DNA from: Sulfurimicrobium lacus
GTDB lineage: Bacteria; Pseudomonadota; Gammaproteobacteria; Burkholderiales; Sulfuricellaceae
Length of the DNA: 64,000 nt
Assembly (NCBI RefSeq): GCF_011764585.1
Contig: NZ_AP022853.1
Location: 1,843,501-1,907,500 of the forward strand
Reading direction: 5' to 3'
Under the pieces are notes generated by a model. That model made no database searches. It was not told the origin of the DNA and worked only from the letters and a program-made list of their open reading frames with translations. Below are positions 1 through 64,000 of this stretch, piece by piece (within the stretch, counting starts at the first letter, position 1; each line of letters opens with the position of its first letter). A program made the position numbers and the translations under genes.

Positions 1-1760
1 TCAAACATATCCTCGCACAAAGCCTTGGTCTCGGCCGATACCAGGATGCGCGCCACGCCCTTGGTCTGGCCCTCGATGCGGCTGGCCAGGTTCACGGTGT
101 CGCCGATGGCGGTGTAGTCCTGGCGCCGCTCCGAGCCGATGAAGCCGACCACCGCCGGGCCGCTGTGGATGCCGATGCCCACATCGAAAGACGCGCCCGC
201 CTCGCCCAGTTCGCGCTTGAATTCCTGCAGGCGTTCGCTCATTTCCAGCGCTGCCGCGACGGCGTTTGCCGCGTGGTCCGGATCGGCCGCCGGCGCCCCC
301 CAGAAGGCCATGATGGCGTCGCCGATAAACTTGTCCAGGGTGCCGCCGTGGCGGAAGATGACTTCCACCTGCATGCTGAAATAGCGGTTCAGCATCGCCA
401 CCACTTCCGGCGCAGTGTGCTGCTCGGAATAGGTGGTGAAGTTGCGGATATCGGAAAACAGCACCGACAGGGTCTGGGTCTGGCCGCTCAGGCTCTGTGC
501 CGTTTTGCCCTGGCCGACCAGCTGGTCCACCACGCGCGGGTCGAGAAAGCGGTTGAACATCTGCACCGTCTGCTCGCGTGCTTTTCGTTCGCGCAGGTAC
601 TCGCGCAGCGCGGCGGCAAAATAGAATGCCCAGGCAAACAGCAGCGGGGTCAGCACCGGCATCAGCCATTGCCAGGCAACGGCGGCGTAAGCCGCGCCCA
701 GCAATAGGGCGCTGACGCCCAGCAGCACGCCGCCCACGGCAAGGGTGTGGCGGTGGTGGCGCAGGAAGGCGAGCAGCAGCCCTGCCACCAGCACCAGGGC
801 CAGCAGCGGGGCGGCAAAGGCGGGCGCGGCCTGCAGGTAGCCGCGGTTTTTCAGGTTGTCGATGGCGGTGGCGAGGATTTCCACCGCGGTGTGGCGCCCG
901 CTGATGGGGGTGTTGCGGATGTCGTGCAGGCCGGCGGCGGAAGCGCCGACGATGACGATTTTCCCCGTCAATTCGTGCTGGTCGCGCCGCGGCGTCTTGC
1001 GGCCGGCATCCTGGTAGAGGTCGGAATAGGAAATGTGCGGATGGGACAGCGCCCCGCCGCGCCAGCCGAGGATGATCTGCTGCCGGTCCGGCACGGCATA
1101 GCCCAGGTCGCGCGCTACCCGCGCCGGGAGCGACGGGACGCGCCAGCCGTAGGCCGGCATGTAGAGGTCATAACGGCGCCCGACGCCGTCTTCGTCTTCG
1201 TGGTAATTGATGGTTCCCACGCGCCAGTTCTTCTCGGCCAGGACCACCGGCAAGGAAACGGCCAGCCGCGCATCCGGCTGCGCGCTCCCGGTTGCCGCGA
1301 TGCCCGTAAGCGGCGCGAGGATTTTCAGCGGTACGCCGACGCCGTCGCCGTTGGCTTCCAGGCGCACCATGGGAAAGTAGGTGTTGCGCGTCGCAGCGAC
1401 CGTCTCGTCGAACAGGGCGTCGCTTTCCGGGCGGTCGATGTCCTTCTCGGTGAAGGTGAGGTCGAATACGATGGCTCGCGGTTGCTGCTTTTCCAGCGCG
1501 GCGACCAGTTCGCCATGCACGGAACGCGGCCACGGCCACCGGCCGACTTCATCCGCCATGCTGGCCAAGCTTTTTTCGTCGATGTCGACGATGACGATAT
1601 CGGGGTCGGCCTGCAGTCTCAGGGCATGGCTGCGGATGAAGAAGTCCGATACCCGGTTTTCCAGCGGCAGCAGGAAATGGAGCGCCGACAGTTCGGTCAC
1701 CGCCAGCAGGGCAATGGCGCCGGCCAGGAGGAAAAGGGTATTGATGGAAAATCGTCGCAT
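1..1760 (-). CDS. CHASE2-domain class III adenylate cyclase (3' end outside window)
   Basis: A membrane-bound class III nucleotidyl cyclase expected to make cAMP in response to a periplasmic signal. The reading frame is open from the ATG at 1760 to the window edge (586 codons), so the C-terminus is missing. One N-terminal hydrophobic helix is followed by a CHASE2 sensor region (about residues 30-330, with the DIVIVDIDEKS stretch), then hydrophobic segments at about 345-425 and the cyclase domain from about 430. Visible catalytic features are the metal-binding FSDIRNFT (about 432), the second motif DKFIGDAIMAFWG (about 474) whose Lys favours ATP, and NLASRIEG with the transition-state Asn and Arg. 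All key residues are present. It is divergent from ilvE. Long overlapping open frames on the other strand are high-GC shadows. Confidence 0.88.
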   Translation of the reverse strand, partial: MRRFSINTLFLLAGAIALLAVTELSALHFLLPLENRVSDFFIRSHALRLQADPDIVIVDIDEKSLASMADEVGRWPWPRSVHGELVAALEKQQPRAIVFDLTFTEKDIDRPESDALFDETVAATRNTYFPMVRLEANGDGVGVPLKILAPLTGIAATGSAQPDARLAVSLPVVLAEKNWRVGTINYHEDEDGVGRRYDLYMPAYGWRVPSLPARVARDLGYAVPDRQQIILGWRGGALSHPHISYSDLYQDAGRKTPRRDQHELTGKIVIVGASAAGLHDIRNTPISGRHTAVEILATAIDNLKNRGYLQAAPAFAAPLLALVLVAGLLLAFLRHHRHTLAVGGVLLGVSALLLGAAYAAVAWQWLMPVLTPLLFAWAFYFAAALREYLRERKAREQTVQMFNRFLDPRVVDQLVGQGKTAQSLSGQTQTLSVLFSDIRNFTTYSEQHTAPEVVAMLNRYFSMQVEVIFRHGGTLDKFIGDAIMAFWGAPAADPDHAANAVAAALEMSERLQEFKRELGEAGASFDVGIGIHSGPAVVGFIGSERRQDYTAIGDTVNLASRIEGQTKGVARILVSAETKALCEDMF

Positions 1761-1877
1761 ATTCCGGCAGGGTAACGGCAAACCGCAGGACGGGCAACCG
1801 CGCCGGGATCCGTTCCTCAAGCGGGCAAAATTGAGCTACAATTTCCACCTTTACACAGCTTTTTCCGGAGAATTACG

Positions 1878-2798
1878 ATGTCTATGTCCGACCGCGACGG
1901 CCTGATCTGGTACGACGGCAAGATGGTGAACTGGCGCGATGCCACCACCCACGTGCTGACCCACACCCTGCACTACGGCATGGGCGTATTCGAAGGGGTC
2001 CGCGCCTACAAGACCGACAAGGGCACCGCGATTTTCCGCCTCAAGGAACACACCGACCGACTGTTCCGTTCGGCGCACATCCTCGGCATGAAGATGCCCT
2101 ACGACAAGGAAACCATTTCCCAGGCGCAACTCGCCGCCGTGCGCGACAACAAGCTGGAGTCCGGCTATCTGCGTCCGATGGCGTTCTACGGCGCGGAAGC
2201 CATGGGAATTTCGGCCAAGACGCTGAGCACCCACGTGATCGTCGCCGCCTGGCCGTGGGGCGCCTACCTCGGTGCCGAGGCGCTGGAGCATGGCATTCGC
2301 GTCAAGACCTCGTCCTACTCTCGCCACCACGTCAACGTCACCATGTGCAAGGCCAAGGCCAACGGCAATTACATGAATTCCATCATGGCCCACCGCGAGG
2401 CGGAACATGACGGCTATCAGGAAGCGCTGCTGCTGGACGTGGACGGGTTCGTGGCGGAAGGCTCGGGCGAGAATGTTTTCATCGTGCGCAACGGCAAGCT
2501 CTATACCCCGGACGCGACCGCCGCGCTGGAAGGCATCACGCGCGACGCCATTATTCAGCTGGCGGCGGAAATCGGTCTGCAGGTGATCGAAAAACGCATC
2601 ACGCGCGACGAAGTCTACACTGCCGACGAAGCCTTCTTCACCGGCACCGCGGCGGAAGTCACGCCGATTCGCGAACTCGATAATCGCGCGATCGGCACTG
2701 GCGACCGCGGTCCCATCACGGCCAAACTGCAAAGCATGTACTTCGACTGCGTGACCGGAAAATCGGCCAAGCACCAGGACTGGCTCTCACTCGTATAA
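1878..2798 (+). CDS. ilvE: Branched-chain amino acid aminotransferase IlvE
   Basis: A PLP-dependent class IV aminotransferase that catalyses the last step of Leu/Ile/Val synthesis (2-oxo acid plus glutamate), cytosolic. It has 306 residues, normal for the family. It starts with the conserved DGLIWYDGKMVNW segment, has THTLHYGMGVFEG and RLKEHTDRL near the N-terminus, and Lys160 in the KANGNYMNS context is the expected PLP Schiff-base lysine. The glycine-rich EGSGENVF and EGITRDAI cofactor motifs follow. The ATG at 1878 is preceded by GGAG at 1867-1870. A TACAAT -10-like hexamer lies at 1837-1842 without a convincing -35. A hairpin repeat follows directly, then a small zinc protein gene, a pairing I recall from other betaproteobacteria. 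Confidence 0.95.
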   Translation: MSMSDRDGLIWYDGKMVNWRDATTHVLTHTLHYGMGVFEGVRAYKTDKGTAIFRLKEHTDRLFRSAHILGMKMPYDKETISQAQLAAVRDNKLESGYLRPMAFYGAEAMGISAKTLSTHVIVAAWPWGAYLGAEALEHGIRVKTSSYSRHHVNVTMCKAKANGNYMNSIMAHREAEHDGYQEALLLDVDGFVAEGSGENVFIVRNGKLYTPDATAALEGITRDAIIQLAAEIGLQVIEKRITRDEVYTADEAFFTGTAAEVTPIRELDNRAIGTGDRGPITAKLQSMYFDCVTGKSAKHQDWLSLV

Positions 2799-2799
2799 C

Positions 2800-2925
2800 G
2801 TGAAACTCGCGTAGCGAGCCTGCGGCCCCCTCTCCCGCATGCGGGGGAGGGCAGGGGTGGGGGAAACGGGTATGGAAAGTTTCATTATCAGGGGTGGCAC
2901 ATTCGCCATGCCCGTTAAGAAGGAG
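2800..2925 (+). repeat. Dispersed intergenic hairpin repeat, copy A
   Basis: A non-coding block between ilvE and the zinc-finger gene that recurs at 59223-59340 in the same orientation. It contains a short perfect hairpin (CTCGC at 2806-2810 with GCGAG at 2814-2818) and a second palindrome around CCCGCATGCGGG. The core at 2829-2869 is identical over 41 bp to 59251-59291, and similarity continues with scattered changes on both sides, including a shared AAGTTTCAT box and a TATCAG/GATCAG box. Two intergenic copies in one 64-kb window suggest a REP- or MITE-like family. No transposase gene is linked. Confidence 0.75.
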
Positions 2926-2930
2926 GTTGC

Positions 2931-3137
2931 ATGCAAAACGATCTGGCGGACAACACCAAGCGTTACATCGAAGTGACTGCCGAAGACCTGCCCTTGCATT
3001 GCCCCACCCCGGGCATGGCGTTGTGGAGCAGCCACCCGCGCGTGTACCTGCCGCTGGAAGAGAAGGGCGAGGCGCTGTGTCCCTATTGCGGCACGATGTA
3101 TAAACTCAAAGGCGGCGCCACGCACAAGCATCACTGA
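2931..3137 (+). CDS. Small zf-CHCC zinc-binding protein
   Basis: A 68-residue protein of the zf-CHCC family, related to the zinc-binding region of mitochondrial complex I subunit NDUFS6. The likely Zn ligands are Cys in the LHCPTPG segment, the two Cys of CPYCG and a His. It ends in THKHH. A strong AAGGAGG ribosome-binding site lies 5 bases before the ATG at 2931. Such genes often follow ilvE in betaproteobacteria. The exact function of the bacterial family is not established. The preceding intergenic hairpin repeat runs nearly up to its ribosome-binding site. Confidence 0.85.
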   Translation: MQNDLADNTKRYIEVTAEDLPLHCPTPGMALWSSHPRVYLPLEEKGEALCPYCGTMYKLKGGATHKHH

Positions 3138-3226
3138 GTCGCCTCTTGTATGGCGTCAGGCGCCCCTGGCGTATCACCCCACGTTCAACTTATTGCGCCA
3201 GCATGGCCTGGTTGTGAAAGGCTTTG

Positions 3227-4147
3227 ATGAAGCAATTGGCTCTGAAAATCGATGTCGATACTTACCGCGGCACTCGGGAAGGCGTGCCGCGCCTGGTAGA
3301 GATGCTGCAGCAGCATGAGGCCCAGGCCACTTTCCTCTTCAGCCTCGGCCCCGATCACACCGGTCGCGCCATCAAGCGCGTATTCCGTCCCGGCTTCATG
3401 AAAAAAGTCTCGCGCACTTCGGTACGCGAGCATTACGGCCTCAAGACCCTGATGTACGGCACCCTGTTGCCCGGTCCGGATATCGGCAAGCGCTGCGGCG
3501 ACATCATGCGCCAGGTGCGCGACGGCGGCTTTGAAGTCGGGATACATTGCTGGGACCATGTTTATTGGCAAGACAATGTGGCGCATCAGGATGTCGCATG
3601 GACAGCGCGGGAACTGCAGCGTGCCTGCAATCGGTTTGAGGATGTTTTCGGCGCGCCCGCCAAGGTTCACGGCGCGGCAGGCTGGCAGATGAACCTGCAC
3701 GCCTTGCGCCAGGAGCAGCGACTGGGCTTCGACTATTGCTCAGATACGCGCGGCAGCGGCCCCTTCGTGCCCATCTATCGCGCCGAGATTATCAATTGCC
3801 CGCAATTGCCGACGACGCTGCCGACGCTGGACGAATTGATCGGCGTGGACGGCATCACGGTCGAAAACGTTGCCCAGCATTTGCTGAAACTGACCGAAAC
3901 CCCGTCGCCAACCGGCCATGTCTACACCCTCCACGCCGAGATGGAGGGCATGAAGCTGTCTGGCGTGTTCGAGGAACTGCTCGCCGGGTGGCGCGAACAG
4001 GGCTATCAGCTGGTTTCGCTGGAGCAGTATTTCGCCGGGCTGGATGTGGCCAAGCTGCCGCGCCATGAGGTGAGCTTCGGTGAGATTCCGGGGCGTTCCG
4101 GCGATCTCGCCTTGCAGGGGCCGCAATTTCTTCCTTTAGCGGAGTGA
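3227..4147 (+). CDS. arnD: ArnD-like polysaccharide deacetylase
   Basis: A polysaccharide-deacetylase-fold (NodB) enzyme closest to ArnD, which deformylates 4-deoxy-4-formamido-L-arabinose on undecaprenyl phosphate. Visible motifs are LKIDVDTYRGTREGVPRL (the metal-binding Asp is in the IDVDT box), GIHCWDH with the two metal-binding His, and VYTLHAEMEG near the C-terminus, all in the order seen in ArnD. It has 306 residues. A TTG at 3224 is also in frame, but GAAAGG at 3216-3221 is better spaced for the ATG at 3227. No other arn gene lies in the window, so the substrate may be another formylated or acetylated lipid-linked sugar. The next gene starts 7 bases after its stop, so the two may be co-transcribed. 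Confidence 0.82.
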   Translation: MKQLALKIDVDTYRGTREGVPRLVEMLQQHEAQATFLFSLGPDHTGRAIKRVFRPGFMKKVSRTSVREHYGLKTLMYGTLLPGPDIGKRCGDIMRQVRDGGFEVGIHCWDHVYWQDNVAHQDVAWTARELQRACNRFEDVFGAPAKVHGAAGWQMNLHALRQEQRLGFDYCSDTRGSGPFVPIYRAEIINCPQLPTTLPTLDELIGVDGITVENVAQHLLKLTETPSPTGHVYTLHAEMEGMKLSGVFEELLAGWREQGYQLVSLEQYFAGLDVAKLPRHEVSFGEIPGRSGDLALQGPQFLPLAE

Positions 4148-4154
4148 ACGAGCT

Positions 4155-4607
4155 ATGAACCAGCCGATTCCCGATTTCGATTTGCCGGCGACAGGCGGCA
4201 CGCCGTTTCAGCTTTCCGCCTTGCGCGGCAAGAAGGTCGTGCTGTATTTCTACCCCAAGGACTCCACGCCGGGTTGCACGACCGAGGCGCAGCAGTTTCG
4301 CGACCTGTACCCGCAGTTCCAGGCGGCAGGGTGCGCGGTATATGGCATTTCGCGCGACAGCATGAAATCGCACGAGAACTTCAAGGCCAAGCAGGAGTTG
4401 CCGTTCGAGTTGTTGAGCGATGGCGAGGAAAAAGCTTGTGGGTTGTTCGGCGTGATCAAGATGAAGAATATGTACGGCAAGCAGGTGCGCGGCATCGAGC
4501 GCAGCACTTTCGTGTTCGACGCCGCCGGTGAGTTGCGCCGGGAATGGCGCGGCGTAAAGGTGCCGGGCCATGCCCAGGAAGTGCTGGAGTTCGTTAAGGC
4601 GCTTTGA
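4155..4607 (+). CDS. bcp: Peroxiredoxin Q / BCP
   Basis: A 150-residue thiol peroxidase of the BCP/PrxQ group that reduces hydrogen peroxide and organic hydroperoxides with thioredoxin-type donors. The active site YPKDSTPGCTTEA carries the peroxidatic Cys (about residue 40) with the conserved Pro and Thr, and the structural Arg is in the IERSTFVFD segment. In many PrxQ proteins a resolving Cys lies five residues after the peroxidatic one. Here that position is Gln (TTEAQQF), so another Cys, in AAGCAVYG or EKACGLFG, or a 1-Cys mechanism would be needed. Its stop codon directly abuts the stop of the convergent HAD gene. Confidence 0.93.
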   Translation: MNQPIPDFDLPATGGTPFQLSALRGKKVVLYFYPKDSTPGCTTEAQQFRDLYPQFQAAGCAVYGISRDSMKSHENFKAKQELPFELLSDGEEKACGLFGVIKMKNMYGKQVRGIERSTFVFDAAGELRREWRGVKVPGHAQEVLEFVKAL

Positions 4608-5369
4608 TCATGCGTTTTCGTGCCACTGCCGGAGCAGTGCCACGTCGACATAGGCCTTGCCGTTCAGGTCGCCGCTGAATACCTGGCAGGCCTGCCCCGG
4701 TTCGCCCAGGTCGCTCAGCACCGCCAGCGCGCCCGGAAACTCATGATCGGTGGTGTAGTCGTTGATCGTGACCAGCGTCTTGATGCCGGCCCCCAGGCTC
4801 GATTTCAGCCCGTTTTCCGAATCCTCGAAAGCCAGACACGCGGCCGGATCGAGGTTCATCCGCTCCAGCGCCCAGAAGTAAATGTCGGGCGCGGGTTTCT
4901 TGGCAGGTACGATGTCGCCCGCGGCGATGACTTCGAACCAGCTTTCCGCGTCAGGTGCCAGACTGTATTTGAGCAGGGCGGTGACGTTTTCCGGCGTGGT
5001 GGTGGTGGCGATGGCCAGGCGCAGGCCGGCTGTGCGCGCTTCTTCGAGCAGGCGCCGGATGCCGGGGCGCACCGGGATGAGCCCACCGCTCAGCAACTCG
5101 GTGTAATGCCGGGTCTTGGTCTTGTGCAGCTCGGCTACCAGCCGGTCGAAGTCGGCCGGTTTGACGTAGCGGGTGTTGAAGCTTTCCACGTAGTAGCGGA
5201 TGCGCTCCTTGCCGCCCGTTACGGCCAGTAGTTTCCCATAAAGGTCAACGTCCCAGTCCCAGTCCAATCCGAATTCGCGGAAGGCCGAATTGAATGCGAT
5301 GCGGTGTCCATCGCGCTCCGTGTCGGCAAGTGTGCCGTCCACATCGAAAATTAAAGCCTGTAAAGCCAA
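4608..5369 (-). CDS. HAD-superfamily phosphatase, CbbY/GPH-like
   Basis: A 253-residue haloacid-dehalogenase-type phosphatase, probably acting on a small phosphosugar. It shows motif I (IFDVDGTLADTERDG, nucleophile and general-acid Asp), motif II (AIATTTTPENV), the motif III Lys (VPAKKPAPDIYFWAL) and motif IV (CLAFEDSENGL), with a helical cap domain between motifs I and II. Length and motifs resemble CbbY, the phosphatase linked to Calvin-cycle operons, but no cbb gene is nearby, so the symbol is left blank. It is convergent with bcp with no gap between stop codons, and divergent from dksA. Confidence 0.88.
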   Translation of the reverse strand: MALQALIFDVDGTLADTERDGHRIAFNSAFREFGLDWDWDVDLYGKLLAVTGGKERIRYYVESFNTRYVKPADFDRLVAELHKTKTRHYTELLSGGLIPVRPGIRRLLEEARTAGLRLAIATTTTPENVTALLKYSLAPDAESWFEVIAAGDIVPAKKPAPDIYFWALERMNLDPAACLAFEDSENGLKSSLGAGIKTLVTINDYTTDHEFPGALAVLSDLGEPGQACQVFSGDLNGKAYVDVALLRQWHENA

Positions 5370-5400
5370 TTGGTTATCTCCATTCCGGCAATGAGCCGGC

Positions 5401-5429
5401 TTGCGGTAAGTAAAATTATCTGCTATTAA
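5401..5429 (+). promoter_or_regulatory. Candidate sigma-70 promoter of dksA
   Basis: TTGCGG at 5401-5406, a 17-base spacer, then an extended -10 (TG at 5421-5422 one base before TATTAA at 5424-5429). Transcription would start near 5436, about 30 bases before the dksA ATG. This is a hand match, not a computed score. Confidence 0.5.
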
Positions 5430-5467
5430 AGCGCTTTTGCGTAAATCCGAAGAAGAGTAGAGAGCAC

Positions 5468-5890
5468 ATGTCCGCTGAAATACACAAGCAGTTCATCCCA
5501 TACGAACCAAAAGCGGGGGAAGAGTATATGAACCCGCAACAACACGCGCATTTTCGCAAAATCCTCGAGGACTGGAAAGCCGAACTGAGCCAGGACATCG
5601 ACCGTACCGTGCACACCATGCAGGACGAGGCTACCCTGTTCGCAGACCCCAACGACCGCGCCAGCCAGGAGTCCGACATGGCCCTGGAACTGCGCAACCG
5701 TGACCGTGAGCGCAAGTTGATCAAGAAAATCGACGAAACCATTGCCAATATCGAATCCGGTGATTACGGCTACTGCGAAAGCTGTGGCGTGGAAATCGGT
5801 CTGAAGCGCCTCGAAGCGCGCCCAACCGCAACCCTGTGCATCGACTGCAAAACACTCGATGAACTGAGAGAGAAACAAGTAGCCAAATAA
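5468..5890 (+). CDS. dksA: RNA polymerase-binding transcription factor DksA
   Basis: A 140-residue DksA that binds the RNA polymerase secondary channel and, with ppGpp, lowers rRNA promoter activity and raises amino acid promoters. It has an N-terminal helical region, a coiled coil with the acidic tip D60-P-N-D63-R-A (the DxxDxA signature of true DksA), and a C4 zinc finger (Cys103, 106, 124 and 127). The ATG at 5468 is preceded by an AGAAGAGTAGAGAG purine-rich ribosome-binding region. It is transcribed alone and followed by two hairpins, the first of which includes its own stop codon. Confidence 0.96.
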
Positions 5891-5908
5891 TTTTGGCTAC
5901 TTGTTTTC
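5876..5908 (+). terminator. Rho-independent terminator overlapping the dksA stop
   Basis: A 12-base perfect stem (CAAGTAGCCAAA at 5876-5887 pairing with 5892-5903) with a 4-base loop, followed by TTTT. The dksA stop codon TAA falls at the top of the stem and loop (5888-5890). Confidence 0.8.
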
Positions 5909-5948
5909 AGTGAAGGCTAACATGTTCAGCATGTTATGCCGGAGCAAA

Positions 5949-5983
5949 AAACAGGCCGCCAATCAATTTGGCGGCCTGTTTTG
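5949..5983 (+). terminator. Second, bidirectional-looking terminator downstream of dksA
   Basis: An 11-base GC-rich perfect stem (AACAGGCCGCC at 5950-5960 with 5970-5980), preceded by an A-run and followed by TTTT, so it could act on either strand. It lies 60 bases past the first dksA terminator. Confidence 0.8.
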
Positions 5984-6020
5984 GTTATGCATTACCGGTT
6001 AACGGGAGTTGGTCAGCCAC

Positions 6021-6440
6021 ATGTCGGATTTCAAAACCGCCTTTTATGGCACTTTCTATAGCCTGATGTCCTGGAAGCAGCTTACCGAGTTCTGGGTCAG
6101 GGTTGATCCACAGGCGGGCTGGCATCTTTATGCGATCGGCGAGCCTGTGCCGACCGCGCCGGCTTCCGCCGAAGAGGTCAGCCGCTTTGTCCAGGAAGTG
6201 GATGCCTTGCTGCGGCGCGACCATAAAGAAGATTACTGCGCCATCGTCTATGCCGATAACCTGGAAAAGCCCACCCTGATCAAGATCTACGATCCCAACA
6301 ACCTCGGCGTGTCGTGCGGTTCAAGCAAGAATCCGCCCTTGCCGGGCTGGGTGATGAGCGTCATGCCGCCGACCGAAATGCAGCCCAAAGGCATCATTCC
6401 CGCCGGGCGCCAGCGCTGGTGGCAATCATTGTTTGCCTGA
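6021..6440 (+). CDS. Conserved hypothetical protein, 139 aa
   Basis: A soluble protein with no signal peptide or membrane segment and no motif I can name. Visible traits are an N-terminal aromatic-rich segment (FYGTFYSLMSW), an acidic central part, and a C-terminal stretch with SCGSSKNPPLPGWVMS followed by QRWWQSLF. The frame also has a TTG at 6009, but GGGAG at 6004-6008 abuts it. The ATG at 6021, 12 bases from GGGAG, is chosen. Codon use matches the neighbours. It lies between the dksA terminators and the rnf operon with its own short intergenic gaps, so no operon partner is evident. Confidence 0.7.
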   Translation: MSDFKTAFYGTFYSLMSWKQLTEFWVRVDPQAGWHLYAIGEPVPTAPASAEEVSRFVQEVDALLRRDHKEDYCAIVYADNLEKPTLIKIYDPNNLGVSCGSSKNPPLPGWVMSVMPPTEMQPKGIIPAGRQRWWQSLFA

Positions 6441-6565
6441 TTGTTCGCGATGGCTGCTGACAGGCATGCCATCAAGAGTCCCTTTATCCGCGCGGGCGTA
6501 ATGGTTGCATCATCCTGTGGCGCGGAAGATAATCCGACTGTTACCCTGCTAGTACATTGCGCGCC

Positions 6566-7141
6566 ATGGAAAACTATTTTCTTATCCTGATCGGAACGGT
6601 GTTCGTCAACAACATCGTCCTCGCCAAAATTCTTGGCCTGTGTCCCTTCATGGGCGTGTCCAAGAAGCTTGAAGCGGCTATGGGGATGGGCATGGCCACC
6701 GCTTTCGTGCTTACCCTCGCGTCTGGCGCCAGCTACCTGGTCAATCAGTACCTGCTGGGGTCGGAACTGACCTACTTGCGTACCCTGTCGTTCATCATCG
6801 TGATCGCCGGGATTGTCCAGTTTACCGAGATGTTTATTCGCAAGACCAGCCCGGTGCTGTATCAGGCGCTGGGCATTTACCTCCCGCTAATTACCACCAA
6901 TTGCGCGGTACTGGGGATTCCGCTCCTCAACGTGCAGGAAAATCATAATTTCATCGAATCGCTGCTTTTCGGTTTTGGCGGGGCAGTCGGCTTTGCCCTG
7001 GTGCTGACCACCTTCGCCGCCATGCGCGAGCGACTCGAGGGCGCGGACGTGCCCCTGCCGTTCAAGGGCTCCGCCATCGCCATGGTGACGGCCGGGCTGA
7101 TGAGCATCGCTTCCATGGGCTTTTCCGGACTGGTTAAATAA
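6566..7141 (+). CDS. rnfA: Rnf electron transport complex subunit RnfA
   Basis: An integral inner-membrane subunit (191 residues, six predicted helices) of the Rnf/Rsx complex, which couples electron flow between NADH and ferredoxin (or SoxR reduction) to ion movement. It starts [32 protein letters not shown], very close to known RnfA, with a Cys in LCPFMG and another in TTNCAVLG, positions linked to a membrane FeS centre in this family. An in-frame TTG at 6557 is ignored in favour of the ATG at 6566. It is the first gene of rnfABCDGE-nth. Confidence 0.95.
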
Positions 7142-7146
7142 CACCT

Positions 7147-7719
7147 ATGTTTAATGCGCTGCTGGTGATGATCGGTCTGGCCGTGGTACTGGGCGCAGTA
7201 CTCGGTTTCGCTTCCCTCAAATTCAAGGTGGAAGGCAATCCCCTGGTGGAGAAGGTCGACGCCATCCTGCCCCAGATTCAATGCGGCCAGTGCGGCTTTC
7301 CCGGATGCAAGCCCTATGCCGAGGCGATCGCCAGCGGCAACGTGGCGATCAACTTGTGCGCTCCAGGCGGCGAGGCCGTCATGAAGCGTCTTGCCGACCT
7401 GCTGGGTGTCGAGCCGCAACCGCTCGCGGCCGAGGCGGCGCTGCCGAAGCCCAAGCAGGTTGCGCTGATCGACGAGCAGACCTGCATCGGTTGCACCTTG
7501 TGCTTCCAGGCCTGCCCGGTGGATGCCATCGTCGGCGCGGCGAAGCAGATGCATACCATCCTCGATTCGGAATGCACCGGCTGCGAACTGTGTCTGCCGC
7601 CCTGCCCGGTGGACTGCATCACCATGGTGGCGGTTGAAGAGGGGCTGAGCGGCTGGAAATGGCAATACCCGGTGTATCCGATCAGCGATGCCAGGAAGGA
7701 TGTCGAGGTGACGACATGA
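7147..7719 (+). CDS. rnfB: Rnf complex ferredoxin-like subunit RnfB
   Basis: A 190-residue FeS subunit that links soluble ferredoxin to the complex. It has an N-terminal membrane helix (residues 3-22), a 4Fe-4S binding region with Cys46, 49, 54 and 71, and two ferredoxin 4Fe-4S motifs (Cys113/116/119/123 and Cys143/146/149/153). All cluster ligands are intact. It starts 6 bases after rnfA, and its stop overlaps the rnfC start (ATGA at 7716-7719), implying translational coupling. Confidence 0.95.
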
Positions 7720-9377
7720 GAACGCTGCATCCCTTCCACGGCGGCGTCCATCCGCCCGAACACAAAATCCAGTCCACGCAGCTGCCGATCGCTGTTGCGC
7801 CGTTGCCGTCACGCTTGATCGTGCCCTTGCGCCAGCACAACGGCAACCCGGCCAAGCCGGTGGTGGCCGCGGGCGACCATGCGCTCAAGGGGCAGATGAT
7901 CGGTGCGCCGGAGGGCTTCATTTCTGCGGCTGTGCATGCGCCCACCTCGGGCCGGGTGGTAGCCATCGAGATGAACCCGGCACCGCATCCTTCCGGTTTG
8001 CCTGACCTCAGCGTGGTGATGGAAGCTGATGGCGAAGACCGCTGGATCGAGCACCAGCCGTTCGACTACCGCGCCATCGCGCCTGCCGATCTGCGCAATC
8101 GCTTGCGCGACGCCGGTGTCGTGGGCCTGGGCGGGGCGGTCTTCCCCAGCCACATCAAGCTTGATGCCACCAGTCTCGAAACGCTGGTGATCAACGCCGC
8201 CGAATGCGAGCCCTACATCACCTGCGACGATATGCTGATGCGCGAACGCGCGGCGGAAGTCGTGCAGGGCATCGCCATCATGCAGCATGCCATGGGCGCC
8301 AGGGAGGTGCTGATCGGTATCGAGGACAACAAGCCGCAAGCCATCGCGGCGATGCAGGCGGCCTGTCAGGGGAGCGGATTCGAAGTGGTGGTGGTGCCGA
8401 CGCTGTATCCCAGCGGCAGTGCCAAGCAACTGATCAAGCTGCTTACCGGCAAGGAAGTGCCCAGCGGCGCGCTGGGGCCCCAGGTCGGCGTGCAGTGTTT
8501 CAACGTCGCCACGGCCTATACCATTCATCGCGCCGTAAACCATGGCGAGCCGGTGATTTCCCGCTTGGTGACGCTGACCGGCAACATGGACGAGCCGCGC
8601 AACTACGAAGTGCTGATCGGCACGCCGATCGGCGAACTGGTGAAGGCGGCCAGGCCGCGCGCGGACACCAGCGGGTACCTCATGGGCGGGCCGATGATGG
8701 GACTGCCCCTGTCCGATCCGGGCGTGCCGGTGGTGAAGGCGACCAACTGCGTCATCGCCACGTCGCAAACCCTGTTCCCGCCGCTGCCGCGCGCCATGCC
8801 GTGCATACGCTGCACGCGTTGCGCCGCGGCCTGTCCCGCGGACCTGCAGCCGCAGGAACTGTTCTGGTTCGCCAAGGCCAAGAATTTCGCCAAGGCTCAG
8901 GAATACAAGCTGTTCGATTGCATCGAATGCGGTTGTTGCAGCTACGTGTGCCCCAGCCATATCCCGCTGGTGCAGTTCTACCGCTTTGCCAAGAGTGAAA
9001 TCCAGGCTCAGGAGCGGGAAAAGAAGGCCTCCGAACGGGCGCGCGAGCGCCACGAGTTCAGGGAGCTGCGCCTGGAGCGCGAAAAGCAGGAAAAGGCCGC
9101 CAAGCACGCAGCCAAGGCTGCGCAGGTGGCAGCCAAGCCGGACGAGGAGGGTGGCGACGAAGCTGCAGCCGCAGCCAAGAAGGCCGCCATTCAGGCCGCC
9201 ATCGAGCGCGCCAAAGCCAAGAAGGCGGCAGTGGCGCCGCAGAACGTGGAAGATCTTCCTCCGGAAGCGCAAGCCAGGATAGACGAGATTGACGAAAGGC
9301 GAGCTCAAGCCAGGGAGACCGCCGAGCAGAGCGTGGCGGTGCAAAAAACCGATGAAGGGCAGGGCGCACAACCATGA
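7716..9377 (+). CDS. rnfC: Rnf complex NADH-binding subunit RnfC
   Basis: A 553-residue peripheral subunit carrying the NADH and FMN site and two 4Fe-4S clusters. The start [17 protein letters not shown] at 7716 is typical, and an earlier in-frame Met at 7659 lies inside rnfB and is not used. The glycine-rich [12 protein letters not shown] segment (about residue 137) belongs to the nucleotide-binding fold. Cluster ligands are [12 protein letters not shown] (about 363) and [12 protein letters not shown] (about 402). From about residue 430 the protein is a highly charged Ala/Lys/Arg/Glu-rich coiled-coil tail, a common but variable feature of proteobacterial RnfC. Confidence 0.95.
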
Positions 9378-10414
9378 ATTCACCTGTAGTGGCGGAAAAA
9401 ACCGGCGTCAACGTCATCATGCTCAAGGTGCTGGCAGCCCTGCTGCCTGCCGTTGCCGCATACGTCTATTTCTTCGGCCCGGCGATCCTGGTCAGCATTA
9501 CCCTGGCGAGCGTTGCGGCGCTGGCCACGGAAGCGGCGGTGCTGCACTTGCGACGTTACCCCTTGCGGGTCTATCTCACCGACGGCAGCGCGCTGGTAAC
9601 GGCCTGGCTGCTGGCGCTCTCCATCCCCCCTCTGGCACCGTGGTGGCTGGTCGTGGTGGGGACGCTGTTCGCCATTCTGATCGCCAAGCATCTTTACGGT
9701 GGGCTGGGCAACAATCTCTTCAATCCGGCCATGGTCGGGTTCGCGGCGTTGATGATCTCGTTTCCCTCGCACATGACGCACTGGACTGCGCCCGACGTGC
9801 TGGCGCACAGCCACTGGAGTTTTTCCCAGCAGATGGATTTCATGTTCGGCGGCATCTCTCCGGCGGATAGCAAGCTCGATGCGATCACCATGGCGACGCC
9901 GCTGGATACCCTGAAAACCCAGCTTCACCTCGAACGCACGGTGGTCGACATCCAGTCCTCGCCGATTTTCAGCATGCTAAGCGGCAAGGGGACGGAAATC
10001 ATTGCCCTGTTCTACCTGCTCGGCGGGTTGTACCTGTGGCAGCAGCGCATCATCAGCTGGCACATCCCGGCTTCCTTCCTCGCAGCCATGTTCGGCACGG
10101 CCGGCTTGTTCTACCTGTTCGACCCGGCCCATTATGCTTCGCCGCTGTTCCATCTCTTTGCTGGCGGCACCATGCTGGGCGCTTTCTTCATCGCCACCGA
10201 CTATGTCACCAGTCCCACCACGCCGCTGGGCAAGCTGATATTCGGCGCGGGGATAGGCGTGAGCGCCTATATCATCCGCGTGCTGGGCGGTTATCCGGAC
10301 GGCGTCGCTTTCGCCGTGCTGTTCCTCAATTCGGCCGTGCCGCTGATCGATGCCTATACCCAGCCGCGCGTGTTCGGCCATGCCGGCAAGTGGTTCGACG
10401 GGAGGAAGGAATGA
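9374..10414 (+). CDS. rnfD: Rnf complex subunit RnfD
   Basis: A 346-residue polytopic membrane protein, homologous to NqrB, that carries a covalently bound flavin. The likely FMN-attachment Thr is Thr175 in ITMATPLDTL. Downstream FFIATDYVTSPTTPLGKLIFG and the C-terminal SAVPLIDAYTQPRVFG are strongly conserved RnfD motifs. It overlaps rnfC by 4 bases and rnfG by 4 bases. It acts with RnfA, E and G in the membrane ion-pumping core. Confidence 0.95.
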   Translation: MNSPVVAEKTGVNVIMLKVLAALLPAVAAYVYFFGPAILVSITLASVAALATEAAVLHLRRYPLRVYLTDGSALVTAWLLALSIPPLAPWWLVVVGTLFAILIAKHLYGGLGNNLFNPAMVGFAALMISFPSHMTHWTAPDVLAHSHWSFSQQMDFMFGGISPADSKLDAITMATPLDTLKTQLHLERTVVDIQSSPIFSMLSGKGTEIIALFYLLGGLYLWQQRIISWHIPASFLAAMFGTAGLFYLFDPAHYASPLFHLFAGGTMLGAFFIATDYVTSPTTPLGKLIFGAGIGVSAYIIRVLGGYPDGVAFAVLFLNSAVPLIDAYTQPRVFGHAGKWFDGRKE

Positions 10415-11052
10415 GCTCCGACTACGTCCGTCATTCCACCAAGCTGGCGATGGTGCTTGCGGCCTTCGCGCTGGTGGGAACATCGTTGCTGGCGCTGACG
10501 TTCGATGCCACCAAGGACATCATCGCGGCGAGCGAGAAAAAGGCCAAACTGGCGCTGATCGCCCAGATCCTGCCGCCCGAACTGTACGATAACGACATCA
10601 TCAGCGATGCTGTCAATCTGCCGCCACAGCCGGAACTCGGTACCGCCGAAGCCACGGTGACCTACCGTGCACTCAAGGACGGCAAGCCCTCCGCCGTGGT
10701 GCTGGAAGCGGTCGCGCCCGACGGCTACGCGGGCAAGATCAAGCTGCTCATCGCGATCAAGGCGGATGGCGTGATTTCCGGCGTGCGCGTGGTGTCGCAC
10801 AAGGAAACCCCGGGACTGGGAGACTACATCGAAATCGCCAAGAGCAACTGGATCAAGGGTTTTGATGGCACTTCGCTGGAGAAATACCAGTCCAAGGACT
10901 GGAAAGTGAAAAAGGACGGCGGCCAATTCGATTCTGTCGCCGGGGCGACGATTACGCCGCGAGCCGTGGTCAAGGCGGTGTACAAGGCGCTGGGCTATTT
11001 TTCCGCCAATCGGGAGAAGATATTCACTCTCCCAAAGGAGCAAGCGAAATGA
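10411..11052 (+). CDS. rnfG: Rnf complex FMN subunit RnfG
   Basis: A 213-residue membrane-anchored periplasmic flavoprotein with a single N-terminal helix (about residues 10-30). The covalent FMN Thr is expected at Thr180 in the SVAGATITP motif, matching the S(G)AT consensus of RnfG and NqrC. The conserved HKETPGLGD segment lies upstream of it. The ATG at 10411 has a strong GGAGGAAGGA ribosome-binding region and overlaps the rnfD stop. An open frame extending upstream of this start is only the shadow of rnfD. Confidence 0.95.
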
Positions 11053-11738
11053 GCGATGCAAACTACAAGGAAATTATCTGGAACGGCGTGTGGAAAAACA
11101 ACGCCGGGATCGTTGCCCTGCTCGGCCTGTGTCCGTTGCTCGCCGTGAGTACCACCGTGGTGAACGGCGTCGGGTTGGGCGTTGCGACCATCATGGTCAT
11201 GGCCTGCAGCAACGCCATCGTTTCGCTGGTGCGCCAGTGGGTGCCGGGCGAAATCCGCATCCCGGTATACATCCTGATCATCGCTGTGCTGGTGACGGTG
11301 ATCGACCTCGCCATGAATGCCTACATGCAGGCGCTGTACCTGGTGCTGGGCATTTTCGTGCCGCTCATCGTGGTGAACTGCAACGTGCTTGGCCGTGCCG
11401 AAGCTTTCGCCTCGAAGAACCCGGTATTTCCGTCCATGGTGGATGGTTTCATGGTCGGCCTCGGCCTGACCATGACGCTGGCGGTGCTGGGCGGGATGCG
11501 CGAGATCATCGGCAAGGGCACGCTGCTGTCCGGCATCGATCTCGCATTCGGCGAATCCGCCAAGGCCTGGGTGATTACGGTGATTCCGGATTACCACGGC
11601 TTTCTGCTCGCCATATTGCCGCCCGGCGCTTTCATCGGGCTGGGCCTGCTGATCGCGGGAAAGAACTGGCTGGACCAGCGCCAGGCGGCCAAGGGTGAAC
11701 CGGTGCGCGCGCCCGAAGCTTCAGCCGCAACCGCATAA
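11049..11738 (+). CDS. rnfE: Rnf complex subunit RnfE
   Basis: A 229-residue integral membrane subunit paralogous to RnfA. It shows the paired motifs [15 protein letters not shown] and [18 protein letters not shown], whose Cys residues mirror those of RnfA, and FHGFLL-like C-terminal helices. The start overlaps rnfG by four bases and follows AAAGGAGCAAGCG. It completes the A-B-C-D-G-E order, the same as E. coli rsxABCDGE. Confidence 0.95.
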
Positions 11739-11750
11739 CCCGGCTTTTAC

Positions 11751-12386
11751 ATGAACGCTGCCAAGCGCCGAGAGATATTCACCCGCTTCCGCAACGGGAA
11801 TCCGCACCCCACCACCGAACTGGTCTACCGCACGCCGTTTGAACTGCTGGTGGCCGTGGTCTTGTCGGCGCAAGCGACCGACAAGGGCGTGAACCTCGCC
11901 ACCGCCAGGCTGTTCCCCGTAGCCAATACGCCGCAGGCCATTCTCGCACTGGGGCTGGACGGGCTGAAGGAATACATCAACACCATCGGGCTCTACAACA
12001 GCAAGGGCAAGCACCTGATCGAAACCTGCCGCATCCTGGTCGAGCAGCATGGCGGCGAGGTGCCGGCCAGTCGCGAAGCACTGGAAATGCTTCCCGGCGT
12101 GGGGCGCAAAACGGCCAACGTGATATTGAACACCGCGTTCGGTCAGCCCACCATCGCCGTGGACACGCACATCTTCCGCGTCGCCAACCGCATCGGTCTG
12201 GCCCCCGGCAAGACCGTGCTGGAAGTGGAAAAAAAGCTGCTCAAGGTCATCGAACCGCAATTCAGGCACGATGCCCATCACTGGCTGATTCTGCACGGAC
12301 GCTACGTGTGCAAGGCGCGCAAGCCGATGTGCGGCGAATGCCTGATACGCGATCTGTGCGAATATAAAGACAAGACAGACAAATGA
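11751..12386 (+). CDS. nth: Endonuclease III (DNA glycosylase/AP lyase)
   Basis: A 211-residue bifunctional glycosylase that removes oxidised pyrimidines. A helix-hairpin-helix (LPGVGRKTANV) carries catalytic Lys120, Asp138 sits in AVDTHIFRV, and the 4Fe-4S cluster is held by Cys187, 194, 197 and 203. These residue numbers coincide with those of E. coli Nth. It lies 12 bases after rnfE, as in the enterobacterial rsx-nth arrangement, and overlaps the following FIST gene by 4 bases. Confidence 0.96.
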   Translation: MNAAKRREIFTRFRNGNPHPTTELVYRTPFELLVAVVLSAQATDKGVNLATARLFPVANTPQAILALGLDGLKEYINTIGLYNSKGKHLIETCRILVEQHGGEVPASREALEMLPGVGRKTANVILNTAFGQPTIAVDTHIFRVANRIGLAPGKTVLEVEKKLLKVIEPQFRHDAHHWLILHGRYVCKARKPMCGECLIRDLCEYKDKTDK

Positions 12387-13495
12387 AGCAAGTCGCAACC
12401 GGCTTCGCTACCCATCCCTCGGCCAGCGAGGCGCTGGCGCACCAGGCGGTCTCCGTCGCCATGCAAAAGGCCGGTCTTGCCATCGCCAGCAGCGTACTGC
12501 TGTTCCTGACACCCGAGTTCGCGCGCGACCCGCTTCCTGCGCTGCGCGCCGCTGCCAGGGCTGCCAGTTGCACGCAGATAATCGGCTGCAGTGCGGCCGG
12601 CATCCTCACCGAGGAAGACTGGGTGCTGGATGCCCCGGCGGCGGCCGCGATGGTATTCGGTCCCGGCGTAAGCCTGGAAACGCGGCACGACACGCCGGGG
12701 AATGACTTGTTGCTCACTCTTGCGGCGCCCAACGCCATTCATACCGAATGGCTGGACAAGCCCGGGCGCCGTTTCGGCGGCGTTTCCGGCGACGCCACCG
12801 GGCAGGGGCCGTTCGGCGTGTGGCAGGGGGGCAAGGTGGCGCAAATCGGGCGCTGCGAGGTGGCCGTGCATGGTGCCAACGGCGTGGTCGGCGTGTCTCA
12901 GGGTGTGCGCCCCCTGAGTCAGACACCTTATGCCGTGACGCAGTCCGAAGGACTCGATGTGCAGGCGCTGGGCGGGCAGCCGGCCCTCAATGTGCTGGCC
13001 CGGGCATTGCCGCTGGAGCTGCGCAGCGACGATATCTTTCCGCTCCACCTCATCATGGCTGGCATCACTTACGGCGAGCATGTCACGGCGATTGCCGAAG
13101 GACGTTACCGTCTGGCCCCTATCATCGCGGTCAATCCCCAGGATGGCTCGGTGACCCTGTCGGTCCGTCCGTTAGAGGGAGAGCAATTGTTCTGGGCCAT
13201 GCGCCAGCCGCTGGCTGCCGAAAGCGACATGCGCCTCACCGTGGAGCGCCTGCAGCAGGAGCTGGGCGGCACACCTGACTTCGGTCTGTGTTTTCCCTGC
13301 ATGGGACGCGGACCTTACTTCTACGGCGGCGTGGACCGGGATTTGCAGCTCGTGCAGCAGCGTTTTCCCGGCATGCCGTTGATCGGTTTTTACGGCAACG
13401 GTGAAATTGCGCCGTTCAACGGCAGCAACCAGCTGTTCCAGTACGCCGCGGTTTTGGGGCTGTTTTCAGTTGCGGATGGAGTCGCGCGTGTTTAA
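12383..13495 (+). CDS. FIST-domain protein (FIST_N plus FIST_C)
   Basis: A 370-residue cytoplasmic protein with the FIST architecture proposed to sense small ligands such as amino acids. The N-terminal part has the family hallmarks CTQIIGCSAAGILTEE and AVFG/AMVFGPG. The C-terminal half has FPCMGRGPYFYGG and PLIGFYGNGEIAP, typical of FIST_C. There is no fused kinase or cyclase domain, and the physiological ligand is unknown. The start overlaps the nth stop, and the downstream DUF1841 gene starts 8 bases before its end, so it belongs to the same transcription unit. Confidence 0.85.
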   Translation: MKQVATGFATHPSASEALAHQAVSVAMQKAGLAIASSVLLFLTPEFARDPLPALRAAARAASCTQIIGCSAAGILTEEDWVLDAPAAAAMVFGPGVSLETRHDTPGNDLLLTLAAPNAIHTEWLDKPGRRFGGVSGDATGQGPFGVWQGGKVAQIGRCEVAVHGANGVVGVSQGVRPLSQTPYAVTQSEGLDVQALGGQPALNVLARALPLELRSDDIFPLHLIMAGITYGEHVTAIAEGRYRLAPIIAVNPQDGSVTLSVRPLEGEQLFWAMRQPLAAESDMRLTVERLQQELGGTPDFGLCFPCMGRGPYFYGGVDRDLQLVQQRFPGMPLIGFYGNGEIAPFNGSNQLFQYAAVLGLFSVADGVARV

Positions 13496-13913
13496 TCCCA
13501 GCCGCGATCAGGCGCGCCAGTTCCTTTTCGACACTTGGCGCAAATACGGCCAGCACCAGCCGCTTTCCGCGCTGGAAAGCATGGCGCTGGAAATCCTGCT
13601 GCAGCACCCGGAATACCATGCGCTGCTGAACAGCCCGGAACGCTACCTGGAGCGCGATTATTTGCCCGAGCAGGGCGAGACCAATCCCTTCCTGCACCTC
13701 AACCTGCACCTCGCCATTGCGGAGCAACTGTCGATCGATCAGCCCCCCGGCATCAAGGGACGCTACCAGAAACTTCTGGAGCAGAGCGGCGACCCACACG
13801 ACGCGTTGCACCAGGTCATGGAATGCCTGGGCGAAATGATCTGGCAGGCGCAGCGCAACCGCACCTCGCCCGATCCCATGGTTTATTTCACCTGCCTCGA
13901 CCGCCATGGATGA
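13488..13913 (+). CDS. DUF1841 family protein
   Basis: A 141-residue protein of the DUF1841 family common in beta- and gammaproteobacteria, function unknown. It begins FNPSRDQARQFLFDTWRKYG and contains NPFLHLNLHLAIAEQLSIDQPPGI and HQVMECLGEMIWQAQR, the family core. Starts are possible at the ATG at 13476 and the GTG at 13488. I prefer the GTG because family members normally begin just before the FNPSRDQ block and GATGGAG lies 6 bases upstream. It overlaps both neighbours by 8 bases. Confidence 0.85.
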   Translation: MFNPSRDQARQFLFDTWRKYGQHQPLSALESMALEILLQHPEYHALLNSPERYLERDYLPEQGETNPFLHLNLHLAIAEQLSIDQPPGIKGRYQKLLEQSGDPHDALHQVMECLGEMIWQAQRNRTSPDPMVYFTCLDRHG

Positions 13914-14715
13914 GTGGCGGCAACATTTCCTGAATTCGTCCCCCATGTTCGAGCCGCTGCGCGGCGTGGGCGAATCGCTCGAAAAGCTCGAGCGCTGGCC
14001 CACGCTGGACGAGTTGAACGCGCTGCTTTCGCCCTCCATCCGCACCGCGAGCGGCGCGGCCATCCGCTTTGTACCCCAGGACGGCAAGCCGCGGTGCATG
14101 GAAGAAAAGTACGAGGCCCGCATCTATCTCAGCGGCGAAGTGCAGACCCGCACGGAAAACTGGCACGATCTGTTCAACGCGCTGGTGTGGCTGGCGTTCC
14201 CGGAAACCAAGACGGCCATCAATGCCCTGCATTTTTCCGCCATTTCACAGTCTGCAAGTGCTGAAGCCGGAAATCGCGGTAAAACCCAGGACGTCCTGAC
14301 GCTCTTCGACGAAAGCGGCGTGGTGGTGTTATATGCGGACGATGAACAGGCGGATTTGCTGCGTGAGCATCGCTGGACTGAGCTGTTCTGGGAGCGGCGC
14401 CAGGCCGTGACGGAACGAATGAAATTCGTCATTTTCGGACATTCGCTCTATGAAAAGGCGCTCAAGCCCTATGTCGGGTTCACCGGAAAAGGGCTGATGC
14501 TGAGAGTCGGATCATCATTGGCGGCTTTTCCTGGGGAACAGGCGCAGGAACTAGACCAGCTGATTGCCAGTGGGCTTGCCGAGCGGGTAAACGACGCCCT
14601 GTGCCCGGTTCCACTGCTTGGTGTGCCGGGTTGGTGGCCGGATAACGAGACCCCTGCGTTTTATCAGAACACCGAGTATTTCAGGGCGAAAAAGCCAGAA
14701 CGTGTTCGGTATTAG
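13906..14715 (+). CDS. DUF3025 family protein
   Basis: A 269-residue protein matching the DUF3025 family in its ordered blocks: WPTLDELNALL, RFVPQD, YEARIYLSGEVQTRTENWHDLFNALVW, a DESGVVVLYAD block, WTELFW, and a C-terminal GVPGWWPDNETPAFY. It has no signal peptide or membrane helix, and the biochemical role is unknown. It overlaps the DUF1841 gene by 8 bases, a frequent pairing. Its TAG stop directly abuts the stop of the convergent flagellin gene with no terminator between them. Confidence 0.85.
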   Translation: MDEWRQHFLNSSPMFEPLRGVGESLEKLERWPTLDELNALLSPSIRTASGAAIRFVPQDGKPRCMEEKYEARIYLSGEVQTRTENWHDLFNALVWLAFPETKTAINALHFSAISQSASAEAGNRGKTQDVLTLFDESGVVVLYADDEQADLLREHRWTELFWERRQAVTERMKFVIFGHSLYEKALKPYVGFTGKGLMLRVGSSLAAFPGEQAQELDQLIASGLAERVNDALCPVPLLGVPGWWPDNETPAFYQNTEYFRAKKPERVRY

Positions 14716-16224
14716 TTAGCGCAGTAGGCTCAACACGGAGTTTGGCAAAGAATTGGCCTGCGCCAGCATCGCCGTACCTGCTTGCTGCAGAATCTGGGAA
14801 CGTGTCAGGTTTGCAGTTTCTGCCGCGAAGTCCGCATCACGAATACGGCTGCGCGCGGAAGACATGTTTTCCGATGTCGTTTGCAGGTTGTTGATGGTCG
14901 CTTCAAAACGGTTTTGCAACGCGCCAAAACCGGAACGCTGGCTGTTGATGGCGGTCAGCGCCATATCGGCAATGCGCAGTGCTTGGGTTGCTCCTGCAGT
15001 AGTCGTGATATCGATGGTCGAGACTGACTGTAAGGATGACGCCACTCTGCCATTCGCTGCCAAAGCCGCGCCAAATACGCCCGATGTCAGGGCAGCACCG
15101 GTGCTGACTACGGAATATGACTTGTCGGAATCCAAGTTGACTTGTCCTCCAACCACAAGATTTCCGCCATATGGAACCGCATCTACATAGGCTTTTGTCA
15201 TGGTGATGCCGCCCGCAGTCATGTCGCCTGCGGTCGTATTGGCACCCGTCGCAACCAAAGCGATATTATATCCCTCCGCCTGGGTTAGCACGATGCCGGT
15301 CGCTCCGTCCAGCTTGGCGGAAATGCCAGTCGTGCTTGCGGCATTGTTGAATGCCGAGACCGCCTGGGAGAGGCCCTCCGCTCCGGTGGGCGACGAAATC
15401 GAGAAGGCAACGTTTGCCGCAGTTGTGTTCGATCCATATACGTCGAGCGCGTAGCTGCCTGATGCGCTCAAAGTCAACGTGGTTTCGGTAAAGGCTGCAG
15501 CTTTCACCCCTGTCTGGCTCACAGTATTAATTTTTGTCGCAACATCCCGCGCGGAATCCGTTACGGCCAGCGTAATGGATCCGCTCCCGGTTGCGCCATT
15601 GATGGTGGCCGTACCCGCAGTGCTTACTACCTCGCCTGTCTGCAGTGTCGCCAGGGTAGTGCCTGCATTATACAAACCAACCGAGCGGGTGTTCTGCTTG
15701 CCAATTTCATACGTTCCATACTGGGACGTCAGGAAGTTAGTAGTGGTCGCGGTAATGGTTTGATTGGCATTGGCGCCGACTTGATACACGGCAGAGCCGA
15801 ATGTGCCGTCGAACAGTTTTTGTCCGTTGAACTCAGTCGTGCTCGCGAAGCGGCTCAGTTCCTGGTTAAGTTGCGTGGCTTCCTGATTCAGCGCCTGGCG
15901 GTCGGATGCGGTATTGGTCGCGTTGGCGGCCTGCACCGCCAACTCGCGGATACGCTGCATCAGGTTGCCCATCTGCTCCATCGAACCTTCCGCTGTCTGG
16001 GCGAGGGATACGCCGTCGTTAGCATTACGACGCGCCTGGTCCATGCCACGAACCTGGGTGGTGAAACGTTCGGAAATCGCCAAACCGGCAGCATCGTCCT
16101 TTGCCGAGTTGATGCGCAAACCGGAGGACAAACGCTGCAACGATGTCGTCAGTGAAGCTTGGCTGGCGTTAAGTTGCCGTTGCGTGTTGAGCGATGGAAC
16201 GTTGGTGTTGATCGTTAGTGCCAA
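14716..16224 (-). CDS. fliC: Flagellin (copy 1)
   Basis: A 502-residue flagellin, the structural subunit of the flagellar filament. Conserved D0/D1 regions lie at about residues 1-165 ([21 protein letters not shown] start, [34 protein letters not shown]) and at about 410-502 ([22 protein letters not shown], ending NSVLSLLR). The middle is a Thr/Ser/Ala-rich variable domain, suited to O-glycosylation. It is transcribed leftward, away from the glycosyltransferase genes, and is the mirror partner of the flagellin at 39488-40984, with nearly identical ends and a divergent centre. A sigma-28-like promoter lies upstream. The ATG at 16224 follows GGAGAACA. Confidence 0.96.
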   Translation of the reverse strand: MALTINTNVPSLNTQRQLNASQASLTTSLQRLSSGLRINSAKDDAAGLAISERFTTQVRGMDQARRNANDGVSLAQTAEGSMEQMGNLMQRIRELAVQAANATNTASDRQALNQEATQLNQELSRFASTTEFNGQKLFDGTFGSAVYQVGANANQTITATTTNFLTSQYGTYEIGKQNTRSVGLYNAGTTLATLQTGEVVSTAGTATINGATGSGSITLAVTDSARDVATKINTVSQTGVKAAAFTETTLTLSASGSYALDVYGSNTTAANVAFSISSPTGAEGLSQAVSAFNNAASTTGISAKLDGATGIVLTQAEGYNIALVATGANTTAGDMTAGGITMTKAYVDAVPYGGNLVVGGQVNLDSDKSYSVVSTGAALTSGVFGAALAANGRVASSLQSVSTIDITTTAGATQALRIADMALTAINSQRSGFGALQNRFEATINNLQTTSENMSSARSRIRDADFAAETANLTRSQILQQAGTAMLAQANSLPNSVLSLLR

Positions 16225-16279
16225 AAATGTTCTCCGATTTGCTTTAGGCTAGGTTCTTGATAGTCCTAAGTTTCATCTG

Positions 16280-16306
16280 GTAGCGGAAGTTAGGCAGAAA
16301 ACTTGA
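16280..16306 (-). promoter_or_regulatory. Candidate sigma-28 (FliA) promoter of flagellin copy 1
   Basis: On the minus strand TCAAGTTT, 11 bases, then TCCGCTAC. The FliA consensus is TAAAGTTT-N11-GCCGATAA, so the -35 matches 7 of 8 and the -10 matches 5 of 8. It is placed about 56 bases before the start codon. The match is weaker than at the other flagellin. Confidence 0.55.
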
Positions 16307-16377
16307 GGAAAATCATTTCACGGTGAGGCGGGCATGTTCCGAGGCAGAATCTCAGTGTTTCCGGTTATCATATTTCC

Positions 16378-19287
16378 ATGGATGGAATTTCTCAGGATTT
16401 GCCCCCTCATCAGGCCAACCCCCTCGCTGACGCCGAAGCTTGCTATCGTGCCGTGCTGGTGGATGTGCCCGCGCTGCTGGCCGAAAATCGCCTGGCCGAG
16501 GCCGAAAATCTCCTGGTCGAAGTGCTCTCCCTCTACCCGGACATGGCCGAGGCACATGGAAATCTCGGCGTGATTTTTCGCTATCAGGGGCGCCTCGGGG
16601 AATCCGAGCGCCACTTGAGGCAGGCGCTGAAATCCCGCCCGGATTATCCCGAGGCGCTTAATAACCTTGGCGCGGTTTTGCTGGATACCGGTCATTTGGC
16701 GGAGGCCGAGAAGTGCTTGCGCCGGGCGCATGCGCTTCGCCCGGGCTATGCCTCGGCCTGGAATAATCTGGGCAACGTGCTGAAGGCCGGGAACCGGATT
16801 GTCAAGGCGCGCCATGCGTATTCAGAAGCGATCAAAATCGCGCCGGACTATGCCGAGGCGCACTGGAACCGCGCGTTGGTTTACCTGTTGCAGGGCGATT
16901 TCAACAATGGCTGGCGCGAGTACGAGTGGCGTCTCAGACGTCCGGATACGCGCCACCTGTATCCCGATTTTTCCACCCCGGCCTGGCAGGGTGAAAACCT
17001 GGGCGGCAGAACCATTCTGCTCTACGCCGAGCAGGGCATGGGAGATACGCTGCAGTTTGTCCGCTTTGCGCCGCTGGTGGCGGCACGGGGCGGGCGGGTG
17101 GTGCTGCGCTGCCAGCCGCTGCTGAAACGCCTGTTGCAATCCGTGGCGGGCGTGGATGCCGTGGTGGCGGAGGGCGAGCCCCTGCCTCATTTCGACGTGC
17201 ATTGCGCACTCCTGAGCCTGCCCCTGTGGCTGGGTGTGGACGATGAGCGCAATATTCCTGCCGATGTCCCTTACCTGCATGCAGAGCCCGGCTTGCGCGA
17301 ACGATGGGCGGCGCGCTTGCCTGCCGGCGGCAGGATGCGCGTGGGGCTGGTGTGGGCCGGGGCGCCGCGCCCGGGCGATCTTGACTCCAATCTGATCGAC
17401 CGCCGTCGCAGCTTGTCTCTTTCCGCTTTCGCGCCCCTCCTGGATTTGCCCGGAATCGACTTCTTCAGCCTGCAAAAAGGCACGGCCGGCCTTGAGGCGC
17501 ACGGGTACCCCGGCAAGTTGATTGACCTGATGGACGAGGTCCACGATTTTACCGATACGGCGGCCCTGGTTTCGCAACTGGATCTGGTGATCAGCGTCGA
17601 CACCTCAGTCGCCCACCTGGCTGGCGCGCTGGGAAAGCCGGTGTGGCTGCTCTCGCGCTTCGACGGCTGCTGGCGCTGGATGCTGGAGCGCGACGACAGC
17701 CCGTGGTATCCGAATCTGCGTCTGTTCCGTCAGACCGTGCAGGGCAACTGGCAACCCGTGATCGAACGGGTGACCGAAGCGCTCAGGGCTTATCCCGTTC
17801 CCGGTCGGGTAAAGCCTGATTCAGGCCCGGCAATCGAGGAACAGGTCTGTGCTGCGATGCGTAGCCTGGAAACCGGACGGGTTGACGAGGCCCGCAGTGC
17901 CCTGCAAAAGGCACTGGAACAGGCGCCTGGATCGGCCCTCGCGCTCTATGCGCGCGGCCTGGTAGAGCTGAAATCGGGGAACACCGAACAAGCGATCCCG
18001 TGGCTTGAGCAGAGCGTTGCGCATGACGGCGCTTCAGCGGAAGCGCTGGCGACCCTCGGCGATGCGTACCGGCAGGTGGGCCGTCTGGACGAGGCGGAGC
18101 GCTGCCTGGGCGACGCATTGAGCCTCGCCCCCGATTATGCCGAAGCCCACAACAACCTGGGTACGCTGCATCTGGTGAGAAAACAGTTGCAACAGGCGGT
18201 CGCTGCGTTCTCCAGCGCGATTCGCTTCAAGCCGGAAATGGCGATGGCGCACTTCAATCTCGGCGTGGCCTACCGCGAGCTTAATCAGCTGGAAAACGCC
18301 GCCCTGGCTTTCCAGAATGCCGTTGCCGGGAGGCCGGAGTTCGCCGAGGCGCATGCGTCGCTCGGCATGGCATGGCTGCTGATGGGCAGGATGCGCGAGG
18401 GGTTCGCCGAATACGAGTGGCGCCTGCGGCTCAAGCCGCCGCGCCACCCCGGGCCGCAGTGGGACGGACTGATCGTCCCCGGGGCTACCCTGTTGGTCCA
18501 TTTCGAGCAGGGCTACGGCGACGCCATCCAGTTTGCGCGCTACCTGCCTTTCATCGCGCGGCAAGGAATGCGCGTGGTAGTGCAGTGCGCACCGGCGTTG
18601 CAAAACCTGATTCGCGACATGGAGGCGGTGACGGCGGTATATGGATTCGAGGAGCAATTGCCGCCCTTCGATGCCCATTGCGCCTTGCTGAGCTTGCCCA
18701 GCCTTTTCCAGACGGCTCTGGATAAGATTCCCGTCAATGTGCCTTATCTGAATATTTCCGTGGAGAAATCCGCTGTCTGGCGCGAGCGCCTGGCCTGCTA
18801 TGCAGGCACGATCAAGATCGGTCTGTGCTGGCAGGGCAATGCGCGGCACGGGGCCGACAGCGAGCGTTCCATCGAACTGCTCCAGTTCGAACAGATGGCG
18901 AAAATGCCCGGCGTGACCTGGATCAGCCTGCAAAATCGGGCACCCACCGCGCAGGAAGGTGGCAGCGCGGAACGTCTCGGACTGGTCGACGTATCTGCTC
19001 AACTGGCGAATTTTACCGATACTGCAGCCCTGATCGGACAGCTCGATCTGGTCGTCTCGGTGGATACGGCCGTGGCGCATCTGGCTGGCGCGCTGAACCG
19101 GTCCGTGTGGACGCTTGTTCGTTATGCGCCGGACTGGCGCTGGCTGCTCGAACGTGACGATTCGCCCTGGTACCCGGGCATGCGCCTGTTCCGCCAGCGC
19201 GAACCGGGCGGCTGGGCAGAGGTGGTGGCAGAAGTCGACAAGACCCTGCGCGGCGTGATGGACTCCTTGCTCAATCAGCCGGAATAG
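16378..19287 (+). CDS. Duplicated TPR plus GT9-like glycosyltransferase protein, 969 aa
   Basis: A large cytoplasmic protein made of two consecutive copies of a TPR block plus a GT9/heptosyltransferase-like domain. TPRs lie at about residues 25-185 and 480-660, and GT-like domains at about 190-470 and 680-965. Both GT halves carry the same ordered signatures: (AE/FE)QGxGDxxQF, PxFDxHCALLSLP, DFTDTAAL(V/I)xQLDLV(I/V)SVDTxVAHLAGAL, and LERDDSPWYPxxRLFRQ. The substrate is not known. The position next to a flagellin and before a SPINDLY-type transferase suggests flagellin glycosylation. The ATG at 16378 is used without a clear ribosome-binding site. The next gene begins 9 bases after its stop. 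Confidence 0.8.
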   Translation: MDGISQDLPPHQANPLADAEACYRAVLVDVPALLAENRLAEAENLLVEVLSLYPDMAEAHGNLGVIFRYQGRLGESERHLRQALKSRPDYPEALNNLGAVLLDTGHLAEAEKCLRRAHALRPGYASAWNNLGNVLKAGNRIVKARHAYSEAIKIAPDYAEAHWNRALVYLLQGDFNNGWREYEWRLRRPDTRHLYPDFSTPAWQGENLGGRTILLYAEQGMGDTLQFVRFAPLVAARGGRVVLRCQPLLKRLLQSVAGVDAVVAEGEPLPHFDVHCALLSLPLWLGVDDERNIPADVPYLHAEPGLRERWAARLPAGGRMRVGLVWAGAPRPGDLDSNLIDRRRSLSLSAFAPLLDLPGIDFFSLQKGTAGLEAHGYPGKLIDLMDEVHDFTDTAALVSQLDLVISVDTSVAHLAGALGKPVWLLSRFDGCWRWMLERDDSPWYPNLRLFRQTVQGNWQPVIERVTEALRAYPVPGRVKPDSGPAIEEQVCAAMRSLETGRVDEARSALQKALEQAPGSALALYARGLVELKSGNTEQAIPWLEQSVAHDGASAEALATLGDAYRQVGRLDEAERCLGDALSLAPDYAEAHNNLGTLHLVRKQLQQAVAAFSSAIRFKPEMAMAHFNLGVAYRELNQLENAALAFQNAVAGRPEFAEAHASLGMAWLLMGRMREGFAEYEWRLRLKPPRHPGPQWDGLIVPGATLLVHFEQGYGDAIQFARYLPFIARQGMRVVVQCAPALQNLIRDMEAVTAVYGFEEQLPPFDAHCALLSLPSLFQTALDKIPVNVPYLNISVEKSAVWRERLACYAGTIKIGLCWQGNARHGADSERSIELLQFEQMAKMPGVTWISLQNRAPTAQEGGSAERLGLVDVSAQLANFTDTAALIGQLDLVVSVDTAVAHLAGALNRSVWTLVRYAPDWRWLLERDDSPWYPGMRLFRQREPGGWAEVVAEVDKTLRGVMDSLLNQPE

Positions 19288-19296
19288 AATGTCTGC

Positions 19297-21798
19297 ATGA
19301 AAAATGAGCTTTCGTCCGGATTGAATGCGCTGCTGCAGCAGGGATTGGCCCATCACCAGGCCGGTCGTCTCGCCGAGGCGGAAGGACTCTACCGCCAGGT
19401 GCTGGCCAGCGCACCTCAGCACCCTTACGCCAATAACTACCTGGGCGTGCTGGCATCCCAGGTAGGGCGACACGATGTCGCGGCAGATCTGCTTCAGCAG
19501 GCTGTCCGGGCCGATGCGCGGGTGCCGGAATTCCACAACAATCTGGGACTTGCCCTGCAATCTCTGGGCCGTCCTGAAGAAGCCGAGGTGTCGTTCCGCC
19601 AGGCCATCCGCCTCAATCCTAAATTTCCCGAGGCGCACAACAACCTGGGCACGGTTCTGCAGGAGCGGAAACGCTTCGAGGATGCGGGCAAGGCCTTCGA
19701 ACAGGCGCTGAGGCTCCGGCCGAATTATGCCGAAGCGTGGTTTAACGCGGGGAATGTGAATTTCCTTGGCGGCAAATATGAGGTGGCCGCCAAACGCTTC
19801 GAGCAGGCCATCAAATTGAAGCCGAACTACGCCAAGGCCTATTGCGGGCTGGGGCAGGTGCAGCAGCGTCTGGGCTTGATGGAGAAGGCGGAAAAGGCCT
19901 TCCAGAAAGCGCTGGAACTGCAACCCGATTTCGCCGAGGCTCATGGCAATTACGCCGCCTTGCTGCGGGAATCGGGCCGGCTTGATGAAGCGGAAAAGGC
20001 TTCTCGCAGGGCGCTGGAACTCAATCCGAACAAGGCGGAATCCTGGAATGGGCTGGGGGAGCTACATCAGCTTCTTGGGCGGATGGGCGAGGCCGAGGCA
20101 GCGTTTCGCAGGGCGATCGCGCTCAAGCCGGATTATCCCGAGGCGCACAACAATCTGGGCGTGTTGCTGGTAGAAAATGGACTGTTGGAGGAGGCGCTTA
20201 AAAGTTACCGGACAGCGCTGGAAATCAGGCCGGGATTTTTTTATGCACTGAATAATATCGGCATTGTCTACGCCAGCATGGGTCGCCTGCAAGACGCCAT
20301 GGACTGCTACCGAGAAGCGTTGGCGCTGGATTCGTCTTTTGCCATGGCCCACACGAATATGGGCAATACCTATTATGAACTCGGGCAACTCGATCGGGCG
20401 CGCGAATGTTATACGCAGGCCCTGGTGGCCAATCCGGATGAGGACGTCACCCTGAGCAACTTGGGAAATGTTCTTCTGGGAGAAGGGAAACTGGAGGATG
20501 CCAAAATAGCACATCAGCGGGCGTTATCCCTCAACCCGACGAACGCTGTGGCACACAGCAACCTGATTTTTTTGATGGATTTCGATGCTCAGGCTACAAC
20601 CGAGAGCCAGCAGGAAGAGCGCAAGAAGTGGAATGCACGGTATGCCGCACCGCTGCAGCAATTATGGCGAGCGCACGCCAACGATCGCGACCCCAATCGC
20701 GTATTGCGGGTTGGCTACGTTTCCGCCGATTTTCGCATGCACTCGGCGGCGTATACCTTTGAGCCCATGCTGTGTGGTTATGACCGGGAAAATTTCGAAG
20801 TCTATTGTTATTCCAATTCGCCGCGTAACGACCAGATGACGGAGAAACTCCGCAATTGCGTCACTGGTTGGCGCAATATCGTGGGTAAAAGCGATGCGGA
20901 TGCGGATGCAATGATTCGTGCCGACAAGATCGACATACTGGTGGATCTTGCTGCGCATTCCGCCGGGAACAGGTTGCTGTTGTTCGCGCGCAAACCTGCG
21001 CCGGTCCAGGTGACGGGCTGGGGGCATGGCCACGGTACCGGGCTGGATGCCATGGATTATCTGTTTGGCGATCCGGTTAGTATTCCTCCCGATGAATGCC
21101 ACTATTTTGCAGAGAAGATCGCCTACCTGCCATGTTTAATTCCCTATGCCTGCCCGGACAATTCGCCACCTGTCGCACCTCTGCCGGCAATGAAGAATGG
21201 CTATGTTACTTTCGGTTGTTTTAGCCGGCTGGTGAAAATCTCTGAATCATCGCTCGCACTTTGGGCGGAGATTCTTCTCGCAATGCCTGAAGCCCGTCTG
21301 ATTGTTAAGGCCAAGGAACTTGACGATGTGACGCAGAGGCTCAGGATCGCCGATAAAATGGCGGAGTGCGGTGTCGGCGCAGAGCGCCTGACCTTGCTTG
21401 GGCGAACCTCCTGGTACGAGCATATGGCAGCTTACGGAGCGGTGGACATCGCCTTGGATCCTTTTCCTCATGGTGGCGGGATTGGCACCTTCGAGGCCCT
21501 GTGGATGGGGGTGCCAGTGGTGACGCTCAAAGGGCCGTCCTTGCCCAGTCGTGTAACTGCCGCCATCGAAACCGCACTTGGCCTTGAAGACTGGGTCGCA
21601 GATAATCGAGAGGCTTATCTGGTGCTGGCGAGGAACAAGGCTTCCAATCCTCGTGCGCTGGCTGAATTGCGAGCGAGGTTGCGCGAGCAAGTCAAGGCGT
21701 CACCCGCCGGCAATCCTGTCACGATAACGGGAATGGTCGAGCAGAATTATCGGAAAATGTGGCGAGAGTGGTTGACCAACAAGGATGTCCAAAAATGA
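19297..21798 (+). CDS. TPR-containing SPINDLY/OGT-type protein O-glycosyltransferase (GT41)
   Basis: An 833-residue protein. About twelve TPR units (residues 8-430, many with the PxFAEAHxNLG pattern) precede a GT41 catalytic region from about 468. Signatures are RVGYVSADFRMHSAAY (with the active-site His), DILVDLAAHSAGNRL, PVQVTGWGHGHGTG, FGCFSRLVKIS, and DIALDPFPHGGGIGTFEALWMGVPVV. In GT41 enzymes the TPR superhelix recruits the protein substrate and the C-terminal half transfers a sugar to Ser/Thr. With flagellins nearby, flagellin is the probable acceptor (inference). It is co-transcribed with the genes on both sides: a 9-base gap upstream and a 4-base overlap downstream. Confidence 0.88.
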   Translation: MKNELSSGLNALLQQGLAHHQAGRLAEAEGLYRQVLASAPQHPYANNYLGVLASQVGRHDVAADLLQQAVRADARVPEFHNNLGLALQSLGRPEEAEVSFRQAIRLNPKFPEAHNNLGTVLQERKRFEDAGKAFEQALRLRPNYAEAWFNAGNVNFLGGKYEVAAKRFEQAIKLKPNYAKAYCGLGQVQQRLGLMEKAEKAFQKALELQPDFAEAHGNYAALLRESGRLDEAEKASRRALELNPNKAESWNGLGELHQLLGRMGEAEAAFRRAIALKPDYPEAHNNLGVLLVENGLLEEALKSYRTALEIRPGFFYALNNIGIVYASMGRLQDAMDCYREALALDSSFAMAHTNMGNTYYELGQLDRARECYTQALVANPDEDVTLSNLGNVLLGEGKLEDAKIAHQRALSLNPTNAVAHSNLIFLMDFDAQATTESQQEERKKWNARYAAPLQQLWRAHANDRDPNRVLRVGYVSADFRMHSAAYTFEPMLCGYDRENFEVYCYSNSPRNDQMTEKLRNCVTGWRNIVGKSDADADAMIRADKIDILVDLAAHSAGNRLLLFARKPAPVQVTGWGHGHGTGLDAMDYLFGDPVSIPPDECHYFAEKIAYLPCLIPYACPDNSPPVAPLPAMKNGYVTFGCFSRLVKISESSLALWAEILLAMPEARLIVKAKELDDVTQRLRIADKMAECGVGAERLTLLGRTSWYEHMAAYGAVDIALDPFPHGGGIGTFEALWMGVPVVTLKGPSLPSRVTAAIETALGLEDWVADNREAYLVLARNKASNPRALAELRARLREQVKASPAGNPVTITGMVEQNYRKMWREWLTNKDVQK

Positions 21799-22895
21799 GT
21801 GAAAGCAAAAATCTGACTTTGGGTGAGGCGTTGCAACTGGCCATAAACCACCAGCAACAGGGGAATCTTGCGCAGGCGGAAGAACTTTACCAACGCATTC
21901 TTCAAGCGATTCCCGAGCAGTTGGACGCATTGAATTTGCTCGGATTACTTTATTCGGATCAGAAGCGTTACGCCCTGGCTGAAGACTTGTTGCAGAAAGC
22001 CATTCGAATTAACCCCAATATCCCGGAGATACATAACAACCTCGGTGTTGTTCTTGAGGAGCAAAAAAAACTGGGGCAGGCCGAGGCTAGTTATCGGCGA
22101 GCTATTGCCATCAAGCCGGATTATGCCGAAGCTCATAACAATCTGGGCAATGTCTTGTGCCTTCAAAATCGTTTGGCAGACTCGCTTGCCTCCTACCAGG
22201 AAGCAGTCAGGCTACGTCCTGAATATATCAAGGCATGGAACGGTTTTGGGACTGCATTGAAGCAGATGAATGACCTGGAAGAAGCAGAAACATGCTTTCA
22301 GCGAGTTTTACAACTGGATCCAGGCTTCGTGCCAGCACTGAAAAATATGGGTGAGGTGAAGGCATTGCAAGCGCGGCTGGATGATGCAATAAGCTGGTAT
22401 ACGAGAGCCTCTGAGCTGGCGCCAGACGATTCGGATACTAGCTTGAGCATGGGCCTCTTGCTGCTCAAGCAGGACAAGATGGAGGAGGCCGCAGCCTGCC
22501 TGCGAAAAATACCCGTGGAGGACAGGCGGGGGTGGGATGTTTATTTGCTGCTGGCCGACATATACCGTGGACTGAAGCGCCTGGAAGATGTAATTGCCAG
22601 CTACCGCTCGCTATCGGGCAGCTATCCCGACCGCTTCGACGCGCACTTTCTGCTTGGCAAAACACTCTGGACCCACGGTGTAAAGCTAGTTGATGGTGAA
22701 AAAACGCAGGCTCTTGAAGAGGCGGTCCTCGCTTTCAAAAAAGCTTTCGTGCTGCATAACGATGCGGACGTACTCACCAATATCGGTAGTGTGTGCGTCG
22801 AAATGAAAGAATATGAGATTGCGGCCGAATACCTTCAGAAGGCGCTTGGGTTGAATCTGGAAAATGTGGAAGCAGAGTACTGCTTGTTCAGGTAA
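21795..22895 (+). CDS. TPR-repeat protein, 366 aa
   Basis: A protein made almost entirely of TPR units (from LGEALQLAINHQQQGNLAQAEELY to EYEIAAEYLQKALGLNLENVEAEYCLF), with no glycosyltransferase or sulfotransferase domain. The ATG at 21795 overlaps the previous stop (ATGA), and an in-frame upstream extension to 21759 is ignored. It ends soon after a complete TPR. Homologous island genes often continue into a catalytic domain, so it could be a shortened TPR-transferase or a stand-alone adaptor. It is less GC-rich than the two genes before it. No terminator was seen, and the next gene is convergent. Confidence 0.75.
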   Translation: MSESKNLTLGEALQLAINHQQQGNLAQAEELYQRILQAIPEQLDALNLLGLLYSDQKRYALAEDLLQKAIRINPNIPEIHNNLGVVLEEQKKLGQAEASYRRAIAIKPDYAEAHNNLGNVLCLQNRLADSLASYQEAVRLRPEYIKAWNGFGTALKQMNDLEEAETCFQRVLQLDPGFVPALKNMGEVKALQARLDDAISWYTRASELAPDDSDTSLSMGLLLLKQDKMEEAAACLRKIPVEDRRGWDVYLLLADIYRGLKRLEDVIASYRSLSGSYPDRFDAHFLLGKTLWTHGVKLVDGEKTQALEEAVLAFKKAFVLHNDADVLTNIGSVCVEMKEYEIAAEYLQKALGLNLENVEAEYCLFR

Positions 22896-23128
22896 TTAAA
22901 TTCCAGGTCTACAAGACATAGAGTTCCCATCTGCAAGGGCTTTGCCGATGAAGTCCACCAGGAAGATATCGCGCCTTTTGTCCGAATAGCAGCGTTGTAT
23001 CGGATAGTATGGCCCATCCACCTTGATGGTGCCGAAAGGTCCCTTGAAGTCGCAGGACGACGTTTGGCTAAGGCTCCAGAAACCGCGACTAGGACCGCGC
23101 AACCCATTCCCTTCACTGCGGGTCAGCC
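22896..23128. other. Intergenic stretch of unknown content
   Basis: 233 bases between the TPR gene and the sulfotransferase pseudogene. The minus strand holds a 68-codon frame (22896-23102) with a protein-like pattern (DFKGPFGTIKVDG) but no clear ribosome-binding site or start, and I cannot assign it. It may be a remnant of a lost gene or insertion element. No terminator hairpin or promoter was recognised. Confidence 0.3.
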
Positions 23129-25239
23129 TCAGTGTGTTCCAAATCGCAGAATCGAATCAAAGCCGAGCGCTGCCAGGCGCGCGGGCAGTCCGGGCGCGTT
23201 GGCAAAAACTGCCAAGTCGAGCATTTCTTTGTGGTAGGGCTGAAAGGAATTTCGGCTTAAGCGGTGTTCCGGCAGGGGAATGTGTTGATCTTGCCCCTCA
23301 GCCTTTTTGCGTTCGCGCATAGCCTCCTTGTCGGTGGCGGCGACGATTTCTTCGATTTTCCCCGGGGGCAACTGAAGTCCTATTACTTGCACTATTCTCT
23401 GCATCGCAGTGCGTTTTTCGCCGGTGAGCTGTTCGTAACTCAATAGAAGGGCATTGCCGGACTGTACCAGCTCAAGCATGCTATCCATCTGTTTAATCAG
23501 GGGGATCGCACCCATCCATGTCAGTCTGGGCGATGTGAATCCAGAAATCATCAAAGACAGGCATTGTTCAACGGATTTTCCCTCGAAATAGTCGCTGCCG
23601 ACGATGGATCGGCCGATTGCGGCATCCACATCACGGGTCAAGTGGGTGTACATGGACAACAGCACATCGTAGATGTTGCGGATGAGGAAGATATTCTTGG
23701 CTTGGGCGCCCTTGAGGAGTGCTATGGATTGCGGCGTCAGGACTGAATGCCAGGAAAAAAATGTTCCGGATGGGAATTCGATCAGGTTCGCATCCGCATA
23801 ATCCGGTTCGCCAACGCCGATTTCCGGCTCATGGGATTTGAGCCCCGTGGCCATCTCCAGAATGTCGCGCAGCAGCCATGTGCCTGATTTTGGTATGGAA
23901 CTCACGAATATCGGCCTGCTTATCTTGCCGGCCACCGGGGCCATGCTTATCGGATGTCGCGTAATATCCTTCAGGTCATAACCAAACGCCGAGTAAACAT
24001 CAATGGCCTCCGGCGAAACCAGTTTGCGGAAAGCGTCCACTTTCCAGCCAGGCCAACTTTGCATCAGCTGAGCCGGCTCGCATTCGACCGGCGCTTCCCC
24101 GCGGAACAGGGTATGGCGCATGGAATAGGCGCGGTCCAGGTCCTCCTGATCGAACTTTACGCGGTTGCGAGTCAAATAAGTGGCCAACGTCTTGAATATG
24201 GCGGGGTTCTCGGCAACCACCTCGATGGGTAGATGGTGTTGCACCGCATTGATATCGCCCAGTATGTTGTTGAGCTGGAACATGCCTTGGTAGCTTGCCC
24301 AGACATCGATTTCATCCTTGGCGTAGGGCCGCAATCCCAGATACTCGAAATAGGCATGGCAGGCGACTTTCCATTCCCACGCAAGGGGGTCGGAGGCGCC
24401 GGCGCGCATTCTCATATTGCTGGCGCGCCAGCGGACGTAGAATTCCAGCCACGCCACGGGGTGGCGAACGAGATTGACGACGGGAATGTTTTTATAGCGT
24501 TCAACGTTCAGCAGTTCCGGCATCTGCCCGGCGCGGTAGGAGTAGCAATCGCCAATGGATGAATAGGTCATCCCCATGTCGTTCAGGAATTCTGTGAAAG
24601 GAACCAGCGGCGGGCGTTCTCCGCGAGTCCTTTCTTTCAGGTATTTCGGGCGGGATCCCTCATGGGCGAGCAGGGCGAAAATGTCCTTGTGGGAATTCAG
24701 CGCCTTGGGAAACCAGCCGAACAGATGGTCGGCCGCGTAGCCCCATGCGGTGACGTAGAAGACGCGGTATTCATCCTTTAATTCGCTTCGCGTCTGTACA
24801 TTGAAATCTCTGTGGAGGGTGACAGGTTTTTGTTCCATTTGGCTTGCGCTTTGAACTGTTCGGTTTGTAGGAGGAGCATCAGACCATGAAACGAAATATG
24901 TTGCCCGTTGAGCATCGTCCACATCGGGGGCATCTATCAAAGCCAAACCAGCGAGCGCGCGGACATCCTGTGGATTTAAAGCAAGGGCCTGTTGGTAATG
25001 CAACCGTGACGCGCCCCATGCTTCTATCTCATTAAGCGCATCCGCGAAATCGTTATGCCTTTCAGGGGCTAGGGTTCAAGTGCTAGCGCGGCAGCAAAGG
25101 CCGAGACCATGCGATCGAAAGCTCCAACATGACGATAAATCTCTCCCATCAATGCTTGGGCAGGGGCGTAATTGGAGGCCAACGCCAATAGTGTCCTGTC
25201 CAGCTTGCTCATCAGCGCTGCCAACTCATTTTGTCTCAT
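23129..25239 (-). pseudogene. TPR-sulfotransferase gene broken by IS fragment and frameshift
   Basis: The intact part (23129-25003, 624 codons) encodes the end of a TPR region (HYQQALALNPQDVRALAGL) and two sulfotransferase-like regions. The second has the PAPS-binding loop SIPKSGTWLLRDIL and the 3'-phosphate-binding RNIYDVLLSMYTH. Upstream, TPR coding continues (AAALALEP) in a different frame, with a stop at 25069-25071. Restoring one base near 25060-25080 joins both frames. Still further upstream the frame runs into the first 15 codons of an IS1595-type transposase (ATG at 25239), so the native start is gone. The only start left for the catalytic part is a TTG at 25003. It probably once sulfated a glycan or flagellin and may now be silent. 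Confidence 0.7.
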
Positions 25240-25343
25240 CTCGTTCCCCACGTACTCGCGCCCTGCGCGACATGGGGACAGTATCCGCGTCCCAGAGCTC
25301 ACTAGATGAGCCCGTCACTACCTAATGTAACTAGAGCCTAATT
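25197..25343 (-). mobile_element. IS1595-type element remnant (one terminus)
   Basis: These 147 bp are identical to 27763-27909 of the nearby complete element. They include the terminal inverted repeat (TAATGTAACTAGAGCC), the transposase ribosome-binding site and its first codons. The rest of the element is missing, and the fragment is fused to TPR coding sequence of the sulfotransferase gene. Confidence 0.92.
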
Positions 25344-26192
25344 TTATTTCTTTGCGAAAGCGAAACGCCGGCCACCGCTCTGAAAATCAGGCGGCACTAT
25401 TCCCTTGTTTGGGATCAGTTGCACTTTGTTGAATCCGCCATGTTGAAATAGTGTTATTAATGCATCTTCCGTAGGCCACAATTCAAGATCATAAATTCCT
25501 GCCGTATGAGATTTGGTGCTATCAACTCGAATATAGAAGGCGGCTTCACTCGGCTGATAATTGGGACGATTATCAAATCCTGTTAAGCGGGGTTGGGCGA
25601 TAACCGTTTCGGATATGCAGGAATGTCTGGCCACTCTCCCGATAGCGCGAGCCATCTCAAATGGATTGAGAACGTGGTACAACAAACCCATAAAAATGAC
25701 TATGTCGTAACTATTATCATTCTGGCTGAGAAACTCATCTACTGTTGAATGTACAAAGTTCGCTTTAGCACCATAGACTTCACATGCGAATTGGGCTTTC
25801 TCGATATTCAAAGGGCGGTTTTCAACACAGGTAATCTCCCGAAAACCCATCGCCCAAAGCGCAACCGCCATTGCACCTTCTCCAGCACCAAGATCAAGAA
25901 CGGAAAGATCAGCATAGTTTGCCGGAACATTTTCTTGAATGATGGAAACCAACATATCGCGGCGCCATGGGTGCATCTGCTGCACTGGCGTATAGGTCGG
26001 CGCAATGATGCCGTGACCAAAATCAAAAGGAAATTGCCACCCTCCATTAGGGCACCAGTCGCTGTCTTTTGCGGCAAGTGCTAAATCAGTAGTGCGTTGC
26101 TGGATATACTCCGGCAAGAGCAAATTATGAGGCGTGATTTTAAGTGTTGAAAAAGAACTCCCCGCCCACGAACCCTCACCATAACCATCCAT
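25344..26192 (-). CDS. Class I SAM-dependent methyltransferase
   Basis: A 282-residue Rossmann-fold methyltransferase. Motif I VLDLGAGEGAMAVAL binds SAM, the acidic end of beta-2 is CVENRPLNIEKA, motif II/III is YDIVIFMGLLYHVLNPFEMARAIGRV, and a YxRVDS-like segment follows. The substrate is unknown; a sugar or lipid is likely from the surrounding glycosylation genes. The ATG at 26192 is preceded on its strand by AAGGGA. Base composition is visibly more AT-rich than the flanks, suggesting separate acquisition. Its stop lies directly at the end of the IS remnant, and the other side of the patch is closed by the complete IS. Confidence 0.82.
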   Translation of the reverse strand: MDGYGEGSWAGSSFSTLKITPHNLLLPEYIQQRTTDLALAAKDSDWCPNGGWQFPFDFGHGIIAPTYTPVQQMHPWRRDMLVSIIQENVPANYADLSVLDLGAGEGAMAVALWAMGFREITCVENRPLNIEKAQFACEVYGAKANFVHSTVDEFLSQNDNSYDIVIFMGLLYHVLNPFEMARAIGRVARHSCISETVIAQPRLTGFDNRPNYQPSEAAFYIRVDSTKSHTAGIYDLELWPTEDALITLFQHGGFNKVQLIPNKGIVPPDFQSGGRRFAFAKK

Positions 26193-26327
26193 TCTTAATT
26201 CCCTTCGTTATTGAAAATAAGTTCCTAGGTCAATACCCAGAAACGTACGTAGATTGTGCGCTAGTATTAATTAACTTTCTTCGGAAAGCCAATAGTAATT
26301 CGACAACATTCTGTAAAGGAAAAAATC

Positions 26328-26768
26328 ATGAAAAAGATGTACTCAATTTTGGTTGCTTGTTGTTTGTCGCTATCATTTAACGCATTTGCCGGAAGCGGTA
26401 AGGCCATAGTCCCAATGTTTGGCGCAGATACCACGCAACCGGATTGGCAAAGGACCAATATCTTTTTATCAAACATTACTACTCACGCGCTAAATGTACA
26501 AATCACTGTTTATCAGGAAGATGGTACGGTAGTGCCTAGCTCTAGTCTGACCTATGTAAATTTTCAAAATTCAAATACTCAAATCGGGGCAGGTAAAAGT
26601 GCTTATCTTAAGATAGATACCGTCGGATGGCATTTTGGCTACGCTATCGTGCAATGGCAAAATTCAGGGACTGATCAAGACGCGGTAGGGTTGGTGGGAG
26701 CTGCACAGCGGCAGCAAGCGTTAGAGTGGGGACACTATATTCCCGTAAACAACGGGATACCTTTCTAA
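26328..26768 (+). CDS. Small secreted protein, 146 aa, unknown function
   Basis: It begins with a clear Sec signal peptide (MKKMYSILVACCLSLSFNAFA, cleavage likely after AFA). The mature part of about 125 residues is rich in Thr, Asn, Gln and aromatic residues with alternating beta-strand-like patterns (TNIFLSNITTHALNVQITVYQEDGTVV) and has no Cys. The AAGGA ribosome-binding site is 7 bases before the ATG. I do not recognise the family; a beta-sandwich periplasmic or surface protein is plausible. It is AT-rich, like the adjacent methyltransferase, and is followed by a hairpin that ends 10 bases before the IS. Confidence 0.72.
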   Translation: MKKMYSILVACCLSLSFNAFAGSGKAIVPMFGADTTQPDWQRTNIFLSNITTHALNVQITVYQEDGTVVPSSSLTYVNFQNSNTQIGAGKSAYLKIDTVGWHFGYAIVQWQNSGTDQDAVGLVGAAQRQQALEWGHYIPVNNGIPF

Positions 26769-26788
26769 ATTTCGAGGTAAGAATTGAA

Positions 26789-26815
26789 GATCAGGAAACC
26801 CAACACTTCCTGATC
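26789..26815 (+). terminator. Hairpin after the secreted-protein gene
   Basis: A perfect 9-base stem (GATCAGGAA at 26789-26797 with 26807-26815) and a 9-base loop. The T-tract is short, and the IS begins at 26826, so the insertion may have displaced part of it. Confidence 0.5.
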
Positions 26816-26825
26816 GATCATGTTT

Positions 26826-27904
26826 GGCTCTAGTCACATTAACCGATGATGCACTCACCCTCTAGCCGCCATGGCCAGCAACGACGCCGGATTCAGCGGC
26901 TCGCCGCGATACCGGTCGATAGCTCGGAACCAACCCAGGTAACTGTCGAGTTACTTGGTCGCAACGCCGTTGAATCGGCGCATCCAGGTCTTGAGCCTGG
27001 AATCGTAAGCGTTCACGTTCTGGACATGGTAAACCCCGGCGACAATGCGGATGCCGCTGGAGAGGTTGACCGGGCGATGGGTAACACCCATCTCGCGCGC
27101 GGCGGCAGTGAGCACGCTGCTGCCGTCAGTGCACAGAATCGTGTCCCTCGGCAGAAGGGGCTTCAATGCGGCGGCCACATGGGCATGGTCGTCTGCCTCC
27201 AGCACGAAGTCGGCGGTACTGCCGGCGCGATCGCGCGCGACCAAGACTGGAACCTGTTCCTTGGAAAGGCCGCGCTTTGTGGCCTTTCCACCCCGGTGGC
27301 GCGGATTTCGCCCGAGGTCCTTGCGTTGCCCTTTGCTGGAGCGCAAGAAATATGTCTCGTCACTCTCTGCAATCCCCACCAGGACTCGAGCCTGTACGGT
27401 TTTCGGCGTCGCCAAAAACCGGTGGCGCCAGCGGAACGCGGTCGGTCGCGAGACGCCGAGGCGTCGGGAGGCCTCGGTGAGCGACAAGCCATCTCGCAAG
27501 GCGGCCGTCTGATCGAGCCATTTTCCCTTCATCCGAAGGCGGGCAAGCGGCGTGCCCGTCAGTGCGTTGAAGCTCCGTCCGCACACCCGGCTATACCGCT
27601 GCAACCCATCGGCCATCCTGTTCTTGACGGTCCCCTTGGGGCAGCAATGCGGACAGGCCGCCCTTTCGCCGGCGGTGCTTTCGATCGTTTTGATCGACGC
27701 CATTCGGCGCTCGCTTGCAGTGAGTTCCGCGGTAACCGCCTGCCGCTGCGACCGTGTCAATTTGTCCAGCTTGCTCATCAGCGCTGCCAACTCATTTTGT
27801 CTCATCTCGTTCCCCACGTACTCGCGCCCTGCGCGACATGGGGACAGTATCCGCGTCCCAGAGCTCACTAGATGAGCCCGTCACTACCTAATGTAACTAG
27901 AGCC
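26826..27904 (-). mobile_element. IS1595-family insertion sequence, 1079 bp
   Basis: It is bounded by 16-bp inverted repeats, GGCTCTAGTCACATTA at 26826-26841 and the complement (one mismatch) at 27889-27904. It contains one transposase gene on the minus strand. The 8-bp flanks (TCATGTTT on the left, TAATTAGT on the right) do not match, so no target duplication is seen. This suggests a rearrangement after insertion, perhaps with the partial copy at 25197-25343. Confidence 0.85.
26951..27805 (-). CDS. IS1595-family transposase, C-terminus lost to a nonsense codon
   Basis: A 284-residue DDE-type transposase with an N-terminal zinc-ribbon region (ACPHC; the second half reads RYSRVCGRSFN, so one expected Cys is replaced), a helix-turn-helix (LSLTEASRRLGVSRPTAFRWR) and the ISXO2-like catalytic core (GIAESDETYFLRSSKG, ILCTDGSSVLTAAA, VNAYDSRLKTWMRRFNGVATK). 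Translation stops at a TAA at 26951. The same frame continues for 31 sensible codons (LDSYLGWFRAIDRYRGEP...) to a TGA at 26855-26857. The expected YLDSYLGW implies a TAC-to-TAA change. The ATG at 27805 follows GGGGAACG. The enzyme may be inactive. Confidence 0.85.
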   Translation of the reverse strand: MRQNELAALMSKLDKLTRSQRQAVTAELTASERRMASIKTIESTAGERAACPHCCPKGTVKNRMADGLQRYSRVCGRSFNALTGTPLARLRMKGKWLDQTAALRDGLSLTEASRRLGVSRPTAFRWRHRFLATPKTVQARVLVGIAESDETYFLRSSKGQRKDLGRNPRHRGGKATKRGLSKEQVPVLVARDRAGSTADFVLEADDHAHVAAALKPLLPRDTILCTDGSSVLTAAAREMGVTHRPVNLSSGIRIVAGVYHVQNVNAYDSRLKTWMRRFNGVATK

Positions 27905-27941
27905 TAATTAGTTGCCAATGACCGTGCCGATCAGACACTCT

Positions 27942-29162
27942 TCATTTGCCTAAATCATTAATTATCTGTTGCGCGCGATGATGCCAGCAGTGCCGTTCGC
28001 GTATGACCTCCGCCGCTCTAAATCCTGCCTCTATTCGTTTTTTGTCGTTTTTCAGCCAGCGATGAGCTTCTTCACGGATATTTTCAGGGGTGAACATGCC
28101 ATAGTGAATACCGGGTTCGAATGCGGTCAGCATTCCCCCAGGCTTGTCGTCATGAGGAGATGCATGGGTGAAGATGAAGCCGCCCACCGCCATGCATTCA
28201 AAAGTCCGGCTGTGCAGTCCGAGTCCATGGGTATTGTTTGCCAGGTTGATTCTGGAGCGCCGGTACACGTCGAGCAGGCCGCTCTGGGTTTCAATCATGC
28301 CATGGGCGTAGGGCTGGAACATGGGATGGGACGCCCATCCTGGGCCGTAAAGTTCCAGCGACTTGGAAACTTGGAGGATTTCCGTGATCAATGCCACGCG
28401 GTCGAGCAGGCGTGGATATTCCCTGGTCAGGTAATTGATATCAGCCTTGACGTGGGGAAGGGAGCTTTCATCCAGGTCAACGCTCTTGAGCATTTCCGTG
28501 GTCAGTTCGTGAATGTCCAACTCGCCCCGTAAAGGGCGGTAGGTATCTTCAACAACGTTTTGATATATGTTTTCTATTATGTTGCGAAGAGCCAGAGACG
28601 TCAGATTCTGAATAGGCTTCCCGGCTAGGCGTTGCGCGGCCACGTTTCTGGCTATTTGTGGTGTCGTGTCGGGCGGGCGGGGGATAAATCCACACAATGA
28701 AAAATCGACTTGGTCAGAATGAATGGGCCGGTCGCGGGAGTTGATAACGGCCTGGTCCACGCCGGTTACCAGAGACCCCACGTAACAAGGCAGTGCGGTA
28801 TGGAGGCCGAGGACTCCCGCGTCACCCAATGCATAGAGAATATCCGAGGCTTCGAAGCCTTCCGCAAAGCCTTCGAGAGTTTCCGGGAAAACGTCCTGGA
28901 ACCATGCAATATGGCGGACATGGGAAGGCAGGGGCGTGTTGGGGTCACGCGTGCGGTTGACTTGAATGACGACGTCGATCGACAGGTTTTCGCACATCCG
29001 CAACAGTGCGATGGGCGCCAGTGGAGCGAACAAGGCGTGGGCATGGTGGCCTAATACGTGAAATCCATTGGCCAGTCCCTTCACCATGCGCTGATCGTAT
29101 GCATTGGGGTGGTTGGGAACGATCAATATCCGCAATAGCTTATTGGGGGTCACCCTGTTCAT
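27942..29162 (-). CDS. CgeB-like glycosyltransferase
   Basis: A 406-residue GT-B-fold protein resembling the CgeB/glycosyl transferases-group-1 type found in surface-polysaccharide loci. The N-terminal part has LRILIVPNHPNAYDQRMVKGL and HIAWFQDVFPE. The C-terminal half carries the donor-site region LELYGPGWASHP, RSRINLANNTHGLGLHSRTFECMAVGGFIFTH and a typical C-terminal helix. Donor and acceptor sugars cannot be read from sequence. It is the last gene of the minus-strand operon, 12 bases after the radical SAM gene, and its stop lies 37 bases from the IS inverted repeat. Confidence 0.78.
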   Translation of the reverse strand: MNRVTPNKLLRILIVPNHPNAYDQRMVKGLANGFHVLGHHAHALFAPLAPIALLRMCENLSIDVVIQVNRTRDPNTPLPSHVRHIAWFQDVFPETLEGFAEGFEASDILYALGDAGVLGLHTALPCYVGSLVTGVDQAVINSRDRPIHSDQVDFSLCGFIPRPPDTTPQIARNVAAQRLAGKPIQNLTSLALRNIIENIYQNVVEDTYRPLRGELDIHELTTEMLKSVDLDESSLPHVKADINYLTREYPRLLDRVALITEILQVSKSLELYGPGWASHPMFQPYAHGMIETQSGLLDVYRRSRINLANNTHGLGLHSRTFECMAVGGFIFTHASPHDDKPGGMLTAFEPGIHYGMFTPENIREEAHRWLKNDKKRIEAGFRAAEVIRERHCWHHRAQQIINDLGK

Positions 29163-29174
29163 CAGCGGACTGCC

Positions 29175-30566
29175 TCAGATAAAGTTGATGTGCTCGGGCG
29201 GATTTTTCATATCCCAAAGGAATTTGTTGACGTAATCCTGGCGGCAGCCAATCGCGCAATCCTTGTGGACATCAACCGATTCGGACACATCGCGATGAAC
29301 CGCCCAATAGCGGTCGCCCATCACCATGTCAAAAAATGACTGTTCATGGAGGTCGCCGATGTAAAAGCGGTCCTTGTTGAAGAAGGGTCCGCAGGGGTAA
29401 ACCTTGCCGTTGCCGGATATTTGTAAAACGAACGGCGTTCCGTAACAGACATCGTATTTTCTGAAACCGTCCTTGTATAGCGCAGACTCCGTTCCCGCCC
29501 TGATTTTGTCCCATTTCACCTGGACCACATAATCGTCGGTGGACAGCTTTTCCACTTCTTTCAGCACGTCCTCGATTCTCAGGTAATCCTTGTAATCGAT
29601 GCCGATTTCCTTGTATTCGGAGTCGGAGCAATGCTTGATCACAAAATAGTCCACCCCAAGTTCTTTGCCCAACTCGGCTTCCTTTACGACTTGGTCGTAG
29701 CATTCCGGGATCAGCACCATCTGCAGACCGAGGGTGCACTTGTAGCCGTTTTCCTTCTTGATTTTTACCAGGGCGCGGATTTTTTCGACCAGTTCATCAA
29801 AGTTGTCGGCCTTGGACTGGTGCACACGCTGGAAGCCGTCTCGCTCGCCCGCGGATAAATTAAATCGAATCCATGACATGTCGCGCAAAATGTCATGCGC
29901 GCGATCCATATCGAGCAGCAAGCCGTTGGTCGCCATGGAGGTATCTATACCAAGTTTTCTTGCCAGTACCGCTGCATCATAGACCGCAGGGTTAAGCGTT
30001 GGCTCGCCATCGCCGATAAATCCGATCGAGCGTACCCCCAGTTTGCCGCAGTCCTCGATGTATCGAAGTAGCGCATCGCGCTGGATCATGGTGCCCTTGG
30101 TCATGTTCTGCACGACGGCATAACAGTAAAGGCAGGCGGTGTTGCAGAACTTGGTCAATCCCATGTCCACGTGGACCGGTGCAAAGCGCTCCCCGCGTTC
30201 CCACGCAGCGATTCGGTCCAGGTGATACATGAGCTTGTGACCGTCAAAACGGAATTTTTCTTTTTTGTTCCGGAAACTAGGCCCAGTGAACGTATTCGGG
30301 GCATCGGCTTCACCATCTTTTTTCCAGGATTTATCCCAGCGGATGATGCCTACCTGTCCCGCTTCCTCGACGAATTGCACTTCCTGGCCCTCTGGGACGG
30401 CAAGTTTCCGGGAATCTTCCAGTTCCTTGTTTTGCTTGGCCAGCGCGCTACGGTCGACGATGACGTTAGAGGTCCTGAGCTTATGTCCCGGTTGGTTTGC
30501 CAGGGGGACATCGTTGGGGATATCCGTTTTGGCCGTTTCGCCGAAACGGTTTGTTTTATCTGTCAT
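29175..30566 (-). CDS. Radical SAM protein C with SPASM-like C-terminus
   Basis: A 463-residue radical SAM enzyme. VDMGLTKFCNTACLYCYA holds the CxxxCxxC ligands of the SAM-cleaving 4Fe-4S cluster (about residue 130), and IGFIGDGEPTLNP is the GGE-like SAM-binding motif. The C-terminal part has several Cys (YDVCYGTPF, KVYPCGPFF, DCAIGCRQDYVNKF) that could hold auxiliary clusters, as in SPASM proteins. It ends PPEHINFI, like the paralogue at 32663. An extra N-terminal region of about 100 residues is not found in the paralogue. The ATG at 30566 is preceded by a purine-rich AGCCTCCT-complement ribosome-binding site. The substrate is unknown; a sugar or glycan precursor is inferred from context. 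Confidence 0.83.
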   Translation of the reverse strand: MTDKTNRFGETAKTDIPNDVPLANQPGHKLRTSNVIVDRSALAKQNKELEDSRKLAVPEGQEVQFVEEAGQVGIIRWDKSWKKDGEADAPNTFTGPSFRNKKEKFRFDGHKLMYHLDRIAAWERGERFAPVHVDMGLTKFCNTACLYCYAVVQNMTKGTMIQRDALLRYIEDCGKLGVRSIGFIGDGEPTLNPAVYDAAVLARKLGIDTSMATNGLLLDMDRAHDILRDMSWIRFNLSAGERDGFQRVHQSKADNFDELVEKIRALVKIKKENGYKCTLGLQMVLIPECYDQVVKEAELGKELGVDYFVIKHCSDSEYKEIGIDYKDYLRIEDVLKEVEKLSTDDYVVQVKWDKIRAGTESALYKDGFRKYDVCYGTPFVLQISGNGKVYPCGPFFNKDRFYIGDLHEQSFFDMVMGDRYWAVHRDVSESVDVHKDCAIGCRQDYVNKFLWDMKNPPEHINFI

Positions 30567-30605
30567 AGGAGGCTGTCCATGAATTAGGTTTTTGATTGGG
30601 GTCTG

Positions 30606-31697
30606 TCAAAATGGACCGCTGTATTTGTTATTGGGCACGTCATGAGGTCTGTCGCTTCGAAGCGTTGCAAGCAAGTTGGCGTAATCGATAGGGTTTATAT
30701 CGGCACCGATCAGTTTAACTACAGCATCAGCCACGGTATTTGGACCTGGATAATACTTCTCGGTCATGTACTGTGACGTGGGAGCCGGGTGATCTGGTGA
30801 GGCAATTCGAACCGGGCATGCTTTTAGCGCATCGAATGCGTTCTCAACAACCTGGCTAATTAACTCACCGGCAATGCTACCCGCTCGAGATGCGGTGTCT
30901 GCTACGATCAGTCGTCCGGTTTTCCGAACTGAATCGAGAACACTGTCAATATCAAGGGGGCGCACACTACGCATATTCAAAACCTCTACGCTGATCCCCA
31001 TCGAAGCCAAAGCCTTTGCTGCGGAAAGGGCCTCATAGGCCATATAGGAGAAAGCGGCAATGGTGATGTCCGTGCCTGTGTGCAAAATTTCCGCCTGATC
31101 CAGTGGAATTTGATAATAATCTTCTGGTACTGTTCCTTTGATTGGGTGAAGCCATCTATGTTCAATAAACAGGACCGGGTTTTCGTCCTCTATTGCCGAA
31201 ATGAGCATGCCCTTTGCGTCACGAGGGGTGGTCGGCATGATGACCTTGAGCCCCGGTATCTGTGCAAACATGGCCTGCAGGCTTTGAGAGTGCTGCGGAC
31301 CCTGGCCCCATCCTCGGCCAACGATCATTCGCACAACCAGTGGGACGGTTGCCTTGCCATCGAACATGTAATGCCATTTGGCAGCATTGTTGATCAACTG
31401 GTCCATCGCCAGAATAGCGAAATCAATTCGCTGATGCACCATTACGGGACGCATTCCACCAAGCGCGGCACCGATGCATATCCCGGTCATGCCGTTCTCG
31501 GCCAGTGGCATGTCAAAAACTCGCCGCTTGCCATATTTATCCAATAACCCCGCGGTTGTGTTGAAAATCGCCTTGGGGTCGGGAACGCCTTCGCCAATCA
31601 GAATGACTCGGGCGTCTTTCTCCATCGCCTGGTCCAGGCCCTCTCGAATGGCTTCCGAGAAGTTGATGGTGCGTTTCTTCATATCAAGTTCAGGCAT
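30606..31697 (-). CDS. ThDP-dependent 2-oxoacid dehydrogenase E1 beta-like / transketolase C-terminal subunit
   Basis: A 363-residue beta subunit of an E1-type thiamin-diphosphate enzyme. It has INFSEAIREGLDQAMEKDARVILIGEGV, the cofactor Glu region PLAENGMTGICIGAALGGMRPVM, QGPQHSQSLQAMFAQIPGLKV, and a transketolase-C domain (VLNMRSVRPLDID). The start at 31697 (MPELDMKK) overlaps the alpha gene by 8 bases and has GGAAGG just upstream; the ATG at 31682 is the alternative. It forms a heterotetramer with the alpha subunit encoded upstream. No E2 acyltransferase or E3 gene is present, so a biosynthetic acyl- or aldehyde-transfer role is more likely than a complete dehydrogenase complex. Confidence 0.85.
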   Translation of the reverse strand: MPELDMKKRTINFSEAIREGLDQAMEKDARVILIGEGVPDPKAIFNTTAGLLDKYGKRRVFDMPLAENGMTGICIGAALGGMRPVMVHQRIDFAILAMDQLINNAAKWHYMFDGKATVPLVVRMIVGRGWGQGPQHSQSLQAMFAQIPGLKVIMPTTPRDAKGMLISAIEDENPVLFIEHRWLHPIKGTVPEDYYQIPLDQAEILHTGTDITIAAFSYMAYEALSAAKALASMGISVEVLNMRSVRPLDIDSVLDSVRKTGRLIVADTASRAGSIAGELISQVVENAFDALKACPVRIASPDHPAPTSQYMTEKYYPGPNTVADAVVKLIGADINPIDYANLLATLRSDRPHDVPNNKYSGPF

Positions 31698-32679
31698 AAA
31701 CCTTCCCGCAGGCATCCTCGCTAGTCGGTTTTTTGCTGGAGAGCGCAAATTCGAAGGCGGCTGCGATTTCCTGCCTGATTTCGTCCTCGTATTTTTCAAT
31801 GTCTCGACTAAAGCTCGCATCTTTCAGCGTCAGTTCGGCGGCATGGCTAGCGATGGGGCAGTCACCCATGCCGCTTTCGATTTCCTGTGTCGATCTGTAA
31901 TTCAGGTCGTCGTCAAAATTTGGGCCGCAGTGCTCCCTCCAGCGATAAGTACGGAATTCGATGAACTGGGGACCCCGGCCAAGCCTTGCGTTGTCGATCG
32001 CTTCGCTGGAAATATTCAGGACCTCCTCCACATCGTTGCCGTTGCCGGAAAAAGCCGCCATGCCATGCGCCTCGGCCAGTCGGTAAATCGGTCGGTCGGG
32101 CTGCCGTTCGTTGCGCCGCGTGTAAACGGAGAAATCGTTGTTTTCGCAGACGAATAGCACCGGCAATTTGTGCAGCGCCGCAAAATTCAAGGATTCGTGG
32201 ACGACACCCTCCTCGAAGCAGCCATCGCCGAAAAAAACCACGGTGACTTGATCGCTTTGCTTGAGCGAAGATGCCCATGCGGACCCAACCGCCAGCGGCA
32301 CGGTCCCGCCGACGATAGGCGTAGAGCCCATGAATCCGACATCCAGATCGATGAGATGCATGGAGCCGCCGCGTCCCCCGCAGCATCCTGTGGCCCGGCC
32401 ATACAATTCGGCCAGCATGGCGTTCAAATTTCCGCCTTTGGCAAGATAATGTCCGTGCGCTCTATGGTTGCTGAACACCCGGTCGGTAGGGTGGAGTGCC
32501 GCGCAGACGCCGACGGCGATGGCCTCCTGCCCGATACACAGATGCATCGGGCAGCGCATCTCCTGTTCGGCGTAACGGTCTGCCAACGCCTCCTCGATAC
32601 GCCGGATTCTGAGCATCGATTTGAACAATCTGGCTGGTTGCATTTGTTGCATGGAAAGAAGCTCAGATGAAATTGACAT
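31690..32679 (-). CDS. ThDP-dependent 2-oxoacid dehydrogenase E1 alpha-like subunit
   Basis: A 329-residue alpha subunit. It holds the thiamin-diphosphate motif GDGCFEEGVVHESLNFAALHK...ENN (GDG-N25-NN type), HLCIGQEAIAVGVCAAL, and SNHRAHGHYLAKGG with the family His residues. GRGGSMHLIDLDVGFMGSTPIVGG is characteristic of PDH/acetoin-type E1 alpha. The 5' end overlaps the upstream radical SAM gene by 17 bases and the 3' end overlaps the E1 beta gene by 8, so the three are translationally coupled. With the beta subunit it would decarboxylate a 2-oxo acid (possibly pyruvate) and pass the two-carbon unit to an unidentified acceptor. Confidence 0.86.
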   Translation of the reverse strand: MSISSELLSMQQMQPARLFKSMLRIRRIEEALADRYAEQEMRCPMHLCIGQEAIAVGVCAALHPTDRVFSNHRAHGHYLAKGGNLNAMLAELYGRATGCCGGRGGSMHLIDLDVGFMGSTPIVGGTVPLAVGSAWASSLKQSDQVTVVFFGDGCFEEGVVHESLNFAALHKLPVLFVCENNDFSVYTRRNERQPDRPIYRLAEAHGMAAFSGNGNDVEEVLNISSEAIDNARLGRGPQFIEFRTYRWREHCGPNFDDDLNYRSTQEIESGMGDCPIASHAAELTLKDASFSRDIEKYEDEIRQEIAAAFEFALSSKKPTSEDACGKVYA

Positions 32680-33763
32680 GAGGTACCAGATGCTGGTCGA
32701 TCCGATGCAGGTAGCGATTGACCTCGTCCATCCGGCAATTTACCCGGCAATCCTTTATGTCCAGCTGATCCCGGATAAAGTGGAAGTTCTGGCGTCGTTG
32801 CTCGCTTTCCCAGATGTCCTTGAAGGTGCTCTGGTTGATGTTGCCATACTCGAAGCGTTTGTCCAGAAGGTAAGCACTGCAACCGTAAAGGGCACCGTTG
32901 GCCATCAAATAGGCCCAGACGAAGGGTGTGGCATAACAGCGCGGATAGCGTGTGGATTCCTTAGCCAAGGTTTTTTTCATGGTATGGCCACGAAAAATCA
33001 CCTGGAAGGAATCGGTGTTGTATGCGGCCAGCCTTTCTCCAAGGTGGATCAGAGCGCTGTAGTCCAGGTCGCTGTAAATTCTGGTGTCGCTGCTCAAATG
33101 CTGTGAGTAGGGCTTGATCACCAGGTAATCGAGCCCGATCTCGTCACGACAGATTTGCGCCAGGGTCTCCATCTCGTTCATGTTCTCGGGCAACAGAAGG
33201 GACTGGGCGCCGATGGTGCAGTTCAGGTTTTGCGCCTTTTTCATCGCAACGGCGCGTTTCAGGTTGGCGATCACGCGCTCGAAATCCACTTCCTTAGTCT
33301 GGTGTATTTTGGCGTAGCTGGCGGCGGTTCCTGCGTTAAGCGAGACCTTGATCCAGGAAATGTGGGGCAAAGTTTGCAGGAAGCGTTCGGTCATCGCTAC
33401 GCCGTTGGTGGTAAACGCCACGTCGATGCCGGCTTCTTTGGTGGCGATAACGATTTCGTCAATTTTCTTGTGCAGCAGGGGTTCGCCCTCGCCAGCATAC
33501 ATCACGCTTTTCACCCCCAGGGCACCCATTTCTGCCAAGCGAGCTTTCAGAATTTCTGCATCCAGCATCACTGACTGGTAGCCGATGTAATCCACAGCGC
33601 AGAAAGTGCAGCGATGGTTGCACGCCCCTACCGGGGAGATTTCAATATAAATTGGGTATACCTGCTTTGCCTTTTCCCAGTCATTCCCCACTTCGAGTAA
33701 TTGTGCGGTGCGGGCAGGGTGGTACATGAGTTTGTGGCTATCGATGCCATAGGTGTCAGACAT
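32663..33763 (-). CDS. Radical SAM protein B with SPASM-like C-terminus
   Basis: A 366-residue radical SAM enzyme. EISPVGACNHRCTFCAVDYIG carries the CxxxCxxC cluster (about residues 48-55), and SVMYAGEGEPLLHKKIDEI is the GGE-type SAM motif. The C-terminal Cys (YPRCYATPF, GALYGCSAY, DCRVNCRMDEVNRYL) are spaced like those of the paralogue at 29175-30566, and the final residues HVNFI mirror its HINFI ending. It begins SDTYGIDSHKLMYHPARTAQL, which parallels the internal FDGHKLMYHLDRIAAW of the paralogue. It overlaps the GT9-type gene by 8 bases and E1 alpha by 17 bases. Confidence 0.83.
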   Translation of the reverse strand: MSDTYGIDSHKLMYHPARTAQLLEVGNDWEKAKQVYPIYIEISPVGACNHRCTFCAVDYIGYQSVMLDAEILKARLAEMGALGVKSVMYAGEGEPLLHKKIDEIVIATKEAGIDVAFTTNGVAMTERFLQTLPHISWIKVSLNAGTAASYAKIHQTKEVDFERVIANLKRAVAMKKAQNLNCTIGAQSLLLPENMNEMETLAQICRDEIGLDYLVIKPYSQHLSSDTRIYSDLDYSALIHLGERLAAYNTDSFQVIFRGHTMKKTLAKESTRYPRCYATPFVWAYLMANGALYGCSAYLLDKRFEYGNINQSTFKDIWESEQRRQNFHFIRDQLDIKDCRVNCRMDEVNRYLHRIDQHLVPHVNFI

Positions 33764-34754
33764 AAGGAGTTTCTGTGTGTGAGCTTAGTTGTTTCTTAAC
33801 GGCCTCGATGACACGATCTTGAGAGATATGGTCCATGCATAATCCCGCTGGGTTGTGGCAGGACGTTCCCAAACAGGGCATGCAAGTCCAGTTGACATCA
33901 GGCAAGAGTTTGATCAGAGAGCTATGTTCATCTACTTCGTTCGCTTTGGTCGGGCCGAACAAGGCGATCACTTTTTTCCCCAGGGCCAAGGCAATATGCA
34001 GACCGAGTGAGTCGTTTGTGATGAGGAGGCGGCAGCTGTTGATCCAATCGATGTAGCTTTCGATATTGTCCATGCCCTGTTGCCAGGAAAGCGAATATTC
34101 TCCTTCAAGAGTATCGTGCAGTTGCTGCCAGTTTGGGTCAGGCCAGCGCTTGATGGGAAATTTTCCGCCAACCTGATGATTCAGACCGATATCGTAAATT
34201 TCCTGTGATTTTGGCTGGTAGCCAAGGATGTATGGCTCATTTTTGTATGGGTGGCCAATCATTTCGTACAGCATGGTGGACCAGCTTTTGGACTGTTCAC
34301 GTTTGAAGCTCATGCTCTTGCTCATCGACAGCGCCTGGTCCGAGTTGTCGTAAGCATGGGCTTCATGGGTGACATGGTCGAAGCGAAAGCCATAGCGTCG
34401 CCAGGCGGAAATCTTGTCTACCATGGCGCAGATGCCGGGGTCCTTCTCGAAGTTCACGACCACGTCGAACCAGTCGCTCATGAGGTGGAAAGACGTAAAG
34501 GTATTTACCGTGAGGATGCGGTGGATATATTGATTGCCCTTGAGCAGGTCGACACCTTTCTGGTCCACCAGCCAGGTGACTTCATATCGCTCCGGGGGGA
34601 AGGCGTGCAATATCACAGTGGTACGCAGGATGTCGCCCAGACTGACCACTCCGCTGATGTCCGGGTCCAGGGTTTCGCTGTATCCCATTTTTAGGATCAA
34701 TACACGGTGTTTACGTTCGTCCAGGAGAGTGAAGGATGTGGATGGAGGGTTCAT
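33756..34754 (-). CDS. GT9-family (heptosyltransferase-like) glycosyltransferase
   Basis: A 332-residue GT-B protein of the heptosyltransferase type. The N-terminus has RVLILKMGYSETLDPDISGVVSLGDILRTTVIL, a variant of the usual GDxxxxxP loop, followed by VTWLVDQKG and VVVNFEKDPG. The C-terminal half has the nucleotide-sugar region YIDWINSCRLLITNDSLGLHIALALGKKVIALFGPT, diagnostic for GT9, and a Cys-rich end (WTCMPCLGTSCHNPAGLCM) often seen in these proteins. The sugar is not determinable. It overlaps radical SAM gene A by 4 bases and gene B by 8, so it is embedded in the operon. Confidence 0.83.
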   Translation of the reverse strand: MNPPSTSFTLLDERKHRVLILKMGYSETLDPDISGVVSLGDILRTTVILHAFPPERYEVTWLVDQKGVDLLKGNQYIHRILTVNTFTSFHLMSDWFDVVVNFEKDPGICAMVDKISAWRRYGFRFDHVTHEAHAYDNSDQALSMSKSMSFKREQSKSWSTMLYEMIGHPYKNEPYILGYQPKSQEIYDIGLNHQVGGKFPIKRWPDPNWQQLHDTLEGEYSLSWQQGMDNIESYIDWINSCRLLITNDSLGLHIALALGKKVIALFGPTKANEVDEHSSLIKLLPDVNWTCMPCLGTSCHNPAGLCMDHISQDRVIEAVKKQLSSHTETPYV

Positions 34755-35890
34755 GCGCGCAGATATTTCCGTTGATGGGGCAGAATTTCCGGGTGGTCGA
34801 GCAACTCGGGGGGCATTTCGATATTGCGGATCTCCACCGAGGTGTGGGCGATGTTCTTGTCGTCCAGGCTCTGGAAACGGTTGTTTTTGACCTTGGTATC
34901 GCAGCCGATACAGCGCCCATAATAGGAGCAGGGGCGGAACTGGCGCAAGCTGTCCATGGCGAAATCCGGGTCGAGAATATGTCCTATCGGCCGCAACACC
35001 TCATTGGCAAACAGTCGGTCAGAATTCCGATTGAAGCGGTAATCCATCTGCCGCAGTCCAGGAAATTCGCGCTCTGCAACCCCGTTTTTCCATGCTTCAT
35101 AAAGGTAGAAATGACACCCCCAGACGAAGCCGAGCGGGTCGAGCAGCAATTCGCTGGTGCGGCACTCGCAGTTGAGGGTGCGGGGGTAGATGTTGGCGGC
35201 GGTCAGGTGCGTTGAAAAAGGGTAAAGGTAAGAGCCGAACAGTTGCCCATTGTGCATGCCAAGGAATTCCTTGGCCTCGAATGGGACGCGATCCTTGCAG
35301 GCGGCTCTCATGCGGGGTGTGACGGCATTGTCAGGGTGCGCCACCATATAGATACCGACATCGCTTTCTGCTTTTACCGGCGAAACGCGGAAGCCATGAT
35401 CGGCGAGTGCGGCGCAACGCTCGACCAGTTCCTCGAAGCCTCGGCCCTTCCAGGTGCGCTCCATCTCTTCCGGGTGGTAGCTGACGCGAATCGACGGGTA
35501 GGGCGCATCGCGCTGCAGCTTCTTCTGCTGGCCGTTGAGGAGGCGCGCGAATTTATCCGGTTTGAGGGCGAAGTTGGTAAGCAGGTCGAAATAGTGCGGC
35601 AGCCCGGCCAGAATCTCGCCCAGGCCCTTGCTGCCCCAGTATAAAGTGGGCTCGCCGCCCTGTAGGGTAATCGGCAGGTCGTCGGAGAACGGAATGCGCG
35701 ACAGGCCGCGTATCCAGTCTTGCGGGGGCAGGGCGGTGTCAGGGTTGTGAAACAGGTCGCGCCGCTGTCCGCCCTGCTCGGGGTCGTTGATGCAGTACGC
35801 GCAGTTCAGGTTGCAGTCGAGGGTCAGGAAAACAGCGATGTAGTTCAGGTTTTCGGGCAGGGCCAAGGGCGGCAGAACGATTGTGCTCAT
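34751..35890 (-). CDS. Radical SAM protein A
   Basis: A 379-residue radical SAM enzyme and first gene of the minus-strand operon. AVFLTLDCNLNCAYCINDPEQGG carries the CxxxCxxC cluster (about residues 26-33), and LPITLQGGEPTLYWG is a textbook GGE motif. The C-terminal part has CECRTSELLLDPLGFVWGCHFY and PCSYYGRCIGCDTKVKNN, which could bind auxiliary clusters. It is only distantly similar to the other two radical SAM proteins here and lacks their HxNFI ending. The ATG at 35890 faces the 1089-residue glycosyltransferase gene across a 174-base divergent region. Substrate unknown. Confidence 0.82.
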   Translation of the reverse strand: MSTIVLPPLALPENLNYIAVFLTLDCNLNCAYCINDPEQGGQRRDLFHNPDTALPPQDWIRGLSRIPFSDDLPITLQGGEPTLYWGSKGLGEILAGLPHYFDLLTNFALKPDKFARLLNGQQKKLQRDAPYPSIRVSYHPEEMERTWKGRGFEELVERCAALADHGFRVSPVKAESDVGIYMVAHPDNAVTPRMRAACKDRVPFEAKEFLGMHNGQLFGSYLYPFSTHLTAANIYPRTLNCECRTSELLLDPLGFVWGCHFYLYEAWKNGVAEREFPGLRQMDYRFNRNSDRLFANEVLRPIGHILDPDFAMDSLRQFRPCSYYGRCIGCDTKVKNNRFQSLDDKNIAHTSVEIRNIEMPPELLDHPEILPHQRKYLRA

Positions 35891-36064
35891 TGTGTCGGGT
35901 CTTATGTGCCGTTATTTATGTGCGTAGTGAACAAATTTTCGGGGCAACGGGTTTTTATTGTAGTATCCCCAATGCGCTGGCGCACCGGCTGGAAGCGGGT
36001 GTGCGGCGACTTGTCGAAATCGTTGTGGGCAGATCATAGGCTGTAAGCATACCGGAGAAACTGG

Positions 36065-39000
36065 ATGGTTGATAACAAAAAAATCGTTTTGCACGTCGGT
36101 TGCGGACCGGTTAGCGAGCTGACTTTTCATCCCCATTTCAAGCGCGATGAGTGGCGCGAAATTCGCCTTGATATCGATCCTGATCTCAACCCGGATATCG
36201 TTGCTTCGCTTACCGATATGCGCGTTGTTCCTTCCGGCTCCATGGATGCCGTATGGTCCAGCCACAACGTCGAACATCTGTTTCCCCATCAGGTACCGAC
36301 CGCATTGCGCGAGTTCCTGAGGGTGCTTAAACCGGGTGGTTTTGCACTGATTACCTTGCCTGACCTTCAGGCTATCGCCGGGCTGGTGGTGGCGGACAAG
36401 CTGGACGATGTGGCTTATTACTCTCCCGGTGGGCCGATCGCCGCACACGACATGATTTATGGCTGGCGTGCGGAAACCCAGTCCGGCAACGATTTCATGT
36501 GTCACCGTACCGGTTTCACCGCCAAAACCCTGTACTGGGCCCTGATTGCGGCGGGATTCGCCGAGGTGATGGTGCAACGCGATGGGCATTATGCGTTGTG
36601 GGCGACGGCGTACAAACAGAGACCCGCCGAGCCCAAGGCGCTGGCGGGCATTGATACCGAAATATATGTGCCGTCGCAAAGCGAACAGCTGAAGACCGGC
36701 TATCACTTATGGCAGGACCAACATCGACCGACGGTCGAACACAAGGCGCTTTGCGAGCAGCGTATCCACTCCTGGCTCCGCTCCCCGCGCATTCACCTGG
36801 CTTTGCTGGTGTCGCAGCCTAACGACCGGCTGCTGGCGGCCAGCATCGGCTCGCTTGCGTGTCAATACCATATGCCGGCGCGCGTGACCGTGGTCGCGCC
36901 TTTCGCGCCATCGGCAGAATGGCGGGATAACGATCGCCTGTGCTGGCATGTGGCGGGTGACGATCTGTTATTGGAGGCCAACCGGGTATTGAGTGAATTC
37001 GATGCGGACTGGGTTGGGGTTGCCGATGGCGGCGACCAGTTCGCCCCGCATGCCTTTTTTGCGCTGGCCGAGGCGGCGTTGTCCCATCCCGACTGGCGGA
37101 TGGTGTATTCCGATGAAGATCGAATCAACAATGCCGGCGCACGCGACCTTCCTCACTTCAAACCTGACTTCAACCCCGCTTTGCTGCGCAGCTATCCTTA
37201 TGTTGGGGGGCTGTCGCTGATCGACCAGAGGCTGTTCAGGCGGCTGGGTGGTTTCGACAGCAGGTTCCTCGGCGTGGAAGAATACGATCTGGTGCTCCGC
37301 GTGCTTGAACAGGCAGGGGCCGCGGCATTCGGGCATGTCGCCGATTTGCTCTATCACCGCTTGACGGATGGCGGGCACTGCAATTTGCCGGTATCCGCAT
37401 TGGTCGAGAAGGGGCGTGCCGCCTTGGCTGCGCATCTCGAGCGGCAGGGCGTCGGGGCGGATGTGGTGCATGGCGTTTTCCCCGCGAGCTATCGTGTGCG
37501 TTACCGGGTTGCACCGGAAGTGTCAGCCTCTGTGCTGATCGTGGCCGACAGCAATCTGGCGCACTTGCAGCGATGCGTGGAGAGCGTCCTCGAACAGACG
37601 GCGTGGCCAAATTACGAATTGGTGGTGCTGGCCGACGCGGCGGCAGGGGAGGACGTGCGCGTCTATGTCGCTGCCTTGGGCGGGCTCGGGGAGCCGCGCA
37701 TCAGGGCCGTCGTGGCGGACGAAGCGCTTGCCTGGTCCGAGGCGCGTAATCGCCTGGCGGCTGAGTCGCTGGGTGAGTTCCTGGTGTTTTTGCATTCGTC
37801 TTGCGCCATCATGCAGGCTGACTGGCTGGAGGAGTTGCTGGGACGGGCCAACCAGTCCGGTGTGGCAGCTGTCGGCCCACGTCTGCTCAAGCCGGACGGG
37901 AAAGTGCATCAGGCTGGCGCAATCCTGGGTCTCGATAACCGGCCGGTAAGCAGCCCGTTTTCCGATGAGGCGCTGGAATATCCCGGCTATTACGGGCGCG
38001 CTTTGGTGGCGCAGAACTTCTCCGCCCTGCCGGAGGCATGCCTGGTGATCCGGCATGGCGTGTTTGCAGCTTCCGGGGGGTTCGACGCTCACTTTGTCGG
38101 GGATCTGGCCGCGGCCGATTTGAGCTTACGTCTGACCCAGGGCGTGGACCGGCTGGAATGGACGCCTTTCGTCAGCCTGTTGCATTCTGGTCAGGCATTG
38201 GCTGGCAATGCTCCAGCTGACTGGGGCGCCTTTTACGCCCGCTGGCTGTCGAAGATGGCGCGTGATCCCGCGTACAACCCCAACCTGAGTCTGCGCCACG
38301 GGTTTGCCGTTGAAACCTTGGCGTGTCTCAGCTATGACCCTTACCCCTGGAAACCTCTGCCGCGTGTGTTGGTGAATCCCGCCGACGATACCGGCAGTGG
38401 CGAATATCGTATTTCCGCACCGGCCAGGATGTTGAACCAAACCCTTCAGGCGCAGGTCATTACCAGCAGAGCAACTTTGTCGCCGGTCGAAATGGCACGC
38501 GTGGCGCCGGACGTGATCGTGATGCAGCGCCAGGTATATGAGCACCAGGTCGATGCGATCCGGCGTTATCAGCGTTACGCCGGGGCATTCCGCGTGTTCG
38601 AACTGGATGACCTGATCACCGATATGCCGGCCAAGAGTGCTTTGCGTCCTTTTATGCCGACAGATGTGGGGCACTGGCTCAAGGAGGCGCTGGCCATATG
38701 CGATCGCTTCGTGGTCTCCACTGATGCGCTGGCAGAAGCCTACCGCCACCTTCATGGCGATATACGGGTGGCTCCCAACTATCTGGAAGGCGCACGCTGG
38801 AAAGGACTGGCTCCTCTACGCGGTGCAGGGCGAAAGCCCCGTGTGGGCTGGTCTGGCGGGAATAGCCATACCGGTGACCTGGATGTGATAACCGAGGTAG
38901 TCAAGGTGCTTGCCGACGAAGTTGAATGGGTGTTTTTCGGCATGTGCACCGATGAAATTCGCCCCTGTTTGCATGAATATCATGCCGGCGTGGAACTGGA

Positions 39001-39334
39001 CGACTATCCCGCCAAACTGGCCAGCCTCAATCTTGACCTGGCGCTGGCGCCGCTGGAGCAGCATCCTTTCAATGAATGCAAAAGTCACCTCAAGTTGCTG
39101 GAATACGGTGTGCTGGGCTATCCGGTAATCGCAACGGACATTCGTCCCTATCAGGGCGATTACCCCGTTACGCGGGTGGCAAATCATGTCGAGGACTGGG
39201 TGGGCGCGATACGCGGACATCTTGCCGACGCTGAACAGAACGCACGCCGCGGGGATGCCCTGCGGGAGCATGTGCTGTCGCGCTGGATGCTGGAAGACCA
39301 CCTGGATGTGTGGCAGGCGGCCTGGATGCTATGA
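36065..39334 (+). CDS. Methyltransferase-GT2-GT4 fusion protein, 1089 aa
   Basis: A multidomain cytoplasmic enzyme. Residues about 1-180 are a SAM methyltransferase (LHVGCGPVSELTFHPHF, LDIDPDLNPDIVASL, NVEHLFPHQVPTALREFLRVLKPGG). About 235-480 is a GT2-like domain (WVGVADGGDQFAPHAFFAL, MVYSDEDRIN, GGFDSRFLGVEEYDL). About 485-750 is a second GT2-like region (SVLIVADSNLAHLQRCVESVLEQT, FLVFLHSSCAIMQADWLEELLG). About 760-1089 is a GT-B/GT4-like region (VGWSGGNSHTGDLDVI, LKLLEYGVLGYPVIATDI). One chain could add and methylate several sugars. GGAGAAA lies 8 bases before the ATG. The next gene downstream is flagellin copy 2, which has its own promoter. Confidence 0.82.
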   Translation: MVDNKKIVLHVGCGPVSELTFHPHFKRDEWREIRLDIDPDLNPDIVASLTDMRVVPSGSMDAVWSSHNVEHLFPHQVPTALREFLRVLKPGGFALITLPDLQAIAGLVVADKLDDVAYYSPGGPIAAHDMIYGWRAETQSGNDFMCHRTGFTAKTLYWALIAAGFAEVMVQRDGHYALWATAYKQRPAEPKALAGIDTEIYVPSQSEQLKTGYHLWQDQHRPTVEHKALCEQRIHSWLRSPRIHLALLVSQPNDRLLAASIGSLACQYHMPARVTVVAPFAPSAEWRDNDRLCWHVAGDDLLLEANRVLSEFDADWVGVADGGDQFAPHAFFALAEAALSHPDWRMVYSDEDRINNAGARDLPHFKPDFNPALLRSYPYVGGLSLIDQRLFRRLGGFDSRFLGVEEYDLVLRVLEQAGAAAFGHVADLLYHRLTDGGHCNLPVSALVEKGRAALAAHLERQGVGADVVHGVFPASYRVRYRVAPEVSASVLIVADSNLAHLQRCVESVLEQTAWPNYELVVLADAAAGEDVRVYVAALGGLGEPRIRAVVADEALAWSEARNRLAAESLGEFLVFLHSSCAIMQADWLEELLGRANQSGVAAVGPRLLKPDGKVHQAGAILGLDNRPVSSPFSDEALEYPGYYGRALVAQNFSALPEACLVIRHGVFAASGGFDAHFVGDLAAADLSLRLTQGVDRLEWTPFVSLLHSGQALAGNAPADWGAFYARWLSKMARDPAYNPNLSLRHGFAVETLACLSYDPYPWKPLPRVLVNPADDTGSGEYRISAPARMLNQTLQAQVITSRATLSPVEMARVAPDVIVMQRQVYEHQVDAIRRYQRYAGAFRVFELDDLITDMPAKSALRPFMPTDVGHWLKEALAICDRFVVSTDALAEAYRHLHGDIRVAPNYLEGARWKGLAPLRGAGRKPRVGWSGGNSHTGDLDVITEVVKVLADEVEWVFFGMCTDEIRPCLHEYHAGVELDDYPAKLASLNLDLALAPLEQHPFNECKSHLKLLEYGVLGYPVIATDIRPYQGDYPVTRVANHVEDWVGAIRGHLADAEQNARRGDALREHVLSRWMLEDHLDVWQAAWML

Positions 39335-39364
39335 CGCTCATCGAAAGTCATGGCAAAAAAGCCT

Positions 39365-39391
39365 TAAAGTTCTCGAATCTGGTGCCGCTAA
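39365..39391 (+). promoter_or_regulatory. Sigma-28 (FliA) promoter of flagellin copy 2
   Basis: TAAAGTTC at 39365-39372, an 11-base spacer, then GCCGCTAA at 39384-39391, against the consensus TAAAGTTT-N11-GCCGATAA (7 of 8 in each half). It lies about 97 bases before the start codon, leaving a leader of roughly 85-90 bases. Confidence 0.85.
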
Positions 39392-39487
39392 CCAAAACAA
39401 GAGGACTGAAGAGGGCCCGCCCCAACAGGCAGGTTCACCCGGCTTCGAAGTGGGTTTAACCTTTTTGGCATTACTAAGGAGAGCATC

Positions 39488-40984
39488 ATGGCACTAACGA
39501 TCAACACCAACGTTCCGTCGCTCAACACGCAACGTCAACTCAATTCCAGCCAGGGCGCGCTTACCCAGTCCCTGCAGCGCCTGTCTTCCGGTCTGCGCAT
39601 CAACTCCGCAAAGGACGATGCAGCAGGTCTGGCGATTTCCGAGCGTTTCACCACCCAGATTCGCGGCCTGGATCAGGCACGTCGCAATGCAAACGACGGT
39701 GTGTCCCTTGCCCAGACGGCTGAAGGTTCGATGGAGCAGATGGGTAACCTGATGCAGCGTATCCGCGAACTGGCAGTGCAGGCCGCCAACGCGACCAATA
39801 CCGCATCCGACCGCCAGGCGCTCAATCAGGAAGCCACGCAACTGAACCAGGAACTGGGCCGCTTCGCCAGCACGACCGAATTCAACGGACAAAAGCTATT
39901 CGACGGCACTTTTGGTTCCGCCGTGTATCAAGTCGGCGCCAACGCCAACCAGACAATTACCGCGACCACCACCAACTTCCTGACCACCCAGTACGGTGCT
40001 TTCGAAGTGGGCAAACAAGGTACCCGCTCTGTAGCAGCATCGAGCACCAACGTTACCGGTACCGGCGCAACCGGCGCAGTGGTCTCCACTGCTGGCGGTA
40101 TTACCGTCAAGGGCGCAGCTGCTAGTGGCGCCACCGGCACCCTGGCAACTTCCGCTTCGGCACGTGATGTCGCCATTGCGGTCAATGCGCAAAGCCAAAC
40201 CGGCGTTAGCGCTGCTGCTTTCACGGAAACCACACTGGCTCTCGGCGCGTCCGGCAGCTACTCTCTGAGCGTGTACGGCTCCAATACTACGACGGCTGCA
40301 ACCGTGTCCTTCGCGATCTCCGGTACGACTGGCGCGGACAACCTGTCCCAGGCCGTGACGGCGTTCAACAACGCAGCTGGACAAACGGGCGTTACCGCCA
40401 AGCTGAATACCGGTGCAACCGGCATCGTTCTGACCCAGTCTGACGGCTATAACATCAACCTGACGGCAGCGGATACTGCAGCGGCAGCGGGTAGTGTGAC
40501 GGCCGGTGGCGTGACGCTGGCAGCTACCACCGCCGGCAACCTGACTATTGGTGGCCAGGTTAACCTGGATTCCGACAAGTCGTACTCGCTGGTCAGCACC
40601 GGCGCGGCACTGACCTCTGGCGCATTTGGCACGGCACTGGCAGCAAGTGGAACGGTGGCTGCTTCCCTGCAGGCTGTCTCGACCATCGATATCACAACCG
40701 CTACCGGCGCGACCCAGGCCTTGCGCATCGCCGATATGGCGCTGACAGCGATCAACGGTCAGCGTTCCGCATACGGTGCTCTGCAGAATCGCTTCGAAGC
40801 AACGATCACCAACCTGCAAACGACGTCGGAGAACATGTCTTCTGCGCGTAGCCGGATTCGTGATGCGGACTTCGCGGCGGAAACTGCAAACCTGACACGT
40901 GCTCAGATTCTGCAACAAGCTGGTACAGCTATGTTGGCACAGGCTAACGCCTTGCCGAACAACGTGTTGAGCCTGCTGCGTTAA
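39488..40984 (+). CDS. fliC: Flagellin (copy 2)
   Basis: A 498-residue flagellin subunit secreted by the flagellar export apparatus. The first 165 and last 90 residues match copy 1 almost completely (same start, same [21 protein letters not shown] block, NNVLSLLR end). The middle (about 175-400) differs and is very rich in Thr, Ala, Ser and Gly, giving many potential O-glycosylation sites. It is preceded by an AAGGAGAGCATC ribosome-binding site and a good FliA promoter and followed by a strong terminator, so it is monocistronic. It lies at the head of the flaG-fliD-fliS-fliT cluster, as in many polar-flagellate Proteobacteria. Confidence 0.97.
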
Positions 40985-41005
40985 AAGAGTCGCTTAGCGT
41001 AAAAT

Positions 41006-41042
41006 AATCTTGGCCATGGGCGGACTCATGGCCAAGATTTTT
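41006..41042 (+). terminator. Rho-independent terminator after flagellin copy 2
   Basis: A perfect 13-base stem (AATCTTGGCCATG at 41006-41018 with 41027-41039), an 8-base loop and a run of five T. It isolates the flagellin transcript from flaG. Confidence 0.9.
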
Positions 41043-41058
41043 CCTTTTAAGGAGAACC

Positions 41059-41445
41059 ATGATGCAAATTACTCAGATAAGTTCTGGTGGTTATTCGCCA
41101 TCGGTGTCGGGTGATGCCAGCACTCAGCAACGCACCCCCTCTCCCGAAGTCTCGCAAGCCTCGTCTGCAGCCGTTGTCGAATTGCCTACCAAAGCTGTGC
41201 AGGCCGTCGGTGATACTGCAAATGCCGCATCGGTGAAACAGTCGGTCGCCAAAATCAATGAGACGATAGCAAGTAGCGGCAGTGGCCTCAGGTTTACCGT
41301 GGATGAGGACACCGGTATTCATGTCGTCAAGGTGATGGATGTTGAAAGCAAGGAAGTAATTCGGCAAATCCCAACCAAGGAAGTCATTGCTATTGCGAAG
41401 GCCCTTGATAAGCTTCAGGGATTGTTGGTGCGCGATAAAGCTTGA
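41059..41445 (+). CDS. flaG: Flagellar protein FlaG
   Basis: A 128-residue FlaG family protein, linked in other bacteria to control of filament length. It has a low-complexity Ser/Pro/Thr-rich N-terminal half, then the conserved core LRFTVDEDTGIHVVKVMDVESKEVIRQIPTKEVIAIAKALDKLQGLL. A strong AAGGAGA ribosome-binding site precedes ATGATG at 41059. It lies between flagellin and fliD in the usual order. Confidence 0.92.
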   Translation: MMQITQISSGGYSPSVSGDASTQQRTPSPEVSQASSAAVVELPTKAVQAVGDTANAASVKQSVAKINETIASSGSGLRFTVDEDTGIHVVKVMDVESKEVIRQIPTKEVIAIAKALDKLQGLLVRDKA

Positions 41446-41511
41446 CCACTTAATCCCGTGCCTGGTACGGTTTTTGTTCCACGTTAACTGTTAACTCTCG
41501 CGGAGAATATC

Positions 41512-43524
41512 ATGGCAATTTCATCTCCCGGCCTCGGATCCAACCTCGACATCAATAGCATCGTCAGTCAGTTGATGCAGATCGAGCAGCGTCCTCTGAC
41601 CATACTGGCTACCAAGGAGGCGAGCTATCAGGCGCAGTTGACGGCTTATGGAACACTCAAGGGTGTCTTGTCGTCTTTCCAGACCTCAGTGCAGGGGTTG
41701 AGCGACGCCACTAAATTTACAGCCATCAAGGCAACCTCCTCGGATACGACAATTGTTTCGGCTTCAGCAACCAGCATAGCTTCGGCGGGGAACTATTCCC
41801 TGAATGTCAGCAAGCTGGCCCAGTCGCAGAAATTACTGGCTGCCGGACAAAACGATCTCACGACATCCATCGGTGCCGGAACCAGCACTACCCTGACATT
41901 CGATTTTGGCGCAGTCAGTGGTGGCACCTTTACCGCATATAATTCGACCACCGGAACGGGCGGAACCTATGCCGGCTCGACCTTTACCAGCAATGGAAGC
42001 GGTATCAAGACTGTCACCATCGATTCCACAAATAACTCTCTCTCGGGAATTCGCGATGCCATCAATAGCGCCAACATTGGCGTTAAGGCATCGATCATCA
42101 ACGATGGAGGAACATCGCCTTATCGCCTGGTACTGAGCGCAGACGCGGCAGGCAAGGATAACAGCCTCAAAATCAGTGTGAGCGGGGATGCTTCAATATC
42201 CTCTCTGCTATCACAGGATCCCGCAGGGACGCAAAATCTCCACGAGACCATTACGGCGCAGAATACCGAAATGACGGTGGATGGCGTATTCGTGAGCAAA
42301 CAGAGTGTCAACGTGTCGGATGTGATCCCCGGCGTTACGCTGACGGCCCTGAAGATTGGTACTGCGACGCTGTCCGTAGCGCGTGACACGGCCTCGGTCA
42401 GGTCCGCAATAGACGGTTTTGTTAAAGCTTATAACGATGCAAGCAAAGCCTTGAAAGATGTCAGCGCCTATAACCCTGACACCAAGGAAGCCGCGATTCT
42501 GCAAGGCGATTCCACGGTGCGTACGATTCGCAATCAATTACGCTCAATTCTGAATACACCCCTGGCGGGTGGAAGTGCGCTTACCACCCTGTCCAACGTG
42601 GGGGTGAGTTTCCAGAAAGACGGTACGCTGGCAGTAGATAGCGCCAAACTCCAAACGGCGATTGACAATAATTTTTCAGACATCGCCGGTGTGTTTTCGG
42701 CGATCGGCAAGGCAAGCGACAGTCTGGTCAGTTATTCCGGGTCGACTGCCAGCACCAAGGCGGGAAGTTATGCCCTGAACGTCAGCCAATTGGCGAGTCG
42801 TGGCAACATCACCGGTTCAGCCGTCGCCGGGTTGACCATAACGCAGGCATCGAACGACGGGATGGATGTCACCATCGATGGCGTAAGCGCTTCGCTCACA
42901 CTCGCCGCCGGGACTTATACTGCTGCAACTCTTGCGGCGGAGGTACAGTCCAAAATAAATGGTGCGTCTGCATTTTCTGGTGCCGGAATATCAGTTGCCG
43001 TTATCCAGACGGGCGGAATTCTGAGCATAACTTCAAACCGTTATGGCTCCGCATCGAATGTCAGCGTGGGCGGCACGGGCGCAGTAAACCTGTTGGGTGC
43101 TGCTCCGGTGGGGACTGTCGGTGTGGATGTGGCGGGCACCATTAACGGGGCTGCGGCAGCTGGCTCAGGGCAATATCTGACGGGTGCGGTGGGCAACGCA
43201 GCGGATGGCCTCAAGATGCTGGTTACGGGGGGCGCTACCGGTAGCCGAGGAACGGTGAATTATTATCAGGGTTATGCCTACCAGCTCAATAATTGGCTGA
43301 CTAACTTGCTGGACAGCAAGGGGGCACTAAGTAGCCGCACAGATGGGATTAATCGTAGTATTAAGGATATTGGCACTCAGCAGGCAGCTATTAGCCGTCG
43401 CTTAACAGATATTGAAGCACGCTATAGAAAGGAATTTACTGCGCTGGATACCCTTATCGGTAGCATGACGCAAACCAGTAATTTTCTGACGCAACAGTTG
43501 GCAAACTTGCCAAAGATTGCCTGA
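41512..43524 (+). CDS. fliD: Flagellar hook-associated protein 2 (filament cap) FliD
   Basis: A 670-residue filament cap protein that guides flagellin polymerisation at the tip. The N-terminal FliD_N region has PGLGSNLDINSIVSQLMQIEQRPL, and the C-terminal coiled region has YQLNNWLTNLLDSKGALSSRTDGINRSIKDIGTQQAAISRRLTDIEARYRKEFTALDTLIGSMTQTSNFLTQQLANL. The centre is Ser/Thr/Ala-rich with two flagellin-IN-like motif regions, making it longer than the approximately 470-residue enteric FliD. A GCGGAGAATATC ribosome-binding site precedes the ATG. The gene is followed within 23 bases by fliS. Confidence 0.95.
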   Translation: MAISSPGLGSNLDINSIVSQLMQIEQRPLTILATKEASYQAQLTAYGTLKGVLSSFQTSVQGLSDATKFTAIKATSSDTTIVSASATSIASAGNYSLNVSKLAQSQKLLAAGQNDLTTSIGAGTSTTLTFDFGAVSGGTFTAYNSTTGTGGTYAGSTFTSNGSGIKTVTIDSTNNSLSGIRDAINSANIGVKASIINDGGTSPYRLVLSADAAGKDNSLKISVSGDASISSLLSQDPAGTQNLHETITAQNTEMTVDGVFVSKQSVNVSDVIPGVTLTALKIGTATLSVARDTASVRSAIDGFVKAYNDASKALKDVSAYNPDTKEAAILQGDSTVRTIRNQLRSILNTPLAGGSALTTLSNVGVSFQKDGTLAVDSAKLQTAIDNNFSDIAGVFSAIGKASDSLVSYSGSTASTKAGSYALNVSQLASRGNITGSAVAGLTITQASNDGMDVTIDGVSASLTLAAGTYTAATLAAEVQSKINGASAFSGAGISVAVIQTGGILSITSNRYGSASNVSVGGTGAVNLLGAAPVGTVGVDVAGTINGAAAAGSGQYLTGAVGNAADGLKMLVTGGATGSRGTVNYYQGYAYQLNNWLTNLLDSKGALSSRTDGINRSIKDIGTQQAAISRRLTDIEARYRKEFTALDTLIGSMTQTSNFLTQQLANLPKIA

Positions 43525-43547
43525 TATTTAATTTGGGAGAGATTAGT

Positions 43548-44012
43548 ATGATTGCAACGTCTCGAGGCGCGCTGAATGCCTACTCCCAAGTGGGAGTCGA
43601 GGCCAGCATCGCCAGTGCCAGCCCGCATAAGTTGATCTCCATGCTGTTCGACGGCGCGATTCTGGCTGTTTCTCATGGTCGCCTCCACATGCAGCAAGGT
43701 AATATTGCCGCCAAAGGCGCATCGATTTCCAAGGCGATTGCTATTATCGACGACGGCCTGAGCGTAAGCCTGGACGAAAAAGCCGGTGGTGAGTTGGCGC
43801 AGAGCCTGAAAGCCTTATACGAATATATGAGTAATCGTTTGTTGATGGCGAATCTCAAGAATGACGTCGCGGGACTGGATGAAGTGTCGCGATTGTTGAA
43901 TGAGTTGAAAAGCGCGTGGGATTCGATTGAAGCTCGGCCACAAACGGCAGCGCCCTCGCCTGTGGTGGATACGGCGCCACAGCGTTCATCTATCAGCTAC
44001 GGCAAGGCGTAA
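43548..44012 (+). CDS. fliS: Flagellin export chaperone FliS
   Basis: A 154-residue helical chaperone that keeps unfolded flagellin soluble before export. Family signatures are the N-terminal RGALNAYSQVGVEASIASASPHKLISMLFDGAIL and the YEYMSNRLLMANLKND segment. The C-terminal 30 residues are a Pro/Ala-rich tail. The ATG at 43548 has GGGAGAG 7 bases upstream; an in-frame ATG at 43533 would place the start before this site and is not used. It ends 2 bases before fliT. Confidence 0.94.
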   Translation: MIATSRGALNAYSQVGVEASIASASPHKLISMLFDGAILAVSHGRLHMQQGNIAAKGASISKAIAIIDDGLSVSLDEKAGGELAQSLKALYEYMSNRLLMANLKNDVAGLDEVSRLLNELKSAWDSIEARPQTAAPSPVVDTAPQRSSISYGKA

Positions 44013-44014
44013 TA

Positions 44015-44344
44015 GTGAACTGCGATACCTGGCTTATAGAGCGCTATGAGAAAATAGCGCAAATTTCGAGCCAAATGCTGCAATTGGCGCGTAGCGGGCA
44101 GTGGAATGAATTGCCGCTGCAGGAACAGAAGCGTGTCGCTATCGTTACCGAATTGAAAAGTGGGGTTTGCAGTGGCGTCACCCTCGGGGATGGGCCTTCC
44201 CGGAAGTTGGCCGATCTGATCGGCGCAATTCTCAAAGCCGATGCTGAAACTCAATCTTTGGCTGAGTCGTGGCGCGGGGAGTTGCAGGGTTTGCTTGGCA
44301 GCATGAACACGGAACGCAAGCTATTGGACGCCTACGGGAATTAA
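44015..44344 (+). CDS. fliT: FliT-like flagellar chaperone
   Basis: A 109-residue helical protein in the position of fliT (after fliS). In other bacteria FliT is the FliD export chaperone and an FlhDC antagonist. Sequence conservation of this family is low. Visible traits are the N-terminal IERYEKIAQISSQMLQLARSGQWNELPLQEQKR, typical of FliT helix 1, and an all-helical pattern. The start is GTG at 44015, 2 bases after the fliS stop, suggesting translational coupling. Assignment rests on context plus this pattern. Confidence 0.75.
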   Translation: MNCDTWLIERYEKIAQISSQMLQLARSGQWNELPLQEQKRVAIVTELKSGVCSGVTLGDGPSRKLADLIGAILKADAETQSLAESWRGELQGLLGSMNTERKLLDAYGN

Positions 44345-44364
44345 AGCCCAAGCTAGGAGAGATC

Positions 44365-44598
44365 ATGCCTTTTCCTGCGCCACAGCGTCATTACACGATT
44401 TCAATCCCCATTTTTGCCGCCACCGAACCCGTCGGTGGTCTGGATTATTCCCTTCCCATTCATTCCGATCATGGCAGCTCCCAACCTCAGGAATATTGGG
44501 AAGATCAGCTCCACAAGCGCAAACCAGGCAAGCGTAAGCCCCAGCCCCTGCCGGAAAAGCCCCATGACCCAAGCCATCAGGTCGATGATTACGCCTGA
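44365..44598 (+). CDS. Small hypothetical protein in the flagellar cluster, 77 aa
   Basis: A short, hydrophilic, Pro/His/Lys-rich protein with a beta-like start (HYTISIPIFAATEPVGGLDYSLPI) and a basic, proline-rich tail (KRKPGKRKPQPLPEKPHD). It has no signal peptide or membrane helix. A good AGGAGAG ribosome-binding site lies 4-5 bases before the ATG at 44365. It starts 20 bases after fliT, so it is probably the last gene of the flaG/fliDST unit. I know of no characterised homologue. Confidence 0.6.
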   Translation: MPFPAPQRHYTISIPIFAATEPVGGLDYSLPIHSDHGSSQPQEYWEDQLHKRKPGKRKPQPLPEKPHDPSHQVDDYA

Positions 44599-44650
44599 GT
44601 AAGCTTGTTTCTCCGCGCTCTACGCTATACTCCCGCGCAGGGAGAAAAAC

Positions 44651-46054
44651 ATGCTCGAAATTCTGATTGCCATTCTGATCATCTTCATTCTGCTGGCCTC
44701 GCTGTGGGTTGGGGTCAAGCTCGGCGGGTTGACACGTTCGCAGCACGAGCTTCCTGACCATCTCTCACAAGTTTTGGAAGAGAAGCATCGCGCCATGCTG
44801 ACGGATCTGCATGATGGCTTGGCGAAACAGGGCGACCGCATGAACCATGCCTTGCTGGAAAGCTCCGAGCGCCTGCGCGAAATTGTTGCGCTCGAGTTGA
44901 AGCTGACCCGTGACGCGATGCAGTCACTGCAACTAGCGCAGAACGACAGCCTGGCACAGACGCGCGAGGCGTTGTTGAAGCAGCTGGCAGAACTGAACGT
45001 GCAGTTGCAGAGCAAGCAGGACGCGATGCGCGCCGAGGTGATTGCCAAAACCATGCAGACTCTGGCCGAACAGGGCCGGGCGGACCAGGAGTTGATCCAG
45101 TCCACCATGAAGAACAGCACGCAGCAGCTTGTCGCCACGATCGAGGGGCTGAGCAAGACCGTGGACGGCCGGCTGGAGCAGATCAGCGGGAAGGTGACGG
45201 AGCGCCTGGACGAGGGCTTCAAGAAAACCAATGATACGTTCGTCAATGTCATGGCGCGGCTGGCGACCATCGACGAAGCGCAGAAGAAAATCGACGGCCT
45301 CACCACCAACGTGGTCAGTCTGCAGGAGCTGCTGGGCGACAAGCGCTCGCGCGGCGCGTTCGGCGAGGTGCAGCTGGAAAACCTGATCCGCAATATCCTG
45401 CCGCCCACCATGTACGCGATGCAATACACGCTATCCAACGGTAGCCGTGTGGATTGCGCCTTATTCCTGCCCGAGCCCACCGGGACGGTGGGGGTGGATT
45501 CCAAGTTCCCGCTCGAGAATTACCACAGAATGTTCACGCCGGGTACCAGCGAACTGGAGCGCGCCGTGGCGCAGAAGCAGTTCAAGGCGGACGTGAGGAA
45601 GCACGTGGACGACATCGCGAGCAAATACATCATCGCTAACGAAACCTCAGATGGCGCGGTGATGTTCATTCCTGCCGAGGCGGTGTTCGCCGAAATCCAC
45701 GCCTACCACCCGGAAGTGGTGGATTACGCCATGGGCAAACGGGTGTGGATCGTTTCGCCGACGACCATGATGGCGGTGTTGAATACCGCGCGCGCGGTGA
45801 TGAAGGACGTGGAAACGCGCAAGCAGGTGCACATTATCAAGGACGCCTTGAACAAGCTGGGCAAGGAGTTCGAGCGCTTCGACACGCGCATGAAAAAGCT
45901 GGCAGACCATATTCGCCTGGCCCACGACGACGCGCTGGAAGTGCATACCACCAGCAAGAAGATCAGCGACCGCTTCCGCAAGATCGAGGCGGTGGAGCTG
46001 GAGCACCCGCAGCAGGACGTGCTGGTGGAGGTGCTGGAAGGGGATGAGACTTAA
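44651..46054 (+). CDS. rmuC: DNA recombination protein RmuC
   Basis: A 467-residue RmuC protein, linked to limiting inversions at short inverted repeats. It has an N-terminal membrane anchor (LEILIAILIIFILLASLWVGV), a long coiled coil (about residues 40-220), and the nuclease-like RmuC domain with LLGDKRSRGAFGEVQLENLIRNILPP, VDSKFPLENYHRM, DGAVMFIPAEAVFAEI and RVWIVSPTTMMAVLNTARAV. A GGGAGAAAAAC ribosome-binding site precedes the ATG. The stop shares bases with the stop of the convergent ald gene. Confidence 0.94.
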   Translation: MLEILIAILIIFILLASLWVGVKLGGLTRSQHELPDHLSQVLEEKHRAMLTDLHDGLAKQGDRMNHALLESSERLREIVALELKLTRDAMQSLQLAQNDSLAQTREALLKQLAELNVQLQSKQDAMRAEVIAKTMQTLAEQGRADQELIQSTMKNSTQQLVATIEGLSKTVDGRLEQISGKVTERLDEGFKKTNDTFVNVMARLATIDEAQKKIDGLTTNVVSLQELLGDKRSRGAFGEVQLENLIRNILPPTMYAMQYTLSNGSRVDCALFLPEPTGTVGVDSKFPLENYHRMFTPGTSELERAVAQKQFKADVRKHVDDIASKYIIANETSDGAVMFIPAEAVFAEIHAYHPEVVDYAMGKRVWIVSPTTMMAVLNTARAVMKDVETRKQVHIIKDALNKLGKEFERFDTRMKKLADHIRLAHDDALEVHTTSKKISDRFRKIEAVELEHPQQDVLVEVLEGDET

Positions 46055-47154
46055 GCGCTGAAGGGCTGGTAGTCGTAGCCCAGGTCGGCTGCCACGCTCG
46101 GGTGGGTAACCTGCCCCAGATGCAGGTTGAGCCCATTCTGGAGGCCGGCATCCTGGCGCATGGCCTCCCGGTAGCCGAGGTTGGCTAGTTTCAGCGTGTA
46201 GGGCAGGGTGGCGTGCGTGAGTGCCTGGGTCGAGGTGCGGGCGCAGGCGGCTGGCATGTTGGTGACGCAATAGTGCACCACGCCGGCCTCGACGTAGGTC
46301 GGCCTTGAATGCGTGGTCGGACGCGAGGTTTCAGCGCAGCCGCCCTGGTCGATGGCCACGTCCACCAGTACCGATCCGGGACGCATGGCGCCCACCAGTT
46401 CGCGGCTGATGAGCTTGGGTGCGCGCTTCCCCGGGATCAGCACTGATCCCACCACCAGGTCGGCATCGGAGACCAGTGCCTCGATGGCGCTGGCTTGCGA
46501 ATAATGCGTCTTGAGGCGGCCGCCGAACACGTCGTCCAGATAGCGCAGCCGATTCAGGTTCAGGTCCAGGATCGTCACATCCGCACCCGACCCCATTGCC
46601 ATTTTCGCGGCTTCAGTGCCAACCGTGCCCGCGCCGAGTATGACCACCTTGCCCGGCGCGACACCGGGTACGCCGCCGAGCAACACGCCGCTGCCGCCAT
46701 GGTTCATTTGCAGGGAGGTGGCGCCGGCCTGAAGCGCGATGCGGCCGGCGACTTCGGACATCGGCGTGAGCAGGGGGAGGCGGCCTTGGGCATCGGTGAC
46801 GGTTTCGTAGGCGATACCGATGATCTTGTGCTGCAGCAGTTGTTCGGTCAGCCCGGCATCGGCCGCGAGGTGCAGGTAGGTGAAGAGGATCTGGCCTTCA
46901 TGCAGCAGCGGAATTTCAGCAGACTGGGGCTCCTTGACCTTGACGATCATGGGGCAGGCAAGGGCTTCGGTCGCGGTGCCGACGATACGGGCGCCGGACT
47001 CGGCATACAGCGTATCGCCGAAACCGATTGCCGAACCCGCCCCGGTCTGCACGTGAACTTCATGACCGGCGCCGACCAGTGCGCGCACCCCGGCGGGGGT
47101 CAGCCCGACGCGAAATTCGTGATCCTTTATTTCCTTGGGGACGCCGATGCGCAT
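46051..47154 (-). CDS. ald: Alanine dehydrogenase
   Basis: A 367-residue NAD-dependent L-alanine dehydrogenase interconverting alanine and pyruvate plus ammonia. It begins MRIGVPKEIKDHEFRVGLTPAGV, has FTYLHLAAD with the catalytic His, the NAD-binding GKVVILGAGTVGTEAAKMAMGSGADVTILDLN, and MRPGSVLVDVAIDQGGCAETSRPTTHSRPTY. The upstream in-frame extension to 47172 is ignored: the ATG at 47154 has GAGGAAAT before it and fits the family start. Stops of ald and rmuC overlap (46051-46054). It is followed upstream by pyrD on the same strand with 2 bases between them. Confidence 0.95.
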   Translation of the reverse strand: MRIGVPKEIKDHEFRVGLTPAGVRALVGAGHEVHVQTGAGSAIGFGDTLYAESGARIVGTATEALACPMIVKVKEPQSAEIPLLHEGQILFTYLHLAADAGLTEQLLQHKIIGIAYETVTDAQGRLPLLTPMSEVAGRIALQAGATSLQMNHGGSGVLLGGVPGVAPGKVVILGAGTVGTEAAKMAMGSGADVTILDLNLNRLRYLDDVFGGRLKTHYSQASAIEALVSDADLVVGSVLIPGKRAPKLISRELVGAMRPGSVLVDVAIDQGGCAETSRPTTHSRPTYVEAGVVHYCVTNMPAACARTSTQALTHATLPYTLKLANLGYREAMRQDAGLQNGLNLHLGQVTHPSVAADLGYDYQPFSA

Positions 47155-47156
47155 GG

Positions 47157-48167
47157 TCAGATTTCCTCGCACGCTTCCCGGATCAGCGCCGGGCCGCGAT
47201 ATATGAAGCCGCTATAGAACTGGACCAGGCTGGCGCCGGCAATGATTTTTTCCTTGGCATCCAGTCCGTTCATGATGCCGCCCACGCCGATGATGGGGAT
47301 TTTGTTTCCAAGTGCCAAGCTCAGTTGTTTCACCACGCTGGTTGATTTTGCACGCACCGGTGCGCCGCTCAAACCGCCGGCTTCCTCGCCGTTCGGCAAG
47401 CCGCTCACACCTTCTCGCGACAGTGTGGTGTTGGTGGCGATCACCGCCTCGATCCGGTATTTCAACAGCAAGTCGGCGATCTGGATGATTTCTTCCGTGC
47501 TCAGGTCGGGTGCAATCTTCAGTGCCAGGGGCACGTGCTTGCCATGTGTCTGTGCAAGTCTGGCCTGCTCGTTTTTCAGCGCGTCGAGCAGTGCTTCGAG
47601 TTCGCTCGATTGCTGGAGCTGGCGCAGGTTCTTGGTGTTGGGCGACGAGATGTTGATCGCGACGTAGCTGGCGTGGGCATACACCTTGCGCAGGCAGGTA
47701 AGGTAGTCGTCGGCGGCTTTTTCGATCGGCGTGTCGAAGTTCTTGCCGATGTTGATGCCGAGAACACCGCGATATTTAGCGTTTTCGACGTTTTCGACCA
47801 GCTTGTCCACGCCGTCGTTGTTGAACCCCATGCGGTTGATGATGGCGTTGGCGGGCGGGATGCGGAACAGGCGCGGTTTGGGGTTGCCGGGCTGGGGGCG
47901 TGGCGTGACGGTGCCGATTTCGAGGAAGCCGAAGCCCAGTGCGGCCAGGGCGTCGATGTATGCGCCATTCTTGTCCAGTCCCGCCGCCAGGCCGACCGGG
48001 TTGGGAAATTCCAGGCCCATCACCGTGCGCGGCTTGGGCGGGACTCGTTCGGCGAGGAGGCTGAGCAGTCCAAGGCGCTGAGCGGTTTTCATGCCTTCCA
48101 TGCCGAGATGGTGGGCGGATTCGGCGTCCATTTTGAAAAATATGGAGCGTAGCAGTGAATAGAGCAT
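47157..48167 (-). CDS. pyrD: Dihydroorotate dehydrogenase (quinone), class 2
   Basis: A 336-residue FMN enzyme of pyrimidine synthesis that passes electrons to the quinone pool at the inner membrane. An N-terminal amphipathic helix ([22 protein letters not shown]) marks class 2. Further motifs are [66 protein letters not shown] with the catalytic Ser, and [17 protein letters not shown] for FMN phosphate. It starts 12 bases after the hydrolase gene on the same strand. Confidence 0.95.
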
Positions 48168-48179
48168 GATTGATTTTTC

Positions 48180-48953
48180 TTAGAATTTGAGTTGGTTGAG
48201 CCATTCGCTGACGGCTATGACCAGCTCGGCGTTGTGTTCGTGGAAATAGTGGTCGGCGCCTTTGACGACGACTTGGCGCGACTGTGGGTTGCCGGCCGTG
48301 CGCATGGCGTCCAGGCGCTCCGGCGCCATCTTCAATACCTGAGGAAATTCGGCGCTGCCATAGATGTCCAGTACCGGCACATGCATGCCGGCTAGAGGAA
48401 ACGCTTCTTTCATCGGTTGCTGGTAATCGGTGGCGCCCATGCCGATGCCTATATATGCATTGATATCCCTGTCGCCGTGCCGGGCGATCCAGTGCATGGC
48501 CATATGAGCCCCGCAACTGTGGGCGATGAGCACGATATGCGTGACTCCCGTGTCGCGCAGATAGCGGATGGCGGCAGCGATGCGCGGACCGGCTTCAGGG
48601 AATAGCGGTACATAGTCGTTGTACTTGGCTTCCTTGGCCAATACCGGCATTTGCAGCGACAAGGTGTGCCATCCGCTCGCGGGCAGCGCCGTGCGCAGGG
48701 GTGATACCACGTCAGCCCAGTCAGGATGCATGCCGCGTCCATGCAGGATGATGGCCGCTCCGCGCGGATGGCGTTGGGCGGTGGGGGTATAGATGGCAAG
48801 GAATTCGTGTTGGCCCGCTTCGAGCCACACCGGCTCGCCCTCCACGATCATGTCCACGATCTCGTCAGCCAGCCGCTTTTCGCGCACCAGATCGGAAGCC
48901 GTCGCCGGCAATGCCGAAAAGGCCAGGCACAGAGCGATGAAGATTTTGATCAT
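48180..48953 (-). CDS. Exported alpha/beta-hydrolase (DUF3530-like)
   Basis: A 257-residue protein with a Sec signal peptide (IKIFIALCLAFSALPATAS) and an alpha/beta-hydrolase fold: AAIILHGRGMHPDW (oxyanion region), the nucleophile elbow LIAHSCGAHMAM, an acid candidate in VLDIYGSAEFP, and His in KGADHYFHEH. The size and pattern match the DUF3530 family of periplasmic proteins, whose substrate is unknown. It is in tandem with pyrD but unlikely to share its pathway. It is divergent from amt. Confidence 0.78.
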   Translation of the reverse strand: MIKIFIALCLAFSALPATASDLVREKRLADEIVDMIVEGEPVWLEAGQHEFLAIYTPTAQRHPRGAAIILHGRGMHPDWADVVSPLRTALPASGWHTLSLQMPVLAKEAKYNDYVPLFPEAGPRIAAAIRYLRDTGVTHIVLIAHSCGAHMAMHWIARHGDRDINAYIGIGMGATDYQQPMKEAFPLAGMHVPVLDIYGSAEFPQVLKMAPERLDAMRTAGNPQSRQVVVKGADHYFHEHNAELVIAVSEWLNQLKF

Positions 48954-49030
48954 GTCGCAAGTATGGGGAGGGGGAGCAGTATTGACAAGGCTGGGCGTCC
49001 GAACCGATGTGGTGCGCTAATGTGATGATG

Positions 49031-49047
49031 TGCACTCATATGGTGCC
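49031..49047 (+). promoter_or_regulatory. Possible NtrC-type enhancer upstream of amt
   Basis: TGCACTCATATGGTGCC resembles the NtrC dyad TGCACYA-N4-TGGTGCA but is one base shorter between half-sites. It lies about 80 bases upstream of the sigma-54 promoter, a distance compatible with enhancer binding. A second partial half-site lies just upstream. Confidence 0.4.
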
Positions 49048-49110
49048 ATTACTTGTGATAACTATCCATGCGTAATATAAATATATATATAAAACAATGC
49101 ACATAAAATA

Positions 49111-49126
49111 TGGAATAAATATTGCT
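49111..49126 (+). promoter_or_regulatory. Sigma-54 (RpoN) promoter of amt
   Basis: TGGAATAAATATTGCT fits TGGCAC-N5-TTGCW with the invariant GG and GC exactly 10 bases apart. Transcription should start near 49137, just upstream of the GGAGA site and the ATG at 49161. It lies in an AT-rich tract (49070-49115). Confidence 0.75.
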
Positions 49127-49160
49127 TGATGGCGCCGGAACATTTTTGGAGAAAAGAGAT

Positions 49161-50357
49161 ATGGAAGACCTGAAGATAGGCGGTGACGTCCTGTTTATTC
49201 TGCTGGGGGCGATCATGGTGCTGGCCATGCATGCCGGATTCGCCTTTCTTGAACTGGGTACGGTGCGTAAGAAGAACCAGGTGAACGCGCTGGTGAAAAT
49301 CCTCAGCGATTTCGCCATTTCCACCATCGCTTATTTCTTCATCGGCTACGGCATTGCCTATGGCATCCATTTCACCGATGGCGCCGACGTCCTGATCCAG
49401 CGGGGCGGCTACGAACTGGTCAAGTTTTTCTTCCTGCTGACTTTTGCCGCAGCAATCCCGGCCATCATTTCAGGCGGCATCGCGGAGCGCGCCAGATTCA
49501 ATCCGCAACTGGCGGCGACTTTCATCCTGGTCGGATTCGTCTACCCGTTCTTCGAAGGTATTGCCTGGAACCATCATTACGGCGTTCAGGAATGGTTGAA
49601 AGCAGCGTTCGGCGCCGAGTTCCACGATTTTGCGGGCTCCGTGGTGGTGCATGCCATGGGCGGCTGGATTGCGCTTCCCGCGGTGTTGCTGCTCGGCGCG
49701 CGGCGCGGACGGTATAACAAGGACGGCATGATGGCGGCGCATCCGCCTTCCAATATTCCCTTCCTGGCGTTGGGCGCGTGGATTCTGACGGTGGGATGGT
49801 TCGGCTTCAACGTCATGTCGGCGCAAACCCTTTCCGCCATCAGCGGGCTGGTGGCGGTGAACTCGCTCATGGCGATGGTGGGCGGTACCATCGCTGCACT
49901 GGTCGTCGGCAAGAACGACCCTGGTTTTGTGCATAACGGCCCGCTGGCCGGTTTGGTTGCGGTGTGTGCGGGCTCCGACCTGATGCATCCCATCGGCGCC
50001 CTGATTACCGGCGTAGTGGCGGGTGGCATGTTCGTTTACATGTTCATGCAGACGCAGAATAAATGGAAGATCGACGATGTGCTTGGCGTGTGGCCGCTGC
50101 ACGGCCTGTGTGGGGCCTGGGGTGGCATCGCCGCGGGCATTTTCGGACTCAAGGCTTTGGGTGGCGTGGGCGGCGTGAGCTTTGGCGCGCAACTGATCGG
50201 CACCGTGCTGGGAATCGTGATCGCGCTAGCCGGCGGCTTTATCGTCTATGGCCTGATCAGAAAGCTGGTCGGTATCCGCCTCGATCCGGAAGATGAATTT
50301 AACGGCGCCGACCTGTCGATTCACAAAATTTCGGCTACCCCGGAGGGGGAAGTTTAA
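49161..50357 (+). CDS. amt: Ammonium transporter Amt
   Basis: A 398-residue, eleven-helix inner-membrane ammonium channel. FAFLELGTVRKKNQVNALVKILSDF marks the first helices. The two pore His are in DFAGSVVVHAMGG and WPLHGLCGAWGG, and the phenylalanine/Trp gate region is GWFGFNVMSAQT. An in-frame TTG at 49122 would lie inside the promoter, so the ATG at 49161, preceded by GGAGA, is the start. No glnK gene is next to it, unlike the common glnK-amtB pair. A sigma-54 promoter and an NtrC-like site suggest nitrogen-limitation control. Confidence 0.92.
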   Translation: MEDLKIGGDVLFILLGAIMVLAMHAGFAFLELGTVRKKNQVNALVKILSDFAISTIAYFFIGYGIAYGIHFTDGADVLIQRGGYELVKFFFLLTFAAAIPAIISGGIAERARFNPQLAATFILVGFVYPFFEGIAWNHHYGVQEWLKAAFGAEFHDFAGSVVVHAMGGWIALPAVLLLGARRGRYNKDGMMAAHPPSNIPFLALGAWILTVGWFGFNVMSAQTLSAISGLVAVNSLMAMVGGTIAALVVGKNDPGFVHNGPLAGLVAVCAGSDLMHPIGALITGVVAGGMFVYMFMQTQNKWKIDDVLGVWPLHGLCGAWGGIAAGIFGLKALGGVGGVSFGAQLIGTVLGIVIALAGGFIVYGLIRKLVGIRLDPEDEFNGADLSIHKISATPEGEV

Positions 50358-50382
50358 TCTGGATTTGGATATCCGCTATAAT
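50354..50382 (+). promoter_or_regulatory. Candidate sigma-70 promoter of the SDR gene
   Basis: A perfect TATAAT at 50377-50382, with a weak -35 (TTAATC at 50354-50359) at 17-base spacing overlapping the amt stop. It is 28 bases upstream of the SDR start. Confidence 0.5.
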
Positions 50383-50409
50383 TCCGCCTTCGGATAGAAC
50401 GGATTTCCC

Positions 50410-51147
50410 ATGAAAAATTATCAAGCCCCAAAAAACTTGCTCCAGGATCGCGTTGTCCTCGTCACCGGCGCAGGCCAGGGCATCGGTCGCACCGCCGCGC
50501 TGGCTTTTGCTGCCCATGGTGCGACGGTGATCCTGCACGGCCGCAATGTGGCGAAGCTCGAAGCGGTGTACGACGAAATTGAGGCGGCAGGTGGCCCCCA
50601 GGCGGCAATCTTCCCCCTCGATCTGTATAGCGCAGAGGAAAAGGACTATGAGTCGTTCGCCGGTGGCATACGCGGCCAGTTAGGGCGTCTGGACGGCATT
50701 TTGCACAATGCCGCGCATCTCGACACCTTGCACACGCTGGAATCGCACTCGCTGGAGCAATGGCAGGCCTCGATAAAGGTCAACCTGCTGGCGCCTTTTG
50801 CGCTGACCCGTGCCTGCCTGCCTCTGCTCAAGGCTGCGCCTGACGCTTCCGTGGTCATGACTTCTGAAACGCATGGGCACACGCCTGCCGCGTTTTGGGG
50901 CAGTTTTGCAGTGTCCATGGCAGGCGTGGAAACGATGGTGAAAATGTGGGCGCAAGAACTGGAGCTTTACCCCAACCTGCGCCTCAATGCGATTGTTCCC
51001 GGGGCGGTGCAGTCACCGCAGCGCACCAAGACCCACCCCGGCGAGGTAAAGGAATCATTGCCTGAACCTGAAAGCCTCATGCCGCAGTATCTCTATCTGA
51101 TGGGTGGCGACAGCCGGGGTGTGTCTGGCCAGATCGTCGTCTGCTGA
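50410..51147 (+). CDS. SDR-family protein (YciK-like) lacking the catalytic Tyr and Lys
   Basis: A 245-residue short-chain dehydrogenase/reductase resembling YciK. The cofactor-binding VLVTGAGQGIGRTAALAFAAHGATVILHGRN is intact, as is LDGILHNAAHLDTL (NNAG equivalent). The active-site YxxxK, however, reads F-A-V-S-M (SFAVSMAGVETMVKM), so both Tyr and Lys are gone, and the Ser region is TSETHGH. The C-terminal MPQYLYLMGGDSRGVSGQIV is typical of YciK. It probably binds NAD(P) but cannot do standard SDR chemistry. The ATG at 50410 lies behind a TATAAT promoter. It is convergent with the FHA gene, 8 bases apart. Confidence 0.85.
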   Translation: MKNYQAPKNLLQDRVVLVTGAGQGIGRTAALAFAAHGATVILHGRNVAKLEAVYDEIEAAGGPQAAIFPLDLYSAEEKDYESFAGGIRGQLGRLDGILHNAAHLDTLHTLESHSLEQWQASIKVNLLAPFALTRACLPLLKAAPDASVVMTSETHGHTPAAFWGSFAVSMAGVETMVKMWAQELELYPNLRLNAIVPGAVQSPQRTKTHPGEVKESLPEPESLMPQYLYLMGGDSRGVSGQIVVC

Positions 51148-51155
51148 TACCTGCT

Positions 51156-51851
51156 TTACTGCTTCAAGAAAAACTCGAGTTTTTCACCGCCTACCTCGAT
51201 CTCGTCACCCTCTTGCAGGGTGTACGATTCTTCACTGATCGGGTGCCCGTTTACCAGCGGGTGTTTTCTGCCTTCCACGTGGGTAATGGTGTAGCCGCGT
51301 GGGCGGCGGTTGATCACGGCGACTTGCACTCCGCTTTTGCCGAAGGTCGCCAGCGGGCGGTTCAACTCCAGGGTCTGGCCGGCATGGGTGCCCTCCAGGC
51401 CTTTGACGCCCCCAAGCGGGAAGGTCGCATTCGCCGCTCGGGCCACGGAAACCGCCGTGTCCACCTGCTCGGCTACCTTTGTTTCGGTGTCGCCATGACC
51501 TTTGCCTTGTCTGCGGAGGGGGACCATCATCATGGTGCGGTCGAAATCCACCCCAACCTGGGCTTTCTGGTTCATGTACCTGATCTGGTATCGCCCGATT
51601 TCGATCACGTCATTGTTTTGCAAAATGTGCTTCTTGATGACATTTCCGTTGACCAGCGTTCCGTTGGTGCTGCCCAGGTCTTCCAGTATCTGATCGTGGC
51701 CGACGGTCAGGATTACGGCGTGTTCCTTGCTGACTGACGAGTCGTCGATCTGCATGTCGTTGTGTGGTTTGCGGCCAATACTGAAGCGGCCTTGTTCAAG
51801 GAAGTGATAGCCGAGTACGTCGCCATCCAGACTTAAAACCAGCTTTGCCAT
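51156..51851 (-). CDS. FHA-domain protein (first pair)
   Basis: A 231-residue cytoplasmic protein with an N-terminal FHA phosphothreonine-binding domain (FSIGRKPHNDMQIDDSSVSKEHAVI, EDLGSTNGTLVNGN) at residues about 20-95. A second, degenerate FHA-like domain lies at the C-terminus (about 145-231: LATFGKSGVQVAVINRRPRGYTITHVEG, PLVNGHPISEESYTLQEGDEIEVGG). A polar linker joins them. It is encoded 12 bases after the PP2C phosphatase gene and most likely reads the phosphorylation state set by the divergent kinase. Confidence 0.88.
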   Translation of the reverse strand: MAKLVLSLDGDVLGYHFLEQGRFSIGRKPHNDMQIDDSSVSKEHAVILTVGHDQILEDLGSTNGTLVNGNVIKKHILQNNDVIEIGRYQIRYMNQKAQVGVDFDRTMMMVPLRRQGKGHGDTETKVAEQVDTAVSVARAANATFPLGGVKGLEGTHAGQTLELNRPLATFGKSGVQVAVINRRPRGYTITHVEGRKHPLVNGHPISEESYTLQEGDEIEVGGEKLEFFLKQ

Positions 51852-51863
51852 TGAGCTTGCCCC

Positions 51864-52670
51864 TTACTTTAACCAGCCGAACAGACGATCCATCAACCCT
51901 TTGCTGGGTTCGATGGCCGGGAACGGCGCGAGTATCTTGATCAGAACCACTGAAATGTTGTCATGGCCGCCATTGTCGTTCGCCATCATCACCAGTTGTC
52001 GTGCCGTGAGGGGCAGATTGGCCTGTAGTGCGGTGAGTGCAAGTTCGATATCGGCATCGTCCACCATGTCGTTCAAGCCATCCGAACAAAGCAGGTAAAG
52101 GTCGCCTGTTTCGACCGTCTGCTTCTGAGTTTCGTACTCGACTTCCGGTTCGACACCTAGAGCCCGGGTCACCAGGTTGCGGTTGTGGGAAGTTTTTGCA
52201 TCGTCGGAAGAAATCAGGCCTTGAACCACTTGTTCGTGGAGGATGGAGTGGTCTTGTGTCAGCGCCGTCAGTTTGCCGTGGCGCAGACGATAGAGGCGCG
52301 CATCGCCGACATGGGTGAAATGAATATGATTGTCGTGGAACAGGGTGGTCACTAGTGTGGTGCCCATGCCGTGGTACTGAGGATTCGCCTGAGCTGCCTG
52401 GTATATGGCTTGGTTGGCTTTCTCGGTGGCGTCGTGCAGTATCAGTGCGGGGAAATCCGGATCGTTTGTCTGCAGCCGGCGTTTGAGCTCCTCCAGCACG
52501 ATCGAGGCCGCCATGCCGCTGGCAACGTCACCCGCCTTGTAGCCACCCATCCCGTCAGCCACCAGGGCCAGTCCCAGATCCAGTTCGGTGGCGATGGCAT
52601 CCTCGTTAAATGAACGAACCATGCCGGAATCGGTGGTGGTCGCCACTTCAAGAGCGCTTCGTACGGTCAT
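51864..52670 (-). CDS. PP2C-type Ser/Thr protein phosphatase (first pair)
   Basis: A 268-residue PPM/PP2C phosphatase. Metal-binding motifs are RSFNEDAIAT (first Asp), LVADGMGGYKAGDVAS, THVGDARLYRLRHGKL, LYLLCSDGLNDMVDD and NDNGGHDNISVVLIKI with the last metal Asp. It has no membrane segment. It probably removes phosphates added by the divergently transcribed kinase. The start at 52670 faces the kinase start across 156 bases. Confidence 0.92.
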   Translation of the reverse strand: MTVRSALEVATTTDSGMVRSFNEDAIATELDLGLALVADGMGGYKAGDVASGMAASIVLEELKRRLQTNDPDFPALILHDATEKANQAIYQAAQANPQYHGMGTTLVTTLFHDNHIHFTHVGDARLYRLRHGKLTALTQDHSILHEQVVQGLISSDDAKTSHNRNLVTRALGVEPEVEYETQKQTVETGDLYLLCSDGLNDMVDDADIELALTALQANLPLTARQLVMMANDNGGHDNISVVLIKILAPFPAIEPSKGLMDRLFGWLK

Positions 52671-52826
52671 TCCCTCGTCCCTTATGTTTTTATTTTATTA
52701 ATTGCTGTATGGAAAATCATGAGCGTGTCATTTTCGCATCCCGCTCTATTTTGAGGCAAGGCTGTTTTGACAGGTAAACGGTAAAATATTCCTTAAATAG
52801 GCCTCCAGCTTTTATAATCGCACCCC

Positions 52827-54164
52827 ATGGCTAATAAAAAAATAGGTCGTTACGAAATTCTATCTACGCTTGGCCAAGGGGCCATGGGCGTGGTCTATCG
52901 TGCGACCGATCCGCTGCTCGAAAGAACCGTGGCGATCAAGACCATCAGCCTGGAGTTGTCCAAGGACGAGTTCGAAGAATTCGAGCAACGTTTCTATCGT
53001 GAAGCGAAATCAGCCGGACGTCTCAACCACCCCAATATCGTCACCATTCATGATGTTGGCAACAACGATGATATTGCCTATATGGCGATGGAGTTTCTGG
53101 AGGGGGAGGAGCTGCGGGAAATCCTTGACGCGGGAGGGCTTCTTAGCCCTGACCGCATCGCCACTATCGCCACCCAGGTCGCAGACGGCTTGGCGTTCGC
53201 GCATGAACATGGTGTGGTGCATCGCGATATCAAGCCGTCCAACATCATGATTCTGAAGAACGGCGTCGTGAAAATTACCGATTTCGGTATCGCGCTGGTA
53301 CCCTCGTCTTCTCGTACCATGGCCGGAATGGTCCTGGGTTCGCCCAAATACATGTCTCCCGAGCAGGTTGTGGGCCAGGAGGTGGATGGGCGCTCGGACA
53401 TTTTTTCGCTTGGGGTGGTGCTGTATGAAATGCTGACGGGCAAGCCGCCCTTCAGCGGCGACAATATCAGCGCCATCATGTTTCGCATCCTCAACGAGAT
53501 GCCGACCGCCCCCGGAACGCTGAGGCCCGATCTGCCTGAGGCTTTCAACTATATTGTCGCCAAGGCGCTGGCAAAGCATCCGGATGAGCGTTACCAGAGT
53601 GCCGGTGAGATGGCGGATGATTTGCGCAGTTACCTGGAATTACAGGTGCCGGCGAATTTCAACACGCTTACGCATGGCAAGCCGCGAACCCTGGAACGCA
53701 GATCCAGACCTCGTCAAACTGACGACCAAACCGTGCTGATGGCGGCCGGAACGCTGACGCAACACGTGAGAGTTGATCGCCGTCAGCGAAATAAAGCGCT
53801 GCTGGCGGGCGGCGTGGTGGTAATGTTGTTAGCCTCGCTCTGGTTCTTTAATCGTACCTCTCTCGTGCAGCCGGAAGCGCAACCCGTAACTTCCAATGCC
53901 ATAGCCTTGCCCGCAGGTTCCGCTCCTTCTCCTGCCGCACAGATCGCGCCTCGCTTCGAGGCAACGCTGACATTTGCCATAACGCCGTGGGGCGAGGTTT
54001 ATGTGGACGGTAAAAACATGGGGGTTACTCCGCCCCTGAACGAACTGAAAGTTGAGGCCGGGAAGCATACGGTCGAAATCCGCAATGCCGGGTTTACGCC
54101 TTATATCGAGACGTTCGAGCTCCGGATCGGGGCAACCCGAAAAATCAAACACATATTCAAATAA
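52827..54164 (+). CDS. Hanks-type Ser/Thr protein kinase with PEGA domain
   Basis: A 445-residue membrane kinase. The kinase domain lies at residues 8-270 (GQGAMGVVYRA P-loop, ATP-binding Lys38, VVHRDIKPSNIMILKNG catalytic loop with Asp near 134, KITDFGIAL, SPKYMSPEQ). A basic juxtamembrane stretch is followed by one transmembrane helix (about 325-345, LLAGGVVVMLLASLWFF) and a C-terminal extracytoplasmic PEGA domain (VYVDGKNMGVTPPLNELKVEAGKHTVEIRNAGF). All catalytic residues are present. Flanking FHA and PP2C pairs provide reader and eraser partners. The downstream lipoprotein gene starts at the base after its stop. Confidence 0.92.
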   Translation: MANKKIGRYEILSTLGQGAMGVVYRATDPLLERTVAIKTISLELSKDEFEEFEQRFYREAKSAGRLNHPNIVTIHDVGNNDDIAYMAMEFLEGEELREILDAGGLLSPDRIATIATQVADGLAFAHEHGVVHRDIKPSNIMILKNGVVKITDFGIALVPSSSRTMAGMVLGSPKYMSPEQVVGQEVDGRSDIFSLGVVLYEMLTGKPPFSGDNISAIMFRILNEMPTAPGTLRPDLPEAFNYIVAKALAKHPDERYQSAGEMADDLRSYLELQVPANFNTLTHGKPRTLERRSRPRQTDDQTVLMAAGTLTQHVRVDRRQRNKALLAGGVVVMLLASLWFFNRTSLVQPEAQPVTSNAIALPAGSAPSPAAQIAPRFEATLTFAITPWGEVYVDGKNMGVTPPLNELKVEAGKHTVEIRNAGFTPYIETFELRIGATRKIKHIFK

Positions 54165-54665
54165 GTGAAAACGATGCCTGAATCAATTTACCCACGTTTT
54201 TTATGTCTAAGCTTGCTGCTGACGATTACGGGCTGTGCTTCGCTGACTGCGCTCAAACCCACGCACAAGGTCGAGGAGGCCCCCGCTGTCCGGAAAGTCG
54301 AAAAAACTGAAGAGCCCGGCGCAAAGAAACCTGAATTGCCTGTAGTGAAGAAAGCCGAGGAGGAACTGAGCCTCGGCATCCATAATTACGACGAAGGCAA
54401 TTACAAAATTGCCGCAGGTAATTTCCAGAATGCTCTGGATGGGGGCCTTGCGTCTATCGGCAATCAAATCACCGCGCACAAATATCTGGCATTCATCTAC
54501 TGTGTTTCGCGCGAGAGACTGGCGTGCCGCGGCGAATTCAAGCAGGTTCTCAAGCTCAATCCGAAATTTGACTTGACCCCCGCCGAGGCGGGTCATCCCT
54601 TATGGGGGCCAGTGTTCCGCGAGGTGAAGGCGGAAGATAGAAGAAAGAAACGCGACAGAAAATAA
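54165..54665 (+). CDS. TPR-like lipoprotein downstream of the kinase
   Basis: A 166-residue putative outer-membrane lipoprotein. The signal peptide ends in the lipobox LTITGC (Cys about residue 24). A Lys/Glu/Pro-rich linker follows, then two TPR-like helices (LSLGIHNYDEGNYKIAAGNFQNAL, AHKYLAFIYCVSRERLACRGEFKQVLKLNPKFDLTPAEAGHPLWGPVF). The end is very basic. A GTG at 54165 directly follows the kinase stop; an ATG at 54174 is the alternative. Coupling to the kinase suggests a periplasmic partner, perhaps of the PEGA domain (inference). Confidence 0.72.
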   Translation: MKTMPESIYPRFLCLSLLLTITGCASLTALKPTHKVEEAPAVRKVEKTEEPGAKKPELPVVKKAEEELSLGIHNYDEGNYKIAAGNFQNALDGGLASIGNQITAHKYLAFIYCVSRERLACRGEFKQVLKLNPKFDLTPAEAGHPLWGPVFREVKAEDRRKKRDRK

Positions 54666-54668
54666 GTT

Positions 54669-55133
54669 TCAGGGACCACTGCTGCGGAATTGATCGTGGC
54701 ATGACTTGCAGCTCTTTTGCACTTCATTCACCGCCGGCCGGATGGTTTCCAGATTGCCGCTCTCCGCTGCTTTGGCGAGCAGGTTTGCCGCGGATTGCAG
54801 CTTTTCCTGTGCCTGTTTGAATTCTGCCGGTTTCTGCCATACCTCGGGTTTGGCCCGGGTCGGCGGGTAGTCGCTGTCGGGAGTGAAGTAGACCCATGGC
54901 TGCGTTGCCAGCTGTTTCAGTTCCTGGGCGTTGGCGAGGAACTCCTGCCGCTCATACTCTTTGCGGTCACGGGCGACCATGCCCATCGGCTCCAGCGTGC
55001 GGACCATCTGTTTGAAAACGGCCTTGCGCTTGGTGACAGGCTGGCCGGGGTGAGTGTCTTTGGGCTCGTTGCAGGCGGTTAGCGCGAACGCGGCAGCAAT
55101 GGCTATTAGAGATGATGATAATAATCTGGGCAT
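54669..55133 (-). CDS. Cytochrome c'-like lipoprotein
   Basis: A 154-residue exported protein with a lipobox (FALTAC, Cys about residue 21) and a single C-terminal haem-binding CKSCH, the layout of cytochrome c' (four-helix bundle with CxxCH near the end). The helical core has RKAVFKQMVRTLEPMGMVARDRKEYERQEFLANAQELKQLA. The sixth haem ligand position is unclear. The frame extends to a TTG at 55190, but the signal peptide begins at the ATG at 55133. It is convergent with the lipoprotein gene, 3 bases apart, and inserted between the two signalling pairs with no obvious link to them. Confidence 0.82.
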   Translation of the reverse strand: MPRLLSSSLIAIAAAFALTACNEPKDTHPGQPVTKRKAVFKQMVRTLEPMGMVARDRKEYERQEFLANAQELKQLATQPWVYFTPDSDYPPTRAKPEVWQKPAEFKQAQEKLQSAANLLAKAAESGNLETIRPAVNEVQKSCKSCHDQFRSSGP

Positions 55134-55251
55134 GGATTTATTGACTCTCAGGAAGATGTCCGGAACTCGAAAAAGTATTTGTCGTTTCAAGCAGTAAAGG
55201 CCATGAGGCCGAATTATAAGGATTTCGTCCTTACGACAACCTTACTGTCGC

Positions 55252-55998
55252 CTATTTCAGGGTAAATTCCAGCTGGATTCCGGCGACGTCTATGACATCC
55301 CGGTGTTGCAGGCGGTAGGGTAGTGACTTGATTTCGCTACCGTTTACCTGCGGCAATTCCTCGCCTTCGACGATGCCGAGATAATACAGGCCGTCGCGTA
55401 ATGAGATGGCAACGACCTGAATGCCGGGTTTGCCCAGGGTGGTGACTGGTTTCGACAGTGCCAGCAGTTGGCGGGAGCCGGGGCCGGAAAGGATCCTGAT
55501 GACGCCCTGGGTGCCGTCGCCCGACGCAATCTCGTCAGCTCCAGTGTTGCCTGCGTCATGGAGAGGTTCGCCAGGGGTGGAGGGGACCAGTTGGGTCAGC
55601 TCCGGCATGACCGTAACGGCATCCATGAGCGCAGTCGGATGCTCGGTACGAGGGGCGATCTGGCTCTTCGGTGTGGCGGAAATGGTCTTGCCCGGCGCGC
55701 TTTGCGCGGTCGGTTCGCTGATGAAGGTGAATCGGTAAGTGGCGATCTTGATTTCGTCGCCGTCCTGAAGCACGCACTTGTGCACAGTGGCCTGATTGAC
55801 CTGGGTGCCGTTGGTGCTGTGCAGGTCTTCCAGAAAGGAGTCGCTGCCGAGCGTGATGATGACTGCGTGGTTGCCACTGACTGCCGAGCCATCCAGGTGG
55901 ATATCGTTATGCGCCTTGCGCCCGATGGTAATGCGCTCGCGATCGAGCGCGATTTCCCGGTCGGCGCCGTTTGTTTCGTGTAAAACCAGTTTCGACAT
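55252..55998 (-). CDS. FHA-domain protein (second pair)
   Basis: A 248-residue paralogue of the FHA protein at 51156-51851. The N-terminal FHA domain has ITIGRKAHNDIHLDGSAVSGNHAVI and EDLHSTNGTQVNQA (about residues 20-95). A longer Thr/Pro-rich linker follows, then a degenerate C-terminal FHA-like domain (about 160-248: VTTLGKPGIQVVAISLRDGLYYLGIVEGEELPQVNGSEI). It is encoded 15 bases after the second PP2C gene in the same order as the first pair. Confidence 0.88.
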   Translation of the reverse strand: MSKLVLHETNGADREIALDRERITIGRKAHNDIHLDGSAVSGNHAVIITLGSDSFLEDLHSTNGTQVNQATVHKCVLQDGDEIKIATYRFTFISEPTAQSAPGKTISATPKSQIAPRTEHPTALMDAVTVMPELTQLVPSTPGEPLHDAGNTGADEIASGDGTQGVIRILSGPGSRQLLALSKPVTTLGKPGIQVVAISLRDGLYYLGIVEGEELPQVNGSEIKSLPYRLQHRDVIDVAGIQLEFTLK

Positions 55999-56013
55999 GC
56001 TTTGCGTCTGTCC

Positions 56014-56784
56014 TTACAAAACCCGAGCCACGACGGCGGAAATATTGTCATAACCGCCGTTTTCGTTGGCTTTATGTACCAGTAGCCGTGCCACCTCGTG
56101 CGCGTCGTCGCAATTGGCATCCAGGATGGTGACCATTTCATCGTATGTGAGCATATCGTAACATCCGTCCGAACAGAGCAGAAAGATATCCCCGGACTGA
56201 CTGGCTACTTCACGCATATCGACTTCCACCACCGGGTCGACGCCCAGCGCGCGCGTCAATATGCCGCGATGCTCGGAGTAGGGCGCTTCCTCGCGTGTGA
56301 TTTCGCCGTTATCGATCTGCTGCTGGATGACGGTATGATCAATCGTGAGCAGCGATAATACCCGGTTGCGCCACAGGAAGATGCGCGAATCGCCGATGTG
56401 CGCAAGTGTTACCCGGTTCTCGTGGAAGTAGGCTGCCAGCAGCGTGGTGCCCATGCCGTGGTGCTCGGGCTGCTGTTGCGCAGCTTCATAAACGGTCTGG
56501 TTGGCCTGGCTCACCGCTGCGTAGAGCTTCAAAACCGGGTCGCTGATGTTCCTGGTCCATTCCGCTTCGCGCCAGTGGGGGGCGAGCGGTTGGCGGAATA
56601 CATCGAGAACGGTGCTGACGGCCAGATTGCTGGCAACCTCACCACCTTCATAGCCGCCCATGCCGTCCGCCAGAAGGGCCAGTCCCATGACCTCATCCCA
56701 GGCAATTGCATCTTCGTTGCCTTGCCTGACACGTCCGATGTCGCTGGTGCCTGCAAATTTCCATCGTAATGGTGCTGTCGCCAT
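56014..56784 (-). CDS. PP2C-type Ser/Thr protein phosphatase (second pair)
   Basis: A 256-residue PPM phosphatase paralogous to the one at 51864-52670. It has RQGNEDAIAWDEVMGLALLADGMGGYEGGEVASN, TLAHIGDSRIFLWRNRVLSLLTIDH, IFLLCSDGCYDMLTYDE and NENGGYDNISAVVARVL; all metal-binding Asp are present. Together with the FHA gene downstream it repeats the PP2C-FHA unit found beside the kinase. It starts 3 bases after the radA stop on the same strand, so read-through from radA is likely. Confidence 0.92.
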   Translation of the reverse strand: MATAPLRWKFAGTSDIGRVRQGNEDAIAWDEVMGLALLADGMGGYEGGEVASNLAVSTVLDVFRQPLAPHWREAEWTRNISDPVLKLYAAVSQANQTVYEAAQQQPEHHGMGTTLLAAYFHENRVTLAHIGDSRIFLWRNRVLSLLTIDHTVIQQQIDNGEITREEAPYSEHRGILTRALGVDPVVEVDMREVASQSGDIFLLCSDGCYDMLTYDEMVTILDANCDDAHEVARLLVHKANENGGYDNISAVVARVL

Positions 56785-56787
56785 GCG

Positions 56788-58143
56788 TTAACTCCTGGAG
56801 TAGGACACGGCCTGTTCGAGCCGGTCCACAGCGGTGATTTCCATGCCGGGGATGCTCTGCTTGGGCATGTTTCCCTTGGGGATCACGGCGTGAGTGAAAC
56901 CCAGCTTGGCCGCTTCCCGCAGGCGTTCCTGGCCGCGTTGCACCGGCCGGACTTCGCCGGCCAAGCCGATTTCGCCGAACACCACCAGTTTGGCGGGAAG
57001 CGGCCGGTTCTTGAGCGACGAGACGATGGCCAGCAGTACCGCCAGATCCGCTGCGGGCTCGGTGATTTTAACTCCGCCCACGGCATTGACGAATACGTCC
57101 TGGTCGAAGCAGGCAATCCCTGCATGGCGGTGCAGCACCGCCAGCAGCATGGCCAGGCGGTTCTGCTCCAGCCCGACCGACAGGCGGCGCGGGTTGGGTG
57201 CGTGGGCCTCGTCCACCAGCGCCTGGATTTCCACCAGCAAGGGCCGCGTCCCTTCCTGCGTGACCATGACGCAGGAGCCCGCCACTTCCTGCACATGATG
57301 CGAGAGGAACAGCGCCGAAGGGTTGCTCACCTCGCGCAAGCCTTTCTCGGTCATGGCGAACACGCCGAGTTCGTTGACAGCGCCGAAGCGGTTCTTGAAG
57401 GCGCGCACCAGGCGGAAGCTGGAGTTGCTGTCGCCCTCGAAGTACAGCACCGTATCCACGATGTGTTCGAGCACGCGCGGCCCGGCCAGCGCGCCTTCCT
57501 TGGTGACGTGACCGACCAGGATCACCGCCGTGCCCGATTGCTTGGCGAAGCGCGTCAACTGGGCCGCGCATTCGCGCACCTGTGCCACGCTGCCGGGGGC
57601 GGACTGCAGCGCTTCGGAATAGACCGTCTGGATCGAGTCGATAACCGCCATTTCGGGTTTCTGCGCCGTCAGCGTGGCGATGATCTTTTCCAGATTGATC
57701 TCGGCCAGCAGTTGCACCGACTTGGCGTCAAGCGCCAGGCGTTTCGCCCGGGAGGCGATCTGCTGCGCCGATTCCTCGCCGCTGACGTAAAGCACATCGT
57801 GCTGGCCGCTCAGGTGGCACAGCGCCTGCAGCAGGAGGGTGGATTTTCCGATGCCAGGGTCGCCGCCGATCAGTACCACGCCGCCCTGCACCAGGCCGCC
57901 GCCCAGCACGCGGTCGAACTCGGCGATGCCGGTCGGTTGGCGCGGGACTTCCTGGGCTTCGACTTCGCCCAGACTCTGGACCTTGCTGCTCACGGCGAGG
58001 GCGTTATAGCGGTTGGTGGTGGCGCTTTCCGCGATAGTCTCCACCAGCGTGTTCCATGCCATGCAGTGGGGACACTGGCCCTGCCACTTGGGCGACTGGC
58101 CGCCGCATTCGGTGCAGGTGTAAAGTGATTTGGCTTTTGCCAT
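56788..58143 (-). CDS. radA: DNA repair protein RadA (Sms)
   Basis: A 451-residue RecA-like ATPase that drives branch migration in recombinational repair. The N-terminal zinc finger has YTCTECGGQSPKWQGQCPHC, Walker A is GGDPGIGKSTLLLQ, and the RadA-specific motif is KNRFGAVNELG. The C-terminal part is Lon-protease-like (KITEPAADLAVLLAIVSSLKNRPLP, FGEIGLAGEVRPV) without the protease Ser. The start is set at the ATG at 58143 (MAKAKSLYTC), and an upstream in-frame extension lies in alr. It follows alr with 2 bases between them. Confidence 0.96.
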   Translation of the reverse strand: MAKAKSLYTCTECGGQSPKWQGQCPHCMAWNTLVETIAESATTNRYNALAVSSKVQSLGEVEAQEVPRQPTGIAEFDRVLGGGLVQGGVVLIGGDPGIGKSTLLLQALCHLSGQHDVLYVSGEESAQQIASRAKRLALDAKSVQLLAEINLEKIIATLTAQKPEMAVIDSIQTVYSEALQSAPGSVAQVRECAAQLTRFAKQSGTAVILVGHVTKEGALAGPRVLEHIVDTVLYFEGDSNSSFRLVRAFKNRFGAVNELGVFAMTEKGLREVSNPSALFLSHHVQEVAGSCVMVTQEGTRPLLVEIQALVDEAHAPNPRRLSVGLEQNRLAMLLAVLHRHAGIACFDQDVFVNAVGGVKITEPAADLAVLLAIVSSLKNRPLPAKLVVFGEIGLAGEVRPVQRGQERLREAAKLGFTHAVIPKGNMPKQSIPGMEITAVDRLEQAVSYSRS

Positions 58144-58145
58144 GG

Positions 58146-59210
58146 CTATGCTGCTTCCAGCATGGGCACCCGCTGTGCCACCGCGCACAGCAGTTCATAG
58201 CTGATGGTTCCGGCGGCAGCAGCAACGTCTTCCACCGGCATGCCTTCTCCCCACAGGGTGACCGGCGTGCCGACATTCGCCTCGGGAATATTGCTCAAGT
58301 CAACCGTCAGCATGTCCATGGACACGCGACCGATAACGCGGCTGCGCTGGCCGTTAACCAGTAGCGGCGTGCCGGTCGGCGCATGGCGCGGGTAGCCGTC
58401 GGCATAGCCGCAAGCGACTACGCCGATGCGCATGTCGCATGGGGCCTGGAATGTGCCGCCGTAACCGACTTCATCCCCGGCCTTGATGTTGCGCAGCGCG
58501 ATGACTTCGCTGCTGAGAGTCATTGCGGGGTGCAGGCCGAGTTCTGCGGCGCTTTGCGGGGGAAGCGGCGAAGCCCCATAGAGCATGATGCCGGGGCGTA
58601 CCCAGTCGGCATGCGTTTGCGGATAGCTCAGCAGCGCAGCGGAGTTGGCCATGCTGCGGGGTAGTTCGGCGTGCCGGCTGATAGCATTGAAGCAGGTGAG
58701 CTGTCCGGCGATGCCTTCGCTTTCATCGGCGCGGGCGAAATGGGTCATCAGCGTCGGGGTCGCACCTGCATGCTGCAGGGCATCTAGGGCAGCGGGAAAT
58801 TCGCTTGCCTGGAATCCCAGGCGGTTCATGCCGCTGTTGGCCTTGAGCCAGAGCGGAATGTTCACTGCCGACGAGAAGCGCAGCAAGGCGTCAATTTGCC
58901 ACTGGGCATGAACAACGGTCGCTATCCGGTGTTGCGTAAGCAGGGGCAGTTCATCTGCTGTGAAGAAGCCTTCCAGCAACAGGATTTCCTGCGTAAACCC
59001 TGCTTCACGCAAAGTGACTGCTTCCTGCACGTTGAGCACGGCAAAACCGTCCGCTGCCGCCAGTGCACGAGCGACGCGCAGCATGCCGTGACCGTAGCCG
59101 TTGGCCTTGATGACCGCCAGTACGCGTGCATGAGTAGCGTGGTGCCGCGCCACGTCAAGGTTATGAGACAGGGCGGAAAGGTGGATGGTGGCGCGAATGG
59201 GGCGGGACAT
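58146..59210 (-). CDS. alr: Alanine racemase
   Basis: A 354-residue PLP enzyme making D-alanine for peptidoglycan. The PLP Lys35 is in LAVIKANGYGHG, the catalytic Tyr in DEVGYGGTF, and RVSMDMLTVDLSNIP is conserved. It starts at 59210 just inside the downstream-facing end of hairpin repeat copy B, which separates it from dnaB. The dnaB-alr-radA order is common in betaproteobacteria. Confidence 0.95.
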   Translation of the reverse strand: MSRPIRATIHLSALSHNLDVARHHATHARVLAVIKANGYGHGMLRVARALAAADGFAVLNVQEAVTLREAGFTQEILLLEGFFTADELPLLTQHRIATVVHAQWQIDALLRFSSAVNIPLWLKANSGMNRLGFQASEFPAALDALQHAGATPTLMTHFARADESEGIAGQLTCFNAISRHAELPRSMANSAALLSYPQTHADWVRPGIMLYGASPLPPQSAAELGLHPAMTLSSEVIALRNIKAGDEVGYGGTFQAPCDMRIGVVACGYADGYPRHAPTGTPLLVNGQRSRVIGRVSMDMLTVDLSNIPEANVGTPVTLWGEGMPVEDVAAAAGTISYELLCAVAQRVPMLEAA

Positions 59211-59222
59211 GGGTTTAAAAAA

Positions 59223-59340
59223 GTGAACTCGCGCAGCGAGCCTGCATCCACCTCTCCCGCATGCGGGGGAGGGCAGGGGTGGGGGAAACGGTCATGGCAA
59301 GTTTCATGATCAGGGATAGCACGGCCATGAGCGTTAGTAA
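59223..59340 (+). repeat. Dispersed intergenic hairpin repeat, copy B
   Basis: The second copy of the repeat at 2800-2925, in the same orientation on the plus strand. It has the same small hairpin (CTCGC at 59228-59232, GCGAG at 59236-59240), the same 41-bp identical core (59251-59291), and a similar right part. It fills most of the dnaB-alr intergenic gap, so it would be transcribed (in antisense) between these genes and could affect mRNA processing. Confidence 0.75.
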
Positions 59341-59428
59341 TCACCGCCATGCGCATAATTGTGGCTACGGCATAACATTTCGCTGCGCAAAATATGAGCC
59401 TCCACCGAAATGATGCGCATGGTGCTCA

Positions 59429-60790
59429 TCAATAGTCCCCATGCGCATAATTTTCGAAGCGCGTGTATTCGCCGATGAAGGTCATGCGCACCGTGCCGAT
59501 CGGGCCGTTACGCTGCTTGCCGATGATGATTTCGGCCGTGCCCTTTTCCTGCGTGTCGGGGTTGTAGACCTCGTCGCGGTAGATGAACAGGATCACGTCG
59601 GCGTCCTGCTCGATGGCGCCGGATTCACGCAGGTCGGACATGACCGGCCGCTTGTTGGGGCGCTGTTCCAGGCTGCGGTTGAGCTGGGAGAGCGCAATCA
59701 CCGGTACTTCCAGTTCTTTCGCCAGCGCCTTGAGCGAGCGGGAAATCTCGGAGATTTCCGTGGCGCGGTTGTCGCCGCCGCCGCTGCCGCTCATGAGTTG
59801 CAGGTAGTCGATGATGATCAGGCCCAGCTTGCCGCACTGGCGATGCAGGCGGCGCGCCCGTGCGCGCAGTTCGAGCGCTGTCAGCGCGGCGCTTTCGTCG
59901 ATGTGGATCGGCGCGTCGTTGAGCTTACCCACGGCGTTGGTGAGGCGTAGCCAGTCCTCGTCCTGGAGCCTGCCAGTACGGATTTTTTGCTGATCCAGCT
60001 TGCCCACCGAGCCGATCATACGCATCGCCAGCTGGGCGCCGCCCATTTCCATACTGAAGATCGCCACCGGCAGGCCGGTGTTGAGGGCGACATTCTCGCC
60101 GATATTGATGGAAAAGGCGGTTTTCCCCATACTGGGCCGGCCGGCCACGATGATCAGATCCCCCGGCTGAAGGCCGGAGGTCTTTTGGTCCAGGTCGTGA
60201 AAGCCGGTGGGAATGCCGGTCACTTCGTCGGGGTTGTCGCGCTGGAACAGCTCGTCGATTTTTTCCACCACCTGGATCAGCAGCGGCTGTATCTCTACAA
60301 ACCCCTGCTTGCCGCGCGCATTGGATTCGGCAATTTCGAAAACCTTGCTCTCGGCTTCATCCAGCAACTGTCCGGCGTTGCGGCCGAGCGGATTGTAGGC
60401 GCTGTCGGCAATCGTCGTGCCCACCTCGGCCAGTTTGCGCATGACGCCACGGTCGCGCACGATCTCGGCATAACGCTTGATGTTGGATGCGCTCGGCGTA
60501 TTCTGGGCCAGTGCGGCGAGATAGGCGAGGCCGCCGGCATTACCCAGCTCGGCACTGTTTTCCAGTGTTTCGGAAACGGTGATCACGTCCGCCGGCTTGC
60601 CGCCTTCGAGCAGTCGGAAGATATGGCGAAAAATCAGGCGGTGATCGTGGCGGTAGAAGTCGCTTTCCGCTATCACGTCCGCGATCCTGTCCCACGCGCT
60701 GTTATCGAGCAGCAGGCCGCCAAGAACCGATTGTTCGGCCTCGATGGAGTGAGGAGGTAGCTTGATGGCGTCGAGTTGGGCGTCGCTCAT
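59429..60790 (-). CDS. dnaB: Replicative DNA helicase DnaB
   Basis: A 453-residue hexameric 5'-3' helicase of the replication fork. The N-terminal domain has PPHSIEAEQSVLGGLLLDNSAWD. The RecA-like motor has Walker A GRPSMGKTAFSIN, VAIFSMEMGGAQLAMRM, Walker B LGLIIIDYLQLM, and ALSQLNRSLEQRPNKRPVMSDLRESGAIEQDADVILFIYRD. No intein or insertion is present. The gene is downstream of rplI, separated by a terminator. Confidence 0.97.
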   Translation of the reverse strand: MSDAQLDAIKLPPHSIEAEQSVLGGLLLDNSAWDRIADVIAESDFYRHDHRLIFRHIFRLLEGGKPADVITVSETLENSAELGNAGGLAYLAALAQNTPSASNIKRYAEIVRDRGVMRKLAEVGTTIADSAYNPLGRNAGQLLDEAESKVFEIAESNARGKQGFVEIQPLLIQVVEKIDELFQRDNPDEVTGIPTGFHDLDQKTSGLQPGDLIIVAGRPSMGKTAFSINIGENVALNTGLPVAIFSMEMGGAQLAMRMIGSVGKLDQQKIRTGRLQDEDWLRLTNAVGKLNDAPIHIDESAALTALELRARARRLHRQCGKLGLIIIDYLQLMSGSGGGDNRATEISEISRSLKALAKELEVPVIALSQLNRSLEQRPNKRPVMSDLRESGAIEQDADVILFIYRDEVYNPDTQEKGTAEIIIGKQRNGPIGTVRMTFIGEYTRFENYAHGDY

Positions 60791-60863
60791 GGATTTCGTT
60801 TTACCAAACCAAAACCGGAAGTTTCCCGGTTCGATGAAAAATTATCAAGGCTGTTGCGGAAAC

Positions 60864-60890
60864 AAAAAAAGGGCTGTCGCCAGCCCTTTT
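60864..60890 (-). terminator. Rho-independent terminator after rplI
   Basis: On the minus strand AAAAGGGCTG-GCGA-CAGCCCTTTTTTT: a perfect stem with a 4-base loop and a long T-run. It ends the rpsF-priB-rpsR-rplI transcript before dnaB. Confidence 0.88.
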
Positions 60891-60909
60891 CCTGTCATTG
60901 CGGGGTCGC

Positions 60910-61359
60910 TCAGGCTTCTGCTACGACCGATATCGTAATGGTTGCCGTCACGTCGGTGTGCAGGGACAGATCGACAGACGATTCGCCGACGATTTTCAGG
61001 GGGCCATTCGGCAGGCGAACTTCCGATTTCGCTACATCGAAACCTTGCGCCTTGAGCGCTTCGGAAATGTCGCCAGTCGTCACGGAGCCGAACAGACGGC
61101 CATCCACGCCTGCCTTTTGGGCGATGCGGATGGTAGCGCCGTTGATTTTCTCGGCACGGGCTTGCGCCTGGACCAGAATTTCAGCCTGCGCTTTTTCCAG
61201 TTCTGCACGCTTGGCCTGGAATTCAGCCAGGTTGGCTTCCGTCGCGCGCTTGGCTTTCTTTTGCGGGATCAGAAAATTGCGACCATAGCCGTCCTTGACT
61301 TTGACGACATCGCCCAGTTGACCCAGTTTGGCCAGTTTTTCCAGAAGAATAACTTGCAT
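60910..61359 (-). CDS. rplI: 50S ribosomal protein L9
   Basis: A 149-residue L9. The N-terminal domain [36 protein letters not shown], the long connecting helix (about residues 40-75) and the C-terminal 23S rRNA-binding domain are all present. It is the last gene of the ribosomal/primosome operon, 9 bases after rpsR, with AAGGAGA upstream. Confidence 0.97.
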
Positions 61360-61368
61360 GATCTCTCC

Positions 61369-61596
61369 TTAATGCTGGTCAGTGTAGGGCATCAGGGCCA
61401 GGAAGCGGGCGCGCTTGATAGCGGTGCCCAGCTGGCGCTGGTAGCGGGCTTTGGTCCCGGTGATACGGGCCGGAATGATCTTGCCGTTCTCGGAGATGAA
61501 GTCCTTGAGCAGTTCCACATCCTTGTAATCGATTTCCTTGATGCCTTCAACGGTGAAGCGGCAGAAGCGCTTGCGCCGGAACATTTGACGTGCCAT
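61369..61596 (-). CDS. rpsR: 30S ribosomal protein S18
   Basis: A 75-residue S18 that pairs with S6 on the 30S platform. It has [68 protein letters not shown], full length. It lies 13 bases after priB, with AGAGGTA upstream. Confidence 0.97.
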
Positions 61597-61609
61597 TTTA
61601 AATACCTCT

Positions 61610-61918
61610 TTAACTATAACTATCGGTTAATTCAATTCTGTTTGCGTGCAAAACCAGGTGCGAGCTGTTGCGGCTTTTCTTGGCCAGAAATCCCTGCACA
61701 TTCAATCCATCCCCAATTTTGCAGCGGGATGTCTGTTGTGCCAGGTCGCCCATGGCCATCACATTAACTTCACATTCAACTTCGCGTTCCATGCCGGCTT
61801 CTACCTGCTTTGAGCGATGACCGAGGGTCAGGTTCAGCGCGGGGATGCCGGCCGGTGTAAAGCGCAGCGGATCAAGTGCAACGATCTGGCCGCTCAGCAC
61901 AACCCGGTTGTCAGGCAC
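61610..61918 (-). CDS. priB: Primosomal replication protein N (PriB)
   Basis: A 102-residue single-domain OB-fold protein acting in PriA-dependent replication restart. [33 protein letters not shown] and [24 protein letters not shown] match the PriB family. It lies between rpsF and rpsR, its usual place in beta- and gammaproteobacteria, and its start abuts the rpsF stop with no gap. Confidence 0.93.
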
Positions 61919-62302
61919 TTAGGCCGCAGCGGCAGGTGCTGAGGCGGCTGCAGGTGCGTCACCCGGTTGCAGCGAACGCGATTTTTCTTCCTTCATCATG
62001 GGGGAAGGAGTCGTTTGCGCTTCCTTCATGCTCACCATGAGATAGCGCAGCACGGCATCGTTGAAGCGGAATGCATGCTCAAGCTCGTCCAGGGTTTCCT
62101 GGTCGCATTCGATGTTCATCAGCACGTAGTGGGCTTTGTGGATTTTCTGGATCGGGTAGGCTAGCTGGCGGCGTCCCCAGTCTTCGAGGCGATGGATATG
62201 GCCGCTTTTGGCGGTAACCATGCCGCGGTAGCGTTCGACCATGCCCGGGACCTGTTCACTCTGATCGGGATGGACGATAAAAACGATTTCATAATGTCGC
62301 AT
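61919..62302 (-). CDS. rpsF: 30S ribosomal protein S6
   Basis: A 127-residue S6. [25 protein letters not shown] and [23 protein letters not shown] are the core, and [13 protein letters not shown] ends the fold. The C-terminal tail is Ala/Pro-rich (ending [10 protein letters not shown]) and lacks the Glu-rich tail of enteric S6. The start is the ATG at 62302 with AAGGAG upstream; the frame extends further 5' but without support. It is the first gene of the operon. Confidence 0.96.
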
Positions 62303-62556
62303 GCACACTCCTTTTGGATTAGAGCCTTCCGCCATGCGGGACGGTAAGGCAAGGTGGGAAAACCGCAGATTGTACCAAAATTCGCAGAACAATCAAATCA
62401 CTGTGATAAAACGCCAGTTCTCGCGGGGCGCGAACATGGCGCAGACGCTGATTATGTTACAATTAAAAACTGTTTGAGTTGCGCCGCGCAATGGCGATGG
62501 GGCCTGATAAGGCCCTGCAAGGTACAGAATATTTAGCGATTTTTAAGGGATGAATG

Positions 62557-63855
62557 ATGCAAACGGAAAATGTGAACCCGCTCGAAAGAACTCTGGATCT
62601 GGCCGTATCTCTGGCGCAGTTCGAGGCGGATGTGGAAAGCCGACTGAAAAAAATGGCGCGCACGGTCAAAATGCAGGGCTTCCGTCCCGGCAAGGTGCCC
62701 ATGAAAATAGTTGCGCAGCAGTACGGCGGTCAGGTGCGTCAGGAAGTCTTGGGCGAGTCGGTGCAGAAAAGCTTCGCTGATGCAGTGCAGCAGCAGCAAT
62801 ATAGAGTCGCCGGGTATCCGCGCATCGAACCCAAGGGCGACCAGGGTGACGCCAGTTCGATGGTATTCGCCGCCACGTTTGAAGTTTATCCCGATGTGGT
62901 GCTGGGCGACATCAGCGCTGTTTCGATCGAGCGTCCAGTGGTTGCCGTGGGTGACGATGAAGTCAATAAGACGCTTGATATCCTGCGCAAGCAGCGCGTA
63001 GATTATCAGGCGGTCGAGCGCGCTGTTGCGAACGGCGACCGGGTCAATGTGGATTATCGCGGCACGCTGGATGGTGTCGAATTCGCCGGCGGTCAAGCCA
63101 AGGGCTTCAGCCTGGTGATCGGCGAAGGCCGTACCCTGGTGGATTTCGAGAGCCAGTTTGTAGGCATGAAAGCGGGCGAGAGCAAGAGTTTCGATATGAC
63201 CTTCCCGGCCGATTACCACGCCAAGGAATTGGCTGGAAAAACTGTGACTTTCGCAGTGACAGTTAATTCGGTGCAAGAACCCAAACTGCCTGAACTCGAT
63301 GCGGACTTCGCCAAGACTCTGGGCGTGGCCGACGGCGATCTGGCCAAGATGCGCGAGGAAATTCGTGCCAGCCTCGATCGCGAAGTCAAGAAACGCGTGC
63401 AGGACAAGCTCAAGACCCAGGTTATGGAATCGCTGCTCGAAGCGACCAAGGTGGATTTGCCCGGTGCACTGGTTGAAATGGAAATTGAGCGCCTGATGGA
63501 ACAAATGCGCCAGACCATGAGTCAACAAGGCGTGCAGATGCTGGAAGGCATGGGATCGCCGGATTTGCACCGCGACCAGGCAAAACGTCGCGTTGCTCTG
63601 GGCTTGATTTTGGCGGAAGTGGTCAAATCTAACGAGCTCCAGGCCAAGCCGGAGCAGGTGCGTTCACAGGTTGAAGAATTGGCGCAGAGCTATGAAGATG
63701 CGGATTCGGTAGTGAAATATTTTTACTCCAACCCGCAACAAATGGCTGAAATTGAATCCCTGGTGCTGGAAGGTAACGTGGTCGAGTGGGCTCTGACGCG
63801 AGCTAAGGTTGTGGACAAGCCGACCGTTTTTGATGAATTGATGGGGAAATCGTAA
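62557..63855 (+). CDS. tig: Trigger factor (ribosome-associated chaperone)
   Basis: A 432-residue chaperone with peptidyl-prolyl isomerase activity. The N-terminal ribosome-binding signature is MQGFRPGKVPMKIV (GFRxGKxP). The FKBP-type PPIase domain lies at about 160-245 (GDRVNVDYRGTLDGVEFAGG, VIGEGRTLVDFESQFVGMKAGE) and the helical C-terminal cradle follows. ATGATG at 62554-62559 offers two starts; AAGGGA at 62545 is better spaced for the second. A short GGGCC-GGCCC hairpin lies in the leader at 62500-62515. clpP begins at the base after its stop, as in the common tig-clpP-clpX-lon order. Confidence 0.96.
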   Translation: MQTENVNPLERTLDLAVSLAQFEADVESRLKKMARTVKMQGFRPGKVPMKIVAQQYGGQVRQEVLGESVQKSFADAVQQQQYRVAGYPRIEPKGDQGDASSMVFAATFEVYPDVVLGDISAVSIERPVVAVGDDEVNKTLDILRKQRVDYQAVERAVANGDRVNVDYRGTLDGVEFAGGQAKGFSLVIGEGRTLVDFESQFVGMKAGESKSFDMTFPADYHAKELAGKTVTFAVTVNSVQEPKLPELDADFAKTLGVADGDLAKMREEIRASLDREVKKRVQDKLKTQVMESLLEATKVDLPGALVEMEIERLMEQMRQTMSQQGVQMLEGMGSPDLHRDQAKRRVALGLILAEVVKSNELQAKPEQVRSQVEELAQSYEDADSVVKYFYSNPQQMAEIESLVLEGNVVEWALTRAKVVDKPTVFDELMGKS

Positions 63856-64000
63856 ATGATTGAGATGAGCAACTGGGAGCCACAGAACCTCGGCTACATC
63901 CCGATGGTTATCGAGCAGAGCGGGCGAGGCGAGCGCGCTTATGATATTTATTCGCGCCTGCTGAAAGAGCGTGTGGTGTTTCTGGTGGGGCCGGTCAATG
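63856..64000 (+). CDS. clpP: ATP-dependent Clp protease proteolytic subunit ClpP (5' part)
   Basis: The first 48 codons of clpP, cut by the window end. [48 protein letters not shown] matches the ClpP N-terminus ([22 protein letters not shown]). The ATG at 63856 follows the tig stop immediately. The catalytic triad would be outside the window. Confidence 0.93.

Follow-up and report, generated by a model that had tools for sequence, protein, structure and literature searches.

A possible decayed IS1595-family pseudo-compound transposon in a probable flagellin-glycosylation island

Introduction

How did a short AT-rich segment bracketed by two copies of one insertion sequence (IS) come to lie within a locus for decorating the flagellum? 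Flagellin-glycosylation islands bring together TPR glycosyltransferases, a sulfotransferase, methyltransferases and radical SAM enzymes beside flagellin and fliD. In the stretch of DNA analyzed here (64,000 nucleotides, referred to as the window), the glycan genes likewise adjoin flagellin and fliD, making this a probable flagellin-glycosylation island with a predicted role in glycan synthesis (Table 1).

Table 1. Features of the IS bracket and its surroundings, in window coordinates.
Feature	Position	Strand	Basis
Setting: flagellin-glycosylation island 16378-39334 (23 kb) between two flagellin genes, then fliD	14716..43524	.	Pfam
Remnant of MT2 (second methyltransferase)	22923..23084	-	Comparison with L005
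TPR-sulfotransferase gene, truncated by P at its 5' end, frameshifted near 25069	23129..25195	-	ORFs, Pfam, L005 comparison
Remnant P, IS1595-family, final 142 bp of the IS	25197..25338	-	Repeat and ORF comparison
Inner flank of P (8 bp), TAATTTTA; its first 5 bp recur in the outer flank of F	25339..25346	.	Repeat comparison
Methyltransferase, class I SAM-dependent, 282 aa; open frame whose stop codon lies 5 bp from P	25344..26192	-	Pfam Methyltransf_25
Small probable secreted protein, 146 aa, GC 43.8%	26328..26768	+	ORF; no family
Inner 8-bp flank of F, TCATGTTT	26818..26825	.	Flank reading
Full copy F, IS1595-family element, 1079 bp	26826..27904	-	Repeat comparison, NCBIfam profile, genome search, L006 alignment
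Transposase of F, 305 aa	26951..27868	-	ORF list, NCBIfam IS1595 match
Outer 8-bp flank of F, TAATTAGT	27905..27912	.	Flank reading; G128 alignment begins at 27909
Glycosyltransferase directly right of F, open	27942..29162	-	Pfam; 91% aa identity to G128

Results

The right-hand copy, F, has terminal inverted repeats (15 of 18 terminal bases identical) that begin with GGC, as in related elements, and its ends agree with those of L006, a 69%-identical IS copy in another genome that aligns across IS positions 1-1079. By the type of its predicted DDE transposase, F is a member of the IS1595 family, with matches to NCBIfam IS1595 (NF033547; 154.7 bits, cut-off 75) and to Pfam DDE_Tnp_IS1595 (PF12762; 29.2 bits, cut-off 27). 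A premature stop cuts off a C-terminal segment that is still open in L006, and the transposase of F is therefore probably inactive.

The left-hand copy, P, was delimited by an exact direct repeat of 147 bp (100% identity) shared by positions 25197-25343 and 27763-27909. As the IS ends at 27904, the 147 bp that an earlier note on this DNA had read as an IS terminus consist of 142 bp of the IS right end and 5 bp of flank (TAATT). P corresponds to IS positions 938-1079, is 100% identical to F, and retains the inverted repeat and the transposase start, which is fused in frame with the sulfotransferase remnant (ORF 25069-25302). The two copies lie in the same direction, 1.5 kb apart. The 3.83-Mb genome, a single contig, yielded no third copy, and a plasmid search yielded three partial matches to the IS (65-73% identity), none covering 80%. 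The repeat, the profile matches and the composition described below together bear out the earlier observation of a same-direction IS1595 pair around AT-rich cargo.

That TAATT follows the right ends of both copies had also been noted before, and holds. For independent targets, agreement over five bases is expected with a chance of about 1% (1.0% by position frequencies across 17 related target sites, with agreement in 8 of 544 oriented pairs). P could instead have arisen in repair, as a 147-bp patch copied from F's right end and the five bases next to it, which would account for identity extending beyond the IS end, but a preference for AT-rich targets makes so short an agreement tolerable, P resembles an ordinary truncated copy, and a patch needs an extra, unusual event. 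We regard this origin of P as very improbable.

The two flanks of F, TCATGTTT and TAATTAGT, agree at 4 of 8 bases and form no matching 8-bp target duplication, consistent with what had been read earlier for the full copy at 26826-27904. This is unusual within its IS group, as an exact 8-bp duplication borders 15 of the 20 other related copies with both ends placed (19 placed by script and L006 separately; nine further of 30 loci gave no end pair), with two more matching at 7 of 8 bases, one at 6 of 8, and two having no duplication. The absence is not unique to F, because L006 (the closest IS relative, with flanks agreeing at 3 of 8 bases) and L088 are likewise without one. With F at 4 of 8 and P truncated, both copies in the window are rearranged and the element's own habit is not readable from them. 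Unmatched flanks are expected if one side of F faces the interior of a composite and the other its exterior, and a single insertion whose left flank was removed by an adjacent deletion would have the same appearance at F.

The segment between the IS copies has 44.3% GC. A 400-kb genomic sample stands at 59.6%, and none of its 1860 overlapping 1482-bp windows is as low as the segment (lowest 47.8%). The earlier note had attributed the compositional break at this locus to the IS patch. With the bracket excluded, the regions at 20-25 kb and 28-36 kb have 54% GC and the island ends 60-63%; since the middle of the island is itself low in GC, the bracket explains only the deepest part of a wider break.

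The larger cargo gene was confirmed as a methyltransferase by its match to Pfam Methyltransf_25 (44.9 bits, E 1.9e-11). Its product is 47% identical over 259 aa to MT1 of L005, where MT1 adjoins a whole MT2; MT1 is missing from the window. Matches were present in 174 of 300 genomes at E 0.001 and, among the matches listed, were mostly short and weak, the G128 match (E 2e-80) being much stronger than any other (next best E 2e-17). Among 349 genomes of the phylum, a search at E 1e-12 recovered the genome itself alone. Phages and viral contigs gave no match, and the 17 plasmid records that matched stayed under 60% identity and in no case covered 80% of the query. The sole close relative found (47%) belongs to G128's version of the same island, where it occupies a different slot and orientation next to MT2, on a contig without an IS. 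This indicates that the methyltransferase is an island-type gene and not random cargo. The enzyme probably methylates the flagellin glycan, and it may stand in for the lost MT1 and MT2 of this island.

Because this relative lies in the same island, the methyltransferase could be native. Both it and the small protein gene would then have preceded the IS copies at this locus; these would have inserted separately on either side, with adjacent deletions, and captured nothing. The neighboring MT2, whose remnant persists in the window, fits this account, as does the uneven divergence of the other island proteins compared between the window and G128 (53-97% identity, the lowest being the first TPR-glycosyltransferase); congeners also differ at this locus, with the island absent there in G003, and a target duplication can be lost through adjacent deletion as well. 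Set against it, the methyltransferase at 47% falls under the range of the other island proteins, though not far under the least conserved, its slot and orientation differ, and its gene is lower in GC (46.5%, GC3 43%) than MT1 (54.2%). Two independent insertions within 1.5 kb and none found elsewhere in 3.83 Mb would moreover be expected about once in 1000 if insertion were uniform. We consider a native origin unlikely, while giving it serious weight.

The second cargo gene encodes a small protein with an N-terminus that, judged by eye, resembles a signal peptide. It had no Pfam or NCBIfam match, was confined to its own genome among 300 genomes of the order, had only weak matches (E 0.002 or worse) in 12 others among 369 genomes of the class, and matched nothing in plasmids or viral contigs. 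A WD40 propeller identity (phmmer E 1.5e-13) was rejected, as the matches are repetitive chains in which no stretch passes alone in the top eight rows. A single-sequence structural model was of low confidence (pLDDT 52.5) and mostly strands. No second place carrying the same methyltransferase and small protein was found, nor were both genes found at this same site without an IS.

Comparison with G128, one incomplete assembly (86%, 600 contigs), located the right side of the insertion site. G128 is 87% identical from 27909 rightwards, with four unaligned bases between the IS end and the start of the alignment, and to the left of this junction carries a B12-radical-SAM gene instead. F sits where island sequence conserved in G128 gives way to sequence with no counterpart found in that assembly. 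The four fetched G128 contigs contained no copy of the IS (one 57-bp match, 72%, E 0.007), and G128 was absent among the matches to the IS and to the small protein in samples to which it appears to belong. Its contigs stop partway through the sulfotransferase and the B12-radical-SAM gene and leave the left half of the empty site uncovered, so that the comparison with relatives proposed earlier recovered the right junction, with the left falling in an assembly gap. The B12-radical-SAM gene was not found in the 64-kb window; it may have been gained by G128 instead of being lost from the present genome. To the left of P, the sulfotransferase domain remains in a single open frame (85% aa identity to L005 over 368 aa). 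Matches were absent for the glycosyltransferase in all 7 other genomes of the genus, for the sulfotransferase in all 21 others of the family, and for the DNA of 22900-31800 in the 3 other genomes of G128's family. No RNA families were detected within the window.

Discussion

On balance, we favor the explanation that the bracket is a decayed IS1595-family pseudo-compound (composite) transposon beside the island glycosyltransferase gene, carrying the methyltransferase and small secreted-protein genes. Transposase acting on the outermost ends would have inserted the unit of two same-direction IS copies and cargo at TAATTAGT. A later deletion would have taken out the leftmost 937 bp of the left IS together with the target flank on that side and the start of the sulfotransferase, and possibly the B12-radical-SAM gene as well. 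The homology break at F, the cut sulfotransferase, the missing duplication and the lack of another copy all support the earlier proposal of a composite-like capture followed by deletion. Because the left target flank is deleted, the composite's own duplication is not visible and movement as a single unit is only inferred; that proposal is further qualified by the island-type character of the methyltransferase.

A single resident IS might also have acquired the cargo by recombination, either with a circular translocatable unit (cargo and one IS) or with incoming DNA, creating no new target duplication. The direct orientation of the copies, the 100% identity of their shared part and the differing outer and inner flanks of F are what this would produce, and PMC12561309 describes the same route for pseudo-compound transposons. 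No free unit or donor was found, and in the absence of the left outer flank this route is indistinguishable from transposition; we judge it improbable.

It is conceivable, if rather speculative, that IS1595 cassettes re-tailor flagellin-glycan islands, here bringing in a distant version of the lost MT1 and MT2 with a new secreted protein and so exchanging the flagellar decoration in a single event. Such a swap would tie a transposon scar to a change in flagellin methylation.

Pseudo-compound transposons have two same-direction IS copies around other genes and two usable outer ends. The first arrangement is present here, with a left copy of only 142 bp; the outer end of that copy is deleted, and we accordingly file the locus only as the possible remains of such an element. 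As described in PMC7835479, Tn7052 (ISEc69-mcr-2-ORF-ISEc69) is a directly oriented IS1595-family pair that moved as a unit in a transposition assay, with 8-bp AT-rich duplications. As here, IS1595-family copies flank two genes, directly oriented on the plasmid of the first mcr-2 report. Tn7052 is intact, whereas here the left IS is a remnant and an early stop interrupts the transposase of the right one; the ISEc69 transposase has 217 aa, compared with 305 aa here, and the cargo here consists of a methyltransferase gene and a gene for a small secreted protein. In Tn7560, an ISApl4 pseudo-compound transposon (PMC12561309), two same-direction IS1595-family copies are likewise without the 8-bp repeats found at most other copies, but that IS belongs to the IS1016 subgroup, measures 712 bp and has 39 copies in its genome, compared with 1079 bp and two copies found here.

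What sets this locus apart from flagellin-glycosylation islands in general is the IS bracket within it. Tn7052 and Tn7560 both bear drug-resistance genes (PMC7835479, PMC12561309), whereas the cargo here would be a surface-glycan gene, suggesting a possible route by which flagellin-glycan islands come to vary.

Two IS copies bracket an AT-rich cargo

A full IS1595-family element (F) and a remnant of a second copy (P, IS positions 938-1079) share an exact direct repeat of 147 bp and, as an earlier note had described, enclose genes for a methyltransferase and a small, probably secreted protein. The terminal inverted repeats of F are imperfect, with 15 of 18 terminal bases matching, and its ends are consistent with those of L006, an element of genome G271 that is 69% identical to F. 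No third IS copy was found in a search of the organism's own genome (single contig, 3,826,324 bases). The transposase of F carries an early stop upstream of its C-terminal segment, which is open in L006, and P runs in frame into the TPR-encoding portion of the sulfotransferase gene, with a frameshift about 42 codons further on. Neither copy is likely to be able to move alone now. A side observation concerns a repeat of about 110 bp at 59227-59337 and 2804-2917, partially present in L079 (a sampled stretch of the same genome), with no Rfam match; congeners G006 and G007 carry many copies of it.

Positions of the bracket components and of neighbouring features
Feature	Position (strand)	Remarks
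Flagellin gene	14716-16224	left of island
MT2 remnant	22923-23084	from comparison with L005, 88% identical
Fusion ORF	25069-25302	transposase start plus sulfotransferase TPR repeats; 77 aa, ends at frameshift
Direct repeat, left	25197-25343	147 bp
P	25197-25338 (-)	142 bp
Methyltransferase	25344-26192 (-)	cargo
Small protein	26328-26768 (+)	cargo
F	26826-27904 (-)	1079 bp
Direct repeat, right	27763-27909	147 bp
Flagellin gene	39488-40984	right of island

The cargo (25344-26825) has 44.3% GC (methyltransferase 46.5%, small protein 43.8%, spacer 34%) against a genome mean of 59.6% (twenty stretches, 400 kb), and none of 1860 overlapping background windows of its length was as low. Among 236 mechanically chosen background ORFs, GC3 was as low as that of the methyltransferase in two and as low as that of the small protein in none; a TPR gene (21759-22895) and a transketolase-like gene (30606-31820) outside the bracket were also low (5/236 each). 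The compositional break is wider than the cargo: GC is also low (54%) on either side of the bracket, at 20.0-25.2 and 27.9-36.0 kb. The outer island parts have 60-63% GC, and stretches of 52-55% occur outside the island too, e.g. at 41-44.5 kb.

F lacks the usual target duplication

Searching 300 genomes of the order at the protein level yielded 30 IS loci, the window's own included. Both ends were placed by script in 19 others, the best pair being chosen on inverted repeat and flank jointly, with a bias towards duplications. Exact 8-bp duplications flank 15 of these 19; the flanks match at 7/8 in L093 and L108, at 6/8 in L113 and at 3/8, with no duplication, in L088. L006/L086, missed by the script, also has none (3/8). 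Nine loci gave no convincing end pair (L090, L096, L097, L099, L100, L103, L104, L105, L109), L104 being the other half of the element in L108. The flanks of F (left TCATGTTT, right TAATTAGT) match at 4/8, confirming the missing duplication noted earlier. As most related elements have an exact duplication, its absence at F is a departure from the group's usual state, yet not unique. The right flanks of P and F both begin TAATT, an agreement expected by chance in about 1% of cases, judging by 17 target sites of related elements.

The surrounding island and a relative in another family

Between the flagellin genes lie TPR-glycosyltransferases, a sulfotransferase, radical SAM enzymes, transketolase-like genes and glycosyltransferases, followed by fliD; these roughly 23 kb of flagellin-glycosylation genes (in 14716-43524) are likely an exchanged island. 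We compared 24 window proteins with three congeners, using 20 kb from each. In G003 the island's neighbours (RmuC, fliD, one flagellin, DUF3025, FIST) lie side by side, and no island protein matched at the corresponding locus; in G001 the stretch adjoining RmuC carries a different TPR-glycosyltransferase (38% identical), and G007 matched at RmuC only. Searches of 21 other genomes of the family for the sulfotransferase, and of 7 others of the genus for the glycosyltransferase, found neither gene. In G128, a relative placed in another family, island DNA is 87% identical across 27909-33618 and in the sulfotransferase gene and about 70% identical in the TPR genes, compared with 64-77% for the backbone (44600-64000; matches of at least 144 bases). 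Some of the island, if not all, has therefore probably moved between lineages.

Gene by gene, G128 contig C457 (letter for letter L005) reads TPR, MT1, MT2, sulfotransferase, the two methyltransferase genes adjoining; in the window MT1 is absent between the TPR gene (65% identical) and the MT2 remnant, the sulfotransferase being 85% identical. The IS search of the own genome found no copy at this deletion. For the remaining island proteins compared, identities are 91% (glycosyltransferase), 97% and 92% (two radical SAM), 85% and 88% (transketolase-like), 68% (TPR-GT41) and 53% (TPR-GT9). Contig C130 (L049) matches from 27909 rightwards, and to the left of that junction carries a B12-binding radical SAM gene without counterpart in the window. 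The right junction was found in G128, whereas the left side of the site lies in a gap of its assembly. The four G128 contigs covered held no IS copy (sole match 57 bp, 72%, E 0.007).

Over 259 aa, the bracket methyltransferase shares 47% identity with MT1, from which it differs in slot and orientation. A close match to it occurred only in G128 among the 300 sampled genomes of the order, a search of 349 phylum genomes at a threshold of E 1e-12 returned its own genome only, and a pattern scan of genome contigs gave the G128 contig only. The cargo methyltransferase and the one lost from the island are of the same rare subfamily, the part of this result worth keeping.

Origin of the bracket

Two events would explain the bracket: insertion of a two-IS unit at TAATTAGT, then a deletion that began inside the left IS and reached the sulfotransferase gene. 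The sulfotransferase frameshift, the transposase stop and the MT1/MT2 loss would be further events. With the left outer flank gone, the cargo may instead be native island genes flanked by two independent IS insertions, or a circular unit may have recombined into a resident IS. Composite capture followed by deletion, as first proposed, is partly supported and is the likeliest of the three; the anatomy resembles that of known direct IS pairs. One such pair is that of Tn7560, whose IS copies lack the 8-bp repeats (PMC12561309); the other is that of Tn7052, for which transposition with AT-rich 8-bp duplications has been demonstrated (PMC7835479).
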